64,000 nucleotides of DNA from NCBI RefSeq assembly GCF_014873145.1, contig NZ_JADBEK010000001.1:5146001-5210000 (forward strand), written 5' to 3'. A program made the translations under genes and the position numbers. The notes beneath the pieces were generated by a model. That model made no database searches. It had not been told where the DNA came from and worked only from the letters and a program-made list of their open reading frames with translations. Source of the DNA: Nonomuraea angiospora (GTDB taxonomy: Bacteria; Actinomycetota; Actinomycetes; Streptosporangiales; Streptosporangiaceae). This document shows positions 1-64,000 of the stretch, piece by piece (within the stretch, counting starts at the first letter, position 1; every line of letters starts with the position of its first letter).

Positions 1-361
1 GAACGGATCCAGGGCCGCCGGGGACGGCGGGGCCAACGGGTCCAGGGCCTCCGGGGTCCGCGGGGCCAGCGGGGCTGGCAAGACCGGCGGGAACGGAGGG
101 GCCCGGGCCGGAGGGGCCTGAGGGGAGGGTGGCGCGGAGGCGGGAGACGAGGACGCGCAGGCGTTCGGTGGGGCGGGCCAGCTCCGCCTCCCCCCACAGG
201 TCGGCGGCCAGCCGCGCGTCCGGAACCGGAGACCCGCCCGCCAGCGCGAGCCGGGTCAGCAGCGCGCGCTCAAGGAGACGATCCACCACGATCGTCGCGT
301 CCCCGGCACGGACGGTGACCGGTCCGAGCACGAGGACGTCCAGGCCGGGGAGGGAGGGCAC
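1..361 (-). CDS. SARP/AfsR-type transcriptional regulator, N-terminus (runs off window)
   Basis: Only the first 120 codons are in the window; the gene continues past base 1. Translation from GTG at 361 gives a start typical of the BTAD/SARP family: a short beta strand (LDVLVLGPVTVRAGD), an RALL helix, an LAADLWGE stretch and LRVLVSRLRATL, which match the OmpR-like winged-helix DNA-binding domain at the head of AfsR/SARP activators. Directly after this the protein enters a Gly/Pro/Ala-rich stretch (about residues 82-120) where relatives usually continue into the wing of the HTH domain. SARPs activate secondary-metabolite and developmental genes. No Shine-Dalgarno is obvious. The family call is good; the target genes are unknown. 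Confidence 0.72.
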   Translation of the reverse strand, partial: MPSLPGLDVLVLGPVTVRAGDATIVVDRLLERALLTRLALAGGSPVPDARLAADLWGEAELARPTERLRVLVSRLRATLPSGPSGPGPSVPAGLASPAGPADPGGPGPVGPAVPGGPGSV

Positions 362-436
362 GGGGGGATTATCTCAGCGAATTCCGTGAGACGTCCGTGA
401 AACGGGGCTGCAAGGTCATCCGCTCAGGCTGGCCTC

Positions 437-1801
437 ATGACACAAGACATCACGGACCTGCGAGCCACCGTACGAGGAGAGGTCCTCACCCCGCAGGACG
501 CCGGCTACGAGGACGCCCGAGCCCTGCACAACGGCATGATCGACCGCAGGCCGGCCGCGATCGTGCGGGTCAGCGGCACCGCCGACGTCGTCGGCGTGCT
601 GGCCTACGCCCGCGAGCACGCGCTGGAGGTCAGCGTGCGCGGTGGCGGGCACGGGGTGGCCGGGCACGCGCTCGGCGGCGACCTCGTGATCGACCTGTCG
701 GCGCTGCGCGGCGTCACCGTGGACGCGGCCGCGCGGACGGCCGTCGTTCAGGCGGGCACGATCTGGGGCGAGGTCGACCAGGCCACGCAGGCGCACGGCC
801 TGGCCGTGCCCGGCGGCCGGATCAGCCACACCGGCGTCGCCGGGCTCACCCTCGGGGGCGGCGAGGGCTGGCTGTCCGCGAGGTACGGGCTGAGCTGCGA
901 CAACCTGATCGCCGTCGAGCTCGTCACGGCCGACGGCCGGGTGGTCGTCGCCGACGACGAGAGCGAGCCCGAGCTGATGTGGGCGCTGCGCGGCGGGGGC
1001 GGCAACTTCGGCGTGGTCATGTCGTTCACTTTTCGCCTGCACCCGCTGGGTCCGCTGGTGCTCGGCGGCATGCTCGGTTACCGGGTGTCCGACGCGCCCG
1101 CCGTACTGGACGCCCTGGAGCGGCTGCACTCGGCCGGGCACGACGACTTCGCCCCCGCGGCGGTCTTCCTGACGGCGCCGCCGGCGCCGTTCGTGCCCGG
1201 GCACGTGGTGGGGCGGCCGATCCTCGCGATCGTGCCCGCCTGGCTCGGCGACCCGGAGGCGGGCGCGGAGGTGATCCGGCCGCTGTTCGAGGCGGCGACG
1301 CCGCTGTTCGACGCGGTCCAGCCGATGCCGTACCCGGCGCTGCAGTCGATGCTGGACGACGGCTCGCAGCCGGGGCGGCGCAACAGGTGGTCGGCGGAGT
1401 TCGTGCCCGGCCTCGACCCGAGCCTGATCTCCGACCTGCAGGACGCCGCGATCGCCGCGCCGAGCCCGCTGTCGCAGCTGATCGTCTCGCCGCTGCCTGA
1501 GGCGGTCAGGACGGCGCCGGACTCCGCGTTCCCGAGCCGCCACGGCGGGCGCTGGCTGGTGCATCCCGTCGGCGTCTGGGTGGATCCGGGCGACGATCCC
1601 GCCAACCTGGCCTGGGTGCAGGAGGTGACCGCGGCGATCAGGAAGCACGGGGTCACCGGCTCCTACCTGAACCTGGAGCAGGCCGACGACGACCGGGTGC
1701 GCTGGGCGATGGGCGTGCGCAGGTATCGCCGGCTGCAGCAGGTGAAGGCGGCCTGGGACCCCGGCGACGTGTTCCGCCACTGCGCCCACGTCAGTCCATG
1801 A
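437..1801 (+). CDS. FAD-binding oxidoreductase, BBE-like (PCMH fold)
   Basis: 454 aa, the usual size for berberine-bridge-enzyme-like oxidases of actinomycetes. An FAD_binding_4 (PCMH) domain spans about residues 35-205: the RGGGHGVAG loop carries His72, the residue that forms the 8-alpha covalent FAD link in this family, and GLTLGGGEGWLSARYG is the second flavin loop. The cysteine used for a second (6-S) covalent bond in bicovalent members is not seen at the expected GxC site (GGRISHTG here), so attachment is probably through histidine alone. A BBE C-terminal segment with WDPGDVFR closes the protein. Such enzymes oxidise sugars or secondary-metabolite alcohols with O2; the substrate cannot be read from sequence. 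It converges on the GNAT gene with 9 bp between stops. Confidence 0.9.
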   Translation: MTQDITDLRATVRGEVLTPQDAGYEDARALHNGMIDRRPAAIVRVSGTADVVGVLAYAREHALEVSVRGGGHGVAGHALGGDLVIDLSALRGVTVDAAARTAVVQAGTIWGEVDQATQAHGLAVPGGRISHTGVAGLTLGGGEGWLSARYGLSCDNLIAVELVTADGRVVVADDESEPELMWALRGGGGNFGVVMSFTFRLHPLGPLVLGGMLGYRVSDAPAVLDALERLHSAGHDDFAPAAVFLTAPPAPFVPGHVVGRPILAIVPAWLGDPEAGAEVIRPLFEAATPLFDAVQPMPYPALQSMLDDGSQPGRRNRWSAEFVPGLDPSLISDLQDAAIAAPSPLSQLIVSPLPEAVRTAPDSAFPSRHGGRWLVHPVGVWVDPGDDPANLAWVQEVTAAIRKHGVTGSYLNLEQADDDRVRWAMGVRRYRRLQQVKAAWDPGDVFRHCAHVSP

Positions 1802-1810
1802 GGAGCCCGG

Positions 1811-2371
1811 CTAGGAGGGCTGCCTGGCCGCGCGCCACTCGGGCGCGAGCACCGACCAGATCTCCATGTCGTGCCGCTTGCCCCGGTGCGGGTAGCTCTC
1901 CCGCAGCACGCCGTCCCTGGTCATCCCCAGCCGCCGGGCCACGGCGATGCTGGCCGTGTTCTCCGACGCGACCACCCACTCGATGCGGTGGATGCCCCGC
2001 TCCTCGACGGCCCAGTCGATGATCACCCGTGCGGCCCTGGTCACCAGGCCCTTGCCCGCCGCCGACGGCTCCAGCCAGCAGCCCACCTCCGCGACGCCCG
2101 TCTTGACGTCCATCGTGCGGAACAGCAGCCCGCCGACCAGCGTGCCGTCCGTCCAGATGCCGTAGATCCGCCCGGTGTCGGTGGCGGCCTTCTCCATGTA
2201 CAGGTGAAGCAGCGACCGGCTCGACTCCAGGTCCGTGACCTTGTCCGCGAACGAGATGAACTGCCCGACGAACTCCCGCCCCCGGTCCATGTGGGCCAGG
2301 AGCTCCTCCGCGTGCCACGGCTCCAGCGGCCGCAGCTCCGCGCCGTCCTCGCCCAGGGATATTGCGAACAT
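1811..2371 (-). CDS. GNAT-family N-acetyltransferase (RimJ/RimL type)
   Basis: 186 aa, full length for the RimJ/RimL-like branch of GNAT enzymes. The acetyl-CoA pyrophosphate loop is EPSAAGKGLVTRA at about residues 101-113, preceded by the EVGCWL strand and followed by IIDWAVEERGIHRIEW and the ENTASIAVARRLGM signature. Family members acetylate protein N-termini, amino acids or antibiotics; the substrate here is unknown. The ATG at 2371 is preferred because TTGGGGGAACG lies just upstream and residues before it have no conservation; an ATG 10 codons further up is possible. Confidence 0.88.
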   Translation of the reverse strand: MFAISLGEDGAELRPLEPWHAEELLAHMDRGREFVGQFISFADKVTDLESSRSLLHLYMEKAATDTGRIYGIWTDGTLVGGLLFRTMDVKTGVAEVGCWLEPSAAGKGLVTRAARVIIDWAVEERGIHRIEWVVASENTASIAVARRLGMTRDGVLRESYPHRGKRHDMEIWSVLAPEWRAARQPS

Positions 2372-2515
2372 CGTTCCCCCAACGATCGAAAACCAGGCCA
2401 TATCGCCAGCAGATCCTCTCACGGGGTGGGGCCGGTCTTCCGAACAGCCCAAAACTGTGCATCGTCCCGCACGCCGACCGGCCGTGCCCGGCGGGCGCCC
2501 GACGACACTGCTGCC

Positions 2516-3007
2516 ATGGACACGCATGACACCGGTGGGGAGCGGACCGAGTACGCGGGAGCCGTGTACGGCTCGCTGCTGGCGGCCTCGGTCGTGGCCG
2601 GCAGCGCGGTGGACGGCACGCCGGTGTCCGCGGGCGACCTCGTGGTCGTGCTGATCTGCACGGGCGTGGTGTTCTGGCTCGCCCACGTCTACGCCCGGGT
2701 GGTGTCCAGCGGAATCCAGCCCCTGACCTGGCAGCGGCTGCGCACGGCCGCCCGGCACGACTGGCCGGTGGCGCAGGCCTCGTTCCCCCCTGCCATCGGC
2801 GCCGCCTTCGCCTCGTCGCTGGGCCTGTCCGACAGGGCGTCGACCTGGGTGGCGCTGGTCGTCGCCGTGGCGAGCCAGGCGGCCTGGGCCGTCGCGGCGG
2901 CCGTCACGGCCCGGGCCTCCCCGCGGGTCGTGGCCCTGTCCGGGGCCGCCAATCTCGCGCTGGGGCTGGCCATCATCGCGCTCAAGGTCCTGGTCGGCTC
3001 CCACTGA
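2516..3007 (+). CDS. small membrane protein of unknown function
   Basis: 163 aa with about four or five predicted membrane segments: residues about 14-32, 41-62, 92-108, 111-131 and 140-160, separated by short charged loops (ARHDWP, SDRAS). I do not recognise a specific family motif; similar small multi-pass proteins are common in actinomycetes next to regulators. The start is ATG at 2516, after which the first helix begins within 12 residues. It is divergent from the GNAT gene (144 bp apart) and ends 86 bp before the large mannosidase gene. Confidence 0.7.
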   Translation: MDTHDTGGERTEYAGAVYGSLLAASVVAGSAVDGTPVSAGDLVVVLICTGVVFWLAHVYARVVSSGIQPLTWQRLRTAARHDWPVAQASFPPAIGAAFASSLGLSDRASTWVALVVAVASQAAWAVAAAVTARASPRVVALSGAANLALGLAIIALKVLVGSH

Positions 3008-3011
3008 GGTC

Positions 3012-3040
3012 TTGACAGCGCGCCGCCGATTTGAAAACTT
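3012..3040 (+). promoter_or_regulatory. candidate promoter of the GH92 gene
   Basis: TTGACA at 3012-3017 is a perfect -35 hexamer followed, after a 17-bp spacer, by AAACTT, a weak -10. The stretch 3028-3052 is the most AT-rich in the neighbourhood. It lies upstream of the palindromic operator, so a repressor bound there would block the transcribing polymerase. No experimental support. Confidence 0.35.
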
Positions 3041-3057
3041 CCTTAACAGATCGGGGT

Positions 3058-3071
3058 TGACAACGTTGTCA
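3058..3071. promoter_or_regulatory. perfect 14-bp palindromic operator, LacI type
   Basis: TGACAACGTTGTCA reads identically on both strands, with the central CG usual for LacI-family operators. It sits 23 bp before the GTG of the secreted GH92 mannosidase, a typical place for substrate-inducible repression. No LacI gene is adjacent; the only one in the window (60281-61291) has different sites (GAAAGCGCTTTC), so the cognate repressor is elsewhere or unidentified. Confidence 0.6.
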
Positions 3072-3093
3072 TCACTCCTCCTGGGAGACCGCT

Positions 3094-6000
3094 GTGAGCA
3101 CCCCCTGGCCTTCCCCGTCCCGTCGTAAACGATCTCTTATGATGGCGGTCTTATGCGCCGTGACCACCCTCGCCCTCGCCGCACCCGCCGCCGCGCTGAC
3201 CGGCCCGGCCGGTCCTGAGCCCGTGCCCAATCCCGGCCCTTCGGGCACTCCGACCCCCAACCCCTCCTACAGCCCACCCCCCGGCCCGCAGGCCGCCGAG
3301 CCGGCTCCGCCCGCGGCGGAGACGCGGCGGGCGGCGCGGGACGGGCAGGCCCTGGCCCAGGCCGAGGGCGCCGCCTTCGCCTCCTCCTTCGAGCCCGGCG
3401 ACCCGCAGCCGACGTGGGCCGACACGACAGAGACCGACGCCCGCGGCGTCAAGAAGGCCGCGAACGTCATCGGCACCCTGCCCGGGCGCATCGAGGGCAG
3501 CATCTCGGACAAGATCGCCCAGTTCGGCGCCAGCGGCGAGAACGCCTCCGGCGGCGAGGGTAAGGAGAACCTGGCCGACGACGACGCGAACACCAAGTGG
3601 CTGGTGTTCGCCGGCACCGGCTGGGCGCAGTACGGCCTGTCCGCCCCGGTCGCGGTCGTGCACTACGCGCTGACCTCGGCCAACGACTCCCCCGAACGCG
3701 ACCCGCGCGACTGGCAGCTGCAGGGCTCGCAGGACGGGCAGAGCTGGACCACCCTGGACACCCGGGCCGGCGAGACGTTCACGGCGCGCTTCCAGCGCAA
3801 GGAGTACCGCTTCGCCAACCCGACCGCCTACGCCCACTACCGGCTGAACGTCACCCGGATCGGCGGCGGCTCGACCCTGCAGCTGGCCGGGTGGGAGCTG
3901 TCGGACGGCCGGACCGGCCCCACGCCGCCCACCGACATGCGCAGCCGGATCGGCGCGGGGCCGAACGGCGGCTTCGTGTCCAAGCCGCGCGCCGGCTTCT
4001 CCGGCCTGCGGGCGCTCCAGTACGCGGGCAGCACCACCGCCCAGACCGGCGGCCACTCCACCAACAAGGTGTTCGAGGTGGACATCCCGGTCACGGCCAC
4101 GACGGAGCTGTCCTACCTGGTCTTCCCCGAGTTCACCGCGGCCGACCTGCGCTACCCCAGCACGTACGTCTCGGTGGACCTGGCCTTCCGCGACGGCACC
4201 TACCTCAGCGAGCTGAAGGCCGTCGACCAGCACGGCGTCCGGCTGGCGCCGCGCGAGCAGGGCGAGTCCAAGACCCTGTACGCCGACCAGTGGAACTACA
4301 AGCTCGCCCGGATCGGCGAGGTCGCCAGGGGCAAGCGGATCAGCCGCATCCTGGTGGCCTACGACAGCCCGGCGGGGCCCGCCGGGTTCCGCGGGTGGGT
4401 GGACGACATCAAGATCGTCTCGGAGCGGAAGCGGCAGCCGTACGAGGGCCGCCCGGCACGCGGCGATCGCAGCCCTGCCCAGTACGTGGTGACCACCCGG
4501 GGGACGCACTCCACCGGCGGCTTCTCGCGGGGCAACAACTTCCCGGCCACCGCGGTGCCGCACGGGTTCAACTTCTGGACGCCGATGACCAACGCCGGCT
4601 CGACGAGCTGGCTGTACGACTACCACCGGGCCAACAACGCCGCCAACCTGCCCGAGATCCAGGCGTTCGCCGCCGGCCACGAGCCCAGCCCGTGGATGGG
4701 TGACCGGCAGACGTTCCAGTTCATGCCCTCGGCGGCCGAGGGAGTGCCCAACCCGTCCCGTGCCGCCCGCGCGCTGGCCTTCCGCCACGAGCGGGAGGTC
4801 GCGCAGCCCCACCTGTACGCGGTCACCTTCGACAACGGGCTCAAGACAGAGATCGCCCCGGCCGACCACGCGGCGCTGGCCCGCTTCACCTTCCCCGGCG
4901 CCGAGGCCAAGCTGATCTTCGACAACGTGAACAACAGCGGCGGCCTGACCCTGGACCCGGCCGGCGGCGTGGTGACCGGCTACTCCGACGTGCGCAGCGA
5001 CCTGTCCACCGGGGCCACGCGGATGTTCTACTACGCCGTCTTCGACCGCCCGGTCACCGGCGGCGGCAAGCTGACCGGCCAGGGCCGCGACAACGTGCTC
5101 GGCTACCTGTCCTTCGACGCGGGCGAGACGAGAACGGTCACCATGCGCATCGCGTCCTCGCTGATCAGCGTCGACCAGGCCAGGCACAACCTGGAGCTGG
5201 AGATCGCCGCCTCGGACACCCTGGAGACGGTCAGCGAGCGGGCGCGCCGGGCGTGGGACGCCAAGCTGGGCGTCATCGAGGTCGAAGGGGCGAGCCGGGA
5301 CCAGCTCGTCACGCTGTACTCCAACCTGTACCGGCTGTTCCTGTATCCCAACTCCGGCTTCGAGAACACCGGCACCGCCGCCGCGCCGGTCTTCAAGCAC
5401 GCCGTGCAGTCGGCGACCAGCACCCCGCCCAGCACGCCCACCCAGACGGGGGCGCCGGTGGCGGACGGGAAGGTGTACGTCAACAACGGCTTCTGGGACA
5501 CCTACCGCACCACCTGGCCCGCGTACGCGCTGCTGACGCCGAAGGCGGCCGGGGAGATGATCGACGGGTTCGTGCGGCAGTACCTGGACGGCGGCTGGAT
5601 CGCCCGGTGGTCCTCGCCCGGCTATGCCGATCTGATGGTCGGCACCAGCTCCGACGTCGCCTTCGCCGACGCGTACCTGAAGGGGGTGACCGGCTTCGAC
5701 GCCGTGGCCGCCTACCAGGCCGCGGTCAAGAACGCCACCGTCGCCCCGCCCACCCGGCACGTGGGCCGCAAGGGCCTGACCACCTCCGCCTTCCTCGGGT
5801 ACACGAGCGTCCAGTCGACCGGCGAGGCGATGTCGTGGGCGATGGACGGCTACATCAACGACTTCGGGATCGCGAACATGGCCAAGGCGCTGGCCGGGCG
5901 GTCCACGGGGGCGCAGCGTGCCCGCTACCTGGAGGAGTACGAATATTTTCGGAACAGGGCGCGTAACTACGTCCACCTGTTCGACCCGGCGGTCCGCTTC

Positions 6001-7611
6001 TTCCAGGGCAGGAACGCCGACGGCTCCTTCCGGCTCGAGCCGAGCGCCTACGACCCGCGCACGTGGGGCTTCGACTACACCGAGACCGACGGCTGGAACA
6101 TGGCCTTCCACGTCCCGCAGGACGGCCGCGGCCTGGCCAACCTGTACGGCGGCGCGGACAAGCTGGCCGCCAAGCTGGACGCGTTCTTCACCACCCAGGA
6201 GACGGCGACGTTCCCCGGCTCGTACCGGGGGATCATCCACGAGATGCGCGAGGCCCGGGACATCCGGATGGGCCAGTACGGGCACAGCAACCAGCCCTCG
6301 CACCACATCGCCTACATGTACGACTACGCGGGACAACCGTGGAAGACCCAGGCCAAGGTACGCGAGGCGCTCTCGCGGCTCTACCTGGGCAGCGAGATCG
6401 GCCAGGGCTACCCCGGCGACGAGGACAACGGGGAGATGTCGGCCTGGCAGGTCTTCGGGGCGCTGGGCTTCTACCCGCTGCAGATGGGCAGCCCCTACTA
6501 CGCGATCGGCTCGCCGCTGTTCAAGAAGGCGACGGTGCACCTGGAGGGCGGCGGGAAGCTGGTGATCAGGGCGCCGGGCAACAGCCCGCGCAACGTCTAC
6601 GTGCAGGGGCTGAAGGTCAACGGCAGGGCGTACGACAAGGCGTACCTCCCGCACGACCTGATCGCCAAGGGCGGCGAGCTGGTGTTCGAGATGGGGCCGA
6701 AGCCGTCGCGCTGGGGCACGGGCAGGAACGCCGCCCCGCCCTCGATCACCGACGACGACCGGATCCCCGCCCCGCTGCGCGACCTCACGGGGCCGGGGCG
6801 CGGCACCGCGTCGGCGGCCGGCGGCGCCGACGTGAGCGCGCTGTTCGACGACGACTCGGGCACCCGGGCGACCCTGCCCGAATGGGTGCGGTACACCTTC
6901 GACGGCGAGCGGGAGGCGCGTTACTACACGCTCACCTCCGGCGCCGGGCAGGCTACCGAGGATCCGGCCGGATGGGTCCTGGAGGGCTCCGCCGACGGCA
7001 CGTCGTGGAAGGTGCTCGACGAGCGGGCCGGCGAGAGCTTCCCGTGGCGGCTGCAGACCCGTCCGTTCAAGATCGCGCATCCCGGCGCGTACGCCCACTA
7101 CCGGATCAGGTTCACCGGCGGCACGTCGCTCGCGGAGATCGAGCTGCTCGCCCCCGCGCCACCCGCCACGTCACCGCTGGTCATCGAGGCCGCCGGGGTC
7201 TTCGCGGCTCCCGGGGAGACCGTGACGCTCCCGGTGACCGTGTCCGACCACGCCGACCGGCCCGCCACCGGACGGCTGACCGCGACCGGCCCCGAGGGCT
7301 GGACGATCCAGCCCTCGGGAGGGGTCGCCTTCGGTCCCGTCGCGCCGGGCGCGTCCCAGACCGTGACGTTCCAGGTGACGGTGCCGGCGACGGCGGGTCC
7401 AGGCAGCCACCCGATCCGGCTCGCCGCGACCTCCGACCAGGGGCCGGCCGCCGAACAGGTGACGGTCACGGTGATCGGCGACACCGTGGAGTTCACGCCC
7501 GGCACGGCCGCCGAGGAGCCGTGGCTGCTGGAGGCCGACGGGTCGCAGCTCGACGGCGAGGTGTTCGACGGGCGCGCCCGTTTCACCGACGGCGACAGCC
7601 ACGCCACGTGA
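3094..7611 (+). CDS. secreted multidomain GH92 alpha-mannosidase, C-terminus out of frame
   Basis: 1505 aa in frame. A twin-arginine-free signal peptide (residues 1-35, hydrophobic LMMAVLCAVTTLALA, AxA cleavage) is followed by a Pro-rich linker, an F5/8 type C (discoidin) module at about 150-275, a beta-sandwich and (alpha/alpha)6 GH92 catalytic unit at about 460-1205, a second F5/8C-like module (about 1255-1350) and a NEW3/alpha-galactosidase-associated Ig-like domain (about 1365-1470). GH92 signatures seen are GYPGDEDNGEMSAW, carrying family acidic residues, and the following ALGFYPL and GSPLF. GH92 enzymes are calcium-dependent exo-alpha-mannosidases acting on N-glycans or yeast mannan. 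The start is GTG at 3094, with a GGGAG ribosome site. The reading frame stops at 7609 inside a terminal carbohydrate-binding domain whose remainder lies in another frame. Confidence 0.92.
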   Translation: MSTPWPSPSRRKRSLMMAVLCAVTTLALAAPAAALTGPAGPEPVPNPGPSGTPTPNPSYSPPPGPQAAEPAPPAAETRRAARDGQALAQAEGAAFASSFEPGDPQPTWADTTETDARGVKKAANVIGTLPGRIEGSISDKIAQFGASGENASGGEGKENLADDDANTKWLVFAGTGWAQYGLSAPVAVVHYALTSANDSPERDPRDWQLQGSQDGQSWTTLDTRAGETFTARFQRKEYRFANPTAYAHYRLNVTRIGGGSTLQLAGWELSDGRTGPTPPTDMRSRIGAGPNGGFVSKPRAGFSGLRALQYAGSTTAQTGGHSTNKVFEVDIPVTATTELSYLVFPEFTAADLRYPSTYVSVDLAFRDGTYLSELKAVDQHGVRLAPREQGESKTLYADQWNYKLARIGEVARGKRISRILVAYDSPAGPAGFRGWVDDIKIVSERKRQPYEGRPARGDRSPAQYVVTTRGTHSTGGFSRGNNFPATAVPHGFNFWTPMTNAGSTSWLYDYHRANNAANLPEIQAFAAGHEPSPWMGDRQTFQFMPSAAEGVPNPSRAARALAFRHEREVAQPHLYAVTFDNGLKTEIAPADHAALARFTFPGAEAKLIFDNVNNSGGLTLDPAGGVVTGYSDVRSDLSTGATRMFYYAVFDRPVTGGGKLTGQGRDNVLGYLSFDAGETRTVTMRIASSLISVDQARHNLELEIAASDTLETVSERARRAWDAKLGVIEVEGASRDQLVTLYSNLYRLFLYPNSGFENTGTAAAPVFKHAVQSATSTPPSTPTQTGAPVADGKVYVNNGFWDTYRTTWPAYALLTPKAAGEMIDGFVRQYLDGGWIARWSSPGYADLMVGTSSDVAFADAYLKGVTGFDAVAAYQAAVKNATVAPPTRHVGRKGLTTSAFLGYTSVQSTGEAMSWAMDGYINDFGIANMAKALAGRSTGAQRARYLEEYEYFRNRARNYVHLFDPAVRFFQGRNADGSFRLEPSAYDPRTWGFDYTETDGWNMAFHVPQDGRGLANLYGGADKLAAKLDAFFTTQETATFPGSYRGIIHEMREARDIRMGQYGHSNQPSHHIAYMYDYAGQPWKTQAKVREALSRLYLGSEIGQGYPGDEDNGEMSAWQVFGALGFYPLQMGSPYYAIGSPLFKKATVHLEGGGKLVIRAPGNSPRNVYVQGLKVNGRAYDKAYLPHDLIAKGGELVFEMGPKPSRWGTGRNAAPPSITDDDRIPAPLRDLTGPGRGTASAAGGADVSALFDDDSGTRATLPEWVRYTFDGEREARYYTLTSGAGQATEDPAGWVLEGSADGTSWKVLDERAGESFPWRLQTRPFKIAHPGAYAHYRIRFTGGTSLAEIELLAPAPPATSPLVIEAAGVFAAPGETVTLPVTVSDHADRPATGRLTATGPEGWTIQPSGGVAFGPVAPGASQTVTFQVTVPATAGPGSHPIRLAATSDQGPAAEQVTVTVIGDTVEFTPGTAAEEPWLLEADGSQLDGEVFDGRARFTDGDSHAT

Positions 7612-7949
7612 TATCCCGACCAACCGACCCCGGCCGACCTCCCGGCAAGTTCGAGCTGCCGGCCCAGGTGAGCGGGGGTTCGGTGACGCTGGACATCGGC
7701 AACCAGTTCCTGGTGCAGGTCTCGGCCGACAACCGGAGCTGGCGGACCGTGCTGCGGGAGAGCGCCGACGTGCGCGACCTGTCCAACCGCTCGGCGCGCA
7801 CGCTCGACCTCAACGAGCTGCGGGGCCAGGCCCGTACGTTCTACCTGCGCGTCGGGGACAGCCGGCCGGAGAACGGCTGGGGGTCCTGGCTGGCCAGGGT
7901 GCGGCTGGACCTGCGGCGCCAGGAGCTGCGGAAGATCACGTCTCCCTGA
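7611..7949 (+). pseudogene. out-of-frame C-terminal carbohydrate-binding segment of the GH92 gene
   Basis: Immediately after the TGA of the mannosidase the other frame encodes about 100 residues (VTLDIGNQFLVQVSADNRSW ... TFYLRVGDSRPENGWGSW) that are plainly the rest of the lectin-like domain begun by EEPWLLEADGSQLDGEVFDG before the stop. The join region encodes RPTDPGRPPG, unlike a beta-sandwich strand, so more than one base may have changed. Either the gene has a real frameshift and makes a protein lacking about 110 residues, or the sequence has an indel near 7605-7650. It has no start of its own. Confidence 0.75.
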
Positions 7950-8424
7950 GGAGGTTTCCAGGCGAAGCCCGCGGCCAGCGCCGAGCCCGTACGCGGCACG
8001 GCGACGAGGTCCGTCCATGCGAAACCGGTCGCCGGCGGAGTGACGCTCTGCCGGGTCAGCACGCCGCCGGCGTACCGGAGCGCCCGCACACCGGTCCGTA
8101 CGCGGGCTGGGCCGCCGCGGGCACCGCGACGGCGGGCAGCGCCACCGGGTGCCACGCCCTGCCGTCCCAGCGCATGACGGCGGAGGGGCCCCAGCCCCAG
8201 ATCTCTCCGGCCGTGCGGACGCTGATCTCCCTCAGGGACGCCGGCGCGGGCAGGCTCGTCCAGCGGCCGCCGTGATAGCGCTTGAAGAACACTCCCCTGG
8301 TACGGTCGTCGCGGCCCACGACCCAGGCGTGCCCGCCGTCCGGGACGTCCAGATCGGTGATCGTGGTCCGGCCCGACCCCATGAGCCGCCAGCGCCTGCC
8401 GTCCCAACGGTTGACGAACTTCAC
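7950..8424 (-). pseudogene. frameshifted remnant of a secreted beta-propeller protein
   Basis: From GTG 8424 (which overlaps the TetR stop as GTGA) one frame encodes VNRWDGRRWRLMGSG, DVPDGGHAWVVGRDDRTRGV, YHGGRWTSLPAPASLREIS and MRWDGRAWHPVALP. This is a repeating W-x-G-x-x-W blade pattern of actinobacterial secreted propellers. That frame ends at 8056. A second frame then continues the same type of sequence (RYAGGVLTRQSV, GFAWTDLVAVPRTGSALAAGFAW) down to about 7950. The shift lies near 8075-8095. There is no signal peptide or upstream half, so it is a truncated gene end. It is convergent with the broken GH92 end. Confidence 0.6.
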
Positions 8425-8996
8425 CCCATCCGGGCGGTCAGCGCGCGCAGGCCCGCCAGGACCTCCGCCCCCGTCGGGGCCTGCTCCGGGTCGTTGAGCC
8501 ACTGCGCCATCACGCCCAGCAGCAGCGCGAGGTGGACCGAGCCGACGGTGCGCACCTCGCGCTCGGCGATGTCCGCCTCGTCGCCGTCCACCAGGTGCGC
8601 GGCCATGCCGCGGCGGCCCTCGCGCTGACCGGCCACGAGCTCGTCACGCAGCTCCGGCGAGTGCTCGGCCTGCACCATGGCCTCCAGATTGGCCAGCCAC
8701 AGCGTGCGGTGCTCGCCGATCGACGCGATGAGCCGCTCCCAGAGCGCCTCGAAGCGCTGGCCGGGCGCGGCCGTCTCGTCCACGGCGGCCATCGCGACGC
8801 CGATCTGCTCGCCCCACTCCCGCATCGCCTCCACCAGCGCCGCGTTGAGCAGCGCCTCGCGCGAGCCGAAGTGGTAGCCGATCGCAGCCATGCTGACGCC
8901 GGCCGCCGCCGAGATGTCGCGGACGGTCGTGCGCGCCCACCCCTTCTCCTCCAGACAGCGCCGCGCCCCGGCCAGCAGGTCCTCACGGTTTCCCAT
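8421..8996 (-). CDS. TetR-family transcriptional repressor
   Basis: 191 aa from ATG 8996. The N-terminal TetR HTH covers residues about 5-52: REDLLAGARRCLEEKGW, then TTVRDISAAAGVSMAAIGYHFG, a textbook recognition helix, then SREALLNAALVEA. The rest is an all-helical ligand-binding domain of normal length. It is divergent from a flavin monooxygenase with 97 bp between starts, the usual arrangement for a TetR that controls the monooxygenase and itself; palindromes in that gap are listed separately. The effector is probably the monooxygenase substrate, by analogy only. Confidence 0.9.
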   Translation of the reverse strand: MGNREDLLAGARRCLEEKGWARTTVRDISAAAGVSMAAIGYHFGSREALLNAALVEAMREWGEQIGVAMAAVDETAAPGQRFEALWERLIASIGEHRTLWLANLEAMVQAEHSPELRDELVAGQREGRRGMAAHLVDGDEADIAEREVRTVGSVHLALLLGVMAQWLNDPEQAPTGAEVLAGLRALTARMG

Positions 8997-9012
8997 GGCG
9001 AGCAGCCTAGCA

Positions 9013-9061
9013 CGTACGCATGAGACGGCCGTCTTGCGCATTTGCCCAAATTCTGCGTACG
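9013..9061. promoter_or_regulatory. nested inverted repeats between tetR and monooxygenase
   Basis: AGACGGCCGTCT at 9023-9034 is a perfect 12-bp palindrome. It is flanked by a second perfect inverted repeat, CGTACGCA (9013-9020) and TGCGTACG (9054-9061). The 97-bp divergent intergenic region therefore holds two symmetric elements, plausible TetR operators covering both start regions. Neither has been tested. Confidence 0.5.
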
Positions 9062-9093
9062 GTTGCCCCACACCAACCGAGAAGGGAAATCCC

Positions 9094-10200
9094 ATGCGGA
9101 TCCTGATCTCCGGCGGCAGCGTCGCCGGCCCCGCCCTGGCCTACTGGCTGCACCGGCACGGCCACGCGCCCACGATCGTGGAGCGGGCCCCGGTCGTCCG
9201 CGGCGGCGGCGCCGCCATCGACTTCCGCGGCAGCGCGCTGGAGGTGCTGGAGCGGATGGGCCTGCTGGAGGAGATGCGCCGGCACGAGACGGGGATGACC
9301 GGGATGACGCTGGTCGACGACGCCGGCGCGCCCCTGGCCGAGCTGCCCGCCGAGGCCATCTCCGGCGACCTGGAGGTGCTCAAGTCCGACGTGACGGCCA
9401 TCCTGTACGAGGCCACCCGCGACACCACCGACTACCTCTTCGACGACACGATCACGGGGCTCGACCAGGACGGCTCCGGCGTCCACGTGACCTTCGAGCG
9501 CGCCAGATCACGTACGTTCGACCTGGTGATCGGCGCGGACGGGATGCACTCGACCGTGCGCCGGCTCGCCTTCGGCCCCGAGTCCCAATATGTCCGCCAC
9601 CTGGGCATCTACGGCGCGCTGTTCACCACGCCCAACCTGTTCGGCCTCGACCGCACGGGCCTGATGTACAACACCACCGGCCGCAACGCGCTGGCCTTCG
9701 CCGCCCGCGGCAACAGCGAGCTGCGCGTCGGCCTGTCGTTCGGGGCCGACCACCTGGACTACGACCGGCGCGACCGCCGGCAGCAGGAGAAGCTGGTGGC
9801 CGAGCACTTCGCCGGCGCGGGCTGGGAGGTGCCCCGGCTGCTGGAGGCGATGAGCGAGGCCGAGGAGTTCTTCTTCGACTCCTCCGGCCAGGTCGTGATG
9901 GACTCGTGGTCGGCCGGCCGGGTGGCGCTGGTCGGCGACGCCGCCTACTGCGCCGCGCCCACCTCCGGCCGCGGCACCTCGCAGGCGCTGATCGGCGCGT
10001 ACGTGCTGGCCGGCGAGCTGGCGGAGGCCCCGGACCACGCCACCGCCTTCGCCGCGTACGAGAGCCGGCTGCGCGACTACGTCGAGCGCAACCAGTTGCA
10101 CGGCCGGGCGGCGGCCCGCTGGTTCCTCCAGCCGCCCACCGAACCCCCGGTGGAGGTGGCCGAGGACGTGGTGCCGCTCAAGGACTACCCCGTGGGATGA
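9094..10200 (+). CDS. FAD-dependent aromatic-ring monooxygenase (TetX/PhzS-like)
   Basis: 368 aa. Three flavoprotein hydroxylase motifs are in order: the Rossmann GxGxxG variant SGGSVAGPALAYWL (residues 6-19), the DG motif VIGADGMHSTVR (145-156) and the GD motif RVALVGDAAYCAAPTSGRG (276-294). These define group A NADPH-dependent monooxygenases, which include tetracycline-inactivating enzymes and polyketide hydroxylases. AAGGGA lies 8 bp before ATG 9094. With its divergent TetR it may detoxify or tailor an aromatic compound. The substrate is not inferable from sequence. Confidence 0.92.
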   Translation: MRILISGGSVAGPALAYWLHRHGHAPTIVERAPVVRGGGAAIDFRGSALEVLERMGLLEEMRRHETGMTGMTLVDDAGAPLAELPAEAISGDLEVLKSDVTAILYEATRDTTDYLFDDTITGLDQDGSGVHVTFERARSRTFDLVIGADGMHSTVRRLAFGPESQYVRHLGIYGALFTTPNLFGLDRTGLMYNTTGRNALAFAARGNSELRVGLSFGADHLDYDRRDRRQQEKLVAEHFAGAGWEVPRLLEAMSEAEEFFFDSSGQVVMDSWSAGRVALVGDAAYCAAPTSGRGTSQALIGAYVLAGELAEAPDHATAFAAYESRLRDYVERNQLHGRAAARWFLQPPTEPPVEVAEDVVPLKDYPVG

Positions 10201-10208
10201 GGTCCCCT

Positions 10209-10580
10209 TCAGTCCATGTCTATGTCGTCGAGATGCCCGAGCAGGCGCGAGAGGACCCGGAGGCAGGCGGTGACCTCGGCGTCGGTGAGGTCGCCGCCGA
10301 TCCGGCGCAGCTCGGCGCGCTCGCGGTCGATCACGGCGGTGATGACGGCCCGCCCCCGCTCGGTCAGCCGGATGAGCGACGACCTCTTGTGCGCCGGGTT
10401 GGCCGCGAACTCGACCAGCCCCCGCCCGGCCGCATGGTTGATCATCCGCTGGACGAACTGGCGGCTCAGCGCCTGGTCCCGCCCCATCTGGGGGACGGTC
10501 ATGGGCCCGTGCTCGCGCAGCAGGTTGAGCACGGCCCGCACGCCCACCGACAGTCCCTCGATGGGCGCGTCCTGCTCCAC
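10209..10580 (-). CDS. MarR-family regulator, probably 5'-truncated
   Basis: 123 aa from GTG 10580. The winged helix is clear: LSVGVRAVLNLLREHGPMTV, QALSRQFVQRMINHAAGRGL, the wing FAANPAHKRSSLIRLTERG and the C-terminal dimer helix ending LLGHLDDIDMD. MarR proteins are usually 140-160 aa with about 30 residues of N-terminal dimerisation helix; here that helix is absent and reading on upstream gives only RGGVRRK-type run-on sequence that is antisense to the facing hydrolase. It probably lost its 5' end in the same deletion that removed the start of the hydrolase gene. A functional shortened regulator cannot be excluded. Confidence 0.7.
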   Translation of the reverse strand: MEQDAPIEGLSVGVRAVLNLLREHGPMTVPQMGRDQALSRQFVQRMINHAAGRGLVEFAANPAHKRSSLIRLTERGRAVITAVIDRERAELRRIGGDLTDAEVTACLRVLSRLLGHLDDIDMD

Positions 10581-10591
10581 CTTGCGCCGGA

Positions 10592-11338
10592 CGCCCCCTC
10601 GTCCTGCTGCACGGCGGCTTCCTCGACCACGGCATGTGGGACGACCAGATTCCCCGCTTCGCCTCGCGCTACCGCGTCATCGCGCCCGACGCCCGCGGCC
10701 ACGGCCGCTCCGCCAACGCGACCGAGCCGTACCGGCTCGCCGACGACCTCGCCGCGCTGCTGCGCCACCTGGACACGGAGCCGGCGGTCCTGGCGGGCGT
10801 GTCCATGGGCGCGAGCATCGCGGTCGACACCGCGCTGGAGCACCCCGACCTGGTCGCCGCCGTGGTCGTCAGCGGCGCCGGCACCGGCGAGCCGTACTTC
10901 ACCGACCCCTGGACCACCCGCGCCCTGGCCACCTGGCACGCGGCGATGGCCGCCGGCGATCTGGAGGGCTCCGTCGAGGGCTTCATGCTGTTCGCCGCGG
11001 GCCCGCACCGCACCCTCGACGACCTCGACCCCGGCGTCGCCGGCCGCCTGCGCCGGATGGCCAGGGCCACCATGTCCAAGCACACCGCCGGCGAGCCCGA
11101 CCTGCTCGTCCCGGTCCGCGACACCTGGGAGCGCGCCGCCGGGATCGGCGTTCCCGTGCTGGCCGTCAACGGCGCCCTCGACTCGCCCGACCACATCGGC
11201 ATGGCCGAACGCCTCGCCCGCAGCGTCGCCGGCGGGCGGGCGATCTCGATCGACGGCGCCGCCCACTACCCCAGCATGGAGCGCCCTGACCTCTTCAACG
11301 ACCTCCTCGACGACTTCGCGTCCTCTGCGGCATCGTGA
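10592..11338 (+). pseudogene. alpha/beta hydrolase lacking its N-terminal start
   Basis: From 10634 an ATG gives 234 aa, but conserved sequence (RPLVLLHGGFLDHG, containing the oxyanion-hole HGG) begins in frame at about 10592 with no ATG, GTG or TTG in front of it. The nucleophile elbow is GVSMGAS, the acid is in VNGALDSPDHIG and the base is in IDGAAHYPSMERP, so the catalytic triad is intact. The missing part is the first beta strand, roughly 18 residues. Upstream bases encode the facing MarR gene. If translation starts at 10634 the product lacks the oxyanion loop and is probably inactive. Confidence 0.7.
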
Positions 11339-11370
11339 GACGCCTTTCAGCGCGTGCGTCCTGCCTGCCG

Positions 11371-12045
11371 TCAGAGCCAGCCGGCCTCCGAGGCGATGCG
11401 GATGGCGTCGATCCGGTTGCGGGCGCCCAGTTTGGCGACCGCTGAGGTCAGGTAGTTGCGGACCGTGCCGTACGTGAGGAAGAGCCGCTCGGCGATCTCC
11501 ATCGGCTGGGCTCCGGTCGCCGACAGCCGCAGCACCTCCGTCTCGCGCTGGGTGAGCGGGCTCTCCGGCGCCCGCAACGCGGTCATGGCCAGGGCCGGGT
11601 CCACCACCTCGCCTCCGGCGGCGACCGTCCGGATGGCGGCGACGAGGTCGCCGGGCCTGATGTCCTTGGGGACGAACCCGGCGACCCTCGCATCGAGCGC
11701 GCGGCGCAGCTCGCCCGGCCTGCTCAGCGCGGTCAGGATCAGCACCCGGCAGCCGGGCAGCCGGTCGTTCAGCGCGGCGGCGGCCGTGATGCCGTCCATC
11801 CCCGGCAGGTCGATGTCGATCACCGCGACGTCCGGCCGATGACGCTCCGCCGCCGCCACGATCTCCGGCCCGCTGGACACCTGGGCCACCACGTCGATGC
11901 CGTCGTGGAGGTGGAGCAGCTCCACCAGCGCCTCACGCAGGAGGAGCATGTCCTCCGCGAGGAGAACCCGGACCACGCTCATGTGCGCAGTTCGGCGAGA
12001 TCTTCCGGGCTCAGGTGGGCCGGTTCCGTCGTCACGATCACTCAC
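11371..12045 (-). CDS. NarL/LuxR-type response regulator
   Basis: 224 aa. The receiver domain has the acidic pocket in VLLAEDMLLL, the phospho-acceptor Asp in VAVIDIDLPGMDG, Thr in LILTALSR and Lys in GFVPKDI. The C-terminal GerE helix-turn-helix is LTQRETEVLRLSATGAQPMEIAERL then GTVRNYLTSAVAKLGARNR. GTG 12045 overlaps the kinase stop as GTGA, indicating translational coupling; ATG 11982, which begins MSVVRVLLAED, is an alternative start. It is the cognate partner of the sensor immediately upstream. It is not an acyl-homoserine-lactone receptor, because it has no autoinducer-binding domain. Confidence 0.92.
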   Translation of the reverse strand: MSDRDDGTGPPEPGRSRRTAHMSVVRVLLAEDMLLLREALVELLHLHDGIDVVAQVSSGPEIVAAAERHRPDVAVIDIDLPGMDGITAAAALNDRLPGCRVLILTALSRPGELRRALDARVAGFVPKDIRPGDLVAAIRTVAAGGEVVDPALAMTALRAPESPLTQRETEVLRLSATGAQPMEIAERLFLTYGTVRNYLTSAVAKLGARNRIDAIRIASEAGWL

Positions 12046-13922
12046 CTTAGAGGCCCCGGCGCGGGCCCGGCCGGATCCGTGCGGAACTCGGCGAGCACCT
12101 CGAACCTGCCACCGGGGCGGTGCCCTGCCGCCAGCCGCCCGCCGGTCCGCGACGCGATGCTGTCGAGCCCGGTCCCCCGCTCCCCTGGCCGTTCGGTGGC
12201 GCCGTCGTTGACCAGCCGCAGCCGTACCGACCCCGCCGCCTCCGACACGGTGATCTCGCAGGTGCGGGCCCGGCTGTGGCGCAGGACGTTGGTGACGCCC
12301 TCACGGAGCACGGTGGCCAGCGCGGTGTCGGCCTCCGCCGCCAGCGGGCCCGTCTCGACGCGCGCCACCACCTCGACGCCGGCGCTCGCCAGCACCTCGC
12401 GGGCCGCGTCGATCTCGGTGCGGAGCCGCAGCTCGACCCGGTTCCCGGCGATGGAGCCGAGCTCCGCCACCGCTCGTTCGACCAGCGACCCGAGCGCGGC
12501 GATCTCGGACCTGGCCCGGGCGGGGTCGGTGTCCAGCAGGCGTTCGGCCACCTCGCCCTTCAGCACGACCGCCGACAGGCTGAAGCCCAGCACGTCGTGC
12601 AGGTCACCGGCGACGCGCGCCCGTTCGCGCCGGACCGCCGCCTCGGCGAGCTCGTGCCGCATCCGCTCGAGCACGGTGAGCAGCCCGCTCAGCCGGCCGA
12701 GGCAGTACACCAGCCACATGATCATGATGTGGCCGCCGAACAGGGAGAGCGCCGCGGCGACGTCGTCGACGAACATGGCGCCGCTGTCCACGGAGTGGAG
12801 GAGCCAGGCGAGGTGCCCGGCCAGGATGACCCCGGTCATCGCCCAGGAGAGCGGCGGGCGTACGTTGAGCAGCAGTTTGCCCGTGAAGACGCTCAGCAAG
12901 CGATCCCAGGACTCGGGGAAGACGGCGAGTGGCAGCAGGATCAGCAGGCTCTGCGCGATCAGCACCGCCCGCGACGGCGGCAGTACCTGGAGGATGACGA
13001 CGGCGGCCAGCAGGGCCGCCGCGAGGGCGAAGGCCGGCCGGTCGTAGGGGTGCGCGGGCGCCATGACCCTCAGGACGAGCACGCACTGGATGAGCAGGAC
13101 CGCGAGCAGCACGTGCCGGGCCAGGCGCGGCGACTCGATCGGCGGCGGGGCCTCCTGAGGTTCGGCGGCGCGGTAGGCGCCGGCCGTGGCCCGCACCTCC
13201 GCCAGCGTGCGCCGCGCGAGCTCGACCCCTTCCCGGAGGTCGTGCCGGGCCTGCGCGGGCTCCTCCTGGGCCGCCTTCCGCATCCGGAACGCGATCGCGC
13301 GCAGCTTTCCGCCGAGGACCCCGCGTAACTCTCCCTCCAGCCGCAGGCGCTCCTTGGCCAGGGCCACCCGGGCCAGTTCGTCCCGGGTGCCGTGCACCTG
13401 CTCGACGGCCCGGACGAGCGCGGACAGGCCGAACACGATGAGACCGTCGTCCGCCGTGATGATCATGTATCCGAGGAGGGCCTGTACCTCCTCCCCGGGA
13501 TAGGAGTCGTACCCGAGCACGAGGACCGACGCGCCGGCCGCGACCACGACGAGGACGAACAGCGGCCAGGCGACCCGCCGGGGAAGAGCGCACAGCACGG
13601 CGGCGGCCACGGTCCACGGCATCCAGTCCCAGGACTCGCCGACGACCGGGAACGGCAGGAAGTAGAGCAGCACCACGGCCGCGAGGAGCGCGTACCGGAC
13701 GGCCGGGGTCCAGTGCCGCACCGCCAGCGCGACCAGCGGCGGGTACGACGCCATCGGGAGCAGCACCCCGAGCGGGCCGGCGCCGCTGTCCAGCGCGCCG
13801 AACGCGCGGATGGAGAACAGGATGCCGAACGAGGCCCACAGCATGGCCCGGGCCAGCCGGAGCGGAAGATCGTCCGCCGTCCGCGCCACCCGGCCCCTCC
13901 TCGCGAACCGTGCAAAATGCAT
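12042..13922 (-). CDS. NarL-system sensor histidine kinase with duplicated core
   Basis: 626 aa with two similar halves. Half one: membrane helices at about 27-170, then KERLRLEGELRGVLGGKL (190-207), which aligns with a HisKA_3 H-box but has Arg200 in place of the phospho-accepting His. Half two: more membrane helices (about 268-405), then RERARVAGDLHDVLGFSL with His442, then a HATPase with REGVTNVLRHS (N-box) and RGTGLDSIASRTGG (G-box). Only the second core looks catalytic. The family is the DesK/NarX-like kinases that phosphorylate LuxR-type regulators, here the overlapping downstream gene. Signal unknown; it is largely buried in the membrane with short extracytoplasmic loops. Confidence 0.88.
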   Translation of the reverse strand: MHFARFARRGRVARTADDLPLRLARAMLWASFGILFSIRAFGALDSGAGPLGVLLPMASYPPLVALAVRHWTPAVRYALLAAVVLLYFLPFPVVGESWDWMPWTVAAAVLCALPRRVAWPLFVLVVVAAGASVLVLGYDSYPGEEVQALLGYMIITADDGLIVFGLSALVRAVEQVHGTRDELARVALAKERLRLEGELRGVLGGKLRAIAFRMRKAAQEEPAQARHDLREGVELARRTLAEVRATAGAYRAAEPQEAPPPIESPRLARHVLLAVLLIQCVLVLRVMAPAHPYDRPAFALAAALLAAVVILQVLPPSRAVLIAQSLLILLPLAVFPESWDRLLSVFTGKLLLNVRPPLSWAMTGVILAGHLAWLLHSVDSGAMFVDDVAAALSLFGGHIMIMWLVYCLGRLSGLLTVLERMRHELAEAAVRRERARVAGDLHDVLGFSLSAVVLKGEVAERLLDTDPARARSEIAALGSLVERAVAELGSIAGNRVELRLRTEIDAAREVLASAGVEVVARVETGPLAAEADTALATVLREGVTNVLRHSRARTCEITVSEAAGSVRLRLVNDGATERPGERGTGLDSIASRTGGRLAAGHRPGGRFEVLAEFRTDPAGPAPGPLR

Positions 13923-14040
13923 ACCCGGCCGAGTACAGCGACACTATCAGCGGCTCTGTCCCCGATGTCACGATCCCTCTGCGCCGAGATCACTCCGGCG
14001 GCCGGGCTCGTCCGAGCCCCACGAGCACTGTGGAGACATC

Positions 14041-14685
14041 ATGCTGAACCGACTGGCACCGGCCCTGGTCTCGGCCGTGGCCGTACTGGGCCTGGCCGGC
14101 GCGCCGAGTGCGTCCGCCGCGGCACCGATCACCGCGCGGGCCGCCGCCCAGGTGCGCAGCGCGCCCGCCGACGCCCTCGCGCCCGGCCCCTTCCACCGGC
14201 AGCTCGACCCGCTGGCCGGCACGTGGAAGGCCGTCAAAACCAACTACCTCCTCGGCGGCGGCAAGCCGATCGTCTCCCGCGACATCACGGTCACGACGCG
14301 GTGGATCGCCAAGACCGGCGGCCGCTTCCTGGAGGAGCGGACCGAGGGGACCCTGGGCGGCAACCCCTACTTCCGCCTGGGCGTCCTCGGCTTCTCCACC
14401 ATCGACCGACGTTACGAGTGGACGACCTTCGACAGCGTCACCCCCACCGCGATGACCTACCGCGGGCCCGCGCTCACCAAGCGCACCAACAAGCTGTCGC
14501 TGCCCGGCACGTTCACCGACCCCGGCGTGCTCGGCCCGGAGTACGTCGGGAAGACCATCCCGATGCGGACCGTGATCACGATCAGGTCGAACGACAAGCA
14601 CACCTTCGACCTGTACTTCACGCCTCCCGGCCAGTCCGAACGGCTGGTGGACCGCGTCGTCTACACCCGCAGGGCGCCGGCTTAG
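14041..14685 (+). CDS. secreted DUF1579-like protein
   Basis: 214 aa with a Sec signal peptide (LAPALVSAVAVLGLAGAPSA, cleavage after ASA near residue 26). The mature domain starts FHRQLDPLAGTWK and has alternating beta strands (FLEERTEGTLGG, YEWTTFDSVTPTAM, TFDLYFTPPG) typical of the lipocalin-like DUF1579 fold, whose members have no established function. It is divergent from the sensor kinase (118 bp) and its TAG overlaps the TAA of the facing phosphatase gene. Confidence 0.72.
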   Translation: MLNRLAPALVSAVAVLGLAGAPSASAAAPITARAAAQVRSAPADALAPGPFHRQLDPLAGTWKAVKTNYLLGGGKPIVSRDITVTTRWIAKTGGRFLEERTEGTLGGNPYFRLGVLGFSTIDRRYEWTTFDSVTPTAMTYRGPALTKRTNKLSLPGTFTDPGVLGPEYVGKTIPMRTVITIRSNDKHTFDLYFTPPGQSERLVDRVVYTRRAPA

Positions 14686-15413
14686 CCGTCGTGGAGGTAC
14701 CGGCCCCGGAGCTCTGAGATCAGCTCCTCCTCCACGCCGAGCCGCTCGGTGACATAACCCCGGACGGAGCCGTGCGCCGCCGCCAGGTCGGCCAGGAAGA
14801 GCCGCATGATCTCGGCGGGGGCCCTGCCGTACCCGGGCCACCTCAGCTCGCGGCCCGGGTTGGCCGTCCGCCAGTCGGCGATCAGCCGGTCGGTGGCCAG
14901 CTCGGTCAGCGCGAAGTCCCGCACGATGTCGTCTTCCGGCACCTCCAGCAGGGCCAGCACCAGTGCGGCCACCAGCCCGGTCCTGTCCTTGCCGGAGGCG
15001 CAGTGGAACACCAGCGGCTCGTCCGCCGAGGCGATGACCTCCAGGGCCTGCCGCAGCTCGGCGACCCCGTCGAGGGCGACCTCGGCGTAGCGGTCGGCCA
15101 GGAAGCGCCACGGGTCGGCGTCCGGGTCGATCTCCGCCTGGTCGTAGGGCCGGTGCTCGATGCTGAGGTTGTGATAGGCCACCCCGTCGTGGTGCGGCAC
15201 CCGCCCCTTGGCCTCGATCTCCCAGGGGTAGCGCAGGTCGATCACCGTACGGACGCCCAAGCCGAGGAAGCGCTCCCAGTCCTCGCCGCGCAGCTTGGCC
15301 AGCGAGTCGGACCTGAACAGCCGCCCCCACCGCACCACGCTCCCGCCGGCGGCCCGGTAGCCGCCGAGATCCCGGAAGTTGTGGAGCCGCTCGAACGCGA
15401 TATGTCTTCTCAC
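14682..15413 (-). CDS. tyrosine-protein phosphatase (Y_phosphatase3 / PtpB-like)
   Basis: 243 aa. The N-terminal FRDLGGYRAAGG and GRLFRSDSLAKL are the family entry signature; the catalytic P-loop is VFHCASGKDRTG, that is HCxxGxxR with an extra Lys-Asp, as in PtpB-type phosphatases. VIDLRYPWEIE carries the general-acid region. These cytoplasmic enzymes dephosphorylate Tyr/Ser or phosphoinositides; secretion as in Mycobacterium PtpB is not indicated because there is no signal peptide. Full length. Start ATG 15413. Confidence 0.9.
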   Translation of the reverse strand: MRRHIAFERLHNFRDLGGYRAAGGSVVRWGRLFRSDSLAKLRGEDWERFLGLGVRTVIDLRYPWEIEAKGRVPHHDGVAYHNLSIEHRPYDQAEIDPDADPWRFLADRYAEVALDGVAELRQALEVIASADEPLVFHCASGKDRTGLVAALVLALLEVPEDDIVRDFALTELATDRLIADWRTANPGRELRWPGYGRAPAEIMRLFLADLAAAHGSVRGYVTERLGVEEELISELRGRYLHDG

Positions 15414-15422
15414 GCGGTCACT

Positions 15423-16283
15423 CTACGACCGCCCCGTGCCCGCGTAGTGCTCGGCGATCTCGTCGCTGGTCGTCAGCCATACGCCGTCGTGACCGGCGAT
15501 GTACTCCAGCGCTTGGTCCAGGTACTTGGCCCGGAACGCCTGGCCGATGACGAACGGGTGCAGCGCCAGCGCCATGACCCGCCCGCTCTCGGCGGACTCC
15601 GCGTAGAGCTGGTCGAACTGGTCCTTGACCAGCTGCACGAAGTCGCCGCCGCTCCTGCCGTGCATCGTGAAGATGCCCAGGTCGTTGAGTTCGAGCGAGT
15701 ACGGCACGCTCAGCATCCCCGGCACGTTCAGCCGGTACGGCTGGTCGTCGTTGGTCCAGTCGAGCACGTAGCCCAGGCCGAGCTCGGCGAGCAGGGACGG
15801 CGTCCGGAACGTCTCGGTGAGCGCGGGACCCAGCCAGCCACGCGGCCGCTGCCCGGTGGCCTTCTCGATGGTCTCGACCACCTCCGTCAGGTAGGCGCGC
15901 TCGTCGCCGACGTCGGCCTGGAGCGTGGAGTTGTTCTTGCCGTGGGCCAGCCACGCCCAGTCGCGGGCGTTGCCCTCCTCGATGATCTGCGGGTACCGCT
16001 CGCACACGTCGGCGTTGAGCAGCACGCTCGCCCGGATCCCGTGCCGGTCGAGGACCTCCATCACGCGCCAGATCGCCACCCGCGGCCCGTAGTCGCGCCA
16101 GCCGTAGTTCAGCGGGTCCGGCACGAGTGCCGCGGTCGCCTCGTTGATGCTGGTGGAGGGGCGGTCGACGGTGAAATGCTCCACGTTCAGGCCGACGTAG
16201 AAGGCGACGCGGGCACCGCCTGGCCAGCGGATCGGTTCGCGCCCGACGATCGGGCTGTAGTCGAACAGCGTGTTCTCCATCAT
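15423..16283 (-). CDS. polysaccharide deacetylase-family hydrolase (PuuE-like)
   Basis: 286 aa. NodB-fold features are GARVAFYVGLNVEHF, DYGPRVAIWRVMEVLDRHGIRAS, VLLNADVCERYPQIIEEG, WLGPALTETFRTPSLLAELG and the final LALHPFVIGQAFRAKYLDQAL. This subgroup acts on small amide substrates (allantoin-like) or is uncharacterised, rather than on chitin. GGGAGGAAC precedes two adjacent ATGs (16283 and 16280). It is divergent from an AraC-type regulator with about 120 bp between, so that regulator probably controls it. Confidence 0.85.
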   Translation of the reverse strand: MMENTLFDYSPIVGREPIRWPGGARVAFYVGLNVEHFTVDRPSTSINEATAALVPDPLNYGWRDYGPRVAIWRVMEVLDRHGIRASVLLNADVCERYPQIIEEGNARDWAWLAHGKNNSTLQADVGDERAYLTEVVETIEKATGQRPRGWLGPALTETFRTPSLLAELGLGYVLDWTNDDQPYRLNVPGMLSVPYSLELNDLGIFTMHGRSGGDFVQLVKDQFDQLYAESAESGRVMALALHPFVIGQAFRAKYLDQALEYIAGHDGVWLTTSDEIAEHYAGTGRS

Positions 16284-16404
16284 GTTCCTCCCACAAGGCC
16301 CCTGAAGGGGCTGTCTGCCGATGAAGGTAGAAATTGCGAGAGTCCGTCAGGAGGGCCGAAGGCGTCATCGGGTGGACCGAAGGCGCCACTTCCGCTGGGA
16401 GTTC

Positions 16405-17445
16405 ATGGTGAGCAGCGCGATGGGAGACGGCGCGATGAAGGGCACCGTCTCGCCCCATCTGACCCGCCTGCTGGTCAGGGCGGGCATCGCGGCAGGGCTG
16501 GACCGGTCCCGCCTCGCCGGCGTGCCCGGCCTCGCCGTCCTGGACGAGGACGGGATCCGCATCCCCACCGCCACCATCCTGCGGGTCTGGGAGCTGGTCT
16601 CCGGCCCGGCGTGGGAGACGGGCGGCAGCGACCGGGTCATGGAGCTGTGGCGGCCGGGCGGACTGGGCGTGTGGGACTACCTGTTCGCCGTCTCCGGCAC
16701 CCTCGGCGAGGCGTTCCAGGTGGCCTCCCGCCGCCTCACGGCCATCGCCGACCCCGCCGACCGGCTCGTCGTCACCCGCGAGGACGACGGCGGGGCGACG
16801 GTCAGCTGGCAGGGGCCCTACCGCGACCACCCGGACTACCCGGTGATCGCGGAGTTCGCGACGTACATGATGCTCGTCATGGCGAGCTCGGGGGCCGGAC
16901 GGCGGATCACGCCGGTACGCGTCCACCTGCCGCACCGCTCGCCCGCCGCGCCCAGGCACCTGATGGAGCTCTTCGGCACCAGGCGCGTCGAGTTCGAGAC
17001 CGGCGAACCGTCGATCACGTTCGCCCGGGCCGACATCGAGGCCCCGCTACCGCGTGCCGACCCCGCGCTCGCCGCGATCCTGGACGACCACGCGCGGCTG
17101 TCCGTCGCGGCCGCCCGGCCGGTGCTGGGCTGGCTCGACCGGTTCCACTCCGTGCTCGAGTCCGCGGTCACCGGCGGCCCGCCGGGCCTCGATCAGGTGG
17201 CCGCGCGGCTGGCCATGAGCCCCCGGACCCTCCAGCGCCGCCTGCGCGACGAGGGCACCAGCTGGCGGGAGGAGCTGGAGAGCCTGCGCCGGCGTCGGGT
17301 GGACCGCCTGCTGCGGGAGACCACGCTCAGCGTGGATTCCATCGCCGCGCGGGTCGGCTTCACCGACTCCCGGGCGCTGCGGCGGGCCATCCACCGCTGG
17401 TACGGCCATGGCCCCGCCGCCATCCGGGCCAGCGGCCCGTCGTAA
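16405..17445 (+). CDS. AraC-family regulator, OruR/ArgR-like
   Basis: 346 aa from ATG 16405, which has GGGAG in front of it; in-frame ATGs at 16321, 16420 and 16435 are alternatives. Residues about 10-210 form the Arabinose_bd-like ligand domain (VSPHLTRLLVRAGIAAGLD, RVMELWRPGGLGVWDYLF). The C-terminal AraC HTH is complete: LDQVAARLAMSPRTLQRRLRDEG and TLSVDSIAARVGFTDSRALRRAIHRWYGHGPA. Members activate a neighbouring catabolic gene on binding a small acid or amino acid; here the candidate target is the divergent deacetylase-family gene. Confidence 0.88.
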   Translation: MVSSAMGDGAMKGTVSPHLTRLLVRAGIAAGLDRSRLAGVPGLAVLDEDGIRIPTATILRVWELVSGPAWETGGSDRVMELWRPGGLGVWDYLFAVSGTLGEAFQVASRRLTAIADPADRLVVTREDDGGATVSWQGPYRDHPDYPVIAEFATYMMLVMASSGAGRRITPVRVHLPHRSPAAPRHLMELFGTRRVEFETGEPSITFARADIEAPLPRADPALAAILDDHARLSVAAARPVLGWLDRFHSVLESAVTGGPPGLDQVAARLAMSPRTLQRRLRDEGTSWREELESLRRRRVDRLLRETTLSVDSIAARVGFTDSRALRRAIHRWYGHGPAAIRASGPS

Positions 17446-17468
17446 CCGGCTCACGCGGGAGGAGAGCA

Positions 17469-17483
17469 ACCGAATAATTCGGT
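17469..17483. promoter_or_regulatory. 15-bp palindrome before the sigma factor gene
   Basis: ACCGAATAATTCGGT is perfectly symmetric around the central A and is strikingly AT-rich in its core compared with its surroundings. It lies 41 bp before the GTG of the ECF sigma factor, so it could be an operator or part of an autoregulated promoter. No cognate protein can be named. Confidence 0.4.
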
Positions 17484-17524
17484 GAGTCGCGGTAATCCGG
17501 GGACGTCCGGAGGGACTACTGGGT

Positions 17525-18049
17525 GTGGATGATCCCGAGGAACGATTCACAGACCTCTACGACCGGCACTATCGCAGCGTCCTGGGCTACGCCCTGCTCC
17601 GGGCCGAGCGCGACCTGGCCGAGGACGTCTCCAGCGAGACGTTCCTGGTGGCGTGGCGGCGGCTCGACGACCTGCCGGAGCCGCCGCTGCCGTGGCTACT
17701 CGGAGTGGCGCGCAACCTGCTGGCCAAACAGCGCGACTCGCGCCACCGGCGGCAGGCCCTGGTCGACCGGATCGTGGCCCTGACCACCCCGCGCGACCAG
17801 GTGGCCTGGGACGTGGCCGAGCACGTCATCGACAGGGAGAGCGCGCTGGCCGCGCTGTCGGCCCTGCCGGAGCACGACGTGGAGGCCATGATCTTCGCCA
17901 CCTGGTACGGCCTGCCGCCCGAGCAGGCGGCCTCCGTCGTGGGCTGCTCGGTCCGTACGTACAACGTCCGGCTCCACCGTGCGCGCAAGCGCCTCACCCA
18001 GGCCCTCCGCCTGGGCGGCGCGAGCCCGGCCCGCAGCCTCGACTCCTGA
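17525..18049 (+). CDS. ECF-type RNA polymerase sigma factor
   Basis: 174 aa. Region 2: FTDLYDRHYRSVLGYALLR, AEDVSSETFLVAWRRLDDL and PWLLGVARNLLAKQRD. Region 4: LSALPEHDVEAMIFATWYGLPPEQAA, VVGCSVRTYNVRLHRARKRL. No extra C-terminal domain. The start is GTG 17525. The next gene begins 22 bp downstream and encodes a CU044_5270-type membrane protein, a pairing repeated at 32980-34774. By analogy the membrane partner regulates or reads out this sigma factor, but the family partner has not been shown to be an anti-sigma factor. Confidence 0.9.
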   Translation: MDDPEERFTDLYDRHYRSVLGYALLRAERDLAEDVSSETFLVAWRRLDDLPEPPLPWLLGVARNLLAKQRDSRHRRQALVDRIVALTTPRDQVAWDVAEHVIDRESALAALSALPEHDVEAMIFATWYGLPPEQAASVVGCSVRTYNVRLHRARKRLTQALRLGGASPARSLDS

Positions 18050-18071
18050 CCACACCCTTGGAGGACCCCTC

Positions 18072-19229
18072 ATGACCGACCGAATCTTCGCCGAGCTCAA
18101 GCCCGACGGGCTGGACGAGCTGGCCGAGGACGGCTACCGGCGGCGCCGCTCGGCCGACCTGGCCCGCGCCTTCGCCACGCCGCGCGTCAGGCGGCGCTCG
18201 CGGCGGCCGTTCCTGCTGGTGGCGAGCGCGGCGGCGGCCGGGCTCGCGGCCGCCACCGTGGTCGTCGCCTCCGGCGGGACGCCGGCCCCCAAGACGCAGA
18301 GCCCGGCGGTCGCGGCCAAGCCGGCGACCGCCCGCTCCTTCCTGCTCGCGGCGGCCTCGACGGCGCTGCGCGAGCCGGCCGGGTCCGGCCGCTACTGGTA
18401 CCTGCGGGAGCGCACGTTCGCGAAGGTGCACAACGTGCCGGGCGATTACGCGGCCAAGCTCGATGCCCTCCGCAAGGCCCAGGAGGACAAGGAGGCGGGG
18501 CTCAAGGGCGCCCCCGAGCGGCTGGCCGCCGCGAAGAAGGAGTTCGACAGGAAGGTCATGGAGCTGAAGACCGGCGGGATCGCCGAGCTGCCGTACGCGG
18601 CCTTCGCCGCCGACACCCGTGAGACCTGGCGCCCGATGAAGGCGGGCGAGACCGGCCGCAGCGTGAGCAACCAGGACGTCGAGGTCACCTTCGGCTCCCC
18701 GCAGGACGAGGCCGACTGGCGGGCGGCCGGCTCCCCCGAGCTGGCCGAGAAGAGGCCCAAGACCTACGACGACGACACCGAGCGAATCCTGTCGATCGAC
18801 AACCCGAGCCTCAACCTGCGCAACCTCGGGGACCTGCCCACCGGCGAGGACGCGCTGCGCCGCCGCCTGGACGACCTCTGGAAGCGCAGCCCGAACAGCG
18901 CGGACACCGACAAGGCCGGCTACCTCTGGCAGACCGCCGTGGACCTGATGACCGCGCCGCTCAAGCCGGGCACCCGCGCGGCCCTGTTCCGCGTGCTGGC
19001 CGACCAGCCGGCCGTGACGCTGGAGGGCAGGACGTCGGACGCGCTGGGGCGCACAGGGGTCGCCCTCTCCACGCCGACGGCGCACGAGCTCACGGTGCGG
19101 CTGGTCGTGGACGAGCAGTCGGCGGAGCTGCTGCAGTACGAGCTGGCCGAGAAGGGCAAGCTCCTGCTGCGGGTGGCGCTGGAGGACATGGGCTGGTCCG
19201 ACGAGCTCGGCAGGCGCCCGGCCGGCTGA
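18072..19229 (+). CDS. CU044_5270-family membrane-anchored protein
   Basis: 385 aa. A cytoplasmic N-terminus (LDELAEDGYRRRR) is followed by one membrane segment (FLLVASAAAAGLAAATVVVA, about 47-67) and a large extracytoplasmic domain ending LLRVALEDMGWSDE. Landmarks of the family are SGRYWYLRERTFAK, ETWRPMKAGETGRSVSNQ, LPTGEDALRRRLDDLW and ALFRVLADQPAVTL. GGAGG precedes ATG 18072. It is transcribed with the ECF sigma gene. Placement and topology fit a sigma-factor partner, but no zinc anti-sigma motif (HxxxCxxC) is present. Confidence 0.8.
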   Translation: MTDRIFAELKPDGLDELAEDGYRRRRSADLARAFATPRVRRRSRRPFLLVASAAAAGLAAATVVVASGGTPAPKTQSPAVAAKPATARSFLLAAASTALREPAGSGRYWYLRERTFAKVHNVPGDYAAKLDALRKAQEDKEAGLKGAPERLAAAKKEFDRKVMELKTGGIAELPYAAFAADTRETWRPMKAGETGRSVSNQDVEVTFGSPQDEADWRAAGSPELAEKRPKTYDDDTERILSIDNPSLNLRNLGDLPTGEDALRRRLDDLWKRSPNSADTDKAGYLWQTAVDLMTAPLKPGTRAALFRVLADQPAVTLEGRTSDALGRTGVALSTPTAHELTVRLVVDEQSAELLQYELAEKGKLLLRVALEDMGWSDELGRRPAG

Positions 19230-19260
19230 GGCCCCGGCCGGACGCCTGTCACGGGGGGGC

Positions 19261-20661
19261 TCAGCGGCGCCAGATCACCGCGGAGGGGGTGCCGGCGTCC
19301 ACGGTGACGTCGCCGTTCCAGGCGAGGAAGGACTCCTGGGGCAGGTAGTCCTGCCCCAGGAAGAAGCCGCGCTTGATGCCGGTGACGTGCACGACCGCGC
19401 CGTTGTCGGTGCCGACCACGACGCGGTTGGCGGTGATCTCCTGGATGTCGTCGGCCGTCGTGCCGGGCGGCAGCTCCACCGTGGTCGCGGCCGGGTCGTC
19501 CCGCTGGATGGACCAGGTCGGGTCCACGTGGTTCGACAGGTAGACGGTGGCTCCGCTCTTGAGGCGCACGCCGAGCGCGACGCCGACCCAGGACGAGCCG
19601 GTGTTGGGCCGGTCGGTCGTCTTCTTGACCACCGCGTACAGGTAGTTGCGCTGGTCGCTGACCTCCGGCGTGGCGGGCGTCGTGCCGGAGGCGGCCTCGA
19701 TCTTGCCCTCCCGGATCATCTCCTTGGACATGATCTGGTAGGTCCAGGAGTTGGTGTCCATCATGTACTCGCGGGCCTCAGCGGCCGGCCGGGTCTGCAG
19801 CGCCGACAGGAAGAACCGCATCGGGTCGGTGACCTTGTCGCACATGTTGTTGTTGTTCGTGCAGGTCTCCAGCTGGGCGTGGTCGCCCTCGTACGTGCCG
19901 GCGAACTGCAGCGTCTGGTGGTTGGCGGCCTGGTAGGTGTCGCTGCCCGCGACCCGGTTGCCGCGCTCGTCGACCTCCACCGCGTAGACCCACTCGATGT
20001 CGGTGGTCCGGCCCCAGCGCGCCATCAGCGCCGGCGTGTTGGTCCCGCCGTCCTCGTTGCTCCACACGACGGAGTACGTCAGCTTCGTCCGGCCCGGCGC
20101 CGACCCGGGGCCGGCCTCGTGCCAGGCGATGAGCGGCGTGTCGGTCGTCGCGTTCTGGTACGGGGTGCCGAGCTCGGAGAGGTTGCGGCCGTAGACGATC
20201 GGGGCGTAGCGCAGGGCCAGGTACTCGGCGCCGCCCGGCGCGTACGTCGTCACCTTCACCCGGTCGAGCAGGACGGACGTACTCCCCGCCGCGGATCGCT
20301 CACCGGCGAAGCGCAGCCGCAGCACGTGCGGACCCTGCCGCAGCGAGCCGAGCGCGAGCTGCCGGGGCAGCCGCTGGTCTCCGGAGACGACGAGGTCGGT
20401 GGCGTAGCGGTTGTCGACGTAGATCGACACGACGGCCGACTCCCCGCCCTTCACGCCCCAGTCCGTGCCGGGCGCGGCGGCGTTCAGGTCGACGACCGCC
20501 TCGCCGGCCCGCTTCACGAGGAACGGGACCCGTACGTCGGAGTGGTCGCGGCGAACCTGGATCGGGCGGCCCTGATCGGCCTGCGCCACCGCGGGTGCGG
20601 CGAGCACGGCCGCCGTGGCGAGGGCCGCGGCCGCGGCGGTGAGCAGTTGGACGACTCGCAT
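19261..20661 (-). CDS. secreted protein of unknown function (Vps62-like region)
   Basis: 466 aa. Signal peptide: RVVQLLTAAAAALATAAVLA with AVA-Q cleavage near residue 28. An N-terminal beta-rich module (about 30-155; YVDNRYATDLVVSGDQRLPR) precedes a domain beginning YAPIVYGRNLSELGTPYQNA with WHEAGPG, YSVVWSNEDGGTNTPAL and TDIEWVYAVEVDERG, which recalls the Vps62/DUF946 family, then a C-terminal part with two cysteines (ETCTNNNNMCDK). Function unknown. CGGAGGAAACTCTG directly precedes ATG 20661, fixing the start. Monocistronic by spacing. Confidence 0.65.
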   Translation of the reverse strand: MRVVQLLTAAAAALATAAVLAAPAVAQADQGRPIQVRRDHSDVRVPFLVKRAGEAVVDLNAAAPGTDWGVKGGESAVVSIYVDNRYATDLVVSGDQRLPRQLALGSLRQGPHVLRLRFAGERSAAGSTSVLLDRVKVTTYAPGGAEYLALRYAPIVYGRNLSELGTPYQNATTDTPLIAWHEAGPGSAPGRTKLTYSVVWSNEDGGTNTPALMARWGRTTDIEWVYAVEVDERGNRVAGSDTYQAANHQTLQFAGTYEGDHAQLETCTNNNNMCDKVTDPMRFFLSALQTRPAAEAREYMMDTNSWTYQIMSKEMIREGKIEAASGTTPATPEVSDQRNYLYAVVKKTTDRPNTGSSWVGVALGVRLKSGATVYLSNHVDPTWSIQRDDPAATTVELPPGTTADDIQEITANRVVVGTDNGAVVHVTGIKRGFFLGQDYLPQESFLAWNGDVTVDAGTPSAVIWRR

Positions 20662-20821
20662 CAGAGTTTCCTCCGTGGGGGATTGCACCGCGAACCCGCG
20701 GTCAAAGCGATTGTCAGACCTGTCGGCCAACTCCGAGAGAGCAATCGCTGAAGATCAGGACAACGCCCCAGATCTCCGACATATCCGGCAGCAAGCCGGC
20801 CGATGGACAGGACCTGGGGCC
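20662..20821. promoter_or_regulatory. upstream region of the secreted protein gene with an inverted repeat
   Basis: AGCGATTG (20706-20713) and CAATCGCT (20742-20749) form an 8-bp inverted repeat with a 28-bp gap, 45-90 bp upstream of the secreted protein start. It may be a two-site operator. The remaining bases show no recognisable promoter hexamers or coding sequence. Confidence 0.25.
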
Positions 20822-21010
20822 ATGACCTCCCGAGCGGTCTACCGCGTGCCCGCCACCACCTCGCGGGCCCGGGTGGCCGTCTGGCGCGAGCTCAAGCACA
20901 TGGGGGCGCTCTAGCCGTGTGCGTGCTGCCCGACCGGGTGCGCGAGCGCCTCGACAAGATCCGCGCCCGCATCGGCGAACTGGAGGGCGAGGGCGGCTCC
21001 GGGCAGGGCA
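20822..21010 (+). pseudogene. fragment of a ChrB/PaaX-like N-terminal domain
   Basis: ATG 20822 opens AVYRVPATTSRARVAVWRELK followed by HMGAL and a TAG. The adjacent frame continues without a gap in sense as AVCVLPDRVRERLDKIRARIGELEG. Together these read as the start of the ChrB N-terminal (PaaX-related) winged-helix domain, in which the pattern is RVAVWRxLxxLGAxxLxxxVxVLPD. The frame is broken at the TAG (20911-20913) and the sequence degenerates after about 21010, so about 60 residues remain of a protein of 150-300 aa. It lies head-to-tail before the D-aminoacylase gene and is presumably non-functional. Confidence 0.55.
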
Positions 21011-21087
21011 GACCGGACGAAAATCCAGCACGAAACTCGTCTTCCCACACAAGCCGCCCCACCACCCCGACCGGGTACGGTGCGCCA

Positions 21088-22557
21088 ATGGACACCCATG
21101 ACCTCGTGCTGGGCGGCGCCCGGGTCCTCGACCCGGAGACCGGTCTCGACACCGTCGCCCACGTAGGCGTGACCGGCGGCGTGATCTCGGCGGTCTCGGC
21201 GCGGCCGCTGTCCGGCCGCGAGCACCTCGACGTCTCCGGGCTGGCGATCGCGCCCGGCTGGATCGACCTGCACAGTCACTCCCACACCGTCGCCGGGCAC
21301 CGGCTGCAGGCGCTCGACGGCGTCACCACCGTGCTCGACCTGGAGGCGGGGATCAGCCCCGTGTCGGAGGCGTACGCCGCGGCCGCGGCGGAAGGGCGCC
21401 CGCTCAACTACGGCTTCTCCGCCTCCTGGGGCATGGCCAGGATGGCCGCGGTCGGCGGGCTGCCGCACGGCGGAGGGCTGGCCGCCGCGCTCGGCGCCAT
21501 CGGCAGCCCCGCCTGGCAGGCGGAGGCCGGCCGGGCGCAGCTCCAGGCGCTGCTCGGGCTGATCGAGGCCGACCTCGCCGACGGGGCCCTCGGGATCGGC
21601 CTGCTGATCGGGTACGCGCCCAGGGTGGACCCGCGGGAGTACGTCGCGGTCGCCGGGCTCGCCGCCAAGGCGGGCACGCCCACCTACACCCACGCCCGCG
21701 ACCTGGTCGAGCAGACGCCTGACCTGCCGATCGACGGCGCCGAGGAGATCGTCATGGCGGCCGTCGAAACGGGCGCCCACATGCACTACTGCCACGTCAA
21801 CAGCACGTCGCTGCGCCAGCTCGACCGGGTGCTGACGCTGGTGGAGCGGGTGCGGGCCGAGGGCGCGCGGGTGACCACCGAGGCGTACCCCTACGGCGCG
21901 GGGATGACCGGCATCGGCGCCGCCTTCCTCGCCCCCGAGGCCCTGCCCGCCTCCGGCATCGGGCCTCAGTCCATCGTCTACGTCCCCACGGGAGAGCGGG
22001 TCGCCGACGCGGAGACGCTGCGCCGGCTGCGTGCCGCCGACCCGGGCGGGCTCGCGGTCATCCACTTCTTCGACGAGGACGACCCCGCCGACCTGGCGTT
22101 CGTCGACCGGGCACTGCTCAGCCCCGGCACCGTCGTGGGCTCCGACGCCATGCCGCTGACCTGGGTGGGCGGACCGCCCGAGCCGCTGGCCTGGCCGCTG
22201 CCGCCGTCCGCCGTCACGCATCCCCGTACGGCGGGGACGTTCTCGCGCGTGCTGCGCCGCCACGTCAGGGAGACGGGCCGCCTCACGCTGCTGGAGGCGG
22301 TGGCCCGCTGCAGCCTGCTGCCCGCCCGGGTGCTGGAGGACGCCGTGCCCGCCATGCGGCGCAAGGGCAGGATCCAGCCGGGCTGCGACGCCGACCTGGT
22401 CGTCTTCGACCCGGGGACGGTCGGGGACCGGGCCACCTACGCCCGCAGCACCACGCCCTCGGCCGGTTACGCGCACGTGCTGGTCGGCGGCCGGTTCGTG
22501 GTGCGGTCGGGAGAGCTCCTCCTCGACGCGCTGCCCGGCCGCCCCATCAGGCGCTGA
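21088..22557 (+). CDS. N-acyl-D-amino-acid deacylase (D-aminoacylase family amidohydrolase)
   Basis: 489 aa. The metal-dependent amidohydrolase core has the HxH ligands in GWIDLHSHSH, further ligands in HMHYCHVNSTSLRQ and the catalytic Asp in VVGSDAMPLTWVGGPP. The end GCDADLVVFDPGTVGDRATYARS is diagnostic for the D-aminoacylase/N-acyl-D-glutamate deacylase group; AYPYGAGMTGIGAAF is the insertion domain. It hydrolyses N-acyl-D-amino acids or related amides in the cytoplasm, perhaps for peptidoglycan-derived or non-protein amino acid use. ATG 21088 is chosen because the D-L-V-L-x-G-A-R-V-L-D-P-E-T opening follows at once. Confidence 0.88.
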   Translation: MDTHDLVLGGARVLDPETGLDTVAHVGVTGGVISAVSARPLSGREHLDVSGLAIAPGWIDLHSHSHTVAGHRLQALDGVTTVLDLEAGISPVSEAYAAAAAEGRPLNYGFSASWGMARMAAVGGLPHGGGLAAALGAIGSPAWQAEAGRAQLQALLGLIEADLADGALGIGLLIGYAPRVDPREYVAVAGLAAKAGTPTYTHARDLVEQTPDLPIDGAEEIVMAAVETGAHMHYCHVNSTSLRQLDRVLTLVERVRAEGARVTTEAYPYGAGMTGIGAAFLAPEALPASGIGPQSIVYVPTGERVADAETLRRLRAADPGGLAVIHFFDEDDPADLAFVDRALLSPGTVVGSDAMPLTWVGGPPEPLAWPLPPSAVTHPRTAGTFSRVLRRHVRETGRLTLLEAVARCSLLPARVLEDAVPAMRRKGRIQPGCDADLVVFDPGTVGDRATYARSTTPSAGYAHVLVGGRFVVRSGELLLDALPGRPIRR

Positions 22558-22559
22558 GC

Positions 22560-23350
22560 CCCCGGCCGGCAACCAGGCGGTCCCCCTGGCGGTGTCCTGC
22601 TCGACCAGCCCTCTCAGCCGGTGGAGGGTCAGCGTGGCTCGCACGTCCTCCACCCGTACGACGGCGGGGGCGTTCCGGCCGGCGACGTCCAGCACCAGAT
22701 CGGCGTCGGCGCGCGAGACGGCCACGCCGGCCAGGGCAGGAACGGCAGGCCCGACGCCGGCGAGGGCGGGAGCGGTAGGCCCGATGCCGGCCCGCACCGG
22801 CAGGCCGAAGGCGCGGGTGGCCGCGCTCACGAACTCGCCCGCGAGGGCGCACGCCCGCGACCTGGTGTCCGCGACGAGGGCGTAGGCCCGCACGCCCAGG
22901 GCCACGGCGACGACCGTACGGCGGTAGGCGGAGCCGGACAGGGTGACGAGATCGGCGATCCGCCTGGCCACGGCCACGTCCGCGGGGGCGTCGGCGATCC
23001 GCCTGGCCACGGCCGCGTCTGCGGGGGCGTCGGTGCCCGTTCCCAGGGCGACCACCGTCACCGGCGCGGACAGCCCGAGGCCAGAGGCGTCCTGCGACGT
23101 GCCGTCCGGCAGGCGCATGACCGCCTCCACGCGCCGGCGCCGCTCGGGGTCGGGCTCGGCGCGGCGGCGCAGCGGGTGCAGCGCCACGTTCCCGGCGGCC
23201 GGCTCGAGGATCCGCCGCACCTCCTGGCCCAGCGGCTCGTCCCCATCGACGACCCAGATGCTGCCCAGCCTCTGGGTCGTCGGGTCGAAGGGGACCCCCT
23301 GCGCGACATCGAGGCGCTGCGCCGGGTGCGCGCGTATGAAATCCGATTAA
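22560..23350 (-). pseudogene. remnant of a PucR/CdaR-family regulator
   Basis: In one open frame on the minus strand the sequence reads RLGSIWVVDGDEPLGQE, RRILEPAAGNVALHPLRRR, DPERRRRVEAVMRLPDG, then RTVVAVALGVRAYALV, FGLPVRAGIGPTAPALAGVG and VRVEDVRATLTLHRLRGLVEQD. This is the GAF-like plus GGDEF-like middle of a PucR-type activator. An in-frame TAA stands a few codons before the first recognisable residue, no start codon precedes it, and the C-terminal HTH_30 domain is missing where the D-aminoacylase gene begins. It contains a 39-bp tandem duplication (22952-23029). Only about 250 of the usual 400-550 residues survive. Confidence 0.62.
22952..23029. repeat. 39-bp tandem duplication, two copies
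   Basis: Copies 22952-22990 and 22991-23029 differ at two positions. The unit is 13 codons long, so the duplication keeps frame in the PucR remnant (ADAPADVAVARRI repeated). A weaker repeat of the GIGPTAPALAG type lies nearby at about 22740-22800. Confidence 0.85.
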
Positions 23351-23507
23351 ACAAATAATGGTTCAACGGTGAACGGACGATTCCCGGCGACGTTTAATAA
23401 CCGATTGACTCGAGTTATCCTCTCGACCGAAACCCCTATAAGGTTGGCCCCGCGCGCGCGGGCAGACGCGGCAGTCTGCGGCGATATATGAGGTCGAGGA
23501 GATACTG
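23351..23507. promoter_or_regulatory. AT-rich upstream region of the solute-binding fusion gene
   Basis: This interval contains several AT-rich tracts (AAACAAATAATGG, TTTAATAACCGATT, CCCTATAAGG) in an otherwise very GC-rich window. Possible hexamers are TTGACT at 23405 and TATAAG at 23437, but their spacing (26 bp) is wrong for a single housekeeping promoter. A GAGGAG ribosome site ends the region. A promoter is likely here; its exact position is not determined. Confidence 0.4.
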
Positions 23508-24908
23508 GTGGGCGTCGATACTCTCCGTGAAGAACAGGCGATAAGCCGGGCCACCGATCGCCTGGTTCAGCTTTACACCGGCACTCACTCGGCCGAGCAC
23601 GTCAGAGCCGTCATGGAGGCGGCTCGCAAGCGTTTCGACGGCTTTCCCATCAGGGATTTCGTTCCCATTCTGGTGGAACGCATCGCGCACGGAGAGTTGG
23701 CGGCGCAGGCGCGGGCGGCCGACGAGCTAGTGGACCTCGAATCACCGGAGACAGCCGACGATATCCCCGATTCACCGGAAATTCACTCTCCGGAAAACGA
23801 CCGGCCATCCCGAAAGCCGGCCACCCTCATTCGCAGTAAGGGATTTCTTTCCCTGGCCGCGGCGGCGGTCGTCGTGACCGCCGTCGTCGTCGTGGTGAAC
23901 GTCAGCCAGGACGACCCCCCGCCCCCTCCCCCGCTCACGATCGTGCGCGGGGTGATCGGCTCCGAGAAGAAGGCGTTCTTCGAGGATCCGCGCGTGCAGC
24001 AGGCCCTCGCCGGCCAGGGCGTGAAGGTCGAGGTCGAATCGGCGGGCTCGCGCCAGATCGCCACCTCGATCAACCTCGACCGGTACGACTTCGCGTTCCC
24101 GTCGAGCGCGCCCGCGGGCGAGTCGATCCAGCGCGCGCGTCACGTCAACACGAAATACACGCCGTTCTCCTCGCCGATGGCGATCGCGACGTTCCAGCCG
24201 ATCGTGGACGTGCTGGCCAAGGCGGGCGTGGTGAAGAAGGGGCCCGTCCCGACCTTCAGCGTCGACCGCTATCTCGGGCTCGTCACGTCGGGCACGAAAT
24301 GGGCCCAGCTCTCGCGTAACTCCGCCTACCCCGTCGACAAGAACGTCCTGGTCTCCACGACGGACCCGCGCACGTCGAATTCCGCGGCCATGTACCTGGC
24401 GACGGCCAGCTATGTCGCCAACGGCAACGCGGTCGTGCACGGCACCACCGCCGAGAAGAGCGTGCTGCCCCTGATGACCCAGTTGTTCACCAGCCAGGGC
24501 TACACCGACAACACCTCCGAGGGCCCGTTCAACGAATACCTGACGGTGGGCATGGGGCCGACCCCGATGGTCTGGATCTACGAGGCGCAGTACGTGGACG
24601 CCGCCGCGCGGGGCCGGCTCAAGCCCGGGATGGCGCTGATGTACCCGTCGCCGACGGTGCTGTCCCAGCACACGCTGGTACCGCTCACCCCGACGGGCGA
24701 CCGGATCGGACGCCTCCTGAGCACCGACCCGGAGCTGCAGGGCCTCGCCGCCGAACACGGGCTCCGCTCGGGCGACGCCACCCGGTTCGCCAAGGTCGCC
24801 GCGGATCACGACGTGCCCGTCCCGAAGGACCTCATCGACGTGGTCGACATCCCTTCGTACGACACGCTCGAGCACCTGCTCGACGGCGTCGCCAAGTCTT
24901 ACGGCTAG
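23508..24908 (+). CDS. membrane protein: three-helix-bundle domain fused to an extracellular solute-binding-like domain
   Basis: 466 aa. Residues about 13-65 (ATDRLVQLYTGTHSAEHVRA, RKRFDGFPIRDFVPILVERI) match the short three-helix-bundle dimerisation domain of actinobacteria. An acidic linker is followed by one membrane helix (112-131), a run of prolines (137-142) and a domain of about 320 residues starting TIVRGVIGSEKKAFFEDPRVQ, with IATSINLDRYDFAFPSSAPAG and GPTPMVWIYEAQYVDA. The last part has the layout of a type 2 periplasmic-binding (SBP_bac_11-like) fold displayed outside the cell. There is no lipobox. It starts at GTG 23508 after GAGGAG and is followed 65 bp later by a membrane ATPase, so it may be the sensor half of a two-gene system. 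Confidence 0.68.
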   Translation: MGVDTLREEQAISRATDRLVQLYTGTHSAEHVRAVMEAARKRFDGFPIRDFVPILVERIAHGELAAQARAADELVDLESPETADDIPDSPEIHSPENDRPSRKPATLIRSKGFLSLAAAAVVVTAVVVVVNVSQDDPPPPPPLTIVRGVIGSEKKAFFEDPRVQQALAGQGVKVEVESAGSRQIATSINLDRYDFAFPSSAPAGESIQRARHVNTKYTPFSSPMAIATFQPIVDVLAKAGVVKKGPVPTFSVDRYLGLVTSGTKWAQLSRNSAYPVDKNVLVSTTDPRTSNSAAMYLATASYVANGNAVVHGTTAEKSVLPLMTQLFTSQGYTDNTSEGPFNEYLTVGMGPTPMVWIYEAQYVDAAARGRLKPGMALMYPSPTVLSQHTLVPLTPTGDRIGRLLSTDPELQGLAAEHGLRSGDATRFAKVAADHDVPVPKDLIDVVDIPSYDTLEHLLDGVAKSYG

Positions 24909-24973
24909 AGCCTTTCATCCACAGCGGGACGCGGAAACCTTCCGGATCGTGGGCGGCCGGAACATAATCGTCC

Positions 24974-27151
24974 ATGCCTAGATGGTGGCCATGGGCGGTC
25001 GCGGTCAGCTGTTCCGTCGCCCTGCTGATGGCGATCACCGTAGCCATCGTGCGGGAAGGGCTGGAGTACGCCGGATGGCTGGCCGCCGTGCTCGCCCTGT
25101 TGGTCGTGCCTCCCGCGCTGGTCGGATGGGCGAGAAGACGGAGCACTCAAAGGGAACGGCTCGGCGACAGGTTCGTGGCCGGCCCGCGTGACCGGCTGCC
25201 CCGAGTCCGCGATCTCGTACGGGTGGCGGCGCTCGACCATCGCTTCGGACGTGCGGACGCCCGGGCGGACGAGGTGCCATTCATCAGGCGGGATGCCAGT
25301 CGCGAGGTCGAGGAGGCACTGAAGGCGGGCGGCTTCGTCCTCGTCACCGGCGAGTCCACCTCGGGGAAGACGAGGGCGGCGTTCGAGGCGATGCGCGCGT
25401 GCCTGAGCGGCCATGTCGTGGTCGCGCCCTATCTGTCGGAGGACGTGCGTCAGGCGGTCGAGCTGGCCCGCCGGCACCGGCCGAGCGTGTTGTGGCTGGA
25501 CGACGTCGAGCGCTACCTGGGCGGCGCGAAACTGACTGTGGGCATGGTGGACGACCTGCTCCAGGATGGGGAGATCGTCATCCTGGCGACGATCCGCACC
25601 GTGGAGCTGGAGGCGTTCGGTTCGCGTGCGGACGCCGCGGACCCGGACGAGCGGGAGACCGAATACCGTCGGGTGGGCCGTCAGCTTCTGGGCCGTGCCA
25701 CGTGGGTTCCCCTCCCTCTCCAATGGAGCGAACACGAAGTGGCCAGGGCGAACGCGGCCGCGGGTGACGACAGGGTCGCAGACGCGCTGGCGCACGCCGA
25801 CGAGTTCGGAGTGGCGGAATACCTCGCCGCTGGTCCCCAGTTGCTGGAGGACTGGCGTGCCGCGCACTCCCCCTCCAGCGCCCATTTACGCGGCTGGGCG
25901 TTGGTGGCCGCGGCCGTGGACGTTCGACGCGCCGGCTACACCTCGGGCGTGACGCTCGACTTCCTGCGCCCGCTCCACGACCATTACCTGCGCGGCACTC
26001 CCTACCACGCGATATCGCGGCCGGAGCCGTGGGAGGAGGCCGTGGCGTGGGCCGTGCATCGCCCGTACGCCACCACCAGCATGCTCATCCCGCAGGGCGA
26101 CGGCCTCTACCGGACCTTCGACTACCTCATGGACGCCGTGCAGGAGGATCCGCGCAAGGAGGTGTGGGACGCCCTGATCGGCCTGCTCGACGGCTCGGAC
26201 CTCGCCGCGTTGTTGGACGTGGGCAGCACCGCTTACGACTACGGCGTGCTGGACGCCGCCGAGCGCGCGGTGCGCCTGGTCGCGGACAAGGACGAAGGCC
26301 ACCTAGGAGCCGAGGCGCGGGCCACACTCGGACTGGTCCTCGAGGCCAGAGCCGACGCGGGCGAAGGCTCCTACACGGCGGCACGCCACGAATACCGGCG
26401 CGCCGTGGACTCGGGTTGGCCAGAGGCCATCGCACAGGCCCAAATGCGGTTGGGCATCCTGCTGGCCAAGCTGGACGAACGAGAGGAGTCGGTCAAGTGG
26501 CTCAAGCTCGCCCGAGACTCCGGCCACAGCTGGTACGGCGGTAGAGCCAGTCGTCACCTGGGCTATTGGCTGGAATGGTGGGGTGAGGTGGCGCAGGCTC
26601 AGGAGGCGTTCGAGCACACCATCGACCACGGCCATCCACGGCAGGCGATCAAGGCGATGATCGCGATGGGTGACCTGCTCGCCGGTCACGATTCCCAGGC
26701 GGCCGCCGACGCCTACCGCCGCGCGATGGATGCCGGCGACCCCGAACTCGCCACGGCCGCGGCGCTCTATCTCGGCGTCCTGCTGAATGGGGAATCCCGC
26801 CGGCAGGCCCATGAGGCGATGGAGCGGGCCGCGGGCTTCAGCGACGAGCACGGCGATCCCTGGCTGGTGGCAGCCTTCGAGTTCATGCTGAACGACTACG
26901 CCGGCGCGAGCGAACACACGCGACTGGCGTATCGGGCAGCGAGGTCGTTACGGCGTCTGGAGCAGATCGCCGCGGTGGGCCATCCGAGGGTTGCCCCACT
27001 CGCCCTCGTCTACCTGGGAATCGTCCGCCGTGCGGATGGGGACGAGATCGGCGCGCGCGCCGCGTGGACGCAGGCGCTGGCGAGCGGTCACCAGCCGGCA
27101 CATGAGCTGGCCGGGGAGCTGCTCGCCGAGTCCGGCTCCGCCGACGCCTGA
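24974..27151 (+). CDS. membrane-anchored STAND-like P-loop ATPase with TPR/Sel1 repeats
   Basis: 725 aa. Two membrane helices (about 5-26 and 33-52) are followed by a P-loop domain: Walker A GESTSGKT (126-133), Walker B VLWLDDVERYL (172-182) and a sensor-like strand EIVILATIRTVE. A helical region links to at least six TPR/Sel1-like repeats (about 440-720), for example AIAQAQMRLGILLAKLDERE, AIKAMIAMGDLLAGHD and ALVYLGIVRRADGDEIGARA. Order and spacing fit novel STAND NTPases, many of which are signalling or immune proteins with a C-terminal sensor. The output here would be the membrane segment or a partner. The adjacent binding-protein fusion is the candidate partner. No obvious ribosome site; ATG 24974 starts directly before TM1. 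Confidence 0.7.
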   Translation: MPRWWPWAVAVSCSVALLMAITVAIVREGLEYAGWLAAVLALLVVPPALVGWARRRSTQRERLGDRFVAGPRDRLPRVRDLVRVAALDHRFGRADARADEVPFIRRDASREVEEALKAGGFVLVTGESTSGKTRAAFEAMRACLSGHVVVAPYLSEDVRQAVELARRHRPSVLWLDDVERYLGGAKLTVGMVDDLLQDGEIVILATIRTVELEAFGSRADAADPDERETEYRRVGRQLLGRATWVPLPLQWSEHEVARANAAAGDDRVADALAHADEFGVAEYLAAGPQLLEDWRAAHSPSSAHLRGWALVAAAVDVRRAGYTSGVTLDFLRPLHDHYLRGTPYHAISRPEPWEEAVAWAVHRPYATTSMLIPQGDGLYRTFDYLMDAVQEDPRKEVWDALIGLLDGSDLAALLDVGSTAYDYGVLDAAERAVRLVADKDEGHLGAEARATLGLVLEARADAGEGSYTAARHEYRRAVDSGWPEAIAQAQMRLGILLAKLDEREESVKWLKLARDSGHSWYGGRASRHLGYWLEWWGEVAQAQEAFEHTIDHGHPRQAIKAMIAMGDLLAGHDSQAAADAYRRAMDAGDPELATAAALYLGVLLNGESRRQAHEAMERAAGFSDEHGDPWLVAAFEFMLNDYAGASEHTRLAYRAARSLRRLEQIAAVGHPRVAPLALVYLGIVRRADGDEIGARAAWTQALASGHQPAHELAGELLAESGSADA

Positions 27152-27154
27152 CCC

Positions 27155-27499
27155 TCAGCCGGTCCTGTGGGCCGACTCCGCGCGGAAGCCGAGGGACTCG
27201 ACCATCTCGCCGGAGTTGACCCGGCGCTGCCTCCTGGAGAACATCGGCTGCTCGTAGAAGCACCGGGGCTCGTCGGCCCGGTGCTGCACGGTCGACACGG
27301 GCGGGTAGATGAAACCCGCGGCCTCCCACTCCTCGTAGACGACGGCCGGAGCGCCCCCATTGTGAGATCGCATCCAACCGCAGATCGAGGAGTCCGGGCA
27401 GGACGCGTCCCGCTGGCCGGCGTGAGCGACGCCAGGCACGGCCGGGCCGACTGACGTGAAGGTGGCGGCCAGGACCACGCGGCACATGAGGTGGGCCAT
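27155..27499 (-). CDS. small secreted cysteine-containing protein
   Basis: 114 aa from ATG 27499. Signal peptide MCRVVLAATFTSVGPAVPG ending AHA-G near residue 26. The mature part, about 87 residues, has CPDSSICGW at its start and one further Cys in RCFYEQPMF, with many aromatic and charged residues. The short N-terminal cysteine motif and size resemble peptidase-inhibitor I36-like secreted proteins, but the match is weak and I do not assign a function. Its stop faces the stop of the ATPase gene 3 bp away. Confidence 0.6.
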   Translation of the reverse strand: MAHLMCRVVLAATFTSVGPAVPGVAHAGQRDASCPDSSICGWMRSHNGGAPAVVYEEWEAAGFIYPPVSTVQHRADEPRCFYEQPMFSRRQRRVNSGEMVESLGFRAESAHRTG

Positions 27500-27620
27500 G
27501 AGGTCTCCATGATCGGTGGCAGATGTCCTGCTCACATCCACCCGCAATAACGGATGGTAGCGATCAGCCACAGAGAGTATGCGGCGTGGCGTTATCGATA
27601 CCCGTAGGCGGCGACGCCCC

Positions 27621-28184
27621 TCACGGCCGGAGGCCGCTGAGCGCGATCTCGGTGAACCGCCGCCAGTCACCCGCGGAATGCCGGATGACGGCCGCCAGCC
27701 CGCACACGACCATGTTGACGTCCGCGGCCGTCACGTCCGGCCCGACCGTGCCGCCGGCTCGCGCCGCATCGATCAGCTCCCCGACGACGGCGTGGAGCTT
27801 CGCGCGCGGCTCCCCTTGCGGCTCGGTCGAGCCCATGGCCTGCTCGATCACCTCCGACATGCCACGATGATCCGCCAGCACCTCACCGACGTGCCTCAGG
27901 AACCGGGCCAGCGCCTGAGAGGGATCACCCTCGGCCAGGCATCGCTCCCGCGCGAAGGCGACCAGCTCGGCGGAGCGGCGCTCTGCGACGGCCTCGATCA
28001 GGGCCTCACGGGTCGGGAACTTGCGGTACAGGGTGCCGACGCCGACCCCGGCCACGCGGGCGACCTCCGACATCTGCACGTCGTAGCCGTGCTCCGCGAA
28101 CAGCGCGCGGGCCGCCTCCAGGACGCGGTCCCGGTTGCGCTCGGCGTCGGTACGCGGCTTGCGGCGGGTCGGCGGAGTTGACAT
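27621..28184 (-). CDS. TetR-family transcriptional regulator
   Basis: 187 aa from ATG 28184. HTH: AERNRDRVLEAARALFAEHGY, VQMSEVARVAGVGVGTLYRKFPTREALIEAV, the classic TetR_N pattern. The C-terminal domain (ALARFLRHVGEVLADHRG, VTAADVNMVVCGLAAVIRHS, WRRFTEIALSGLRP) matches the SbtR-like C-terminal family. It is divergent from a cupin gene, with a perfect 16-bp palindrome in the 80-bp gap, so it very probably represses the cupin gene and itself. Confidence 0.92.
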   Translation of the reverse strand: MSTPPTRRKPRTDAERNRDRVLEAARALFAEHGYDVQMSEVARVAGVGVGTLYRKFPTREALIEAVAERRSAELVAFARERCLAEGDPSQALARFLRHVGEVLADHRGMSEVIEQAMGSTEPQGEPRAKLHAVVGELIDAARAGGTVGPDVTAADVNMVVCGLAAVIRHSAGDWRRFTEIALSGLRP

Positions 28185-28214
28185 GCCTTGCGATCCTCTG
28201 TCTAGACTCAATTA

Positions 28215-28230
28215 CGGAATCCGGATTCCG
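28215..28230. promoter_or_regulatory. perfect 16-bp palindrome, TetR operator
   Basis: CGGAATCCGGATTCCG is completely symmetric. An additional half-site-like GCATTCC follows at once (28230-28236). It is centred in the 80-bp space between tetR (start 28184) and the cupin gene (start 28265), where a repressor would cover both promoters. Confidence 0.7.
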
Positions 28231-28264
28231 CATTCCATTATGCCACATCCGAAGGGTCGTCATC

Positions 28265-28729
28265 ATGTCGAAGGATCGTTTCATCCTGCTCAAGCCCGGC
28301 GAGGTACGGCCGAGCCGGGTCCCCATGCCGCCCGTGTTCGGCCTCAAGGCCAGGACGGAGGACACCGAGGGCAGGCTCTCCCTGCTGGAGGTGACCCTGG
28401 CCCTCGACATCCCCCGGCACGTCCACCACGTGGCCGACGAATGCGTGTACGTGCTGGACGGGGTGCTGGAGGTCGAGTTCGACGACCGGGTCGAGCACGT
28501 CGCGGCGGGCGGGTTCGTGCTGCTGCCGCACGGTGTCCCGCACGCCCTGCGCAGGGGATCCACCCCGCCTCCGCGGGTGATCCAGATCTCCACGCCGGGC
28601 GGATGGGAGTGCTACCTCGAGGACGCCGCCGAGGCCGGACCGGAGGCCACCACCACTGACGGACGGTTCGACCCCAAGAAGCTCAGCGCCATCGCCGCCA
28701 AGCACCAGATCACCTACGAGGAGCGGTGA
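28265..28729 (+). CDS. small cupin-domain protein
   Basis: 154 aa. Cupin motif 1 is PRHVHHVADECVYVLDGVLEVE (metal ligands His-His, Glu) and motif 2 is AAGGFVLLPHGVPHALRRG (His). The single-domain beta-barrel is typical of quercetin dioxygenase-like or polyketide-cyclase-like cupins regulated by TetR repressors. The C-terminal tail (DPKKLSAIAAKHQITYEE) is commonly seen in such proteins. Reaction unknown. ATG 28265. Confidence 0.82.
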   Translation: MSKDRFILLKPGEVRPSRVPMPPVFGLKARTEDTEGRLSLLEVTLALDIPRHVHHVADECVYVLDGVLEVEFDDRVEHVAAGGFVLLPHGVPHALRRGSTPPPRVIQISTPGGWECYLEDAAEAGPEATTTDGRFDPKKLSAIAAKHQITYEER

Positions 28730-28770
28730 CCCGAGCCGGCCCCCTCCGACACTCCACCCAGCCCACCCCT

Positions 28771-28950
28771 CCCAGATCGACCCCCGCCGGCCCGCACGGC
28801 GGAGGGCGAGCCCCCGCCGACCCGCGAGGCGGCTGGCAAGCCACCGCCGACACACGCGCTGGAGAGCAAGCCGCCACCGACACGCGCGCTGGAGAGCAAA
28901 CCACCGCCAGCCCACGCGGTGGAAAGCGAGCCGCCGCCAGCCCGCGAGGA
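28771..28950. repeat. 30-bp tandem repeat, five to six copies
   Basis: Units begin at 28801, 28831, 28861, 28891 and 28921 (GGAGAGCAAGCCGCCACCGA and variants), each exactly 30 bp, with a diverged copy before 28801. Ten-codon periodicity would keep a reading frame, but no start or surrounding domain supports translation. Confidence 0.85.
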
Positions 28951-29041
28951 CCGGCGGAGCCCCATGGCTTCTCGCACGTGTCGGGCACCTCGCGCGAGGT
29001 CGGCGGCCCGGCCTACGCGCGGGCGGTCGAGGATCTCGCGT

Positions 29042-29336
29042 CGGCAGCGGTCCTCGCCGACCAGGACCCGGTCACGGCGGCAGCGGTCCTCGCCAACCAG
29101 GACCCGGTCACGGCGGCAGCGGTCCTCGCCAACCAAGACCCCGGTCGCGGCGGCAGCGGTCCTCGCCAACCAAGACCCCGGTCGCGGCGGCAGCGGTCCT
29201 CGCCAACCAAGACCCCGGTCGCGGCGGCAACGGTCCTCGCCAACCAAGACCCCGGTCGCGGCGGCAACGGTCCTCGCCAACCAAGACCCCGGTCGCGGCG
29301 GCAGCGGTCCTCGCCGGCCAAGACCCGGTCGCGGCG
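29042..29336. repeat. 36/37-bp tandem repeat array, eight copies
   Basis: The anchor GGTCCTCGCC occurs at 29049, 29085, 29121, 29158, 29195, 29232, 29269 and 29306: spacing 36, 36, then 37 five times. The longer unit has gained one C (AAGACCCCGG instead of AGGACCCGG). Copies are almost identical, with a few changes (AGCGG/AACGG). There are no variable spacers, so this is a minisatellite and not a CRISPR array. Confidence 0.93.
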
Positions 29337-29618
29337 GACCTGCGCGCAGGCTTTGGCGCGCAGACCCCGCCGCACAGACCCCGCCGCACAGACCCCGGCG
29401 CGCAGACCCCGGCGAAGCTCTTGTCCCCCGGCCTCCCCGCGTCCATCGAGTCGTCGCACGGGTCGCGCTCCGGAGCGACCAGGTCCGCGTCCCGGAAGGC
29501 CGCCGGCGCCGATCCCGACGTCGAGCCCTCCATCGGAGAGCGCGTCGCGGCTGTCTTCGCGAGCATGGCCGGCAGCAGGATCCGCCTCATGCCCGCGCGG
29601 CCGGGGCGGTGGGCGGGG

Positions 29619-31856
29619 TCAGGCCTTGACGACCTCCACCCAGTAGCAGCCGTCGCCGTCGCGGTGGGCGCCGTGGATCTCGGTGGCCAGGTCGGGGAAG
29701 GCCCGGTCGAAGTCCTCCAGAGCCCGCAGATAGGTCATCAGCGGACCGTCGGCCGGACCGGTCGCCTCGCCGGGCATCAGCATGGGGATGCCGGGCGGGG
29801 TGACCACCACCGTGGCCGCAGCGACCCGGCCCGGCAGGTCGGCCAGCCGGACGCGTTCGGTGCGGGCCCGGATCATGGCCTGGTAGCAGTCGGCGGGGGT
29901 GGACACCGGCTCCGGCAAGGTGGTGAAGACCTGGTCGAGCAGCTTGCCGAGCTCGGAGTCGCGCAGCTTCTCGTGGACCAGGGTGCAGAACTTCTGCAAC
30001 GAGACCGCAGGCGGCCCGAAGCCGGGCAGCACCTCCGCCAGGGGCAGGTCGTCGTCGTAAGCGTTCTTGAAGTCGGTGAGCGCGTCGATCAGGGTGCCCC
30101 ATTTGCCCTTGGTGATCCCCATGGAGAACAGCACCAGCAGCGTGTGGTCGCCGGTCTTCTCCACGACGATGCCGCGCCGCTGCAGGTAGGCGGCCACGAT
30201 GCGGGCCGGGATGCCCCAGTCGAGCGTGCCGGTGGCGGCGTCGGCCCCCGGGCAGGTGATCGTCACCTTGACCGGGTCGAGCAGGCCGTAATCCTCGGCC
30301 ATCCCGTCGAACCCGTGCCATGCCGCCCCCGCCTCCAGCGTCCAGCACCGGGGCTCGGCGCAGAGCAGCGCCGGGTCGGCCTCGGCGAACGGGACGCTCC
30401 GCCCGGTGCGCGGATCGGTGATCGTACGGGGCTGCCAGACGCCGAAGAACCAGTCGGGACGCCGGCCGTCCTCGCGGATGCGCGCGGCCAGCCGCACCAT
30501 CGCCTGCCGGAACCGGACCGCCTCGACGATCGCCTCCCCGGTGAGGAACGGCCCCGACGGGCCGTCCATCATCGCCGCCGCGACGTCCAGCGAGGCGATC
30601 ATCGGGTAGAGCGGCGAGGTGGAGGCGTGCATGAGGTAGGTCTCGTTGAACGCGTCGTAGTCGACCGGCGCCCGCTCCGCGGGACGGACGTGCAGCATCG
30701 CCGCCTGCGACAGCGCGGCCAGCAGCTTGTGCGTCGACTGGGTGGTGAACACGGTGGGACGGCCGGGGCCGGGCAGCGTGCGCTCGTCGATCGCCATGCC
30801 GTAGCGGCCGGCGTAGAGCGGGTTGAACCGGGCGTAGGCGAACCACGCCTCGTCGAAGTGCAGCCGCGGCACGCTGGCGCCCAGCAGCTCGCCGACCCGC
30901 ACCGCGTCGTAGCACACCCCGTCGTACGTGGAGTTGGTGATCACCGCGTACGCCGGCGCTCCGGCGGCCAGGGGGTGCGCGGCCACCAGCGCACGGATCG
31001 CGTCCGCCGCCAGCGCGGCGGGCGGGATCGGGCCCGCCAGCCCGAGCCCGTTGCGCTCGGGCACGAGGTAGACCGGGCGGGCCCCGCTGATGGCCAGCGC
31101 GTGCTGGACCGACTTGTGGCAGTTGCGGTCGACCAGGACGGTGTCGTCGCGGGCGATCGCGTGGTGGCCGACGATGCGGTTGGCGGTGGAGTTTCCGTTG
31201 ACCACGAAGAACGTGCGGTCGGCGCCGAAGATCCGGGCGGCGTTGCGCTCTGCCTCGCCGATCGGGCCGGTGTGGTCGAGCGGCGAGCCCAGCTCGGTGA
31301 CGGAGATGGACAGATCGGTGCGCAGCAGCCGCTCCCCGTAGAAGTCGAAGAACGCCCGCCCCACCGGCGACTTGAGGAACGCCACGCCTCCGGCGTGCGC
31401 CGGCGTGTGCCAGGAGTAGCGGTGGTGGTCCTCAAGGCGCCGCAGCGCGCCGAAGAACGGCGGCAGGATGTTCTCGGCGTACTGTTCGGCCGCGTAGGCG
31501 ATGCGGCCGGCGATGAAGCGCGGGGTGTCCTCCAGCGGGAAGACGTAGCCCTGGATGACCTCGTAGACCCACAGCGGAAGCTCCTGCTCGTGCGTCATCA
31601 GGAAGACGGGCAGGCCGCGGAACCGCCTGGAGACCGCGCCCAGCAGCTCCTCGGCCCCCGGCGCCTCCCACGCCACCAGCACCGCCGACAGCGACGCGTC
31701 GGACCCGACCACCGCCAGGCCGTCCTCGGCCCGATGGGTCCAGCGCACCTGGAGCCCGAGCTCGTCCATCGCCGCGCACACGCGGCGGAGCTGCTCGGCT
31801 AGTGCCGAGTCGGCGTCGGGACGTTCGGTGACGGCGGCCAGAACCGTTCGCTCCAT
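29619..31856 (-). CDS. Orn/Lys/Arg decarboxylase, arginine decarboxylase-like
   Basis: 745 aa from ATG 31856, the full length of fold-type I (AdiA/LdcC/SpeF) decarboxylases. An N-terminal receiver-like wing domain (AVLVAWEAPGAEELLGAV; LPVFLMTHEQELPLWVYEV) precedes the PLP core with YSWHTPAHAGGVAFLKSPVG, FFVVNGNSTANRIVGHHAI, RNCHKSVQHAL, PRLHFDEAWFAYARF and the PLP-binding lysine in TTQSTHKLLAALSQAAMLHV. The C-terminal domain ends GCYWVEVVKA. It makes agmatine, cadaverine or putrescine from the basic amino acid and consumes a proton. The closest pattern is arginine decarboxylase, but specificity is not certain. A half-size MFS gene is divergent. Confidence 0.9.
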   Translation of the reverse strand: MERTVLAAVTERPDADSALAEQLRRVCAAMDELGLQVRWTHRAEDGLAVVGSDASLSAVLVAWEAPGAEELLGAVSRRFRGLPVFLMTHEQELPLWVYEVIQGYVFPLEDTPRFIAGRIAYAAEQYAENILPPFFGALRRLEDHHRYSWHTPAHAGGVAFLKSPVGRAFFDFYGERLLRTDLSISVTELGSPLDHTGPIGEAERNAARIFGADRTFFVVNGNSTANRIVGHHAIARDDTVLVDRNCHKSVQHALAISGARPVYLVPERNGLGLAGPIPPAALAADAIRALVAAHPLAAGAPAYAVITNSTYDGVCYDAVRVGELLGASVPRLHFDEAWFAYARFNPLYAGRYGMAIDERTLPGPGRPTVFTTQSTHKLLAALSQAAMLHVRPAERAPVDYDAFNETYLMHASTSPLYPMIASLDVAAAMMDGPSGPFLTGEAIVEAVRFRQAMVRLAARIREDGRRPDWFFGVWQPRTITDPRTGRSVPFAEADPALLCAEPRCWTLEAGAAWHGFDGMAEDYGLLDPVKVTITCPGADAATGTLDWGIPARIVAAYLQRRGIVVEKTGDHTLLVLFSMGITKGKWGTLIDALTDFKNAYDDDLPLAEVLPGFGPPAVSLQKFCTLVHEKLRDSELGKLLDQVFTTLPEPVSTPADCYQAMIRARTERVRLADLPGRVAAATVVVTPPGIPMLMPGEATGPADGPLMTYLRALEDFDRAFPDLATEIHGAHRDGDGCYWVEVVKA

Positions 31857-31971
31857 GCGGCACTCCGTGGTCAGGGGGAAGGGCCAGGAAGGGTCTGCCG
31901 GCCCCACGCAATAGTAACCCTTCGGAGTCACTAGGCAACTTCTCGTAATGGTCGCGGCAGATGATCGTCAA

Positions 31972-32556
31972 ATGCGTGAGAGTAAAGTGCGGCGAGTGAC
32001 TGGACGATGGCAGATGATTGTCGCCCTGAGCTTGTGCGTGGCGCTCTTCGCGGCGAACTGGACCGCCCTGGACGTGGCTCAGCAGGAGATCTCCAGGGAC
32101 CTCGACCTGACCTCGGCCGCCGGCGTATGGCTGATCTACCTCTATCCCGCCGCCCTGTTAGGGGTGTTGATCCCCGTGAAGGGCCGGCTCGGCGTGCTCC
32201 TCCTGGGGCTCGGCGCGTTCGGCCTGGCCTCGGCGGCGGCCGCGTTCGCCGCGAACGGCGCCATGCTGATCGGCTGCCGGGCCGGGCAGGGACTTGCGGT
32301 CGCGATCGTGCTGCGGGCCGGCTTCGAGCTCACCCGGGAGCACTTCCGCGGCACCGAGTGGTGGCCGGCGCTGGTGATCCCGGTGGTGCTCGCCGTCCCG
32401 GCCCTGATCGCGGGGCCCCTGATCGGCGTCGTCATCACCAACTTCCTGTCCTTCCGGTGGATTTTCCTGATCAATGTGCCGCTGACCGTCGTGGCCTTGG
32501 TGCTGGTCGCGCTCTTCACGCCCCGCACGGCCCCGAACATGCAGGCGCGCGCCTGA
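31972..32556 (+). CDS. N-terminal half of an MFS (DHA2-like) transporter
   Basis: 194 aa from ATG 31972 (31948 and 32014 are alternative starts; none has a strong ribosome site). Six membrane segments can be read: about 15-33, 47-65, 70-90, 94-113, 128-150 and 157-180. MFS landmarks are TALDVAQQEISRDL (motif D1-like), GCRAGQGLAVAIVLRAGFE (motif B) and GPLIGVVITNFLSFRWIFLIN (motif C and TM6), but motif A (GxLaDrxGrk) is reduced to KGRLG. The protein stops right after TM6 where relatives continue for another 6-8 helices. It is either a truncated gene or a half transporter. The divergent decarboxylase gene suggests an amino acid/amine link, untested. Confidence 0.6.
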   Translation: MRESKVRRVTGRWQMIVALSLCVALFAANWTALDVAQQEISRDLDLTSAAGVWLIYLYPAALLGVLIPVKGRLGVLLLGLGAFGLASAAAAFAANGAMLIGCRAGQGLAVAIVLRAGFELTREHFRGTEWWPALVIPVVLAVPALIAGPLIGVVITNFLSFRWIFLINVPLTVVALVLVALFTPRTAPNMQARA

Positions 32557-32935
32557 CCAGCGTCGATCCCTCCTGGTCACCTCCGCCCTCCTGCCGCCGG
32601 CAGGAGGCGCGGCCGAGGCGTCGTCCGCCACGGCCGGGCGCGCCCAGGACTACTACGACCGCGCGGCCGGGCTGGCCGGCGACGACCTGGTCCTGCGGCG
32701 ACTCGTCAAGGCGCTCTCCCCGGCGCCGAGGAGCTGCGCGGCGGCTCGACCGGGGCCGGGAACCCGTTCGTCGTCGGCGCTCCCCGGGCGCAGCGCCTCA
32801 TGAAGGTCATGGAGACCATGCTGCGCGGCCGGATTGCCGCCGACCGGGAGGCGAGCGCCGTCACCCACCCGGCGACCGGGTCCGCCGGACCCGTGGCGAG
32901 CGCCGTCACCCACCCGGCGGCCGGGTCCGCCGGAC
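32557..32935 (+). pseudogene. unidentified gene remnant with a frameshift
   Basis: Plus-strand reading gives GRAQDYYDRAAGLAGDDLVL then RRLVKALSP in one frame and, after a shift near 32725, EELRGGSTGAGNPFVVGAPR then AQRLMKVMETMLRGRIAADR in another. Both halves have the codon bias of real genes and seem to be one protein end. The tail pattern (NPFVVG...R..KVMETM..RIA) is reminiscent of some MBL-fold hydrolase C-termini, but I cannot identify it with confidence. It has no start and runs into a 45-bp repeat, so it is a broken 3' fragment. Confidence 0.4.
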
Positions 32936-32976
32936 CCGTGGCGAGCGCCGTCACCCGCCCGGCGGCAGGGCCCGTG
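32851..32976. repeat. 45-bp tandem repeat, 2.8 copies
   Basis: Copies at 32851-32895, 32896-32940 and 32941-32976 (last one shortened by 9 bp). The unit begins GCGAGCGCCGTCACCCACCC. It is a multiple of three and adjoins the preceding remnant and the stop of the CU044_5270-type gene. Confidence 0.88.
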
Positions 32977-32979
32977 CGG

Positions 32980-34173
32980 TCAGTCCCTCGCTGCTGCTGA
33001 CGGCCCGTGGTCGGCGACCGAGACGCTGAGCTGCGCCGAGGAGGTCAGCACCGTGCCCACCGGCGCCCCGGCCCGGGCCGCGTCAGTGACGACGCTGCGC
33101 TCGCCCAGGTAGAGGTACGTCTCGCGGTCGAAGATGTACTCCTGCCGCTGCCCGAGCACGGGATCGACCCTGGCCGCGGCGATGCCCGCGCGCCCGGCGG
33201 CGTCCACGGCGTGCTCGACGGTGACGACGCCGGGGATGGCCGCCGCCGCGCGGAACAGGGCGGCGCGCTGGGCCGCGGGCAGGTACGCCTCCGTGAGCAG
33301 GCCGCGGACCCGGTCCCAGGCGTCGGTGTCGTCCTGCCGGGTGTTGCCGAGCTGGGTGTAGAGGTGCTCGTACATCTTGCGCGGGTCGGTGGGCAGGCGG
33401 CTCACGTAGGCGTAGTCGTTGCGCAGGAACTCGGCGCGGTCGTCGAAGTCGGCGAGCTTGGAGGGGCCGTGGCGGCCGAGGTTCTCGCGGGCCTCGGGCG
33501 GGATCGGCCAGCCGGGCCACGGCTTGGGCTCCAGCACCTCCTCCTCGATGAACCCGCCCGTCGCGTCGCCGTCCACGGGCAGCCAGACCTTGCGCACGGC
33601 GCGGGACAGGTAGCGCATGGGGCGCCTGTCGCGGTCCTCGCCGGTGGCGGGGTCCATGGTCCGCGATTCGTAGACGAGGAACTGGCCGGGCTCGGGGTGC
33701 AGCTCGGGCGTCCTGGTCGCGTTCTGCGCTGCCCGGGTGAGGACTTCGGACGCGGCGGCGGGCATCGTGCGGATGACCGCGGGCGGGTCGGCCCGGCGGG
33801 TCGCGACGACCACGGCCCCGGCCGCCAGCGCGGCGGCCAGGCCGGTCACCAGGCCGAACCGGCGCAGGCGGGAGGCGGTACGGCGCGCGCGGCCTTGCGC
33901 CCCCTGGGCGGGCCGGGGCAGGCGGAAGGGGGCGCGGCGCGGACGGCCCTCCGCGTCCTGGCCGAACCGGCGCGGACGGCCCTCCGCGTCCTGGCCGAAC
34001 CGGCGCGGACGGCCCTCCTCGTCCTGGCCGAACCGGCGCGGACGGCCCTCCTCGTCCTGGCCGAGCCGGCGCGCGTCCTGGGCGATGGCGGCCAGCAGCC
34101 GGTCCTCGTTCGCGCGCAGCCGGTCCGGGTCGGGCTGGGGGACCTCCGAGCGGAACCGCTCGAGCCTGGTCAT
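32980..34173 (-). CDS. CU044_5270-family membrane-anchored protein with internal repeat
   Basis: 397 aa from ATG 34173. The cytoplasmic part starts RLERFRSEVPQPDPDRLRA and contains four near-perfect 11-residue repeats of the type RFGQDxEGRPR, a highly charged linker. One membrane segment (GLVTGLAAALAAGAVVVA) leads to an extracytoplasmic domain with PGQFLVYESRTMDPATGE, VRKVWLPVDGDATGGF, PTDPRKMYEHLYTQLGN and a terminal region typical of this family. The stop of the upstream sigma gene and this ATG are 1 bp apart, so the two are translationally coupled. It is the second such pair in the window (compare 17525-19229). Confidence 0.82.
   Translation of the reverse strand: MTRLERFRSEVPQPDPDRLRANEDRLLAAIAQDARRLGQDEEGRPRRFGQDEEGRPRRFGQDAEGRPRRFGQDAEGRPRRAPFRLPRPAQGAQGRARRTASRLRRFGLVTGLAAALAAGAVVVATRRADPPAVIRTMPAAASEVLTRAAQNATRTPELHPEPGQFLVYESRTMDPATGEDRDRRPMRYLSRAVRKVWLPVDGDATGGFIEEEVLEPKPWPGWPIPPEARENLGRHGPSKLADFDDRAEFLRNDYAYVSRLPTDPRKMYEHLYTQLGNTRQDDTDAWDRVRGLLTEAYLPAAQRAALFRAAAAIPGVVTVEHAVDAAGRAGIAAARVDPVLGQRQEYIFDRETYLYLGERSVVTDAARAGAPVGTVLTSSAQLSVSVADHGPSAAARD
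33935..34066. repeat. 33-bp in-frame tandem repeat, four copies
   Basis: Copies start at 33935, 33968, 34001 and 34034 and differ only at one or two bases (CCGCGTCC versus CTCGTCC), encoding Asp-Ala or Asp-Glu variants of an 11-residue unit in the CU044_5270-type protein. Near-identity at DNA level indicates recent expansion. Confidence 0.92.
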
Positions 34174-34174
34174 C

Positions 34175-34774
34175 TCATTCACAGACGGACTCCTCGCTGA
34201 CGGTGGCCGAAGGGTTGATCCCGCCGAGTTCGGCCCGGAGCCTGCCCCGGGCCCGGTTGATGCGCGACTGCACGGTCCCCAGGCGTACGCCCAGCGCCTC
34301 GGCGGCCTCCGCGTAGCTGAGCCCGCCCCACGCGACCAGCAGCAACGCGTCACGGTGCCCCTTGGGCAGCGCCGCCAGCGCGCCCGCCAGCCGCCGCCGG
34401 GACGCCTCGGCGCTCAGCCGCTCGTCGCTGCGCTCGGCGAACGACGCCGTGACGGGGTCGGCACCGGTGCGCTCCACGACGCGCAGCTGCCGGACCTCGG
34501 TCCGGACGTGGCGGCGCATCAGGTTGGTGGCGATGCCGTACAGCCAGGGCCGCGCGCTGGGGCGGGACAGGTCGTAGCCGTCGCGCTGCCGGAACGCCGC
34601 CAGGAACGTCTCGGCCACCACGTCGTCGGCGGCGTCCTCGCCCAGCCGGCGCGTGACGTAGCGGGTGATGTCCGCGGCGTGCCGGCGGAAGACCTCGGCG
34701 AACACCTCGGGGTCGCGCCGGGACCGTTCGATGCACGAGGCGTCATCCACCTCGGCCCGGCTCGTCCCGCTCAT
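34175..34774 (-). CDS. ECF-type RNA polymerase sigma factor
   Basis: 199 aa. Region 2: PEVFAEVFRRHAADITRYVTRR, AADDVVAETFLAAFRQRDGYD and RPWLYGIATNLMRRHVR. Region 4: AALPKGHRDALLLVAWGGLSYAEAAEALGVRLGTVQSRINRARGRL. The order and coupling with the downstream membrane protein mirror the pair at 17525-19229. The typical role is an extracytoplasmic or stress response; the regulon is unknown. Start ATG 34774. Confidence 0.92.
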   Translation of the reverse strand: MSGTSRAEVDDASCIERSRRDPEVFAEVFRRHAADITRYVTRRLGEDAADDVVAETFLAAFRQRDGYDLSRPSARPWLYGIATNLMRRHVRTEVRQLRVVERTGADPVTASFAERSDERLSAEASRRRLAGALAALPKGHRDALLLVAWGGLSYAEAAEALGVRLGTVQSRINRARGRLRAELGGINPSATVSEESVCE

Positions 34775-34961
34775 TCTGTGGCCTCACGGCTCTGAAGTAG
34801 CACACCCGTTGTTGCCGGGCGGGCGGCGGCCTGTTCCCGCGGCGGGCTTGTCACCGGAAATTTCGCCAATATTGGCCCATAGTCGCATTTCGGTCCTTAC
34901 CATAATCGCCGCGGCGATCACCGGTGAGAGTCTCCGGTGCCGATGCCGCAGGGAGTTTCAC

Positions 34962-36125
34962 GTGCGAAAGATCGCGGCCACCACGCTCGCCATCATCACC
35001 CCCCTAGCCGGAGCCGGCGCGAGCGCCGCTCCGGCCGCCGCCGAGGTCACGCCCGACCGGTCCCAGGTCGTCGTCATCGGCCACCGCGGCGCGGCGGGCC
35101 ACCGCCCCGAGCACACGCAGGGCGGCTACGAGCTCGCCGTGGCCATGGGCGCCGACTGGATCGAGCCCGACCTGGTGCCGACCAAGGACCACGTGCTGGT
35201 CGTCCGGCACGAGAACGAGATCTCCGGCACCACCGACGTGTCGCTGCACCCCGAGTTCGCCGCGCGCAAGACCACCAAGGTCGTCGACGGGCGCAACGTG
35301 ACCGGGTGGTTCACCGAGGACTTCACGCTGGCCGAGCTGAAGACGCTGCGCGCGGTCGAGCGGCTGCCCGCGATCCGCCAGCGCAACACCGTCTACAACG
35401 GCTACTACCAGGTGCTCACCTTCCAGGAGGTGCTCGACCTGGCCAAGCGGCTCTCCCGCCAGTACGGCAGGCAGGTCGGCGTCTTCCCCGAGACCAAGCA
35501 CCCGACGTACTTCAGGTCGATCGGGCTGCCGCTGGAGGAGCCGCTGATCGAGACCGTCAAGCGCAACGGCCTCAACCGGCCGGGCGGCCCGGTCGTGGTG
35601 CAGTCGTTCGAGCCGTCCAGCCTCAAGCGGGTGGCCAAGGACCTGCGCGTGCCGCTGTGGCAGGCGCTGGGCACCACCGGCCAGCCGTACGACCTGACCG
35701 CGGCCGGGGACCCGACGACCTACGCGGACATGATGAAGCCGGAGGGCCTGGCGAAGATCGCGCAGTACGCGCAGTGGATCGGGCCGGACAAGTCCTCGGC
35801 GATCCCGCTCAACCCGGACGGCAGCTCGGGCACCCCGACGACGCTGGTCTCCGACGCGCACAAGGCGGGACTGAAGATCGGCGTCTACACCTTCCGCAGC
35901 GAGAACCAGTACCTGCCCCTGCAGCTGCGCCGCGGCCAGGTCGCGACCGACCACGGTGACGCGCTGGCGGAGTACCGCGCGCACCTGGACCTGGGCGTGG
36001 ACGCGTTCGTCACCGACTACCCGGACGCCGCCGTCCTGGCGCGGGGCGAGCGGGGCAAGCCGCACAAGCAGGTGCAGCCCGAGCAGCAGTTCGACAACGG
36101 GCTGCCGGAAGAGGGCCGGCAGTAG
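34962..36125 (+). CDS. glpQ: secreted glycerophosphodiester phosphodiesterase
   Basis: 387 aa from GTG 34962, with GGGAG 6 bp upstream. Signal peptide: RKIAATTLAIITPLAGAGASA, cleaved near residue 27. The GDPD TIM barrel starts VVVIGHRGAAGHRPEHTQGGYELAVAMG (catalytic HR and the paired downstream residues), then DWIEPDLVPTKDHVLVVRHE (Glu/Asp metal ligands) and the second catalytic His in RHE. Full-length GlpQ-type domain with a C-terminal charged tail (PHKQVQPEQQ). It releases glycerol-3-phosphate from glycerophosphodiesters outside the cytoplasm. A strong hairpin follows the stop. Confidence 0.88.
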   Translation: MRKIAATTLAIITPLAGAGASAAPAAAEVTPDRSQVVVIGHRGAAGHRPEHTQGGYELAVAMGADWIEPDLVPTKDHVLVVRHENEISGTTDVSLHPEFAARKTTKVVDGRNVTGWFTEDFTLAELKTLRAVERLPAIRQRNTVYNGYYQVLTFQEVLDLAKRLSRQYGRQVGVFPETKHPTYFRSIGLPLEEPLIETVKRNGLNRPGGPVVVQSFEPSSLKRVAKDLRVPLWQALGTTGQPYDLTAAGDPTTYADMMKPEGLAKIAQYAQWIGPDKSSAIPLNPDGSSGTPTTLVSDAHKAGLKIGVYTFRSENQYLPLQLRRGQVATDHGDALAEYRAHLDLGVDAFVTDYPDAAVLARGERGKPHKQVQPEQQFDNGLPEEGRQ

Positions 36126-36135
36126 GTGAGCGACG

Positions 36136-36161
36136 GGGCCGCCTCCGCGCGGAGGCGGCCC
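36136..36161. terminator. bidirectional hairpin terminator
   Basis: GGGCCGCCTCC / GCGC / GGAGGCGGCCC forms a perfect 11-bp GC stem with a four-base loop directly between the GDPD stop (36125) and the TctA stop (36162). There is no T tract, as is common in actinomycetes. It probably serves both converging genes. Confidence 0.75.
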
Positions 36162-37643
36162 TCAGCCTCTCCGGACGAATCGCTTGATCAACGGCCAGGC
36201 CAGCAGGACGAGGATGACCGCGTAGATCGTGTAGGAGACGGGCCCGCCGAGCAGGCCCGACAGGTCCCCGCCGGACAGTTGCAGGGAGCGGCGGCCCTGG
36301 AGTTCGGCGCGGGGGCCGAGGATGACGCCGACGATCAGCGGCAGCACCGGCAGCCCGAAGCGGCGCATGCCGAAGCCGAGCAGCCCGAGGAGCAGCAGCA
36401 GGATCAGGTCGAACGGCTGGGCGTTGACCGCGTAGGCGCCCATGGAGGCGAAGAACAGGATGCCCGCGTACAGGTAGGGCCGGGGGATGCGCAGCAGCCT
36501 GGCCCAGGCGGGGGCCAGGGGCAGGTTGAGGACGAGCAGCAGCAGGTTGCCCACGAACAGGCTGGCGATCAGCGTCCAGACCAGCGTCGGCTGGCGCTCG
36601 AACAGCAGCGGGCCGGGCTGGATGCCGTACGACTCGAACGCCGCGAGCATCACCGCGGACACGGCCGTGGTGGGCAGGCCGATGGCCAGCATCGGCACCA
36701 GCGTGCCGGCGGCCGAGGCGTTGTTGGCGGCCTCCGGCCCGGCGACGCCTTCGATGGCGCCGTTGCCGAACTCCTCGGGCCGCCTGGCCAGCCGCTTCTC
36801 GGTGGCGTACGACAGGAAGGTGGGGATCTCGGCGCCGCCGGCGGGCAGGGCGCCGAAGGGGAAGCCGAGCGCGGTGCCGCGCAGCCAGGGCTTCCACGAG
36901 CGCTTCCAATCTTCGGCACCCATCCAGGGGCGTCCCACCGGGACGACGGGGGCGGCCTTGCGGCGCAGATGCGCGGCGGTCCACAGCGCCTCGCCGACGG
37001 CGAAGATGCCGACGGCGACGACGACCACGTCGACGCCGTCGGCGAGTTGCGGGATGCCGAGCGTGAGCCGTTGCTGGCCGGTGACGCCGTCGATGCCGAT
37101 CGTCCCGATGACCAGCCCGATCAGCAGGGACGCGAAACCGCGCACCCGGGAGCCGCCCAGCGTGGCCGAGACGGCGACGAAGGCCAGCAGCATGATCGCG
37201 AAGTAGTCGGGCGCGCCGAGGCTGATGGCGAAGCTGACCACGAACGGGGTGACGAGCACGAGCGCGAGGGTGGCGATCGTGCCGGCCACGAACGAGCCGA
37301 TGGCCGCGGTCGCCAGGGCCTGGGCCGCCCTGCCTGCCTTGGCCATCTTGTTGCCCTCGATGGAGGTGATGACCGAGGAGGACTCGCCGGGGGTGTTGAG
37401 CAGGATGGAGGTGGTCGAGCCGCCGTACATGCCGCCGTAGAAGATGCCGGCGAACAGGATGAACGCCTGAGTCGGGTCCATGCCGTAGGTGATCGGCAGG
37501 AGGAGCGCCACGGTCATGGCGGGGCCGATGCCGGGCAGCACGCCGACGGCGGTGCCGGCGATCACGCCGATGAGAGCGACCAGAAGGTTGCCCGGGGACA
37601 TGACGTTGGCGAAGCCGTCGAGCAGAAGGTTCAGGTTGTCCAT
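36162..37643 (-). CDS. tctA: tripartite tricarboxylate transporter, large membrane subunit TctA
   Basis: 493 aa with about 12 membrane segments. Family signatures: [62 protein letters not shown], and [20 protein letters not shown] in the second half. TctA is the permease of the citrate/tricarboxylate secondary transporters that use a TctC binding protein. ATG 37643 overlaps the TctB stop as TGATG. Order tctC-tctB-tctA on this strand is the standard operon. Substrate is probably a di- or tricarboxylate. Confidence 0.95.
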
Positions 37644-38143
37644 CACAGAATGCCTTGCAGCACGCCGGCCGGGAGGTTGACGCCCAGGCCGATCGCGAAC
37701 GCGTAGAAGGTGATCAGCGCGAGCGTGACGGCGATCAGCAGGCCCCGCACGTGGTGCCGGTTGCCCAGGGCGAAGGCCGATCCCCAGAACAGGATCGTGC
37801 CGCTGATGACCCAGCCCAGCCAGTCGACGAGGGCGGCGTTCAGCAGGAAGGCGCCGATCAGCAGCAGCACCGTGCGCCAGTCGACGCGGGTGGTCAGGTC
37901 GACGTCCTCGCCCGCCTCCGGCTCGCCGCGGCCGCCGCGGGCGACGTCGATGCCGTACGCGACGGCGACCGCGAGCAGGCAGGCGCCGAGGAGCATGGGC
38001 ACCGGGCGGGGGCCGATGGGGTCGTTGCTGCTGGTCAGGTGCGTGATCCGGAGCGCGTCGGCGATGACCAGCGCGCCGGTCAGGGCCAGGACCGCGCACA
38101 CGCCGTACTGGGCGCGGTCCGGGGTCTGCTCGGCGCGGCTCAT
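37643..38143 (-). CDS. tctB: tripartite tricarboxylate transporter, small membrane subunit TctB
   Basis: 166 aa, four predicted membrane helices (about 12-31, 48-66, 92-122 and 131-155), TctB length and topology. Recognisable elements are [20 protein letters not shown] and the [20 protein letters not shown] stretch. It overlaps TctC by ATGA at 38140-38143, and TctA by TGATG. It forms the membrane complex with TctA. Confidence 0.9.
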
Positions 38144-39150
38144 GCCAGCCCGAGCTCGGACAGGATGCCGGCCACGCTCTTGTCCTGTTCGGCGAGGTAG
38201 GCGGTGAACTGGTCGCCGGTGAGGAAGGCGTCGGTCCAGCCGCGCTTGGTCAGCTCGGCCTTCCACTCCTGCGAGTCGTGCATCCGGGTGATGGCGTCGA
38301 TCCAGGTCTTCTTGTCGGCGTCGCTGATGCCGGGGGGCGCCACGATGCCGCGCCAGTTGCTGAAGACCAGGTCGATGCCGGAGGCCTTGAGCGTGGGCAC
38401 GTCCTTGACCACGTCGATCGGCTCCGCGCTGGTCACCGCGAGGATGCGCACGGTGCCCGCCTCGACCTGGTCGAGGAACTCGCCGTAGCCGCTCGCCCCG
38501 AACCCGATCTTGTTGCCGAGGATCGCGGGCAGCAGCTCGCCGCCGCCGTCGTAGGAGACGAAGTTCACCTGCTTGGGATCGATGCCGACGGCCTTGGCCA
38601 GCCGCATCGGCAGCAGGTGGTCGGGGCCGCCCGGGGAGGAGCCGCCGCCGACGGTGACCTTCTTCGGGTCCTTCTTCCACGCCGCCACCAGGTCGCCGAT
38701 CGTCTTGTACGGCGAGTCCTTCGACACCACGATCGCGCCCGCCTCCTCGATGAGCTTGGCGATCGGCGTGCTCTGGGTGAGCGTGGCCGTGGACTTGGAG
38801 GCGTAGGAGGCGCCGACGACGCCCAGGCCCATCAGCATGGCCAGCTTGCCGTTGCCCTTTTCGTTGATCGTGCGCTGCAGGCCGACCGTGCCTCCCGCGC
38901 CGGGCAGGTTGAACACCTGCACCCCCGAGGCGATCTTCGTGTCCTCCATGACCTTGGCGGCGGTACGGGCGGTGGTGTCGTAGCCGCCGCCGGGGGTGTT
39001 GGGCACCATGATGCGCAGCCCGCCGACGGGCTCGCCGGCCGCGCTCGCGCCCGTGCCCGCCTGCTTGGCCGCGGTCGCCCCGCAGGCGCTGACCGCGAGC
39101 ATCGACAGCGCCGCCAGTGCGCCGAAGAGGGCGCCGATCCGATTTCTCAC
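38140..39150 (-). CDS. tctC: tripartite tricarboxylate transporter binding lipoprotein TctC
   Basis: 336 aa from GTG 39150. The lipoprotein signal ends [12 protein letters not shown] (lipobox LAVSAC). The binding domain has the Bug/TctC hallmarks [55 protein letters not shown] and [19 protein letters not shown]. It captures the carboxylate outside the membrane and delivers it to TctAB. It is divergent (88 bp) from the CitA-type sensor, so the system is probably induced by its own substrate. Confidence 0.95.
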
Positions 39151-39238
39151 AATGGTCTCTTTCGCATGGACAAGTGCAGCGCCATGATTATGCGAACCCG
39201 GCCGACAGGCCGTCTGCCTTGTGTGACCAGCGGAGATT

Positions 39239-40867
39239 GTGTTCATTGTGTTCGTGAGACGCCGCCGTCCGACTCTGGCCGGAGAGATGCTGATCCTGCA
39301 ACTGGCCATCGTCCTAATGGTCCTGTTCGCCGTCGGTGCCATCTCGCTGGCTCAGTCCGCGGCGACGTTCGACCGCGTCGAGGGACGGCGGGTGACCGCG
39401 CTGGCCGAGCAGCTCGCCTGGAACCCGCTCGTACGCGCCCAGATCGGCCGGCCGGCGCCCGGCGAGGTGCTCGCCCCGCTGGTGCACTCGACGCTGACCC
39501 AGTCCGGCGTCACGTCGGTCACCGTGGCCGACGCGAGCGGAAAGATCATCAGCTCGACCGACACCACCGTCGTCGGGGCCGCGCTGCCGCTGGGCGACCC
39601 CGGCGTCGCCCGGGCGCGGGGCTGGTCCGGTCACCTGGTGGTCGACGGGGCGCCCGAGGTCGCCGCCCAGGTTCCCGTGCTGAGCGACGCCCCCGCCGAC
39701 CATGGCGCCCACCTCGGGACGGTGATGATCGGCGTGGCCGCCCCCACGGTGTGGGAACGGCTGGTCGGCGCCTCCTCGTACCTGCTGACCTACCTCGGCG
39801 TCGCGGTCGCGCTCGGCGGCGCCGGGTCGTGGCTGCTGGCCAGGCGGATCAAACGCCAGACCCTCGGCATGGAGCCGCGCGAGATCGCCGGCCTGACCGA
39901 GCACCGCGAGGCCATGCTGCACGGCATCGCCGAAGGCGTGGTCGCGCTGGACCCGCAGCACCGGCTCACCATGGTCAACGACATGGGCAGGACGCTGCTC
40001 GACCTCCCCGACCACTGCGTCGGCATGAGCCTGACCGCGCTCGGCGTCCAGGGCCGCCTGTACGACGTGCTGAGCGGCGCCGACGAGGCCCACGACGAGA
40101 TCGCCCTGCACCGGGGCCGCGTGCTGGTCATGAACCGCATGATGATCGACAAGGACGGTCGCCGCCTCGGCTCGGTCACCACCCTGCGCGACCGCACCGA
40201 GCTCGCCCAGCTCGAACGCGAGCTCGGCTCCTTCCGCAGCTCGACCGAGTTGCTGCGGGCTCAGGCGCACGAGTTCGCCAACCAGCTCCACGTCATCTCC
40301 GGGCTGATCCAGGTCAGGGAGCACGACGAGGTCGTCCGCTACATCCGGGCGATCCGCGAGCACCGCGAGTCGCTCGACCTGAGCCTCAGCAGCCGCGTCC
40401 GCGACACCTCCGTCGCCGCGCTGCTCATGGCCAAATCCTCCCTCGCCGCCGAACGCCGCGTCGAGCTGCGCCTGTCAGGACGCACCGCCCTGGGCCGGCT
40501 CGACCCCCTGGACGCCGCGGACGTGGCCACCGTGACCGGCAACCTCGTCGACAACGCCATCGACGCCGCCTGCGGCAGCGGCGAGCCGGCCTGGGTGGAG
40601 GTGGAGCTGCGCCAGGACACCTCCAGCGTCGAGATCGTCGTCCGCGACTCCGGCCCCGGCGTCGCGCCCGAGCTCGCCCATGAGGTCTTCACCCGGGGCT
40701 TCACCACGAAAGCCGCCCGAGGCGGCGAACGCGGCATCGGCCTGGCGCTCACCCAGCTCGTCTGCCGCCGCCGCGGCGGCGAGGTCGCGGTGACCAACAC
40801 CGACGACGGCGCCATGTTCACCGCCCGCATGTCCGTCGGCCGCCTGGCGATGGGGGTATCCCGATGA
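39239..40867 (+). CDS. CitA/DctS-type sensor histidine kinase
   Basis: 542 aa. Membrane helices at about 17-38 and 180-203 enclose an extracytoplasmic PAS-like sensor (sCache) domain with TSVTVADASGKIISSTDTT. Then a cytoplasmic PAS (MLHGIAEGVVALDPQHRLTM), an atypical H-box of the CitA family (RAQAHEFANQLHVISGLIQV; His in HEFxN) and a HATPase (GNLVDNAIDAAC, DSGPGVAPEL, GERGIGLALTQLVC). It senses a di- or tricarboxylate and drives the downstream regulator, which it overlaps by 4 bp. Alternative GTG starts lie within the first seven codons. Confidence 0.92.
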   Translation: MFIVFVRRRRPTLAGEMLILQLAIVLMVLFAVGAISLAQSAATFDRVEGRRVTALAEQLAWNPLVRAQIGRPAPGEVLAPLVHSTLTQSGVTSVTVADASGKIISSTDTTVVGAALPLGDPGVARARGWSGHLVVDGAPEVAAQVPVLSDAPADHGAHLGTVMIGVAAPTVWERLVGASSYLLTYLGVAVALGGAGSWLLARRIKRQTLGMEPREIAGLTEHREAMLHGIAEGVVALDPQHRLTMVNDMGRTLLDLPDHCVGMSLTALGVQGRLYDVLSGADEAHDEIALHRGRVLVMNRMMIDKDGRRLGSVTTLRDRTELAQLERELGSFRSSTELLRAQAHEFANQLHVISGLIQVREHDEVVRYIRAIREHRESLDLSLSSRVRDTSVAALLMAKSSLAAERRVELRLSGRTALGRLDPLDAADVATVTGNLVDNAIDAACGSGEPAWVEVELRQDTSSVEIVVRDSGPGVAPELAHEVFTRGFTTKAARGGERGIGLALTQLVCRRRGGEVAVTNTDDGAMFTARMSVGRLAMGVSR

Positions 40868-41541
40868 TCGACGTACTGGTCGTGGACGACGACTTCATGG
40901 TCGCCAGGGTCAACAGCGGCTTCGTCAACCAGGTCGAGGGCTTCCGGGTGCTCGGCACCGCCGGCTCCGGCGAGCAGGCCCTGGAGCGCGTCGCCGAGCT
41001 CCAGCCCGACCTGGTGCTGCTCGATCTGTACCTGCCCGACGTCTTCGGCCTGGACGTCATCACCCGGATGCGCGCCGCGGGGCACGACTGCGACGTCATC
41101 GTGATCAGCGCCGCCCGCGAGCTCGACGCGGTACGCGGGGCCGCCCGCCGGGGCGTCAGCGACTACCTGCTCAAGCCGTTCGACGTCGACGACCTGCGCG
41201 TCCGGCTGGAGCGCTACGCCGCCCGGCGCGCCGGCCTGGGCAGCACCGTCATCACCAGCCAGGCCGACGTCGACCGGCTCCTGTCCGGGACGGGCTCGGC
41301 GATGCCCGTCACGCTGCCCAAGGGCATGAGCGTGGAGACGGCCGAACTGGTCAAGCGCGCGCTGCGGGAGAGCGGCGGCACGCTGTCGGCCACCGAGTGC
41401 GCCGCCCAGGTGGGCGTCTCCCGGGTCAGCGCCCGCCGCTACCTCGAACACCTGACCGCGATCGGCCAGGTCGAGGTCTCCCTGCGTTACGGCGGCGCCG
41501 GCCGCCCGGAACGCCGCTACCAGTGGCACCGCCCGGCGTGA
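40864..41541 (+). CDS. CitB/DcuR-type response regulator
   Basis: 225 aa. Receiver: VLVVDDDFMVARVNSG, Asp in LVLLDLYLPDVFGLDV, Ser in VIVISAARELDAV and Lys in SDYLLKPFDVDDL. The C-terminal DNA-binding domain is the CitB-family HTH (TLSATECAAQVGVSRVSARRYLEHL). ATGA overlap with the kinase shows a coupled pair. Its predicted target is the divergent tctCBA operon, in the standard arrangement for these systems. Confidence 0.93.
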   Translation: MIDVLVVDDDFMVARVNSGFVNQVEGFRVLGTAGSGEQALERVAELQPDLVLLDLYLPDVFGLDVITRMRAAGHDCDVIVISAARELDAVRGAARRGVSDYLLKPFDVDDLRVRLERYAARRAGLGSTVITSQADVDRLLSGTGSAMPVTLPKGMSVETAELVKRALRESGGTLSATECAAQVGVSRVSARRYLEHLTAIGQVEVSLRYGGAGRPERRYQWHRPA

Positions 41542-41775
41542 TCGCCGGGCCCGGCGGGCGCGCGGGGCGGCCGCATCGGCATTAGGGTCTGTTACCAGGT
41601 CACAGGCCGCGACGACTGGAGCGACACCCTTGCCGACGACACCGACAAGGCCGGATCCTCACTCCTGGATGCGCCCTGGCTCGGACGACCCCACACTAAT
41701 CAGGACATCTCATTTGGGTACAGCTCTCCAATGACCTGGTCGGCCAGCCGCATCCGCACACCGCGAAGGGACAGC

Positions 41776-42438
41776 ATGACCTCCAGCACCACTCGCGCCA
41801 CCGGCGAACCAGACCGCCACCACACCGAGGCGGACCCGGCCCGGCTCGCGCCGAACGACCTCGCGTTGTTCCTGGGCCAGTGGCTGCGATCCCCGCTGCG
41901 GATCGGCGCCGTCGCGCCCAGCTCGCGGCACCTCGCGCGGGCGGTCTCCTGCCCGCTCCCGGAGCAGGGAGAGCCCGTCGTGGTCGAGCTGGGCCCGGGC
42001 ACGGGGCCGTTCACCGCGGAGATCCAGCGCCGGCTCGGCGGTCGCGGGCGCCACCTGGCCATCGAGCTCAATCCGCGCCTGGCCGACCTGCTCCGGCGGC
42101 GCTATCCGGGCGCCGAGGTGATCCAGGAGGACGCCAAGCATCTGCGGCGGCTCCTGGACGAGCGCGGGATCGAGCGCGCCGACGTGGTGGTGAGCGGCCT
42201 GCCCTGGACTCTCTTCCCGGCCGCCGACCAGCGGCAGCTCATGGACGCGACGACCGCGATCCTGGGGCCGTACAGCGCCTTCACCGCCTTCACCTACCTC
42301 CACGCCGTCCCGCTGAGCTCCGCGCGCCGCTTCCGCGACCTCCTGGCGGACCGCTTCGAGGAGGTCATCCCCAGCCGCACGGTCTGGCGCAACTGGCCCC
42401 CGGCCTTCGTCCTCCACGCCCGCAGGCCCCGATCCTGA
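41776..42438 (+). CDS. SAM-dependent methyltransferase, PmtA-like (rRNA-dimethylase-related fold)
   Basis: 220 aa. AAGGGACAGC precedes ATG 41776, preferred over an upstream ATG at 41731. Motif I is VVVELGPGTGPFTAEI, with the acidic end of strand 2 in LAIELNPRLADLLRRR and motif IV SGLPWTLFP; these are seen in phospholipid N-methyltransferases (PmtA) and KsgA relatives. FLGQWLRSPLRIGAVAPSSR is a hallmark of this PmtA-like actinobacterial group. It probably methylates a lipid head group, with substrate unproved. Ends at a strong shared terminator. Confidence 0.85.
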   Translation: MTSSTTRATGEPDRHHTEADPARLAPNDLALFLGQWLRSPLRIGAVAPSSRHLARAVSCPLPEQGEPVVVELGPGTGPFTAEIQRRLGGRGRHLAIELNPRLADLLRRRYPGAEVIQEDAKHLRRLLDERGIERADVVVSGLPWTLFPAADQRQLMDATTAILGPYSAFTAFTYLHAVPLSSARRFRDLLADRFEEVIPSRTVWRNWPPAFVLHARRPRS

Positions 42439-42449
42439 CCTCCTGAAAG

Positions 42450-42481
42450 GCTGAGACGCCGCCCGTGGGCGGCGTCTCAGC
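42450..42481. terminator. perfect 15-bp stem terminator shared by convergent genes
   Basis: GCTGAGACGCCGCCC, a two-base turn, and its exact reverse complement lie in the 49 bp between the methyltransferase stop and the peptidase stop. It is the strongest hairpin noted in the window and should act on both strands. Confidence 0.85.
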
Positions 42482-42487
42482 AGTGGT

Positions 42488-44068
42488 TCAGCCGGCCGTC
42501 CTGAAGGACGGGCTCACGCGGGAGCCGCCCCAGTTGAGCCGGTCGGTCGGCCACAGCCGCCCGTTGGGCTGCCGCTTGGCCATGATCTCGGCCTTGCCGC
42601 CCACCTCGCAGCGGTAGCCCTTCGGGGGCACCGTCAGCGAGATCAGGAAGTTGTCGATCGGCACCGTGCTGCACTCGTCCTTGCCGTAGATGCGGTGGCC
42701 CCAGCCCTCGTAGGTGAGCAGCGTCGCCTTCGAGCCGAGCTGGCGGCCCACGTTCGCGGACCACATGTACGGAGTGGCGGGGTCGTGCAGCGAGTTCCCG
42801 AGCAGGATCGGGGCGTCGCCCGTGTACCGCAGCGTGTGCGGCGGGTTCGTCGGGGTCGAGTTGAGGCAGATCGGCAGGTCGTCGTACGGGTACGGGTGGT
42901 ACCGCACGTCGGGCGCCAGGGTGTTGGAGACCTTCATGAGAGCCGCGTACTCCGCGTAGTTCCGCACCCGGAGGTCGTAGTCCTGGCACAGGATCCGGGT
43001 CGGCAGCTCGGCCACGTCACCCTCGACCGGGCCCCGGCCGGGCAGCGGCGGCACCCACGACGGCTCGGGGCCGCCGCTCAGCCAGTTGATGACCTCGCTC
43101 AGCGTGCGCCAGTCGGGCCCCTCGGTGCCGAGCGCGGCGTTGTAGATGACCTGCAGCTCCGTCATGGGCTTGTCCGGGGCGGCCGGGTAGTACAGCTCCC
43201 CGCGCCGCGCCTTGGCCAGCAGGTCCTTCCACATCGCGCGGACGTCACGCCCGTGCAGGACGCAGCTCTCGTCGGCCTCGCACCAGCCCACGAACTGGTC
43301 GAACGCGTCCTCGATCGCGACCGCCTCGGTGGCGAGGAAGCCGGCGACGCCGAGGCTGTGGTCCATGTTGCTGTCCAGCGCGAGCGCCCGGATCCGGTTC
43401 GGGAACATCTCGGCGTACATCTGGCCGATCAGCGTCCCGTACGAGATGCCGTAGTAGGTCAGCTTCTCCTCGCCGAGGGCGGCGCGCAGGGCGTCCATGT
43501 CGCGGGCCACGTTGCGCGAGTCGACGTGGTCGTACAGCGGGCCGGTGCGCTCCCGGCAGTCCTTGTGTAGCTTCTTGGTGAAGGCGTCCCAGGCGTCGAA
43601 CTGGGCCTGGGAGGAGATGACGGTGTGCGGCATCTGGTTGTAGACCGACGCCGAGCAGATCACCGGGTGGCTGCGGCCCACGCCCCTGGGGTCGAAGCCG
43701 ACGATGTCGAAGCGCCTCTGGAGCTCGTCGGTGAACCAGGTGGCGCCGTACACGGATTCCACGCCGGACCCGCCGGGACCGCCCGGGTTGATCACCAGGG
43801 AGCCGACCCGGGCCGCGGGGTCCGTGGCCTTGCGCCGGGCGATGGCCAGGTCGATCTTCTCGCCGTTGGGGTTGGACCAGTCGATCGGGACGGCCAGCTT
43901 GCCGCACTCGGCGGTGGGCTCCTCCTCGCAGGGCGCCCAGGCGATGCTGCCTGTCGTGGTCTCCCCCGAGGCTCCGTCCCGGGTGGCCGCCCCTGCGGCC
44001 GGCGAGACGGGCAAAAGCGCTGCTAACGCCACGAAGGCGGCAGCCAGCACGGAGTACTTTCGTCGCAC
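42488..44068 (-). CDS. secreted alpha/beta-hydrolase peptidase with TAP-like C-terminus
   Basis: 526 aa from GTG 44068 (GGAG 6 bp upstream). Signal peptide YSVLAAAFVALAALLPVSPA, cleaved near AGA. The hydrolase core has RVGSLVINPGGPGGSGVESV (oxyanion), FDIVGFDPRGVGRS, the nucleophile in LTYYGISYGTLIGQMYAEM, Asp in LLGNSLHDPATPYM and His in YEGWGHRIYGK. This is the SlpD/SlpE tripeptidyl-aminopeptidase (TAP) family of actinomycetes, with a TAP-like C-terminal region and several Cys pairs. It likely trims N-terminal peptides outside the cell. Full length. Confidence 0.9.
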   Translation of the reverse strand: MRRKYSVLAAAFVALAALLPVSPAAGAATRDGASGETTTGSIAWAPCEEEPTAECGKLAVPIDWSNPNGEKIDLAIARRKATDPAARVGSLVINPGGPGGSGVESVYGATWFTDELQRRFDIVGFDPRGVGRSHPVICSASVYNQMPHTVISSQAQFDAWDAFTKKLHKDCRERTGPLYDHVDSRNVARDMDALRAALGEEKLTYYGISYGTLIGQMYAEMFPNRIRALALDSNMDHSLGVAGFLATEAVAIEDAFDQFVGWCEADESCVLHGRDVRAMWKDLLAKARRGELYYPAAPDKPMTELQVIYNAALGTEGPDWRTLSEVINWLSGGPEPSWVPPLPGRGPVEGDVAELPTRILCQDYDLRVRNYAEYAALMKVSNTLAPDVRYHPYPYDDLPICLNSTPTNPPHTLRYTGDAPILLGNSLHDPATPYMWSANVGRQLGSKATLLTYEGWGHRIYGKDECSTVPIDNFLISLTVPPKGYRCEVGGKAEIMAKRQPNGRLWPTDRLNWGGSRVSPSFRTAG

Positions 44069-44272
44069 ATTGCTCCAATCGTCGTCGGCTGGCCCCCGCG
44101 CGGCACGCGGCCGACTCTGATCTTCCCCGTCGACGGCCCCGTGGCCCGGTGGCGCGCGACGCGCGCACCATGGGCAGGCCGAGCGCAACATCCAGCCGAT
44201 CCCTACGTTCGCTCGTACGTCCTACCACGAAACATCTGGATGTGTTCGTAACTTATTCAGACATGTCCGAAA

Positions 44273-45547
44273 TCAGTGAGAAGCAACGGCGGGCGTCCCC
44301 TGCGGGAACAGGCCGTCGAACACCGCGACCCGGTCGAAGGACATCGCGCGGGCGCGGGCGCGGAGCTCCAGGTCCTGCCGTTCGGCGGCGGGCAGGTCGA
44401 GGACCACCCGGTCCACGGCCGCGATGAGACCGGCGATATCTCCGGGTTCGATGACGACGGCGGTGTCACCGACCGCCTCGAGGGTCCCGCCCGTCGTGGT
44501 GGTGACGATCGGCCCGCCGCCGGAGAGCATCTTCTCGGCCAGCGCGATGCCGAACGTCTCCACGAACTCGGGCTCGGGCTTGGTGGGCAGCACGTAGGCC
44601 GCGCAGCCGCGCATGAGCAGCGGCTTCTCCTGGTCGTCGACGTCGGTGAAGAAGACCACCCGGTCGTCGCCCGCAGCCGCCGCCCGCGCCTGCTCCAGCG
44701 CCGGGCCGGTGCCGACGACGGCCAGTTTCACCCGCGACCGGCAGCGCATCCGGCCGAAGGCGGCCAGCAGGTCGTGGACCCCCTTGGCCCGGGTCACGCG
44801 GGACAGGAACAGGATGTATCCGTCGCGCTCCAGGCCGCGTCGGGCGAGCGCGGCGTCCACCTGGGCCGGGTCCAGGTCGAGGAAGGCGGCGGAGTCGATC
44901 GGCGGGTAGCTGACGGTGACACGGCGCCGGCACTGTTCGGCGAACGTGGTGCCGCAGTGGGCGTCCACCTGCTCGGCCGAGGCGACGATCTCCTCCCGGG
45001 TGTACTCGGAGACCGCCACGACCTCGTCGTTGGCCAGGAAGGTGGTGAACAGCACGGTCGCCGCGCCGAACCGGCCTTCCCGCAGGCACGAGCGGATCAC
45101 GTTGGTGACGTCGGAGCCGACGGCCTTCGCGATGGTGTGGACGTCCGGCGCGAACCCGGCCGCCCGCGCGGCCGCGACCGCGTCCACGACCACCGCGGTG
45201 TGCGGGGCGAGGTACATGGACAGGCAGGTCGTGCGTAACGGCTCGGCGAGCAGCTCGACGAGGCGGCCGGTGAGCCCGGCCTGGTGGCGCCCGTCGGGCA
45301 CCCGGTAGTCACCGACCGGCTCCGGCCGCTCCACGGTGATCCCGGCGCTGTACGGCAGCAGCCGGTCCAGCGGCTTGAGCGGCAGCCCGGCCGCCTGCAG
45401 CGTCGGGATCGGCCAGGTCAGCAGCCGTACGTCATCGAACCCGCGGGTCAGCGCCACCTCGGCGAGGTTGCGGGCTTCGCCGGAGTGGCCGCAGATGACC
45501 GGGTCGGCCCTGACCACGATGACGAGACGGCGACGGGGGTGGGTCAT
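44273..45547 (-). CDS. GT4-type glycosyltransferase
   Basis: 424 aa. GT-B fold: N-terminal domain RLVIVVRADPVICGHSGEARNL; C-terminal donor domain DGYILFLSRVTRAKGVHDLLAAF, VKLAVVGTGPALEQARA and the nucleotide-sugar signature EPEFVETFGIALAEKMLSGG then PIVTTTTGGTLEAVGD (E-x7-E type). ATG 45547 overlaps the GH92 stop as TGATG, so it is coupled to the mannosidase upstream. Retaining GT4 enzymes often transfer mannose or glucose. The donor and acceptor are unknown. No membrane segment. Confidence 0.85.
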   Translation of the reverse strand: MTHPRRRLVIVVRADPVICGHSGEARNLAEVALTRGFDDVRLLTWPIPTLQAAGLPLKPLDRLLPYSAGITVERPEPVGDYRVPDGRHQAGLTGRLVELLAEPLRTTCLSMYLAPHTAVVVDAVAAARAAGFAPDVHTIAKAVGSDVTNVIRSCLREGRFGAATVLFTTFLANDEVVAVSEYTREEIVASAEQVDAHCGTTFAEQCRRRVTVSYPPIDSAAFLDLDPAQVDAALARRGLERDGYILFLSRVTRAKGVHDLLAAFGRMRCRSRVKLAVVGTGPALEQARAAAAGDDRVVFFTDVDDQEKPLLMRGCAAYVLPTKPEPEFVETFGIALAEKMLSGGGPIVTTTTGGTLEAVGDTAVVIEPGDIAGLIAAVDRVVLDLPAAERQDLELRARARAMSFDRVAVFDGLFPQGTPAVASH

Positions 45548-47772
45548 CACGCTTCCTCCGGTGTCGCGGGCGGATCGGACAGGGACGGCGGGCGGATCCC
45601 CCGGCCCCACGCCGACGGCTCCGGCCCCAGCCGCAGGTGCAACCGGCCGCCCCGGTGCACGGTGGCGGCGCTCAGGTGGGTCGCGTGCAGGGGTTCGCCG
45701 TTGAGGGTCGCCGACTGTACGTAATGTGCCGGCGGGTCGTGATCGAGGCCGTCGACGCCGATCGGGGTCTCGCGGAGCCCGCTGGTCTCGATGACGAACT
45801 CGTTGCCGCCGGCCCGGAGCACCGCCCGTTCGAAGGCGGGCGCGTTGACCAGGAACAGGTTCTGGCCGGCGACCGGGAACAGGCCCAGCGACGCCCAGAC
45901 GTACCACGAGCTCAGGCCGCCGGAGTCGTCGTTACCGGGCAGCCCGCCGGGACCGGTGCCGAACTGCCAGGTCAGCGCCGAGTGCACCACCTGGGCCGTG
46001 CGGTCGGGCCGGCCCGCGTAGTGGTAGGCCCACGGCGCCTCCATGTCGGGCTCGTTGTTCAGCCCCTCGAACCGGTTGAGGGCGTAACCGGCCGCCATCT
46101 CCGCCGTGCGCGGGCGCCGGCCGGGCTGCGTCACCGGTGCGGCGCCGAAGCCGAAGAACCGGTCCAGCTTGTCGATGAAGGCCGCGTCGCCGCCGGCCAG
46201 GGCGATCCTCGCGGCCATGTCGTGCAGCAGCCTGAACGAGTAGTTCCACTTGCCGCCCTCGTAGAACTCCGAGTCGCGCAGCAGCCCCGTGCCCGGGTCG
46301 AAGGCGTTGGACCAGTGACGGCTGCGGTCCTCGAGGTCGGCGGCGAGGCGCCGGTCGTTCAGCGCCCGGGCGACCTGTGCCGTGCAGTGGTGGGCGTAGG
46401 CGAGGTCGAGGGTGTGGGTGATGGGGTGCACCACCCCGTGCTCGAAGAAGTCCTCGCCGTACATCCGGCGCAGGTCGTCGACCATGTGGACGAGCGCCCA
46501 GTTCCAGTCCAGGCCCGCCCAGCCGAGCGCGTGGGCGTCCGCCAGCGCGGTGTGCGCGAGCGCGCTGGCCTGGCGGAAGAACCGGTCGGCCCCGCGGGAC
46601 ATCCGGTAGCCGATCGGGAAGTTGCCCTCTTCCTCGCAGACCCGGATCAGCGACTCCAGCAGGTCCGCGGCCCGGTCGGGGGCGATGGCCGCGAGCAGCG
46701 GCAGCTGGGTCTTGTAGATGTCCCACATGGTGCACACGTCGAACGCGAACGGCCCGGGGGTCGGCCAGAACGGGCTCTCGTCGTCGGCGACGCACGGCTT
46801 GATCAGCGCGTGGTAGAGCGCCGTCGCGAACACTGTCCGGCGGGCCGGCGTGCCGCCCTCGACCTGGACCCGGTCGAGGTGATCGGCCCAGCGGGCGCGG
46901 GTCCTGGCGCGTACCGCGTCGAACGCCGGCCGCCCCTGCCCGCACTCGCGCTCCAGGTTGTCGCGCGCCTGGTCGCACCCGCGCAGCGAGAAGCCCAGCC
47001 GGACCTCGATGGTCTGCCCCGGCGCGGCCGGACCCATGTAGAGCATGCCGAAGGGGCGCAGCGTGGTGTGCCGGATGCTGTCGAAGTCGAGGCGGGTGCC
47101 GCCGTCGATGAGCCGCCGGTCGTACCAGAGCATCTGCCGCCAGCCCGGGCTGTCGACGTCCACGACCACCGACAGCGGGACGCCCTCCATCACCACCGTG
47201 CCCTGGGTCCGCCCGTGCCCCATGCTCTCCACCTGGGCCCGCAGCGGCACCGTACGGCCGAGCTCGATGTCCAGGCCGCCGCAGGACAGGTCGATCACCA
47301 CCCGGGCGCTGCTGTGCTGCGGGAAGGTGTACCGGTGCACGGCGACCTTGGCGCCCACGGTGAGCTCGCAGCGGACCCCGGTGTCCAGGGTGGCCGCGTA
47401 GTAGCCCGCCTCTGCCACCTCGTCGTGCAGCTCCCAGGCCTCCCCCAGCACGTCCAGCGGCTGCACCATCGGCGTGACCCGGACGTAGTTGTAGTACTTG
47501 CGGATCGCGCCGGTGCCGGACTGCTGGAAGTGGGTGAAACCGGACGCCTGCAGCCGCCCCAGCATCTCCTCGGGCACGCCTTCGGTGTTCTTCGTGTATC
47601 TCCCGTACCCCGTCGGGTACGCGCCGGAGTAGGCACAGGCCGACACCATGCCGAGCGGCGAGGTGGCCCCCGGGTGGGTGTTGCCCACCTGCGGTTTCGG
47701 CCACCACCAAGTGGCGGCCAGACCACGTGCCCGGGGCAGGTCGGTCGCCGAGGTGCCGATGAATGGATCAAC
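45547..47772 (-). CDS. GH92-family alpha-mannosidase, start codon unclear
   Basis: Conserved GH92 sequence begins VDPFIGTSATDLPRARG then WWWPKPQVGNTHPGATSPLG, from about 47772. No ATG, GTG or TTG lies in this frame between an upstream TAG (7 codons before) and GTG 47688, so a product from GTG 47688 (713 aa) would lack the first conserved strand. The core has the family features: RYTKNTEGVPEEMLGRLQAS, FDVCTMWDIYKTQLPLLAAI, and near the end GLPGNDDSGGLSSWYVWASL then GLFPVAGQNLF. No signal peptide, so it may act inside the cell or the true N-terminus is missing. It is coupled to the glycosyltransferase gene downstream. Confidence 0.85.
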   Translation of the reverse strand, partial: VDPFIGTSATDLPRARGLAATWWWPKPQVGNTHPGATSPLGMVSACAYSGAYPTGYGRYTKNTEGVPEEMLGRLQASGFTHFQQSGTGAIRKYYNYVRVTPMVQPLDVLGEAWELHDEVAEAGYYAATLDTGVRCELTVGAKVAVHRYTFPQHSSARVVIDLSCGGLDIELGRTVPLRAQVESMGHGRTQGTVVMEGVPLSVVVDVDSPGWRQMLWYDRRLIDGGTRLDFDSIRHTTLRPFGMLYMGPAAPGQTIEVRLGFSLRGCDQARDNLERECGQGRPAFDAVRARTRARWADHLDRVQVEGGTPARRTVFATALYHALIKPCVADDESPFWPTPGPFAFDVCTMWDIYKTQLPLLAAIAPDRAADLLESLIRVCEEEGNFPIGYRMSRGADRFFRQASALAHTALADAHALGWAGLDWNWALVHMVDDLRRMYGEDFFEHGVVHPITHTLDLAYAHHCTAQVARALNDRRLAADLEDRSRHWSNAFDPGTGLLRDSEFYEGGKWNYSFRLLHDMAARIALAGGDAAFIDKLDRFFGFGAAPVTQPGRRPRTAEMAAGYALNRFEGLNNEPDMEAPWAYHYAGRPDRTAQVVHSALTWQFGTGPGGLPGNDDSGGLSSWYVWASLGLFPVAGQNLFLVNAPAFERAVLRAGGNEFVIETSGLRETPIGVDGLDHDPPAHYVQSATLNGEPLHATHLSAATVHRGGRLHLRLGPEPSAWGRGIRPPSLSDPPATPEEA

Positions 47773-47890
47773 GTTGTCGAGGATGGCGGGACTCTATCCG
47801 GCGCGATCCCGCCTTGGGTTTCGGCGAGATGAACTTCTCGGCCTGTGGCGGGTCAAGGAAGATTTGATCCGGCCCGGCACCCCCGAAACG

Positions 47891-48496
47891 TCACTGGCCC
47901 GCCTTGTCCAGGAAGTCCCTCGTGGAGGTGGTGTAGGCCGAGCAGAGCAGGCTGCCCAGCCGCGTCGCCCCGCCGTCGCCGAGCCGCCGGGTCGGCACGC
48001 CCATGGCGTTCACGCTGCGCTCCACCGCCACGCTGGAGACCGCGACCACCGTGTCACCGCGCCGGTCGACCCAGCGGAACGCCTCCCGGAGCAGCGCGCG
48101 GGCGAGCGGCCCGAACCCCACCGTCGCCTTGTGGGACCAGGCGCCCGCGGTGGCCAGCCGGCTGAGCTCCCACACGGCCGGATCGCATGGGGCCCGGCCG
48201 CCGCGTAACGCCTCGGAGAAGACGTCGCGGAGCATGTACGGACCGACGGTCGGGAGCAGCCGGCAGCACCCCGTGACCTCCTGGCGGTCCTCCATGTAAC
48301 CGATCACGTAGACCGGGTCGCAGTCGTCGTAGAAGTCGCGCTCCCTGCCGTGCAGGCTTTCGACGTCCCAGCGCAGGCGTTCGTAGAACACCGTGTGGCG
48401 CAGGCGGAACATGCCGTCGAGCAGCCACGCCGGCAACTCGCCCGCTCCGCCGACCACGATCCGTTGCGCGCGTCTCTCCCCCGGTGAATCGCCCAC
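47891..48496 (-). CDS. luxI: LuxI-type acyl-homoserine-lactone synthase
   Basis: 201 aa, exactly LuxI size. All eight residues invariant in LuxI/LasI/EsaI-type synthases are present in order: Arg33 and Phe37 (FRLRHTVFYERLRW), Trp43, Asp54 and Asp57 (GRERDFYDD), Arg79 (TGCCRLLPTVGPYML), Glu110 and Arg113 (AVWELSRLA). The family uses SAM and acyl-ACP or acyl-CoA to make N-acyl-homoserine lactones. The position that is Thr in many 3-oxo-AHL makers looks to be Ala here (VVAVSS), so an unsubstituted acyl chain is a tentative guess. GTG 48496 follows GGAGGG. No LuxR-type AHL receptor is seen in this window. Such genes are characteristic of Proteobacteria and rare in actinomycetes; codon use is nevertheless typical of its neighbours. 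Confidence 0.9.
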   Translation of the reverse strand: MGDSPGERRAQRIVVGGAGELPAWLLDGMFRLRHTVFYERLRWDVESLHGRERDFYDDCDPVYVIGYMEDRQEVTGCCRLLPTVGPYMLRDVFSEALRGGRAPCDPAVWELSRLATAGAWSHKATVGFGPLARALLREAFRWVDRRGDTVVAVSSVAVERSVNAMGVPTRRLGDGGATRLGSLLCSAYTTSTRDFLDKAGQ

Positions 48497-48562
48497 GAGT
48501 GCCCTCCGCGAATGATCGGGATCCCCTTTTCTGTGTTGTTCGCGGGAGCGGGGTCTCTGGAT

Positions 48563-49387
48563 TCAGCGCACGGAGCAGACCGCGTCCTCGATCACCCGCG
48601 TCACGGCGTCCGGGTGCGAGATGAGCGCGAGGTGGGAGCCGCCCGGGAACTCGGTGACCTTCGAGCCCGCCCGCCTGGCCATCGCCCGCTGCGAGGCCGG
48701 CACGATGATCCGGTCGCCGGTGGCGATGAAGTACCAGGACGGGATCTTCTTCCACGCCGCGGCCTTCGACGGCGTCGTGAACGCGACCGTCGAGGCGGCC
48801 CGCTGGGAGGCCCACAGCCGGTTGGCCATCGCGGGGGGCAGGTCGGGGGCGAAGAAGCGCAGGAACACCGCCCGCTTCAGGTACAGGTCGGCCGCTTCGC
48901 CGCTCGATCCGGGGTAGGACGAGCGGTCGTAGAGGGTGGCCGGGTCGCCGCCGAGCGCCGAGCCGGAGCCGCTGAGCTGCCCGGTGGTCTCGCCGACGTC
49001 CGGCGCCGCGGCGCTCACATAGACCAGCGCCTTGACGTCCGGGTCGCCGGCGGCGGCATTCGTGATCACCGAGCCGCCGTAGGAGTGCCCCACGAGCACG
49101 ACCGGCCCCGAGAGGGTGCGCAGGAAGTCCCGTACGGTCTGCGCGTCACCGGACAGGCCGCGCAGCGGGTTGGCCACGGCCCGCACGGCGTGACCCGCCC
49201 GCTGCAGAGCCTGCACCTCCCCGCTCCAGCTTGAGGTGTCGGCCCATGCCCCGTGCACCAGCACGACCGTCGCCCTGGCCGCGCCCGGCGAGGGGCACGG
49301 CCCGTGCCCCGCCGCCGCCGCGCCGGGCGCCGGTACGACGGCCGCGGCCGACAGGAGAAGGACGCACGAAGCTCGGCATCTCGTCAT
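48563..49387 (-). CDS. secreted alpha/beta hydrolase
   Basis: 274 aa from ATG 49387 (GGAGGGG upstream). Signal peptide ASCVLLLSAAAVVPAPGAAAA. Core: ATVVLVHGAWADTSSWSGEV (oxyanion), nucleophile in PVVLVGHSYGGSVITNAA, Asp in YFIATGDRIIVPAS and His in GGSHLALISHPDAV. It belongs to the salicylate-esterase/RsbQ-like alpha/beta hydrolase group. It lies 66 bp upstream of luxI on the same strand; some enzymes of this fold hydrolyse acyl-homoserine lactones, but nothing in the sequence itself shows that activity. Confidence 0.87.
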   Translation of the reverse strand: MTRCRASCVLLLSAAAVVPAPGAAAAGHGPCPSPGAARATVVLVHGAWADTSSWSGEVQALQRAGHAVRAVANPLRGLSGDAQTVRDFLRTLSGPVVLVGHSYGGSVITNAAAGDPDVKALVYVSAAAPDVGETTGQLSGSGSALGGDPATLYDRSSYPGSSGEAADLYLKRAVFLRFFAPDLPPAMANRLWASQRAASTVAFTTPSKAAAWKKIPSWYFIATGDRIIVPASQRAMARRAGSKVTEFPGGSHLALISHPDAVTRVIEDAVCSVR

Positions 49388-49501
49388 GTCGTCGCACCCC
49401 TCCTCGGAATGGGCCCCTTTCATTCACGCTGACATCCGCACCACCCGAACAAGGTCATGAAAGCGACAAACAGGGACTAAATCGTGCGGGGTATCTGGCG
49501 G

Positions 49502-51598
49502 TCACCGGTCCGGGGTGAGGTTGAGCGGGGTGGTGATGCGCAGGTTCCAGTCGAGGCCGGACGGCGCGAGTGAGTCGTCGATCCAGGCGATCACCGGGTC
49601 GCCCTCGGCGTTCATGGTCATGGCAAGTCGTTCGCCGAAGCCGTTCCCGTTCCTGGACACCGGGATGCTCTCGCAGCGGCTGCCGGTGCAGACGGCGAGC
49701 ATGAGCCGCTGGTGTTCGAGGCTCTCGAACGCGACCACCGGGCGCCCCGCGCGGTCCACGGCCAGCACCGGGGCCGCCTGGTACCCGCTTCCCGCGCCCA
49801 GCGTGCGCACGTCGGCCTGGGCACAGTCGGGGGTGCGGCAGTCGAGCAGTCTGGTCGCCTGGTCGCGCAGGTCCCGGTAGGCGATGGCGGGGCGGCCGTC
49901 GGGGCGCACCGCCATGGCCAGGCCGGCGTTCCAGAGCCGGTGGGGAGCCGGCGGGGCGGGGGGCACGGGGCTGGTCACGCTCGGCCGCTGGCAGGCGGCG
50001 TCCGGGCAGGAGATCACGTGGATCTGGCCGGTGGCGGAGTCGTACCGGGCGGCGACGGGGCGGTCCCCGGGGCCGACGGCGGCGACCAGGTCGTGCTCCA
50101 TGGACGAGTACCCGGTGGCCTCCAGGCGGGCGACCTGCCTGGGCTCCGGGCGCGCGCAGCTCGGGTCCGCGCAGAAGATGAAGGAGACGAGGTCGTGGGC
50201 CGGCTGGTCACCGCCCGCCGGATCCGGTTCGGCGTAGGCCACGACCGGACCGCCGTCCCGCCGCACGGCCAGCGCCACCCCCACCGACTCCGGCGGCCTG
50301 CGCGTCGTCGCGACGGCCCCGCTGCCGCGTACGCACGCGGTCGCCTCGCAGGTGAGCAGTTCGAGCCCCCCGGAGGTCCAGGTGGTCAGGAGGAGACGCC
50401 CGTCGGGCAGCCGCGCGCTGGCCGCGCCCGCCTGCCACCGGGTGCCGGAATCGTCCGGCTCGGCCCACGCGAAGCTCGCCTTCCGGCACGAGGGGTCGGC
50501 GCAGGCCAGCAGGCTGGAGTCGTCCTCGAAGCCGTCCATCACCACGACCGGCTCCCCGTCGCGGCCGAGGTGCAGGTCCTGCAGGTCGAGGGGGCGCAGC
50601 TCCGGTTCGCGGTCGCGGTCACGGGCGGGGACGGGCAGCTCCGTCACGGTCGTCTCGGCGACCTCCGGCCACCCGAACGGATTGACCAGCACGACCCCGC
50701 TGAACAGCAGTCCGGGCAGCAGCGCCGCCGGCAGGAGGCCGGGCCGCACCGGGCGCGGCGCAGGGCCGTCGGGCAGGCCGTGCGCCAGGTCCGAGTCGAC
50801 CACCTCGGTGCGCCAGGCCATGTTGTGCAGGAACTGGCGCGCGACCACGGCGGCCTGGACGGGCGTGACGGCCAGCGCCAGCACGGTCCCGGCCAGGCCC
50901 CATCCGAGGGTGGCGAGAGGGCCGGGAAGCAGGCGCAGCCCCGACTCGAGAGCCCACGCCGCCGCACCGGGAACGAGGAAGACCCCGAAGGCCAGCGTCA
51001 ACGCGGTCGGCAGGAAGCTCAGCTCGGTCATGCGGTAGGCGCGGCGGATCGAGCCCAGCCCCGAGAGGCCGTGCAGCAGAACGCCGGGCACGGCCAGCAG
51101 GGCCGGCATCGCCGCGTACGCGGCCACCACCAGCCCCACCCGGACCAGCCAATGCTGATCGGTCATCATCAGCACCCCGGCTCCCGCGGCCCCGGCCGCC
51201 CCGGACACCAGGAGCAGGACCAGGAGGGGCGGCAGCCGCCGCACCGTCGCCCGCAGCGCCTCGACCGGCGGGATCCGCCGGTCCACCAGGTGACCCGTGG
51301 CGATGATCACGGTCGCGGGGAACACCACGATCTCCGCGGCGAGCGCGACCGCCACCGGTACGAGCGTCCAGATGCGCAGCGGGACATCGGACGTCCCGAT
51401 CAGCTGGAACCGCCCGTTGACCACCGCCGCCGAGTCGCCTGCCGTCACCGTCAGCGCCAGCAGGCACAGCGTGGCGAGCGGCACGTGGACCAGCACCCCG
51501 GGCAGCGCGAGCCGCACCAGGTGCCGCCCGGCGTCCAGATAGCTCCGGAACGGCACGCCGTCCATGCGCAGCCGTTCGACGTGCTCCATCGAGCTCAC
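49502..51598 (-). CDS. membrane protein with C-terminal cysteine-paired beta-propeller
   Basis: 698 aa from GTG 51598 (ATG 51589 is also possible). The N-terminal half holds about six membrane helices (about 30-52, 76-100, 122-145, 152-175, 195-220 and 225-250), resembling a six-helix DUF-type integral domain; a seventh segment (about 288-310) leads out of the membrane. Residues about 335-690 are repeating blades of the type DGRPVVAFESLEHQRLMLAV, most carrying a C-x4-C pair (CADPSC, CEATAC, CADPSC, CPDAAC, CRTPDC, CTGSRC). This reads as a six-bladed extracytoplasmic propeller with a disulfide in each blade. Function unknown. Confidence 0.72.
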   Translation of the reverse strand: MSSMEHVERLRMDGVPFRSYLDAGRHLVRLALPGVLVHVPLATLCLLALTVTAGDSAAVVNGRFQLIGTSDVPLRIWTLVPVAVALAAEIVVFPATVIIATGHLVDRRIPPVEALRATVRRLPPLLVLLLVSGAAGAAGAGVLMMTDQHWLVRVGLVVAAYAAMPALLAVPGVLLHGLSGLGSIRRAYRMTELSFLPTALTLAFGVFLVPGAAAWALESGLRLLPGPLATLGWGLAGTVLALAVTPVQAAVVARQFLHNMAWRTEVVDSDLAHGLPDGPAPRPVRPGLLPAALLPGLLFSGVVLVNPFGWPEVAETTVTELPVPARDRDREPELRPLDLQDLHLGRDGEPVVVMDGFEDDSSLLACADPSCRKASFAWAEPDDSGTRWQAGAASARLPDGRLLLTTWTSGGLELLTCEATACVRGSGAVATTRRPPESVGVALAVRRDGGPVVAYAEPDPAGGDQPAHDLVSFIFCADPSCARPEPRQVARLEATGYSSMEHDLVAAVGPGDRPVAARYDSATGQIHVISCPDAACQRPSVTSPVPPAPPAPHRLWNAGLAMAVRPDGRPAIAYRDLRDQATRLLDCRTPDCAQADVRTLGAGSGYQAAPVLAVDRAGRPVVAFESLEHQRLMLAVCTGSRCESIPVSRNGNGFGERLAMTMNAEGDPVIAWIDDSLAPSGLDWNLRITTPLNLTPDR

Positions 51599-51664
51599 GG
51601 GCCAAACGGTGGCAGGGCGTTTCGCCGGTTCGCTCCCTACTTGCGGAAAATGGTCTGGGCCCGT

Positions 51665-52792
51665 TCAGAGAGCGAGCGCGCGGACCGCCTCCTCGTCCAC
51701 GCCGATCCCCAGGCCGGGGCCGGTGGGCACGTGGGCGACGCCGCCGGTGACCGTGATGACCGGATCCGTGGCGTAGGGGCTGGTGATGAACTGCCGGCCG
51801 TTGAGGTCGACCGGCGTGTCCACGCCGAACGCGGCGAACAGGTGGAGCGAGGCGGCCAGCCCGATGTCGGACTCGGTGAGGCCGGAGCCCATGATCGCCA
51901 GGCCGCAGTCCTCGGCGAGCTGGCACTGGCGCAGCGCCAGGGTCAGCCCGCCGCAGCGCTGCACCTTGGCGACGGCGACGTCGATGGCGTCGAGCCGGAC
52001 GAACGTCGCCAGGTCGCTCGGATGGCGCAGGCTCTCGTCCACGGCCACCGGGATGGGGCTGGCGTCACGCAGGCGGCGCAGCCCGGCGACGTCGTTGGAC
52101 GGCAGCGGCTGCTCGAAGACGGCCACGTCCAGGCCGGTCAGGCGCCGGGCCACCCGGAGCGCGGCGGCGGCCGTGTAGCCCTGGTTGGCGTCCACCCAGA
52201 GCACCGCGTCGGGCGCGGCGGCGCGCACGGCCTCCACGATGGCCACGTCCTCGTCCTCGGTGTGCAGGCCGACCTTGACCTTGACGTGGCGGTAGCCGAG
52301 CGCGCGGCCCTCGGCCACCGAGTCCGCGGCCACGGCGGCCGACTCGGTGGCCACGATCCAGGCCAGCTCGATGGTGTCGCGCCTGCGCCGGCCCCACAGC
52401 TCGCCGAGGGACAGGCCGAGGCTGCGGGCGTAGGCGTCGTGGCAGGCCACGTCCACCGCCGCGCGCGCCAGCGGCATGCCGATCGAGAAGCCCTTGCTGA
52501 TCGTACGGTCGAAGGCGCGGCAGAGCCCGTCCAGGTCCCACAGCGGACGGCCGACGGCCGCCGGGGCCAGGTAGTTGTCGATGGTGGAGACGATGGACTC
52601 GGTGGTCTCGTACGTCCAGGAGGGGATCGGGGTGGCCTCGCCCCACCCGATGGCCCCGTCGTCGGCGGTGACCTTCACCAGGACCCTGACGGCCGGCCGG
52701 CCGCCCTGGACGACGGACCCGCCCGCCACGGCGAAGTCGCGCAGCGAGGGCAGGCCCACGGTGAAGGTCTCGACGCGTGCTATCCGGTTCAC
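51665..52792 (-). CDS. enolase-superfamily enzyme (mandelate racemase/muconate lactonizing type)
   Basis: 375 aa from GTG 52792. The alpha/beta barrel has the KxK acid/base pair KVKVG (Lys171, Lys173), metal ligands Asp201 (LWVDANQG), Glu227 (FEQPL) and Asp252 (AVDES), and the opposite Lys276 (VAKVQRCGG). This is the MLE-like subgroup: cycloisomerase, dipeptide epimerase, OSBS or sugar-acid lactone/acid chemistry. Substrate is unresolved. It follows the hydroxyacid dehydrogenase stop by 4 bp and is the last gene of the operon. Confidence 0.88.
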   Translation of the reverse strand: MNRIARVETFTVGLPSLRDFAVAGGSVVQGGRPAVRVLVKVTADDGAIGWGEATPIPSWTYETTESIVSTIDNYLAPAAVGRPLWDLDGLCRAFDRTISKGFSIGMPLARAAVDVACHDAYARSLGLSLGELWGRRRRDTIELAWIVATESAAVAADSVAEGRALGYRHVKVKVGLHTEDEDVAIVEAVRAAAPDAVLWVDANQGYTAAAALRVARRLTGLDVAVFEQPLPSNDVAGLRRLRDASPIPVAVDESLRHPSDLATFVRLDAIDVAVAKVQRCGGLTLALRQCQLAEDCGLAIMGSGLTESDIGLAASLHLFAAFGVDTPVDLNGRQFITSPYATDPVITVTGGVAHVPTGPGLGIGVDEEAVRALAL

Positions 52793-52796
52793 GTGA

Positions 52797-53768
52797 TCAG
52801 TACCATTCGGACTTGTCGACCAGATTGATCAGTTCGCGCCCGGCCACGAAGCGGCGGGCGTTCTCCAGCAGTACGGCGAAGCGCCGCTCCTCGCCATGCG
52901 GCCCCACGCCCCCCACGTGCGGGGTGATGAGCACGTCCGGCCGCCGCCAGAGCGGGTGATCGGGCGGAAGCGGCTCGGTCTCGAAGACGTCCAGGGCCGC
53001 GCCGGCCAGGCGTCCCGCGGCCAGGGCGGCCGTCAGGTCGTCGAGCCGCAGGATGGGCCCGCGGCCGATGTTGACGACGTACGCCCCGGGCTTGGCCAGC
53101 GCCAGCCGCCGCGCGTCCAGCAGGCCCTCGGTGGCCGGGGTGTGCGGAACGGTCAGGATGACCAGGTCCGCCTCGGGAAGCAGCCGGTCGAGCGCGTCGG
53201 CCGGCAGCACCTCGGCGAAGCCCGGCACGGGCCCGCCGCGCCGGGCGTCCACGCCCACGACCCTGGTGCCGAACGCCGCCAGCAGCCTGCCGACCTCGGC
53301 CCCGACCGCGCCCACCCCCACCACCAGGGCGGTGGCCTCGCCCAGGGAGAGCACGGCGCCGGGGTCCCAGTCGGGCGCCCAGCTCGCGCGGGCCTGTTCG
53401 CGGGCGTACCTGGGCAGGCCCCTGGCCAGCGCGAGCACGAGCGCCAGCGCGTGCGCGGCCACGTGGTCGGTGTAGGTGTCGCGCATGTTGGTGACCTGCA
53501 CGGGGTGCGCGACCAGGGCCGGATGGTAGAAACCCGGAGGCGGCCCGGCCTGCGGGGCCTGCAGCCAGCGCAGCCGTCCGGCGTGCGCCAGCAGGTCCGC
53601 GGGCAGCGTGCCGTAGGCGGCGTCGGCCTCCGCCAGCGCCCGCGCCGCCTCCTCGCGCGTCTCCGGCTGGAGGACGACGAGCTCCGGCACCGCCTGCTCC
53701 AGCCGGGCCCGCCAGCCCGCGGTGGCCGGATCGTGCGGCGGCAGCAGCACCAGGGTCGCTGCGCTCAC
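52797..53768 (-). CDS. D-isomer-specific 2-hydroxyacid dehydrogenase
   Basis: 323 aa. NAD-binding Rossmann motif VVGVGAVGAEVG (149-160); catalytic Arg in VNIGRGPILRLDD, Glu in DVFETEPLPPDHPLW and His in VLITPHVGGVGPHG. This fits the GhrA-like hydroxypyruvate/glyoxylate reductase branch. GTG 53768 overlaps the stop of a second dehydrogenase of the same family as GTGA. It is cytoplasmic and probably oxidises or reduces a sugar-acid product in this catabolic operon. Confidence 0.9.
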   Translation of the reverse strand: MSAATLVLLPPHDPATAGWRARLEQAVPELVVLQPETREEAARALAEADAAYGTLPADLLAHAGRLRWLQAPQAGPPPGFYHPALVAHPVQVTNMRDTYTDHVAAHALALVLALARGLPRYAREQARASWAPDWDPGAVLSLGEATALVVGVGAVGAEVGRLLAAFGTRVVGVDARRGGPVPGFAEVLPADALDRLLPEADLVILTVPHTPATEGLLDARRLALAKPGAYVVNIGRGPILRLDDLTAALAAGRLAGAALDVFETEPLPPDHPLWRRPDVLITPHVGGVGPHGEERRFAVLLENARRFVAGRELINLVDKSEWY

Positions 53769-54751
53769 GCCCTCCTCGCCAGTCCGGACTCGGTGATCTC
53801 GTACAGCAGCGGCTCCCCCGCGACGTAGCGGTCGAGCTCCTCGGCCATCGCCTGCCCGTGGCGGCGCCGCTCGAAGCCCAGGCTGCCCGCCACGTGCGGG
53901 GTGACGACGATGTTGGGCATGGTGAACAGCGGCGACCCGGCGACGGGCGGCTCCGGGTCGGTGACGTCTAGGACGGCGAACAGGTCGGTCCGCCGGCTCA
54001 GCACGTCCACGAGCGCGGCCTCGTCGACGAGGCCGCCGCGCGCCGTGTTGACCAGGGTGGCGTCGGGCTTCATCGACTCCAGCAGCTCGGTGCCGACCAG
54101 GCGCTGCGTCTCAGGGGTGAGCGGCGAGTGCAGGCTGACCACGTCGGAGGTGGCGAACAGCTCCTTCAGGCCGACGAGGCGCACGCCGAGCGCCGCCGCC
54201 TGCTCCGGGTCGGCGTACGGGTCGTAGGCCTGCACGTCGAGGTGGTGATGGGCGAGCAGCCGCGCCGTGGCCCGGCCCGTGGCGCCGAGCGAGACCAGCC
54301 CGACCACCGCGTCATAGGCCCCGATCTCGGGTCCGCGCGGGGCGGTGGCCGCGGCGGCGCGCGCGGCCAGCACGTAGCGCCAGCCGTGCTTGAGCGCGTA
54401 CAGGATCTGCGAGAGGGCGAACTCGGCGACCGGCTCGGCGTTGGCCGTGGCCGCCGAGGTGACCCGCACTCCCCTGGCCCACATCTCCGGCGTGACCATT
54501 CCCTTGATGGAGCCCGCGCCGTACAGCACCAGCGAGAGCTTGGGCGCGGCGGCGAGCAGGCCGGCGTCCAGCTTGGGCGCCCCCCAGCCGGTCACCAGCA
54601 CGTCCAGGTCGGCGAGCACGTCCGGGGTGAGCCGGTCGGCGGTGAGCGGGGGCGAGGCGATGGTCAGGTGCCGCTCGATCGCCTCCCTGGCCTGGGGGCC
54701 GTAGACGTCGTCGAAGCGGTTCGGGTCCATCACGTACAGCCCGTTCAGCAT
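53765..54751 (-). CDS. D-isomer-specific 2-hydroxyacid dehydrogenase (second copy)
   Basis: 328 aa from ATG 54751, preceded by GGAGAGGCA. Motifs: VVGLVSLGATGRATA (a relaxed Rossmann loop, SLGATG for GxGxxG), catalytic Arg in LVNTARGGLVDE, Glu in LDVTDPEPPVAGSP and His in IVVTPHVAGSLGF. It differs clearly from its neighbour in sequence, so the two are not a recent duplication and may act on successive or different substrates. Its start lies inside the end of the preceding gene (7-bp overlap). Confidence 0.9.
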   Translation of the reverse strand: MLNGLYVMDPNRFDDVYGPQAREAIERHLTIASPPLTADRLTPDVLADLDVLVTGWGAPKLDAGLLAAAPKLSLVLYGAGSIKGMVTPEMWARGVRVTSAATANAEPVAEFALSQILYALKHGWRYVLAARAAAATAPRGPEIGAYDAVVGLVSLGATGRATARLLAHHHLDVQAYDPYADPEQAAALGVRLVGLKELFATSDVVSLHSPLTPETQRLVGTELLESMKPDATLVNTARGGLVDEAALVDVLSRRTDLFAVLDVTDPEPPVAGSPLFTMPNIVVTPHVAGSLGFERRRHGQAMAEELDRYVAGEPLLYEITESGLARRA

Positions 54752-55917
54752 TGCCTCTCCTTCACGCGAGCCGCCGCCCGCACGCTGGCCAGGCGGGCGG
54801 GTGAGCCCAGCCCGGCGTGGTAGTAACGTAGCTGCCGCGCTCCCCCTGCGACGAGGTCGGCGGCGAGTGCCGGGATCCGGGCGTGCCCGTCCTCCAGCAC
54901 GGTCAGGTTGGCGACGATGGGGGTCTCGGTGCGGCTCGCCGCGGCCTTCACCTGGGCCAGTGCCGCCTCCTCCGGGCCCCAGCACTTGAGCACGTACGCG
55001 TCGACCGGCGCGTCGAAGGAGGCCAGGTCGATCCCCACGTCGGGGCCGGTGACCTGCGGGTCGTCGGTGGCCATGAGCAGCAGCTCGCGACCGCCGGCCG
55101 GCACCGCCGCGGCGCGGACCAGGCCGGCGATGACCCGGCCGCGATGGTCGTAGACGGCCTGGGCACGCTCGCGGCCGAGCGCGTCGCCCAGGCTCTCCCC
55201 GGCCGGGACGCCCTGCTGGAGCTCCCCGTCCACGGCGGCGCGCACGTCGCGCGCCAGCTCCTCGACGTCCAGGCCGCGCTCGGCCAGCCCCCTCCGGCAG
55301 GCGGGGCAGAGGCAGAGCGACAGCAGCGCCCTGCCGCAGGCGGACAGGTGGGCGCCGGAGGTCTTCTCGTGATGGCCGGCGTGCTCGGCGCCCAGCCAGC
55401 CGCACGCCTCCAGCATCAGCGCGGGCACGTCGTACTGCTCGCAGACCTCGCTCACGAGGGTGATCGCGTAGTCGTGGACGGCGGGCTGGGCGGGACAGAG
55501 CGCGTAGGGGTAGGACTCGCCGTAGGCGTTCCTGACCGTCAGGTCGGGCGCCTCGCGGCCCAGCACCGAGGAGTGCGTGAGCACGATCCAGGCCTCGGCC
55601 CGCAGCCCGGCCCCCGCCAGCGCGGCCAGCGCCGTCCCGAACCGGTCCTCGTCCGGCACCCCCCAGCTCGGCGCGTACGGCTTGAGCCGCCCGCGCCAGC
55701 GGTCCGGGCGCAGCCGGAAGTAGGCCGCCGCGTGATCGGCCTGCACGATGCGGTGGCGCGGATGCCACGCGGTGGTGGCCCGGACCGAGTGGTAGGCCGC
55801 CTGGAGGGTCACCGTGCTCACCCCGAGCCCGGCGATGCGCTCGGCCGCCGCGGGGTCGCCCACGAGGTCCCAGGTGTAGGCGAACGCGCCGTGCCTCGTC
55901 TTCAAGCGGACTTTCAC
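54745..55917 (-). CDS. unknown protein, probable TIM-barrel enzyme of the sugar locus
   Basis: 390 aa from GTG 55917, which overlaps the permease stop as GTGA. It starts LKTRHGAFAYTWDLVGDPAAA and reads as alternating strands and helices (GVSTVTLQAAYHSV, LRAEAWIVLTHSSVLGRE, YDVPALMLEACGWLG, PVDAYVLKCWGPEEAALAQV), consistent with a TIM barrel. A conserved-looking HAGHHEKTSGAHLSACG is followed by LCLCPACRRGL, a CxCxxC cluster that could bind metal. I do not recognise a named family. Position between transporter and dehydrogenases suggests a role in processing the imported compound. Confidence 0.6.
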   Translation of the reverse strand: MKVRLKTRHGAFAYTWDLVGDPAAAERIAGLGVSTVTLQAAYHSVRATTAWHPRHRIVQADHAAAYFRLRPDRWRGRLKPYAPSWGVPDEDRFGTALAALAGAGLRAEAWIVLTHSSVLGREAPDLTVRNAYGESYPYALCPAQPAVHDYAITLVSEVCEQYDVPALMLEACGWLGAEHAGHHEKTSGAHLSACGRALLSLCLCPACRRGLAERGLDVEELARDVRAAVDGELQQGVPAGESLGDALGRERAQAVYDHRGRVIAGLVRAAAVPAGGRELLLMATDDPQVTGPDVGIDLASFDAPVDAYVLKCWGPEEAALAQVKAAASRTETPIVANLTVLEDGHARIPALAADLVAGGARQLRYYHAGLGSPARLASVRAAARVKERQC

Positions 55918-56786
55918 CCCTTCGTGGCGCCGGCCAGGCCGCGCGTGAAGTAGTTCTGGAAGAACAGGAAGATCGCCAGCATCGGCAGGAACGAGATCGT
56001 CATCCCGGCGGCGAACCCGGTCCAGTCGGTGGCGTGCTCGCCCTGGAAGGAGAGCATCCCGACGGCGAGGTTCTGCAGGTCGGGCTGGCCGAGCGTGAAC
56101 ACCAGCGGGATGTTGAACTCGTTCCAGCTGCTGATGAACTGGAAGATGACCACCACCGCGATGACCGGTTTGGCCAGCGGGAGGATGAGGCCGAACGTCT
56201 TGAGGAAGCCGGCCCCGTCGAGCTTGGCCGCCTCGAACAGGTCGCTCGGGACGCTGGAGAAGAACCCGACGAACAGCAGGACGTAGAGCGCGCCCGCGCC
56301 GCCGGACATGGCCAGGATGACGCCGGCCCGCGTGTTCAGCAGGCCGAGGTTCTCGATCAGCACGAACTGCGGGACGATGATCGAGGCGACCGGGATGAAC
56401 AGGGTCCCCACGATCATCCGGTAGAGCAGGGTACGGCCGGGGAACTCGTACCTGGCCAGCACATAGCCGCACAGGGCCGCCTTGACCAGCTCGATCAGGG
56501 TCGAGACGACCGAGTAGAGCACCGTGTTGAAGAAGTATCCGGAGAACCCGGCGTTGACCCAGGCGCGGACGAAGTTGTCGAAGTTCAGCTGGTCGGGCAG
56601 GAGGCTCGCGCCGCTGGTGAACATCCCGGCCTGGGTCTTGAACGCGGCCGAGATCGTCCACAGGAACGGATAGACCCACACGAGCCCGATGACCGCCAGG
56701 ATCGGCAGGGCGATGAGGTTGGCCCGCGTCCTGTGGCTGCGCCGGGCGGCCTGGTCGATCCCGGTGGTCTTGGTGATCGCCGCCAT
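55914..56786 (-). CDS. carbohydrate ABC transporter permease (MalG type)
   Basis: 290 aa, six membrane helices. The EAA loop for the ATPase is DLFEAAKLDGAGFLKTFGLILPLAKP, with ASIIVPQFVLIENLGLLNT before it and FQFISSWNEFNIPLVF after it. ATG 56786 overlaps the preceding permease stop (TGATG). It is the inner-membrane partner of the permease upstream. No ATP-binding subunit is encoded in this window, so a shared MsiK-type ATPase is expected, as usual in actinomycetes. Confidence 0.93.
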   Translation of the reverse strand: MAAITKTTGIDQAARRSHRTRANLIALPILAVIGLVWVYPFLWTISAAFKTQAGMFTSGASLLPDQLNFDNFVRAWVNAGFSGYFFNTVLYSVVSTLIELVKAALCGYVLARYEFPGRTLLYRMIVGTLFIPVASIIVPQFVLIENLGLLNTRAGVILAMSGGAGALYVLLFVGFFSSVPSDLFEAAKLDGAGFLKTFGLILPLAKPVIAVVVIFQFISSWNEFNIPLVFTLGQPDLQNLAVGMLSFQGEHATDWTGFAAGMTISFLPMLAIFLFFQNYFTRGLAGATKG

Positions 56787-57790
56787 CAGACGCCGTACTC
56801 CTTCCTGAGCCGCTGGGCCCGGCGGACCGCGACGCCCTGGGCGGAGACCAGGACGAAGGCGATGACGGAGAACAGCAGCGCCGCGGCCGAGGCGTAGCCG
56901 TAGGCGAACGGCACCGAGCCGAAGGCGTTCTGGTAGATGAAGTAGGACACCACGTACGTGCTGGTGCCCGGGCCGCCCGCGGTGAGGGTGACGACCAGCC
57001 CGAAGACGTGCATGGCGTTGACGATGCCGAGCAGGGCGATGATCACGGCGACCGGCCTGATCATCGGCAGCGTGATGCGGGTGAGCTTCTTCCACTCGCC
57101 CGCGCCGTCGATGGCGGCGGCCTCGTAGACCTCCTCCGGCACGTTCTGCAGCGCCGCGATCCAGTAGATCATGTACTGGCCGAAGATCTGCCAGACGGAG
57201 ACGAGCACGAGCACGAGCAGCGCGCTCCACCGGTTGGCGAACACGTCGAACCCCTGGTCGACCAGGCCGAGGTCACGCAGGATGGCGTTCAGGGCGCCGT
57301 TGGACGGGTTGAGCAGGTAGGTGAAGACCAGGCCCGCCATGGCGACGGGGATGATGAGCGGCGCGAAGAACAGGGTCCGGAAGAACCGCTTGCCGCGCAG
57401 CCACTTGCGGGTGAGCACGATCGCCGCCAGCAGCGAGATCGGGAGCTTGATGACGGTGGTCAGCAGGGCGAAGATCAGCGTGTTGACCACCGAGAGCCAG
57501 AACAGCGGGTCGACCAGGATCGAGCCGTAGTTGTCCGCCCCGACGAAGTTGTCGATCGGGCCGATGCCCGACCAGTCGAAGAAGGAGTAGTAGATCGTCG
57601 CGGCCAGCGGCCAGAGGGTGAAGCCGAGGTAGAGCAGCAGGAAGGGGGCCAGGAAGACGACCAGCCAGACCCTGTCGAAGCCGCGGACGCGCTCGCGGGA
57701 GTGATCGGCGCGTTCGGGCGCCCGCTCGGCGGGCGACCGGTCCCTGTCCGTCACCCTCTCCCTGCGTGGGGCGGGGGCGGTGGTTGTCAT
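56786..57790 (-). CDS. carbohydrate ABC transporter permease (MalF/UgpA type)
   Basis: 334 aa from ATG 57790 with GAGG upstream. A charged 40-residue cytoplasmic N-terminus precedes six helices. EAA loop: EVYEAAAIDGAGEWKKLTRITLPMIRP. FLAPFLLLYLGFTLWPLAATI is the usual first helix. It works with the following permease and the lipoprotein encoded upstream. Confidence 0.93.
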   Translation of the reverse strand: MTTTAPAPRRERVTDRDRSPAERAPERADHSRERVRGFDRVWLVVFLAPFLLLYLGFTLWPLAATIYYSFFDWSGIGPIDNFVGADNYGSILVDPLFWLSVVNTLIFALLTTVIKLPISLLAAIVLTRKWLRGKRFFRTLFFAPLIIPVAMAGLVFTYLLNPSNGALNAILRDLGLVDQGFDVFANRWSALLVLVLVSVWQIFGQYMIYWIAALQNVPEEVYEAAAIDGAGEWKKLTRITLPMIRPVAVIIALLGIVNAMHVFGLVVTLTAGGPGTSTYVVSYFIYQNAFGSVPFAYGYASAAALLFSVIAFVLVSAQGVAVRRAQRLRKEYGV

Positions 57791-57815
57791 GGATGTCCTC
57801 ACGACGGAGAAGGGG

Positions 57816-59267
57816 TCAGTCCTTGTACATGTCCTTGGTGTAGTCCTTGGTGTAGTCCCAGTCGGGGAAGGTGTAGCAGTCCATCGACACCTTCAGGCCG
57901 GCGGCGGCCTCCTGCTTGAGCCCTTCCTCCAGGGCGGTCTGCCGCTGCTTGACGATGGCGGCGCCCGCCGACTCCAGCGACTGGCCGCTGACCAGCGCCT
58001 GGCCCATGGCCTCCCACTCCCCGTCGGGGTTCTTCGCCAGCGCGTTGACGTACGCCTTGGACTTGGCGATGTCGGGGCACTTGAGCAGTGGCACGGGGAG
58101 CTGGACCCGGTAGCCCGGCTGCCCGCCGATCTGCATGATCTGCTTGAGCGCCGGGTCGGTGACCATCTTCTGGTTGTCGACGTAGGCCAGCGTGCCGAAG
58201 GCGTTCTTGTAGTACTGCTTGACGAAGTAGCCGTCGGGGTCGGTCATCCACTGGATGAACGTCCACATGGCGTCGGCGTTCCTGGTCTGCGAGCTGACCC
58301 AGTACTTGTTGGTGTCGTACTTGCGGCCGGCCGCGCCGGTCTGCCCGTCGTCCGGGTTGAGGCGCGGCGCCACCACGTACTTGTCGCTGCCGAAGCCCTG
58401 GCCGGCCCACACGCTCGGCAGCCAGGTGCCGTCGAAGAAGACGCCGGCCTGGTCGGCGGCGAACTGCTGGCGGGAGAAGTTCTTGTCGTTGGTGCCCGGC
58501 GCCAGGTATCCGGCCTTCTTGAGCTCCTGGATGAAGGCGAAGGCCTTGAGCTGGCCGGGCTCGGTGAGGTCGAACTTGCCGGTCTTGTAGTCGAAGAACT
58601 CGTCCGTCGAGACGCTGCTGATCATCGCGTACCAGATCCGCTGCATGTCCGGGCCCTTGGTGGGGGCGGCGATGCACTCGGCCTTGGTCTTGGCCTTGAT
58701 CTGGGCGCAGGCGTTCTTGAGGTCGGTCCAGGTCTTGGGCGGGCTGTTGACGTCCAGCCCGGCCTGCTGGAAGACCTGCTTGTTGAGGAACATGTAGCCG
58801 GAGCCCCAGTAGAGGTTCTCCGAGAACGGGAAACCGTACGTCTTCCCGTCCTGCACGTTGATGCCCTCCAGGAACGACCCGTCCGGCCAGCGCTTGGTGA
58901 AGTCGGCGGGGACGGTGCCGCTGGGGCTGAGCGGACTGATCCACTTCTGGTCCAGCAGCTGGGACAGCCCGGTCGCGTTCCAGTAGAACATGTCCGGCGC
59001 CTGGTTGCTCTGGAAGGCCAGGGGCAGGGTCTTCATGTAGTCGGCCTGGGTGATCGAGCGCCATTCGATCTTGATGTTGGGATGTTCCTTGGTGAACTGC
59101 GCGCCGATGTCCTTGTGGAAGTTCACCTGTTCGGCGGAGAAGTCCCAGATCCGCAGCGTGGTCTGCGAGCCGCTGCCGCCGGCGCGGCCGTCGCTCGACG
59201 TTCCGCACGCCGCCACGAGCAGTGACGCCAGGATCGCGGCGATCATCGCGGGCCGATGGAGTTTCAT
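57816..59267 (-). CDS. extracellular sugar-binding lipoprotein of the ABC transporter
   Basis: 483 aa from ATG 59267 with GGGAGGG upstream. Lipoprotein signal ends ILASLLVAACGTSS (lipobox LVAAC). Family 1 binding-protein features are TTLRIWDFSAEQVNFHKDIG, QFTKEHPNIKIEWRSITQADY, YGFPFSENLYWGSGYMFLNK and ADQAGVFFDGTWLPSVW. It is the first gene of the leftward operon, divergent from the isomerase gene across a region with three LacI-type sites. It probably binds an oligosaccharide containing an acidic sugar, inferred from the downstream enzymes. Confidence 0.93.
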   Translation of the reverse strand: MKLHRPAMIAAILASLLVAACGTSSDGRAGGSGSQTTLRIWDFSAEQVNFHKDIGAQFTKEHPNIKIEWRSITQADYMKTLPLAFQSNQAPDMFYWNATGLSQLLDQKWISPLSPSGTVPADFTKRWPDGSFLEGINVQDGKTYGFPFSENLYWGSGYMFLNKQVFQQAGLDVNSPPKTWTDLKNACAQIKAKTKAECIAAPTKGPDMQRIWYAMISSVSTDEFFDYKTGKFDLTEPGQLKAFAFIQELKKAGYLAPGTNDKNFSRQQFAADQAGVFFDGTWLPSVWAGQGFGSDKYVVAPRLNPDDGQTGAAGRKYDTNKYWVSSQTRNADAMWTFIQWMTDPDGYFVKQYYKNAFGTLAYVDNQKMVTDPALKQIMQIGGQPGYRVQLPVPLLKCPDIAKSKAYVNALAKNPDGEWEAMGQALVSGQSLESAGAAIVKQRQTALEEGLKQEAAAGLKVSMDCYTFPDWDYTKDYTKDMYKD

Positions 59268-59310
59268 GAAGCCCTCCCGAGAGACGGAGGTCAGAGGGGT
59301 GCCGGGCATC

Positions 59311-59326
59311 GGGTAAGCGCTTGCCC
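59311..59326. promoter_or_regulatory. LacI operator 1, upstream of the binding-protein gene
   Basis: GGGTAAGCGCTTGCCC, with an AAGCGCTT core and one mismatched pair, lies 44-59 bp before the lipoprotein start. It is the site closest to the leftward operon. The same core recurs at three other places of the locus. Confidence 0.65.
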
Positions 59327-59378
59327 GAGAGGTGGGTCCGAGAGTAACCCCGGTCACAGGCCGATTCAAGACTTGTGA

Positions 59379-59390
59379 GAAAGCGGTTTC
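59379..59390. promoter_or_regulatory. LacI operator 2 in the divergent region
   Basis: GAAAGCGGTTTC differs from the perfect palindrome GAAAGCGCTTTC, seen at 61326, by a single base. It sits midway between the divergent lipoprotein and isomerase genes, 85 bp before the isomerase start. Confidence 0.65.
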
Positions 59391-59442
59391 AGATCGATGC
59401 TCGGTCATGACACCTGTCCGTCGGTGGCCTTTGCTGGTCTCT

Positions 59443-59454
59443 ACAAGCGCTTTC
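59443..59454. promoter_or_regulatory. LacI operator 3, upstream of the isomerase gene
   Basis: ACAAGCGCTTTC has the full AAGCGCTTTC core and two changes in the left end. It is 20 bp before the isomerase GTG, where binding would overlap the ribosome site or early transcript. Confidence 0.6.
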
Positions 59455-59474
59455 AGAGAAATTCGGGAGTACGT

Positions 59475-60251
59475 GTGCGCCTGCTCGCCTTCACCAAGCC
59501 CTTCGGCCCGCTCGACCCCGCCCGGCTGGCCGAGACGGTGGCCTCGGTGGGCGCCGACGGCGTCGACCTCGTCGTGCGCGAGGGGCAGACGGTCAGCCCC
59601 GCCGACCCGGGCGGCATCGCCGTCGTCGCCGCCGAGCTCGAGCGCCGCGGGCTCTCCCTCGACGTCGTCACCACCGACCTGCTCGACGCCGGCGCGGACG
59701 CCGAACGGATCATCGCGGCCTGCGGCGAGAGCGGCGTCCCCCTCATGCGGGTGGGCTTCTTCCGCTACGACCCCGCCGCCGGATACCGCCGTCAGCTGGA
59801 GGAGTCCAGGGTCGCGCTGTCCCGCCTGGCCGCCGTCGCCGCCCGGCACGGTGTGCGGCCGGCGGTCCAGTTGCATCACGGTACGATCCATCCATCCGCC
59901 TCGCTCGCCCTCGCACTCGCCGGCGACCTGGAGGACGTGCGCTTCTACGCCGACCCCGGCAACCAGGCCAAGGAGGGCAGCGAGGCATGGGCGCTCAACG
60001 TCGACCTGCTGGGCGATCGGATGGCCTGCATGGGAGTGAAGAACGCCGCCTGGCGGTCCACCGCGGACGGCTGGGTGTGCGAGTGGCAGCCGTTCGCGGA
60101 CGGAGGAGTGGTCCCCTGGCCGGAGATCATTCCCGGGCTGCGCGCACGCGGCTACACCGGGGTGCTGTCGCTGCACGTCCACTACCCGGCGGCCGACCCG
60201 GCGGCGGCCGTACGGCGGGATATTGATCATCTACGCGGGCTGCTCGGCTGA
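59475..60251 (+). CDS. sugar phosphate isomerase/epimerase-like TIM-barrel protein
   Basis: 258 aa from GTG 59475 with GGGAG just upstream. AP-endonuclease-2/xylose-isomerase-like barrel: VASVGADGVDLVVREGQTV, VPLMRVGFFRYDPAAGYRRQ, VRPAVQLHHGTIHPS, VRFYADPGNQAKEG and PWPEIIPGLRARGYTGVLSL with a final HVHY. Metal-dependent isomerisation or dehydration of a sugar or inositol derivative is usual for the fold. It is the first of three rightward genes of the locus, followed 29 bp later by the LacI gene. Confidence 0.85.
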   Translation: MRLLAFTKPFGPLDPARLAETVASVGADGVDLVVREGQTVSPADPGGIAVVAAELERRGLSLDVVTTDLLDAGADAERIIAACGESGVPLMRVGFFRYDPAAGYRRQLEESRVALSRLAAVAARHGVRPAVQLHHGTIHPSASLALALAGDLEDVRFYADPGNQAKEGSEAWALNVDLLGDRMACMGVKNAAWRSTADGWVCEWQPFADGGVVPWPEIIPGLRARGYTGVLSLHVHYPAADPAAAVRRDIDHLRGLLG

Positions 60252-60280
60252 CGGGCGCTCCACGGGGGGAGGAGGAGCGG

Positions 60281-61291
60281 GTGCGTAATCTGCGGCAGGG
60301 CCGCTCGGCCCGGGTGACGATCAGCGACGTCGGGGCGGCGGCGGGGGTGTCGGCCTCGACGGTCTCCCGCGTGCTCAACGGCACGGCCAAGGTCGACCCG
60401 TCACTGGCGGCGCGCGTCCACGACGCGGTCAGGCAGCTGGGCTACCGGCCCAACGCCGCGGCGCAGGGGCTGGCCCGCGGGGAGTGGGGCACCATCGGCG
60501 TGCTGGTCCCCAACCTGGCCAACCCCTACTTCCCCGACGTGCTCAAGGCCGTCTCGGCCGTCGCCCGCTCCCACGGCCGCCGCGTCATGGTCATGGAGTC
60601 GGACGACGACCCCTCGATCGAGCACGACCTGGTCGAGGACCTGATGCGCAGCTGCGACGGGGTGCTGCTCTGCTCCTCCCGCCTGGAACGCTCGGACCTG
60701 GTCGTGCTGACCGCCCGGGACCACCCGCTCGTCCTGCTCGACCGGATCGTCCCCGGCATCGCCGCGCCCGCGGTCTCCGCCGACTTCTTCGGCGGGATGA
60801 TGCTGATCTGCGGCCACCTGGCGCAGCTGGGCCACCGCCGGGTCGCCTACCTGAGCGGGCCCGAGGTGTCCTGGGCCAACGCCGAGCGGATCAGGGCGCT
60901 GGAGGCGGCCAAGGCGTTCGGCATCTCCGTCACGATCCTGCCGTGCGGGTCCACCAGCCGCGCCGGTTACGACGCCGCCGCCGAGGTGGCCGGCACCGGC
61001 GCCACCGCGCTCACCACCTACAACGACCTGGTGGCCCTGGGGGCGGTGACGAGGATGCGCGAGCTCGGGGTACGCGTTCCCGAGGATCTGTCGGTGGTCG
61101 GGTTCGACGACATCGCGCTCGACCACGTGGCGCACACGAGCCTCACCACGGTGTCGGTGCCCCGTGGTCAGCTCGGCAGGCAGGCGGCCGAGATGCTGGA
61201 GGCCCTCATGACCGAGGGGCACGACGGGGAGCCGGTCTCCCTGCCGATGGAGTTGCACGTCCGCGACAGCACGGCGCCGCCCCACTGTTGA
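60281..61291 (+). CDS. LacI-family transcriptional repressor
   Basis: 336 aa from GTG 60281 with GGAGGAG upstream. N-terminal HTH: VTISDVGAAAGVSASTVSRV followed by LNGTAKVDPSLAARVHDAVR and the hinge LGYRPNAAAQGLARG. The periplasmic-binding-like effector domain has IGVLVPNLANPYFPDVLKAV, LVLLDRIVPG, ALTTYNDLVALGAVTRMRELGV and LSVVGFDDIALDHV. It is located centrally in the locus. The four AAGCGCTT-type palindromes around it are its predicted operators and give it control over transporter, isomerase and hydrolase genes. Confidence 0.94.
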   Translation: MRNLRQGRSARVTISDVGAAAGVSASTVSRVLNGTAKVDPSLAARVHDAVRQLGYRPNAAAQGLARGEWGTIGVLVPNLANPYFPDVLKAVSAVARSHGRRVMVMESDDDPSIEHDLVEDLMRSCDGVLLCSSRLERSDLVVLTARDHPLVLLDRIVPGIAAPAVSADFFGGMMLICGHLAQLGHRRVAYLSGPEVSWANAERIRALEAAKAFGISVTILPCGSTSRAGYDAAAEVAGTGATALTTYNDLVALGAVTRMRELGVRVPEDLSVVGFDDIALDHVAHTSLTTVSVPRGQLGRQAAEMLEALMTEGHDGEPVSLPMELHVRDSTAPPHC

Positions 61292-61325
61292 CAAGTGCGG
61301 CCGGCGGCGGGAACCCTGTTCTTCT

Positions 61326-61337
61326 GAAAGCGCTTTC
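61326..61337. promoter_or_regulatory. LacI operator 4, perfect palindrome before the DUF2264 gene
   Basis: GAAAGCGCTTTC is perfectly symmetric, centred 27 bp upstream of the hydrolase GTG and 35 bp after the lacI stop. It is the best example of the motif and implies a separate regulated promoter for the hydrolase gene. Confidence 0.75.
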
Positions 61338-61358
61338 CCAGCGGAGGAGAGAGAACCC

Positions 61359-63140
61359 GTGCACACCGACGACCGCGCAGGGCGGCCTGGCAGCGACCGA
61401 GACGATCTCCAGCGGCAGGTCCTCGACCTGGTCGCACCGCTGACCACCAGATTCGGCGCGGGCGGGGGGCGGCTGCGGCTGGGGTTCAACACTGCGCACT
61501 ACGACGTGGCCGCCTCCGAGCTGGAAGCGTTTGCTCGCCCGCTGTGGGGGCTGGCGCCGCTGGCGGCCGGCGGCGGGACGTTCGACCACTGGGAGCTCTG
61601 GCGGGCCGGGCTGGCCGCCGGGACCGACCCCGAGCACCCTGATTACTGGGGCGCGGCCTTCGACCGTAACCAGCGGCTGGTCGAGACCGCCGCCATCGGC
61701 CTGGCGCTCGCCCTGGCCCCCGAGCAGGTCTGGGACCCGCTGACCGGCCCGCAGCGCGACACCGTGGCCGCCTGGCTGCGGCACGCGGTCACCGTGGAGC
61801 CCAACGACAACAACTGGCTGTTCTTCCCGGTCATGGTCGGGCTCGGGCTCGACCGCGTCGGGGTCGCCCACGACCGCGACGCCAACACGGCCAGGCTCGA
61901 CCGGTTGGAGGAGTTCGACCTCGGGCGCGGGTGGTACACCGACGGGCCCAAGTGGCAGCGCGACTACTACATCCCGTTCGCCATGCACTACTACGGCCTC
62001 ATCTACGCGGCGCTCGGCGACGACCCGGCCAGGGCCGGGCGCTTCCGCGAGCGGGCTGCGGCCTTCGCCCACGACTTCCAGCACTGGTTCACCAGCGAGG
62101 GGGTCGCGGTCCCGTTCGGCAGGAGCCTGACCTACCGCTTCGCGCAGTCGGCGTTCTGGGGGGCGCTGGCCTTCGCCGGGGTCGAGGCGCTGCCGTGGGA
62201 GGTGACCAAGGGCCACCTGCTGCGCAACCTGCGCTGGTGGGCCGACCGGCCCATTCGCGACACCGCCGGGCTGCTCACCATCGGCTACGGCTACCCCCAG
62301 CCGCACCTGGCCGAGCAGTACAACGCGCCCGGCTCTCCCTACTGGGCCATGAAGGCGTTCCTGCCGCTCGCCCTGCCCGCCGAGCACCCGTTCTGGGCCG
62401 CCAAGGAGGCCGACGCGCCGCCGCTGCCCGACGTCAGCACCCAGCCGGAGGCGGGCGTGGCGCTGCTGCGCTGCGAGGAGGGGCGGCACGTGGTGCTGCT
62501 GAGCGCGGGGCAGCACGCCCCGTGGATGCGGCACGGGGCGGCCAAGTACGCCAAGTTCGCCTACTCCACGCGGTTCGGCTTCAGCGTGCCCGCCGGGACG
62601 CTGGGGCTCGAACAGGGCGCCTTCGACAGCACGCTGGCGCTCAGCGAGGACGGCGAGCACTGGCGGCCGTGCGAGCTGCCGGACCACGTCTCCGCCGCCG
62701 ACGGCGTGCTGCACTCGCGCTGGACGCCCTGGGACGACGTGGAGATCGAGACCTGGCTGGTGGCGCTGCCGCCGTGGCACGTGCGGGTGCACCGGATCAG
62801 GACCGGGCGGGCGCTGCGCACGGCCGAGGGCGCCTTCGCGGTCGACCGGGACCGGCCGCCGGCCCGGGTCGACGCCGGCCCCGGGCGGGCCCGGCTCGAC
62901 TCGCCGAACGGCCTGTGCGTGATCGAGGACCTGACGGGCTTGCGGGAAGGAGCCCTCGTCACGCCCCTGCCCGGCACCAACGTGTTCGTCCCGCGCACCA
63001 CGATCCCCACGCTGACGGGCGAGCTGCCGCCCGGCGAGCACCTGCTGGCCTGCGCGGTCCTCGGACTGGAGGCGGCGGAGGGCAGCGCGTGGCCGGCGCC
63101 TCCCGCGTGGGACGTCGTCGAGCCGCTGCTCGGTCCCTGA
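61359..63140 (+). CDS. DUF2264-family protein, GH154-like glycoside hydrolase
   Basis: 593 aa from GTG 61359 with GGAGGAGAGAG upstream. The N-terminal (alpha/alpha)6 toroid contains LWGLAPLAAGGGTFDHWELW, TVEPNDNNWLFFPVMVGLGL, LEEFDLGRGWYTDGPKWQRD and YYIPFAMHYYGLIYAALGDD, all hallmarks of DUF2264. A C-terminal beta domain has SQ-type motifs such as QPEAGVALLRCEEGRHVVLL and APWMRHGAAKYAKFAYSTRF. DUF2264 includes the GH154 beta-glucuronidases, so an intracellular uronic-acid-releasing role is likely. No signal peptide, so the substrate is imported first. It is preceded by a perfect LacI site. Confidence 0.88.
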   Translation: MHTDDRAGRPGSDRDDLQRQVLDLVAPLTTRFGAGGGRLRLGFNTAHYDVAASELEAFARPLWGLAPLAAGGGTFDHWELWRAGLAAGTDPEHPDYWGAAFDRNQRLVETAAIGLALALAPEQVWDPLTGPQRDTVAAWLRHAVTVEPNDNNWLFFPVMVGLGLDRVGVAHDRDANTARLDRLEEFDLGRGWYTDGPKWQRDYYIPFAMHYYGLIYAALGDDPARAGRFRERAAAFAHDFQHWFTSEGVAVPFGRSLTYRFAQSAFWGALAFAGVEALPWEVTKGHLLRNLRWWADRPIRDTAGLLTIGYGYPQPHLAEQYNAPGSPYWAMKAFLPLALPAEHPFWAAKEADAPPLPDVSTQPEAGVALLRCEEGRHVVLLSAGQHAPWMRHGAAKYAKFAYSTRFGFSVPAGTLGLEQGAFDSTLALSEDGEHWRPCELPDHVSAADGVLHSRWTPWDDVEIETWLVALPPWHVRVHRIRTGRALRTAEGAFAVDRDRPPARVDAGPGRARLDSPNGLCVIEDLTGLREGALVTPLPGTNVFVPRTTIPTLTGELPPGEHLLACAVLGLEAAEGSAWPAPPAWDVVEPLLGP

Positions 63141-63162
63141 GCGCCGGCCGCGGAGGTCGGGC

Positions 63163-63324
63163 TCACACGGCGATGGGCAGGTCCGCGCGCTGGTGCAGGG
63201 ATTCGGCGGCGTTGATGAGCATGCTCGTCGCGTGACCGAGCAGGGGGTTGGGGTCGGTGGCGCGGCACACGGTGAAGACCCTGCGGACCTGGGAGGGGTC
63301 GCCGAGCCCGTTCCATGCGCATCT
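63163..63324 (-). pseudogene. unidentified gene fragment
   Basis: One frame reads NGLGDPSQVRRVFTVCRATD then PNPLLGHATSMLINAAESLH, QRADLPIAV and stop, with nearly all codons ending in G or C as in real genes here. About 50 residues survive, with no start codon and no continuation upstream, where the sequence changes character. It is probably the C-terminal scrap of a gene whose 5' part is lost. The product cannot be identified. Confidence 0.35.
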
Positions 63325-63376
63325 TTGACGCGACGCGCGGTCCGTGCCGTCGAGCCGGTGCCGGAGACCGCACCGG

Positions 63377-63985
63377 CTACTGGTCGCCCTGGGACAGGTG
63401 GGCCTTGGCGTCGTCGTAGGAGGCGTCACCGCTCCCCCCGGCGGGCCGGTAGACCAGGTAGAGCACACCCGTCGTGAACGTCTCGGACTTGATCAGCTCC
63501 AGCGGGATGGAGCTCTCCCCTTCGTCGAACAGGCGCTCGCCCTTGCGGACGGCGATCGGGTGCACCAGCAGGTGCAGCTCGTCCAGCAGCCCGGCGGCCA
63601 GCAGCTGGCGGACCACCGACACCGAGCCGCTCATGGCGATGCGGCCGCCCTGCTCGTTCTTCAACGCGGTCACGGCCTCGACCAGGTCGCCCTGGAGCAG
63701 CTCGGAGTTGCGCCAGGTGAACTCCAGGGGCTGGCGCGACACGACGATCTTCCGCGCGTCACCTAGCGTCTTCGCGAAGCCCGCGTCCTCGCCGCCCTCG
63801 GCCTCCCGCTCCGGCCACGCTCCGGCGAAGCTGTCATAGGTCTTGCGCCCCAGGAGCAACGTGTCGGCCATCTGCGCCGTCACGGCGGCGCCCATCTCGT
63901 CGTTGAAGTACGGGAAATGCCACTGCGCGGGCTCGTCGATGACCCCGTCGAGCGAGATGAACAGGCTTGCAGCGATCGTCCTCAT
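63377..63985 (-). CDS. RibD C-terminal/dihydrofolate-reductase-family protein
   Basis: 202 aa from ATG 63985 with TTGGAGGAG upstream. DHFR-fold features are RTIAASLFISLDGVIDEPAQW, TLLLGRKTYDSFAGAWPERE, RKIVVSRQPLEFTW, GRIAMSGSVSVVRQLLAAGL then LDELHLLVHPIAVRKGERLF. This YyaP/YwjB-like branch is common in actinomycetes and annotated as NADPH-dependent reductases without known substrates. Complete in the window. Confidence 0.9.
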   Translation of the reverse strand: MRTIAASLFISLDGVIDEPAQWHFPYFNDEMGAAVTAQMADTLLLGRKTYDSFAGAWPEREAEGGEDAGFAKTLGDARKIVVSRQPLEFTWRNSELLQGDLVEAVTALKNEQGGRIAMSGSVSVVRQLLAAGLLDELHLLVHPIAVRKGERLFDEGESSIPLELIKSETFTTGVLYLVYRPAGGSGDASYDDAKAHLSQGDQ

Positions 63986-64000
63986 GATGCTCCTCCAAGA

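Follow-up and report, generated by a model that had tools for sequence, protein, structure and literature searches.

A signal synthase of the kind found in proteobacteria is encoded in the genome of a soil actinomycete. The gene, from Nonomuraea angiospora, encodes a bona fide LuxI-family enzyme and belongs to a clade of its own within the Streptosporangiaceae. Acyl-homoserine lactones (AHLs) are signals known above all from Gram-negative bacteria. LuxI enzymes take an acyl group from its thioester, attach it to the amine of S-adenosylmethionine and then form the lactone ring. What is such an enzyme doing in Nonomuraea? We think it reasonably likely that it is a functional orphan AHL synthase with a promoter of its own, whose product acts outward or through an unfamiliar sensor.

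A LuxI-family enzyme in Nonomuraea

We analyzed a window of 64,000 nucleotides, to which all coordinates refer unless a locus is named. An earlier note on this DNA had described a 201-aa LuxI-type protein at 47891..48496. The protein is there, and its gene lies on the minus strand: the plus frame of 47891-48496 is broken by stops, while the minus frame is open throughout 201 aa and begins with a GTG at 48496. A GGAGGG at 48502..48507 on the same strand is the likely ribosome-binding site. All eight residues that the note had called invariant in LuxI synthases are in place (R33, F37, W43, D54, D57, R79, E110 and R113), as are the motifs CRLLPT and WELSR. In our alignment the eight residues are kept in all 15 intact Streptosporangiaceae LuxI proteins. 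Seven of them are invariant across 37 reference LuxI rows; at the remaining one, F37, 36 rows have F and one has Y.

The assignment to the LuxI family, also made in the note, is confirmed by profile, sequence and fold. The Pfam Autoind_synth model (PF00765), proposed there as a check, matches the protein with 91.1 bits (E 8.4e-26, cut-off 24). It is the best-scoring family, well ahead of PF13444 (24.8 bits, cut-off 22.4) and the FeeM model (17.0 bits, under its cut-off). The NCBIfam TraI models are not reached by the protein (NF052393, 97.1 against 250; NF010408, 100.4 against 292). The nearest solved chain by sequence is LasI (E 4.6e-26). We built an AlphaFold2 model (pLDDT 88.8, 15 sequences in the alignment) and searched the PDB with it: AHL synthases take ranks 1-12, with LasI first at a TM of 0.83, ordinary GNATs follow from rank 13 on, and the first FeeM structure appears at rank 22. 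From sequence and model together, the enzyme is predicted, with a high degree of confidence, to make an AHL.

The host is an actinomycete, as had been supposed, and both its named relatives and its rpoC identify it as Nonomuraea. Its genome is a single contig of 13.09 Mb, and its rpoC shares 99.1% identity with the rpoC of a N. jabiensis genome. The named relatives of the LuxI protein comprise ten from Nonomuraea (one of them a remnant), one from Streptosporangium and one from Sphaerisporangium; beyond these actinomycetes come three Gram-negative records.

Distribution and descent

The gene is no isolated case: it is one member of a patchy clade in Streptosporangiaceae with 15 intact copies. 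The host genome has one PF00765 gene. Among 98 relatives searched with this model there were 13 matches, 12 over the cut-off, all within the genus; across the family, 17 of 341 genomes match, of which 16 exceed the cut-off, with 5 of 68 genera represented. Intact luxI occurs in 11 of 54 Nonomuraea genomes (host included) and in four others: Sphaerisporangium corydalis (G254), Streptosporangium sp. KLBMP 9127 (G355), G352 and G333. Because remnants are found in 3 of the 54 Nonomuraea genomes and no luxI at all in 40, the gene is dispensable. The remnants, partial or frame-broken, lie at 9738-10196 of L024 (G048), 9871-10240 of L025 (G027) and 1811-2149 of L152 (G051), and each retains different parts of luxI.

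Outside the family the picture is sparse. We sampled the phylum evenly: of 396 Actinomycetota genomes, 9 match PF00765 at E up to 1e-3, 7 of them over the cut-off; leaving out the host, the numbers are 8 and 6. The only strong match is the host LuxI itself (90.7 bits), the others scoring at most 37.2. A sample of Pseudomonadota gave matches in 66 of 299 genomes, 59 over the cut-off. Five of the weak phylum matches (L046, L047, L050, L051 and L052) were scanned with Pfam, L048, L049, L053 and L054 being outside that scan. We rejected all five as LuxI, since FeeM or PF13444 fits them better than PF00765; for L051 and L052, with open frames of 330-360 aa, the PF13444 score is far better. PF13444/FeeM-type proteins of Actinomycetota could be taken for LuxI in looser HMM searches.

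Where did the clade come from? In a tree of 52 LuxI rows the 15 Streptosporangiaceae proteins form one group with support 100/100, on a stem of 1.58 changes per column. Its sister rows, at a fork supported 90/91, are Chitinolyticbacter, one proteobacterial metagenome-assembled genome (MAG) and two Panacagrimonas rows; LasI and TofI fall on the same side of the tree (99/99). The comparison with proteobacterial LuxI that had been called for thus sets the clade next to four Pseudomonadota rows, in a tree that holds LuxI rows only, without a non-LuxI outgroup, whose bootstrap is incompletely settled and in which G333 sits on a long branch. Omitted from it were L075 (a near-copy of L074), L078 and L079 (in-frame stops), L052 and L053 (GNATs), the second copies L038-L040 and L058-L061, and fetched loci lacking a match to the clade profile. 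The reference rows are skewed to strong matches, because the Pseudomonadota search yielded loci for 30 strong matches only, and the nearest relatives named here are those visible to the scan, because L038-L040 were found through their likeness to the clade. Judged by its place in the tree, the clade is of foreign origin, an old transfer standing beside the LuxI of Pseudomonadota.

Within the family, luxI distances partly mirror those of rpoC: a Mantel test gives r 0.54 (p 0.0016) across 11 Nonomuraea and r 0.44 (p 0.0002) across 14 genomes. We used rpoC as the species marker and dropped rpoB because it gave two domain matches in 21 of the 30 genomes searched, mostly Nonomuraea. One pair stands out: G352 and G355 (loci L042 and L043), from two genera, are 93.0% alike in luxI and 89.3% in rpoC, whereas in the remaining 90 of 91 genome pairs luxI is less alike than rpoC. 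This suggests that luxI has been transferred between genera within the family.

Receptor search, neighborhood and upstream element

A canonical LuxI has a LuxR partner with an autoinducer-binding domain (PF03472). The earlier note saw no AHL receptor in the window and proposed an orphan synthase; both statements extend to the whole genome, which has its one PF00765 gene and not a single PF03472 match at E up to 1e-3, near luxI or anywhere else. None of 14 other genomes (12 intact carriers and 2 with remnants; G352 and G333 were outside this search) has a PF03472 match over the cut-off, and the three partial matches seen there, at E 0.04-0.10, fall under it. Counting the host, 13 intact carriers show none at the cut-off. 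We are very confident that the host genome encodes no LuxR-type receptor. At the nearest loci outside the family a PF03472 LuxR adjoins luxI in 2 of 3, Chitinolyticbacter (on both sides) and the MAG; in Panacagrimonas the regulator preceding luxI matches GerE only. The plasmid relatives from Sulfuriferula and Nitratireductor have annotated LuxR-type genes near luxI, and none was seen beside Bradyrhizobium traI within the short stretch examined.

Nor does luxI have a fixed partner of another kind. Upstream it is flanked by an alpha/beta hydrolase gene (48563..49423, minus strand), identified by Pfam and synteny; of the other loci compared, only that of N. jabiensis keeps this gene next to luxI. 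Downstream lies a glycoside hydrolase family 92 gene (45547..47688, minus strand, by Pfam). A DNA search of the genus found the latter in at least 20 further Nonomuraea genomes, each without luxI in the same match, two such places having been read directly; some of these genomes hold luxI or a remnant elsewhere. Neighbors vary between Nonomuraea species, close sisters excepted. Comparing 15 loci with a simple gene caller, which called luxI in 11, we found no conserved operon partner: no other family occurs in more than 4.

Other features of the surroundings deserve mention. A 698-aa protein without a Pfam match (49502-51598, minus strand) is evolving fast, with a dN/dS of 0.75 and 85% identity to its N. 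jabiensis counterpart, most neighbors being at 93-99%. Positions 51665-63140 hold an apparent sugar-utilization cluster with an enolase-superfamily protein, two 2-hydroxyacid dehydrogenases, ABC permeases and a binding protein, a sugar-isomerase-like protein, a LacI regulator and DUF2264. A histidine kinase (sCache) and response regulator at 39248-41541 (plus strand) are without a counterpart in the 20-kb stretch of N. jabiensis used for comparison.

What does accompany luxI at most loci is a short upstream element. In the window it reads TCC-N15-GCGAACAA (48536..48561, minus strand), a likely promoter of luxI, since the same element with the same gap is found at other luxI loci. Its consensus, TCY-N15-RCGAAY, lies 65-77 bases upstream of the luxI start at 13 of 14 loci (G333 was outside the comparison), N. 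solani luxI being the one without it, and the upstream genes mostly differ among the loci that share it. Over the 28 pairs of 8 loci, the boxes have a pairwise identity of 0.92, compared with 0.49 for the spacer and 0.68 for luxI fourfold sites. In 2000 rounds of Markov-resampled upstream regions the element turned up in at most 2 of 14. These figures are descriptive and no test, because the pattern was derived from the same sequences. The shape of the element suggests a promoter. By eye, 8 of the 14 upstream regions also show an inverted repeat between element and start (GATCGGC, 5-6 bases, GCCG; for example L059 9637-9660), possibly an operator or an RNA hairpin; the window lacks it in that form.

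Function, alternatives and meaning

The following account best explains these findings. A LuxI gene of Pseudomonadota type would have entered the Streptosporangiaceae long ago, its LuxR partner now being absent. It would since have been inherited, lost and sometimes passed between genera as a small unit made of the coding sequence and its two-box promoter. Judged from fold and residues, the enzyme would join the acyl group of a thioester to the amine of S-adenosylmethionine, after which it would form the lactone ring. The lactone would act outward on other organisms, or inward via a sensor of another kind; these are the likeliest routes because no LuxR-type receptor was found. That it acts mainly outward we rate at a little below even chances.

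The acyl donor may differ from that of the classical enzymes. In PMC4234381, LasI residue 154 (position 9 of the motif) is tied to the use of acyl carrier protein (ACP), and a positive residue is expected there. We located this position from the LasI chain numbers, within a gap-free part of the LasI alignment, where it corresponds to residue 164 of the window's protein. Of the reference rows, 20 of 37 have Arg or Lys there and 17 have no basic residue; all 15 proteins of the clade have Ala or Gly. Because the ACP-linked arginine is missing across the whole clade, acyl-CoA or an unusual carrier may be the donor, and this one position hints as much. One could go further and imagine that a borrowed LuxI has become a new module, freed of ACP docking and using another acyl donor, with a host sigma factor or regulator acting on a mobile two-box promoter and a lactone read by a non-LuxR sensor or only by other organisms. 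We regard that full picture as rather unlikely.

Could the gene instead be a decaying relic, a transferred gene without a stable role that persists by chance, spreads occasionally and is often lost? Its scatter over Nonomuraea, the remnants and the lack of any neighbor conserved past sister species would fit. Substitution rates speak on both sides. Between the host and N. jabiensis luxI has a dN/dS of 0.27 (or 0.24 if the gene is called shorter), which lies within the 0.08-0.75 spanned by 15 flanking genes. For the 78 pairs that 13 luxI genes form, the median is 0.39 and the range 0.22-0.85, with 0.85 in the montanisoli-rhodomycinica pair. The ratios across pairs appear loose, as decay would have it, yet taken together they indicate that luxI of the clade is under selection. 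Against decay stand the value for N. jabiensis, the 15 intact copies with their eight residues and promoter-like boxes better conserved than spacer and fourfold sites. We consider it improbable.

It is a shade less credible still that the LuxI fold was kept while the reaction drifted to N-acyl transfer without lactone formation, as in FeeM, serving secondary metabolism and not signaling. The long stem of the clade, the change at the ACP-docking position in all 15 proteins and the weaker matches to PF13444 and FeeM are what such drift might leave behind. But FeeM/PF13444 acyltransferases are GNAT relatives with low PF00765 scores, whereas in Nonomuraea LuxI PF00765 is clearly best; FeeM structures rank behind twelve AHL-synthase entries, and every one of the eight AHL-synthase residues is kept.

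We also weighed a role in polysaccharide foraging, with luxI co-regulated with carbohydrate-active enzyme genes beside it. Such enzymes make up 5 of 26 nearest neighbors in 13 contexts; for the 9 contexts from Nonomuraea the figure is 5 of 18 (25 of the 26 were scanned, one was assigned from a homologue, and two tiny predicted genes were skipped). Among gene pairs drawn at random from carrier genomes, however, the count was 2 of 30, or 3 with a DUF4434 protein; with Fisher p of 0.16 and 0.06 for a pattern noticed after the fact, we dropped the claim and hold foraging to be very unlikely. Contamination or assembly error, which nothing favors beyond the foreign origin of luxI, is practically negligible given the single contig, the host-like GC3, a syntenic luxI in the N. 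jabiensis genome at 97% protein identity and 14 further intact copies in the family. The GC3 of luxI is 0.931 against a neighbor mean of 0.955, and 3 of 45 neighbors are lower. The earlier statement that codon use matches the neighbors is thus broadly right, with luxI at the low end; foreign origin is not shown by codon use alone.

How does the orphan synthase that we favor compare with known systems? LasI and TofI, which classically work with LuxR receptors, resemble the clade in family, length, fold, the eight catalytic residues and the side of the tree they share. They differ in having Arg at LasI 154, and no PF03472 partner was found for Nonomuraea LuxI. The nearest precedent comes from a myxobacterium: as described in PMC7862692, AgpI of Archangium gephyra is an orphan LuxI that makes C8- and C9-AHL when expressed in E. 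coli. Like Nonomuraea LuxI it lies outside the classical hosts, with no PF03472 receptor in the genome and no conserved neighborhood. Its gene has 57% GC in a genome of 69.4%, whereas Nonomuraea luxI has host-like GC and belongs to an entire clade with a two-box element of its own. A solo of the AgpI kind has no LuxR, LuxN or AinR receptor; here the LuxR type was covered, and none was found.

The earlier note spoke of a little-explored signaling system. AHLs, claimed LuxI solos and an orphan synthase are already in print (PMC13136126, PMC10883386, PMC7862692), but the clade itself we did not find in the open-access literature, subscription papers being mostly outside the scope of the search. 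PMC13136126 describes luxI genes of Actinomycetota that stand alone, with no autoinducer-binding LuxR; when rhdI of Rhodococcus kroppenstedtii was disrupted, the detected AHLs were lost. That gene, of 897 bp, adjoins iscS/mnmA/etf genes and encodes about 298 aa against the 201 aa of Nonomuraea LuxI, a comparison made by description only; the main text has no mention of Nonomuraea or Streptosporang-. Searching by HMM, PMC10883386 finds LuxI homologues throughout 2,336 Streptomyces species with just one or two exceptions, a breadth not matched by our 396-genome phylum sample at the Pfam cut-off, counts and not proteins being compared. A Nonomuraea paper that names homoserine lactone (PMC10676335) applies gamma-butyrolactone.

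The case for AHL production by filamentous actinomycetes has so far rested partly on genes that may come from other GNAT families. Because the LuxI of this clade is unmistakable and is found in collection strains, among them N. jabiensis DSM 45507, N. zeae DSM 100528 and N. thailandensis DSM 46694, expressing and deleting the gene can settle the question. A synthase with a probable promoter of its own and no LuxR-type receptor also raises a broader question: does a bacterium gain from a signal that it perhaps does not read itself?
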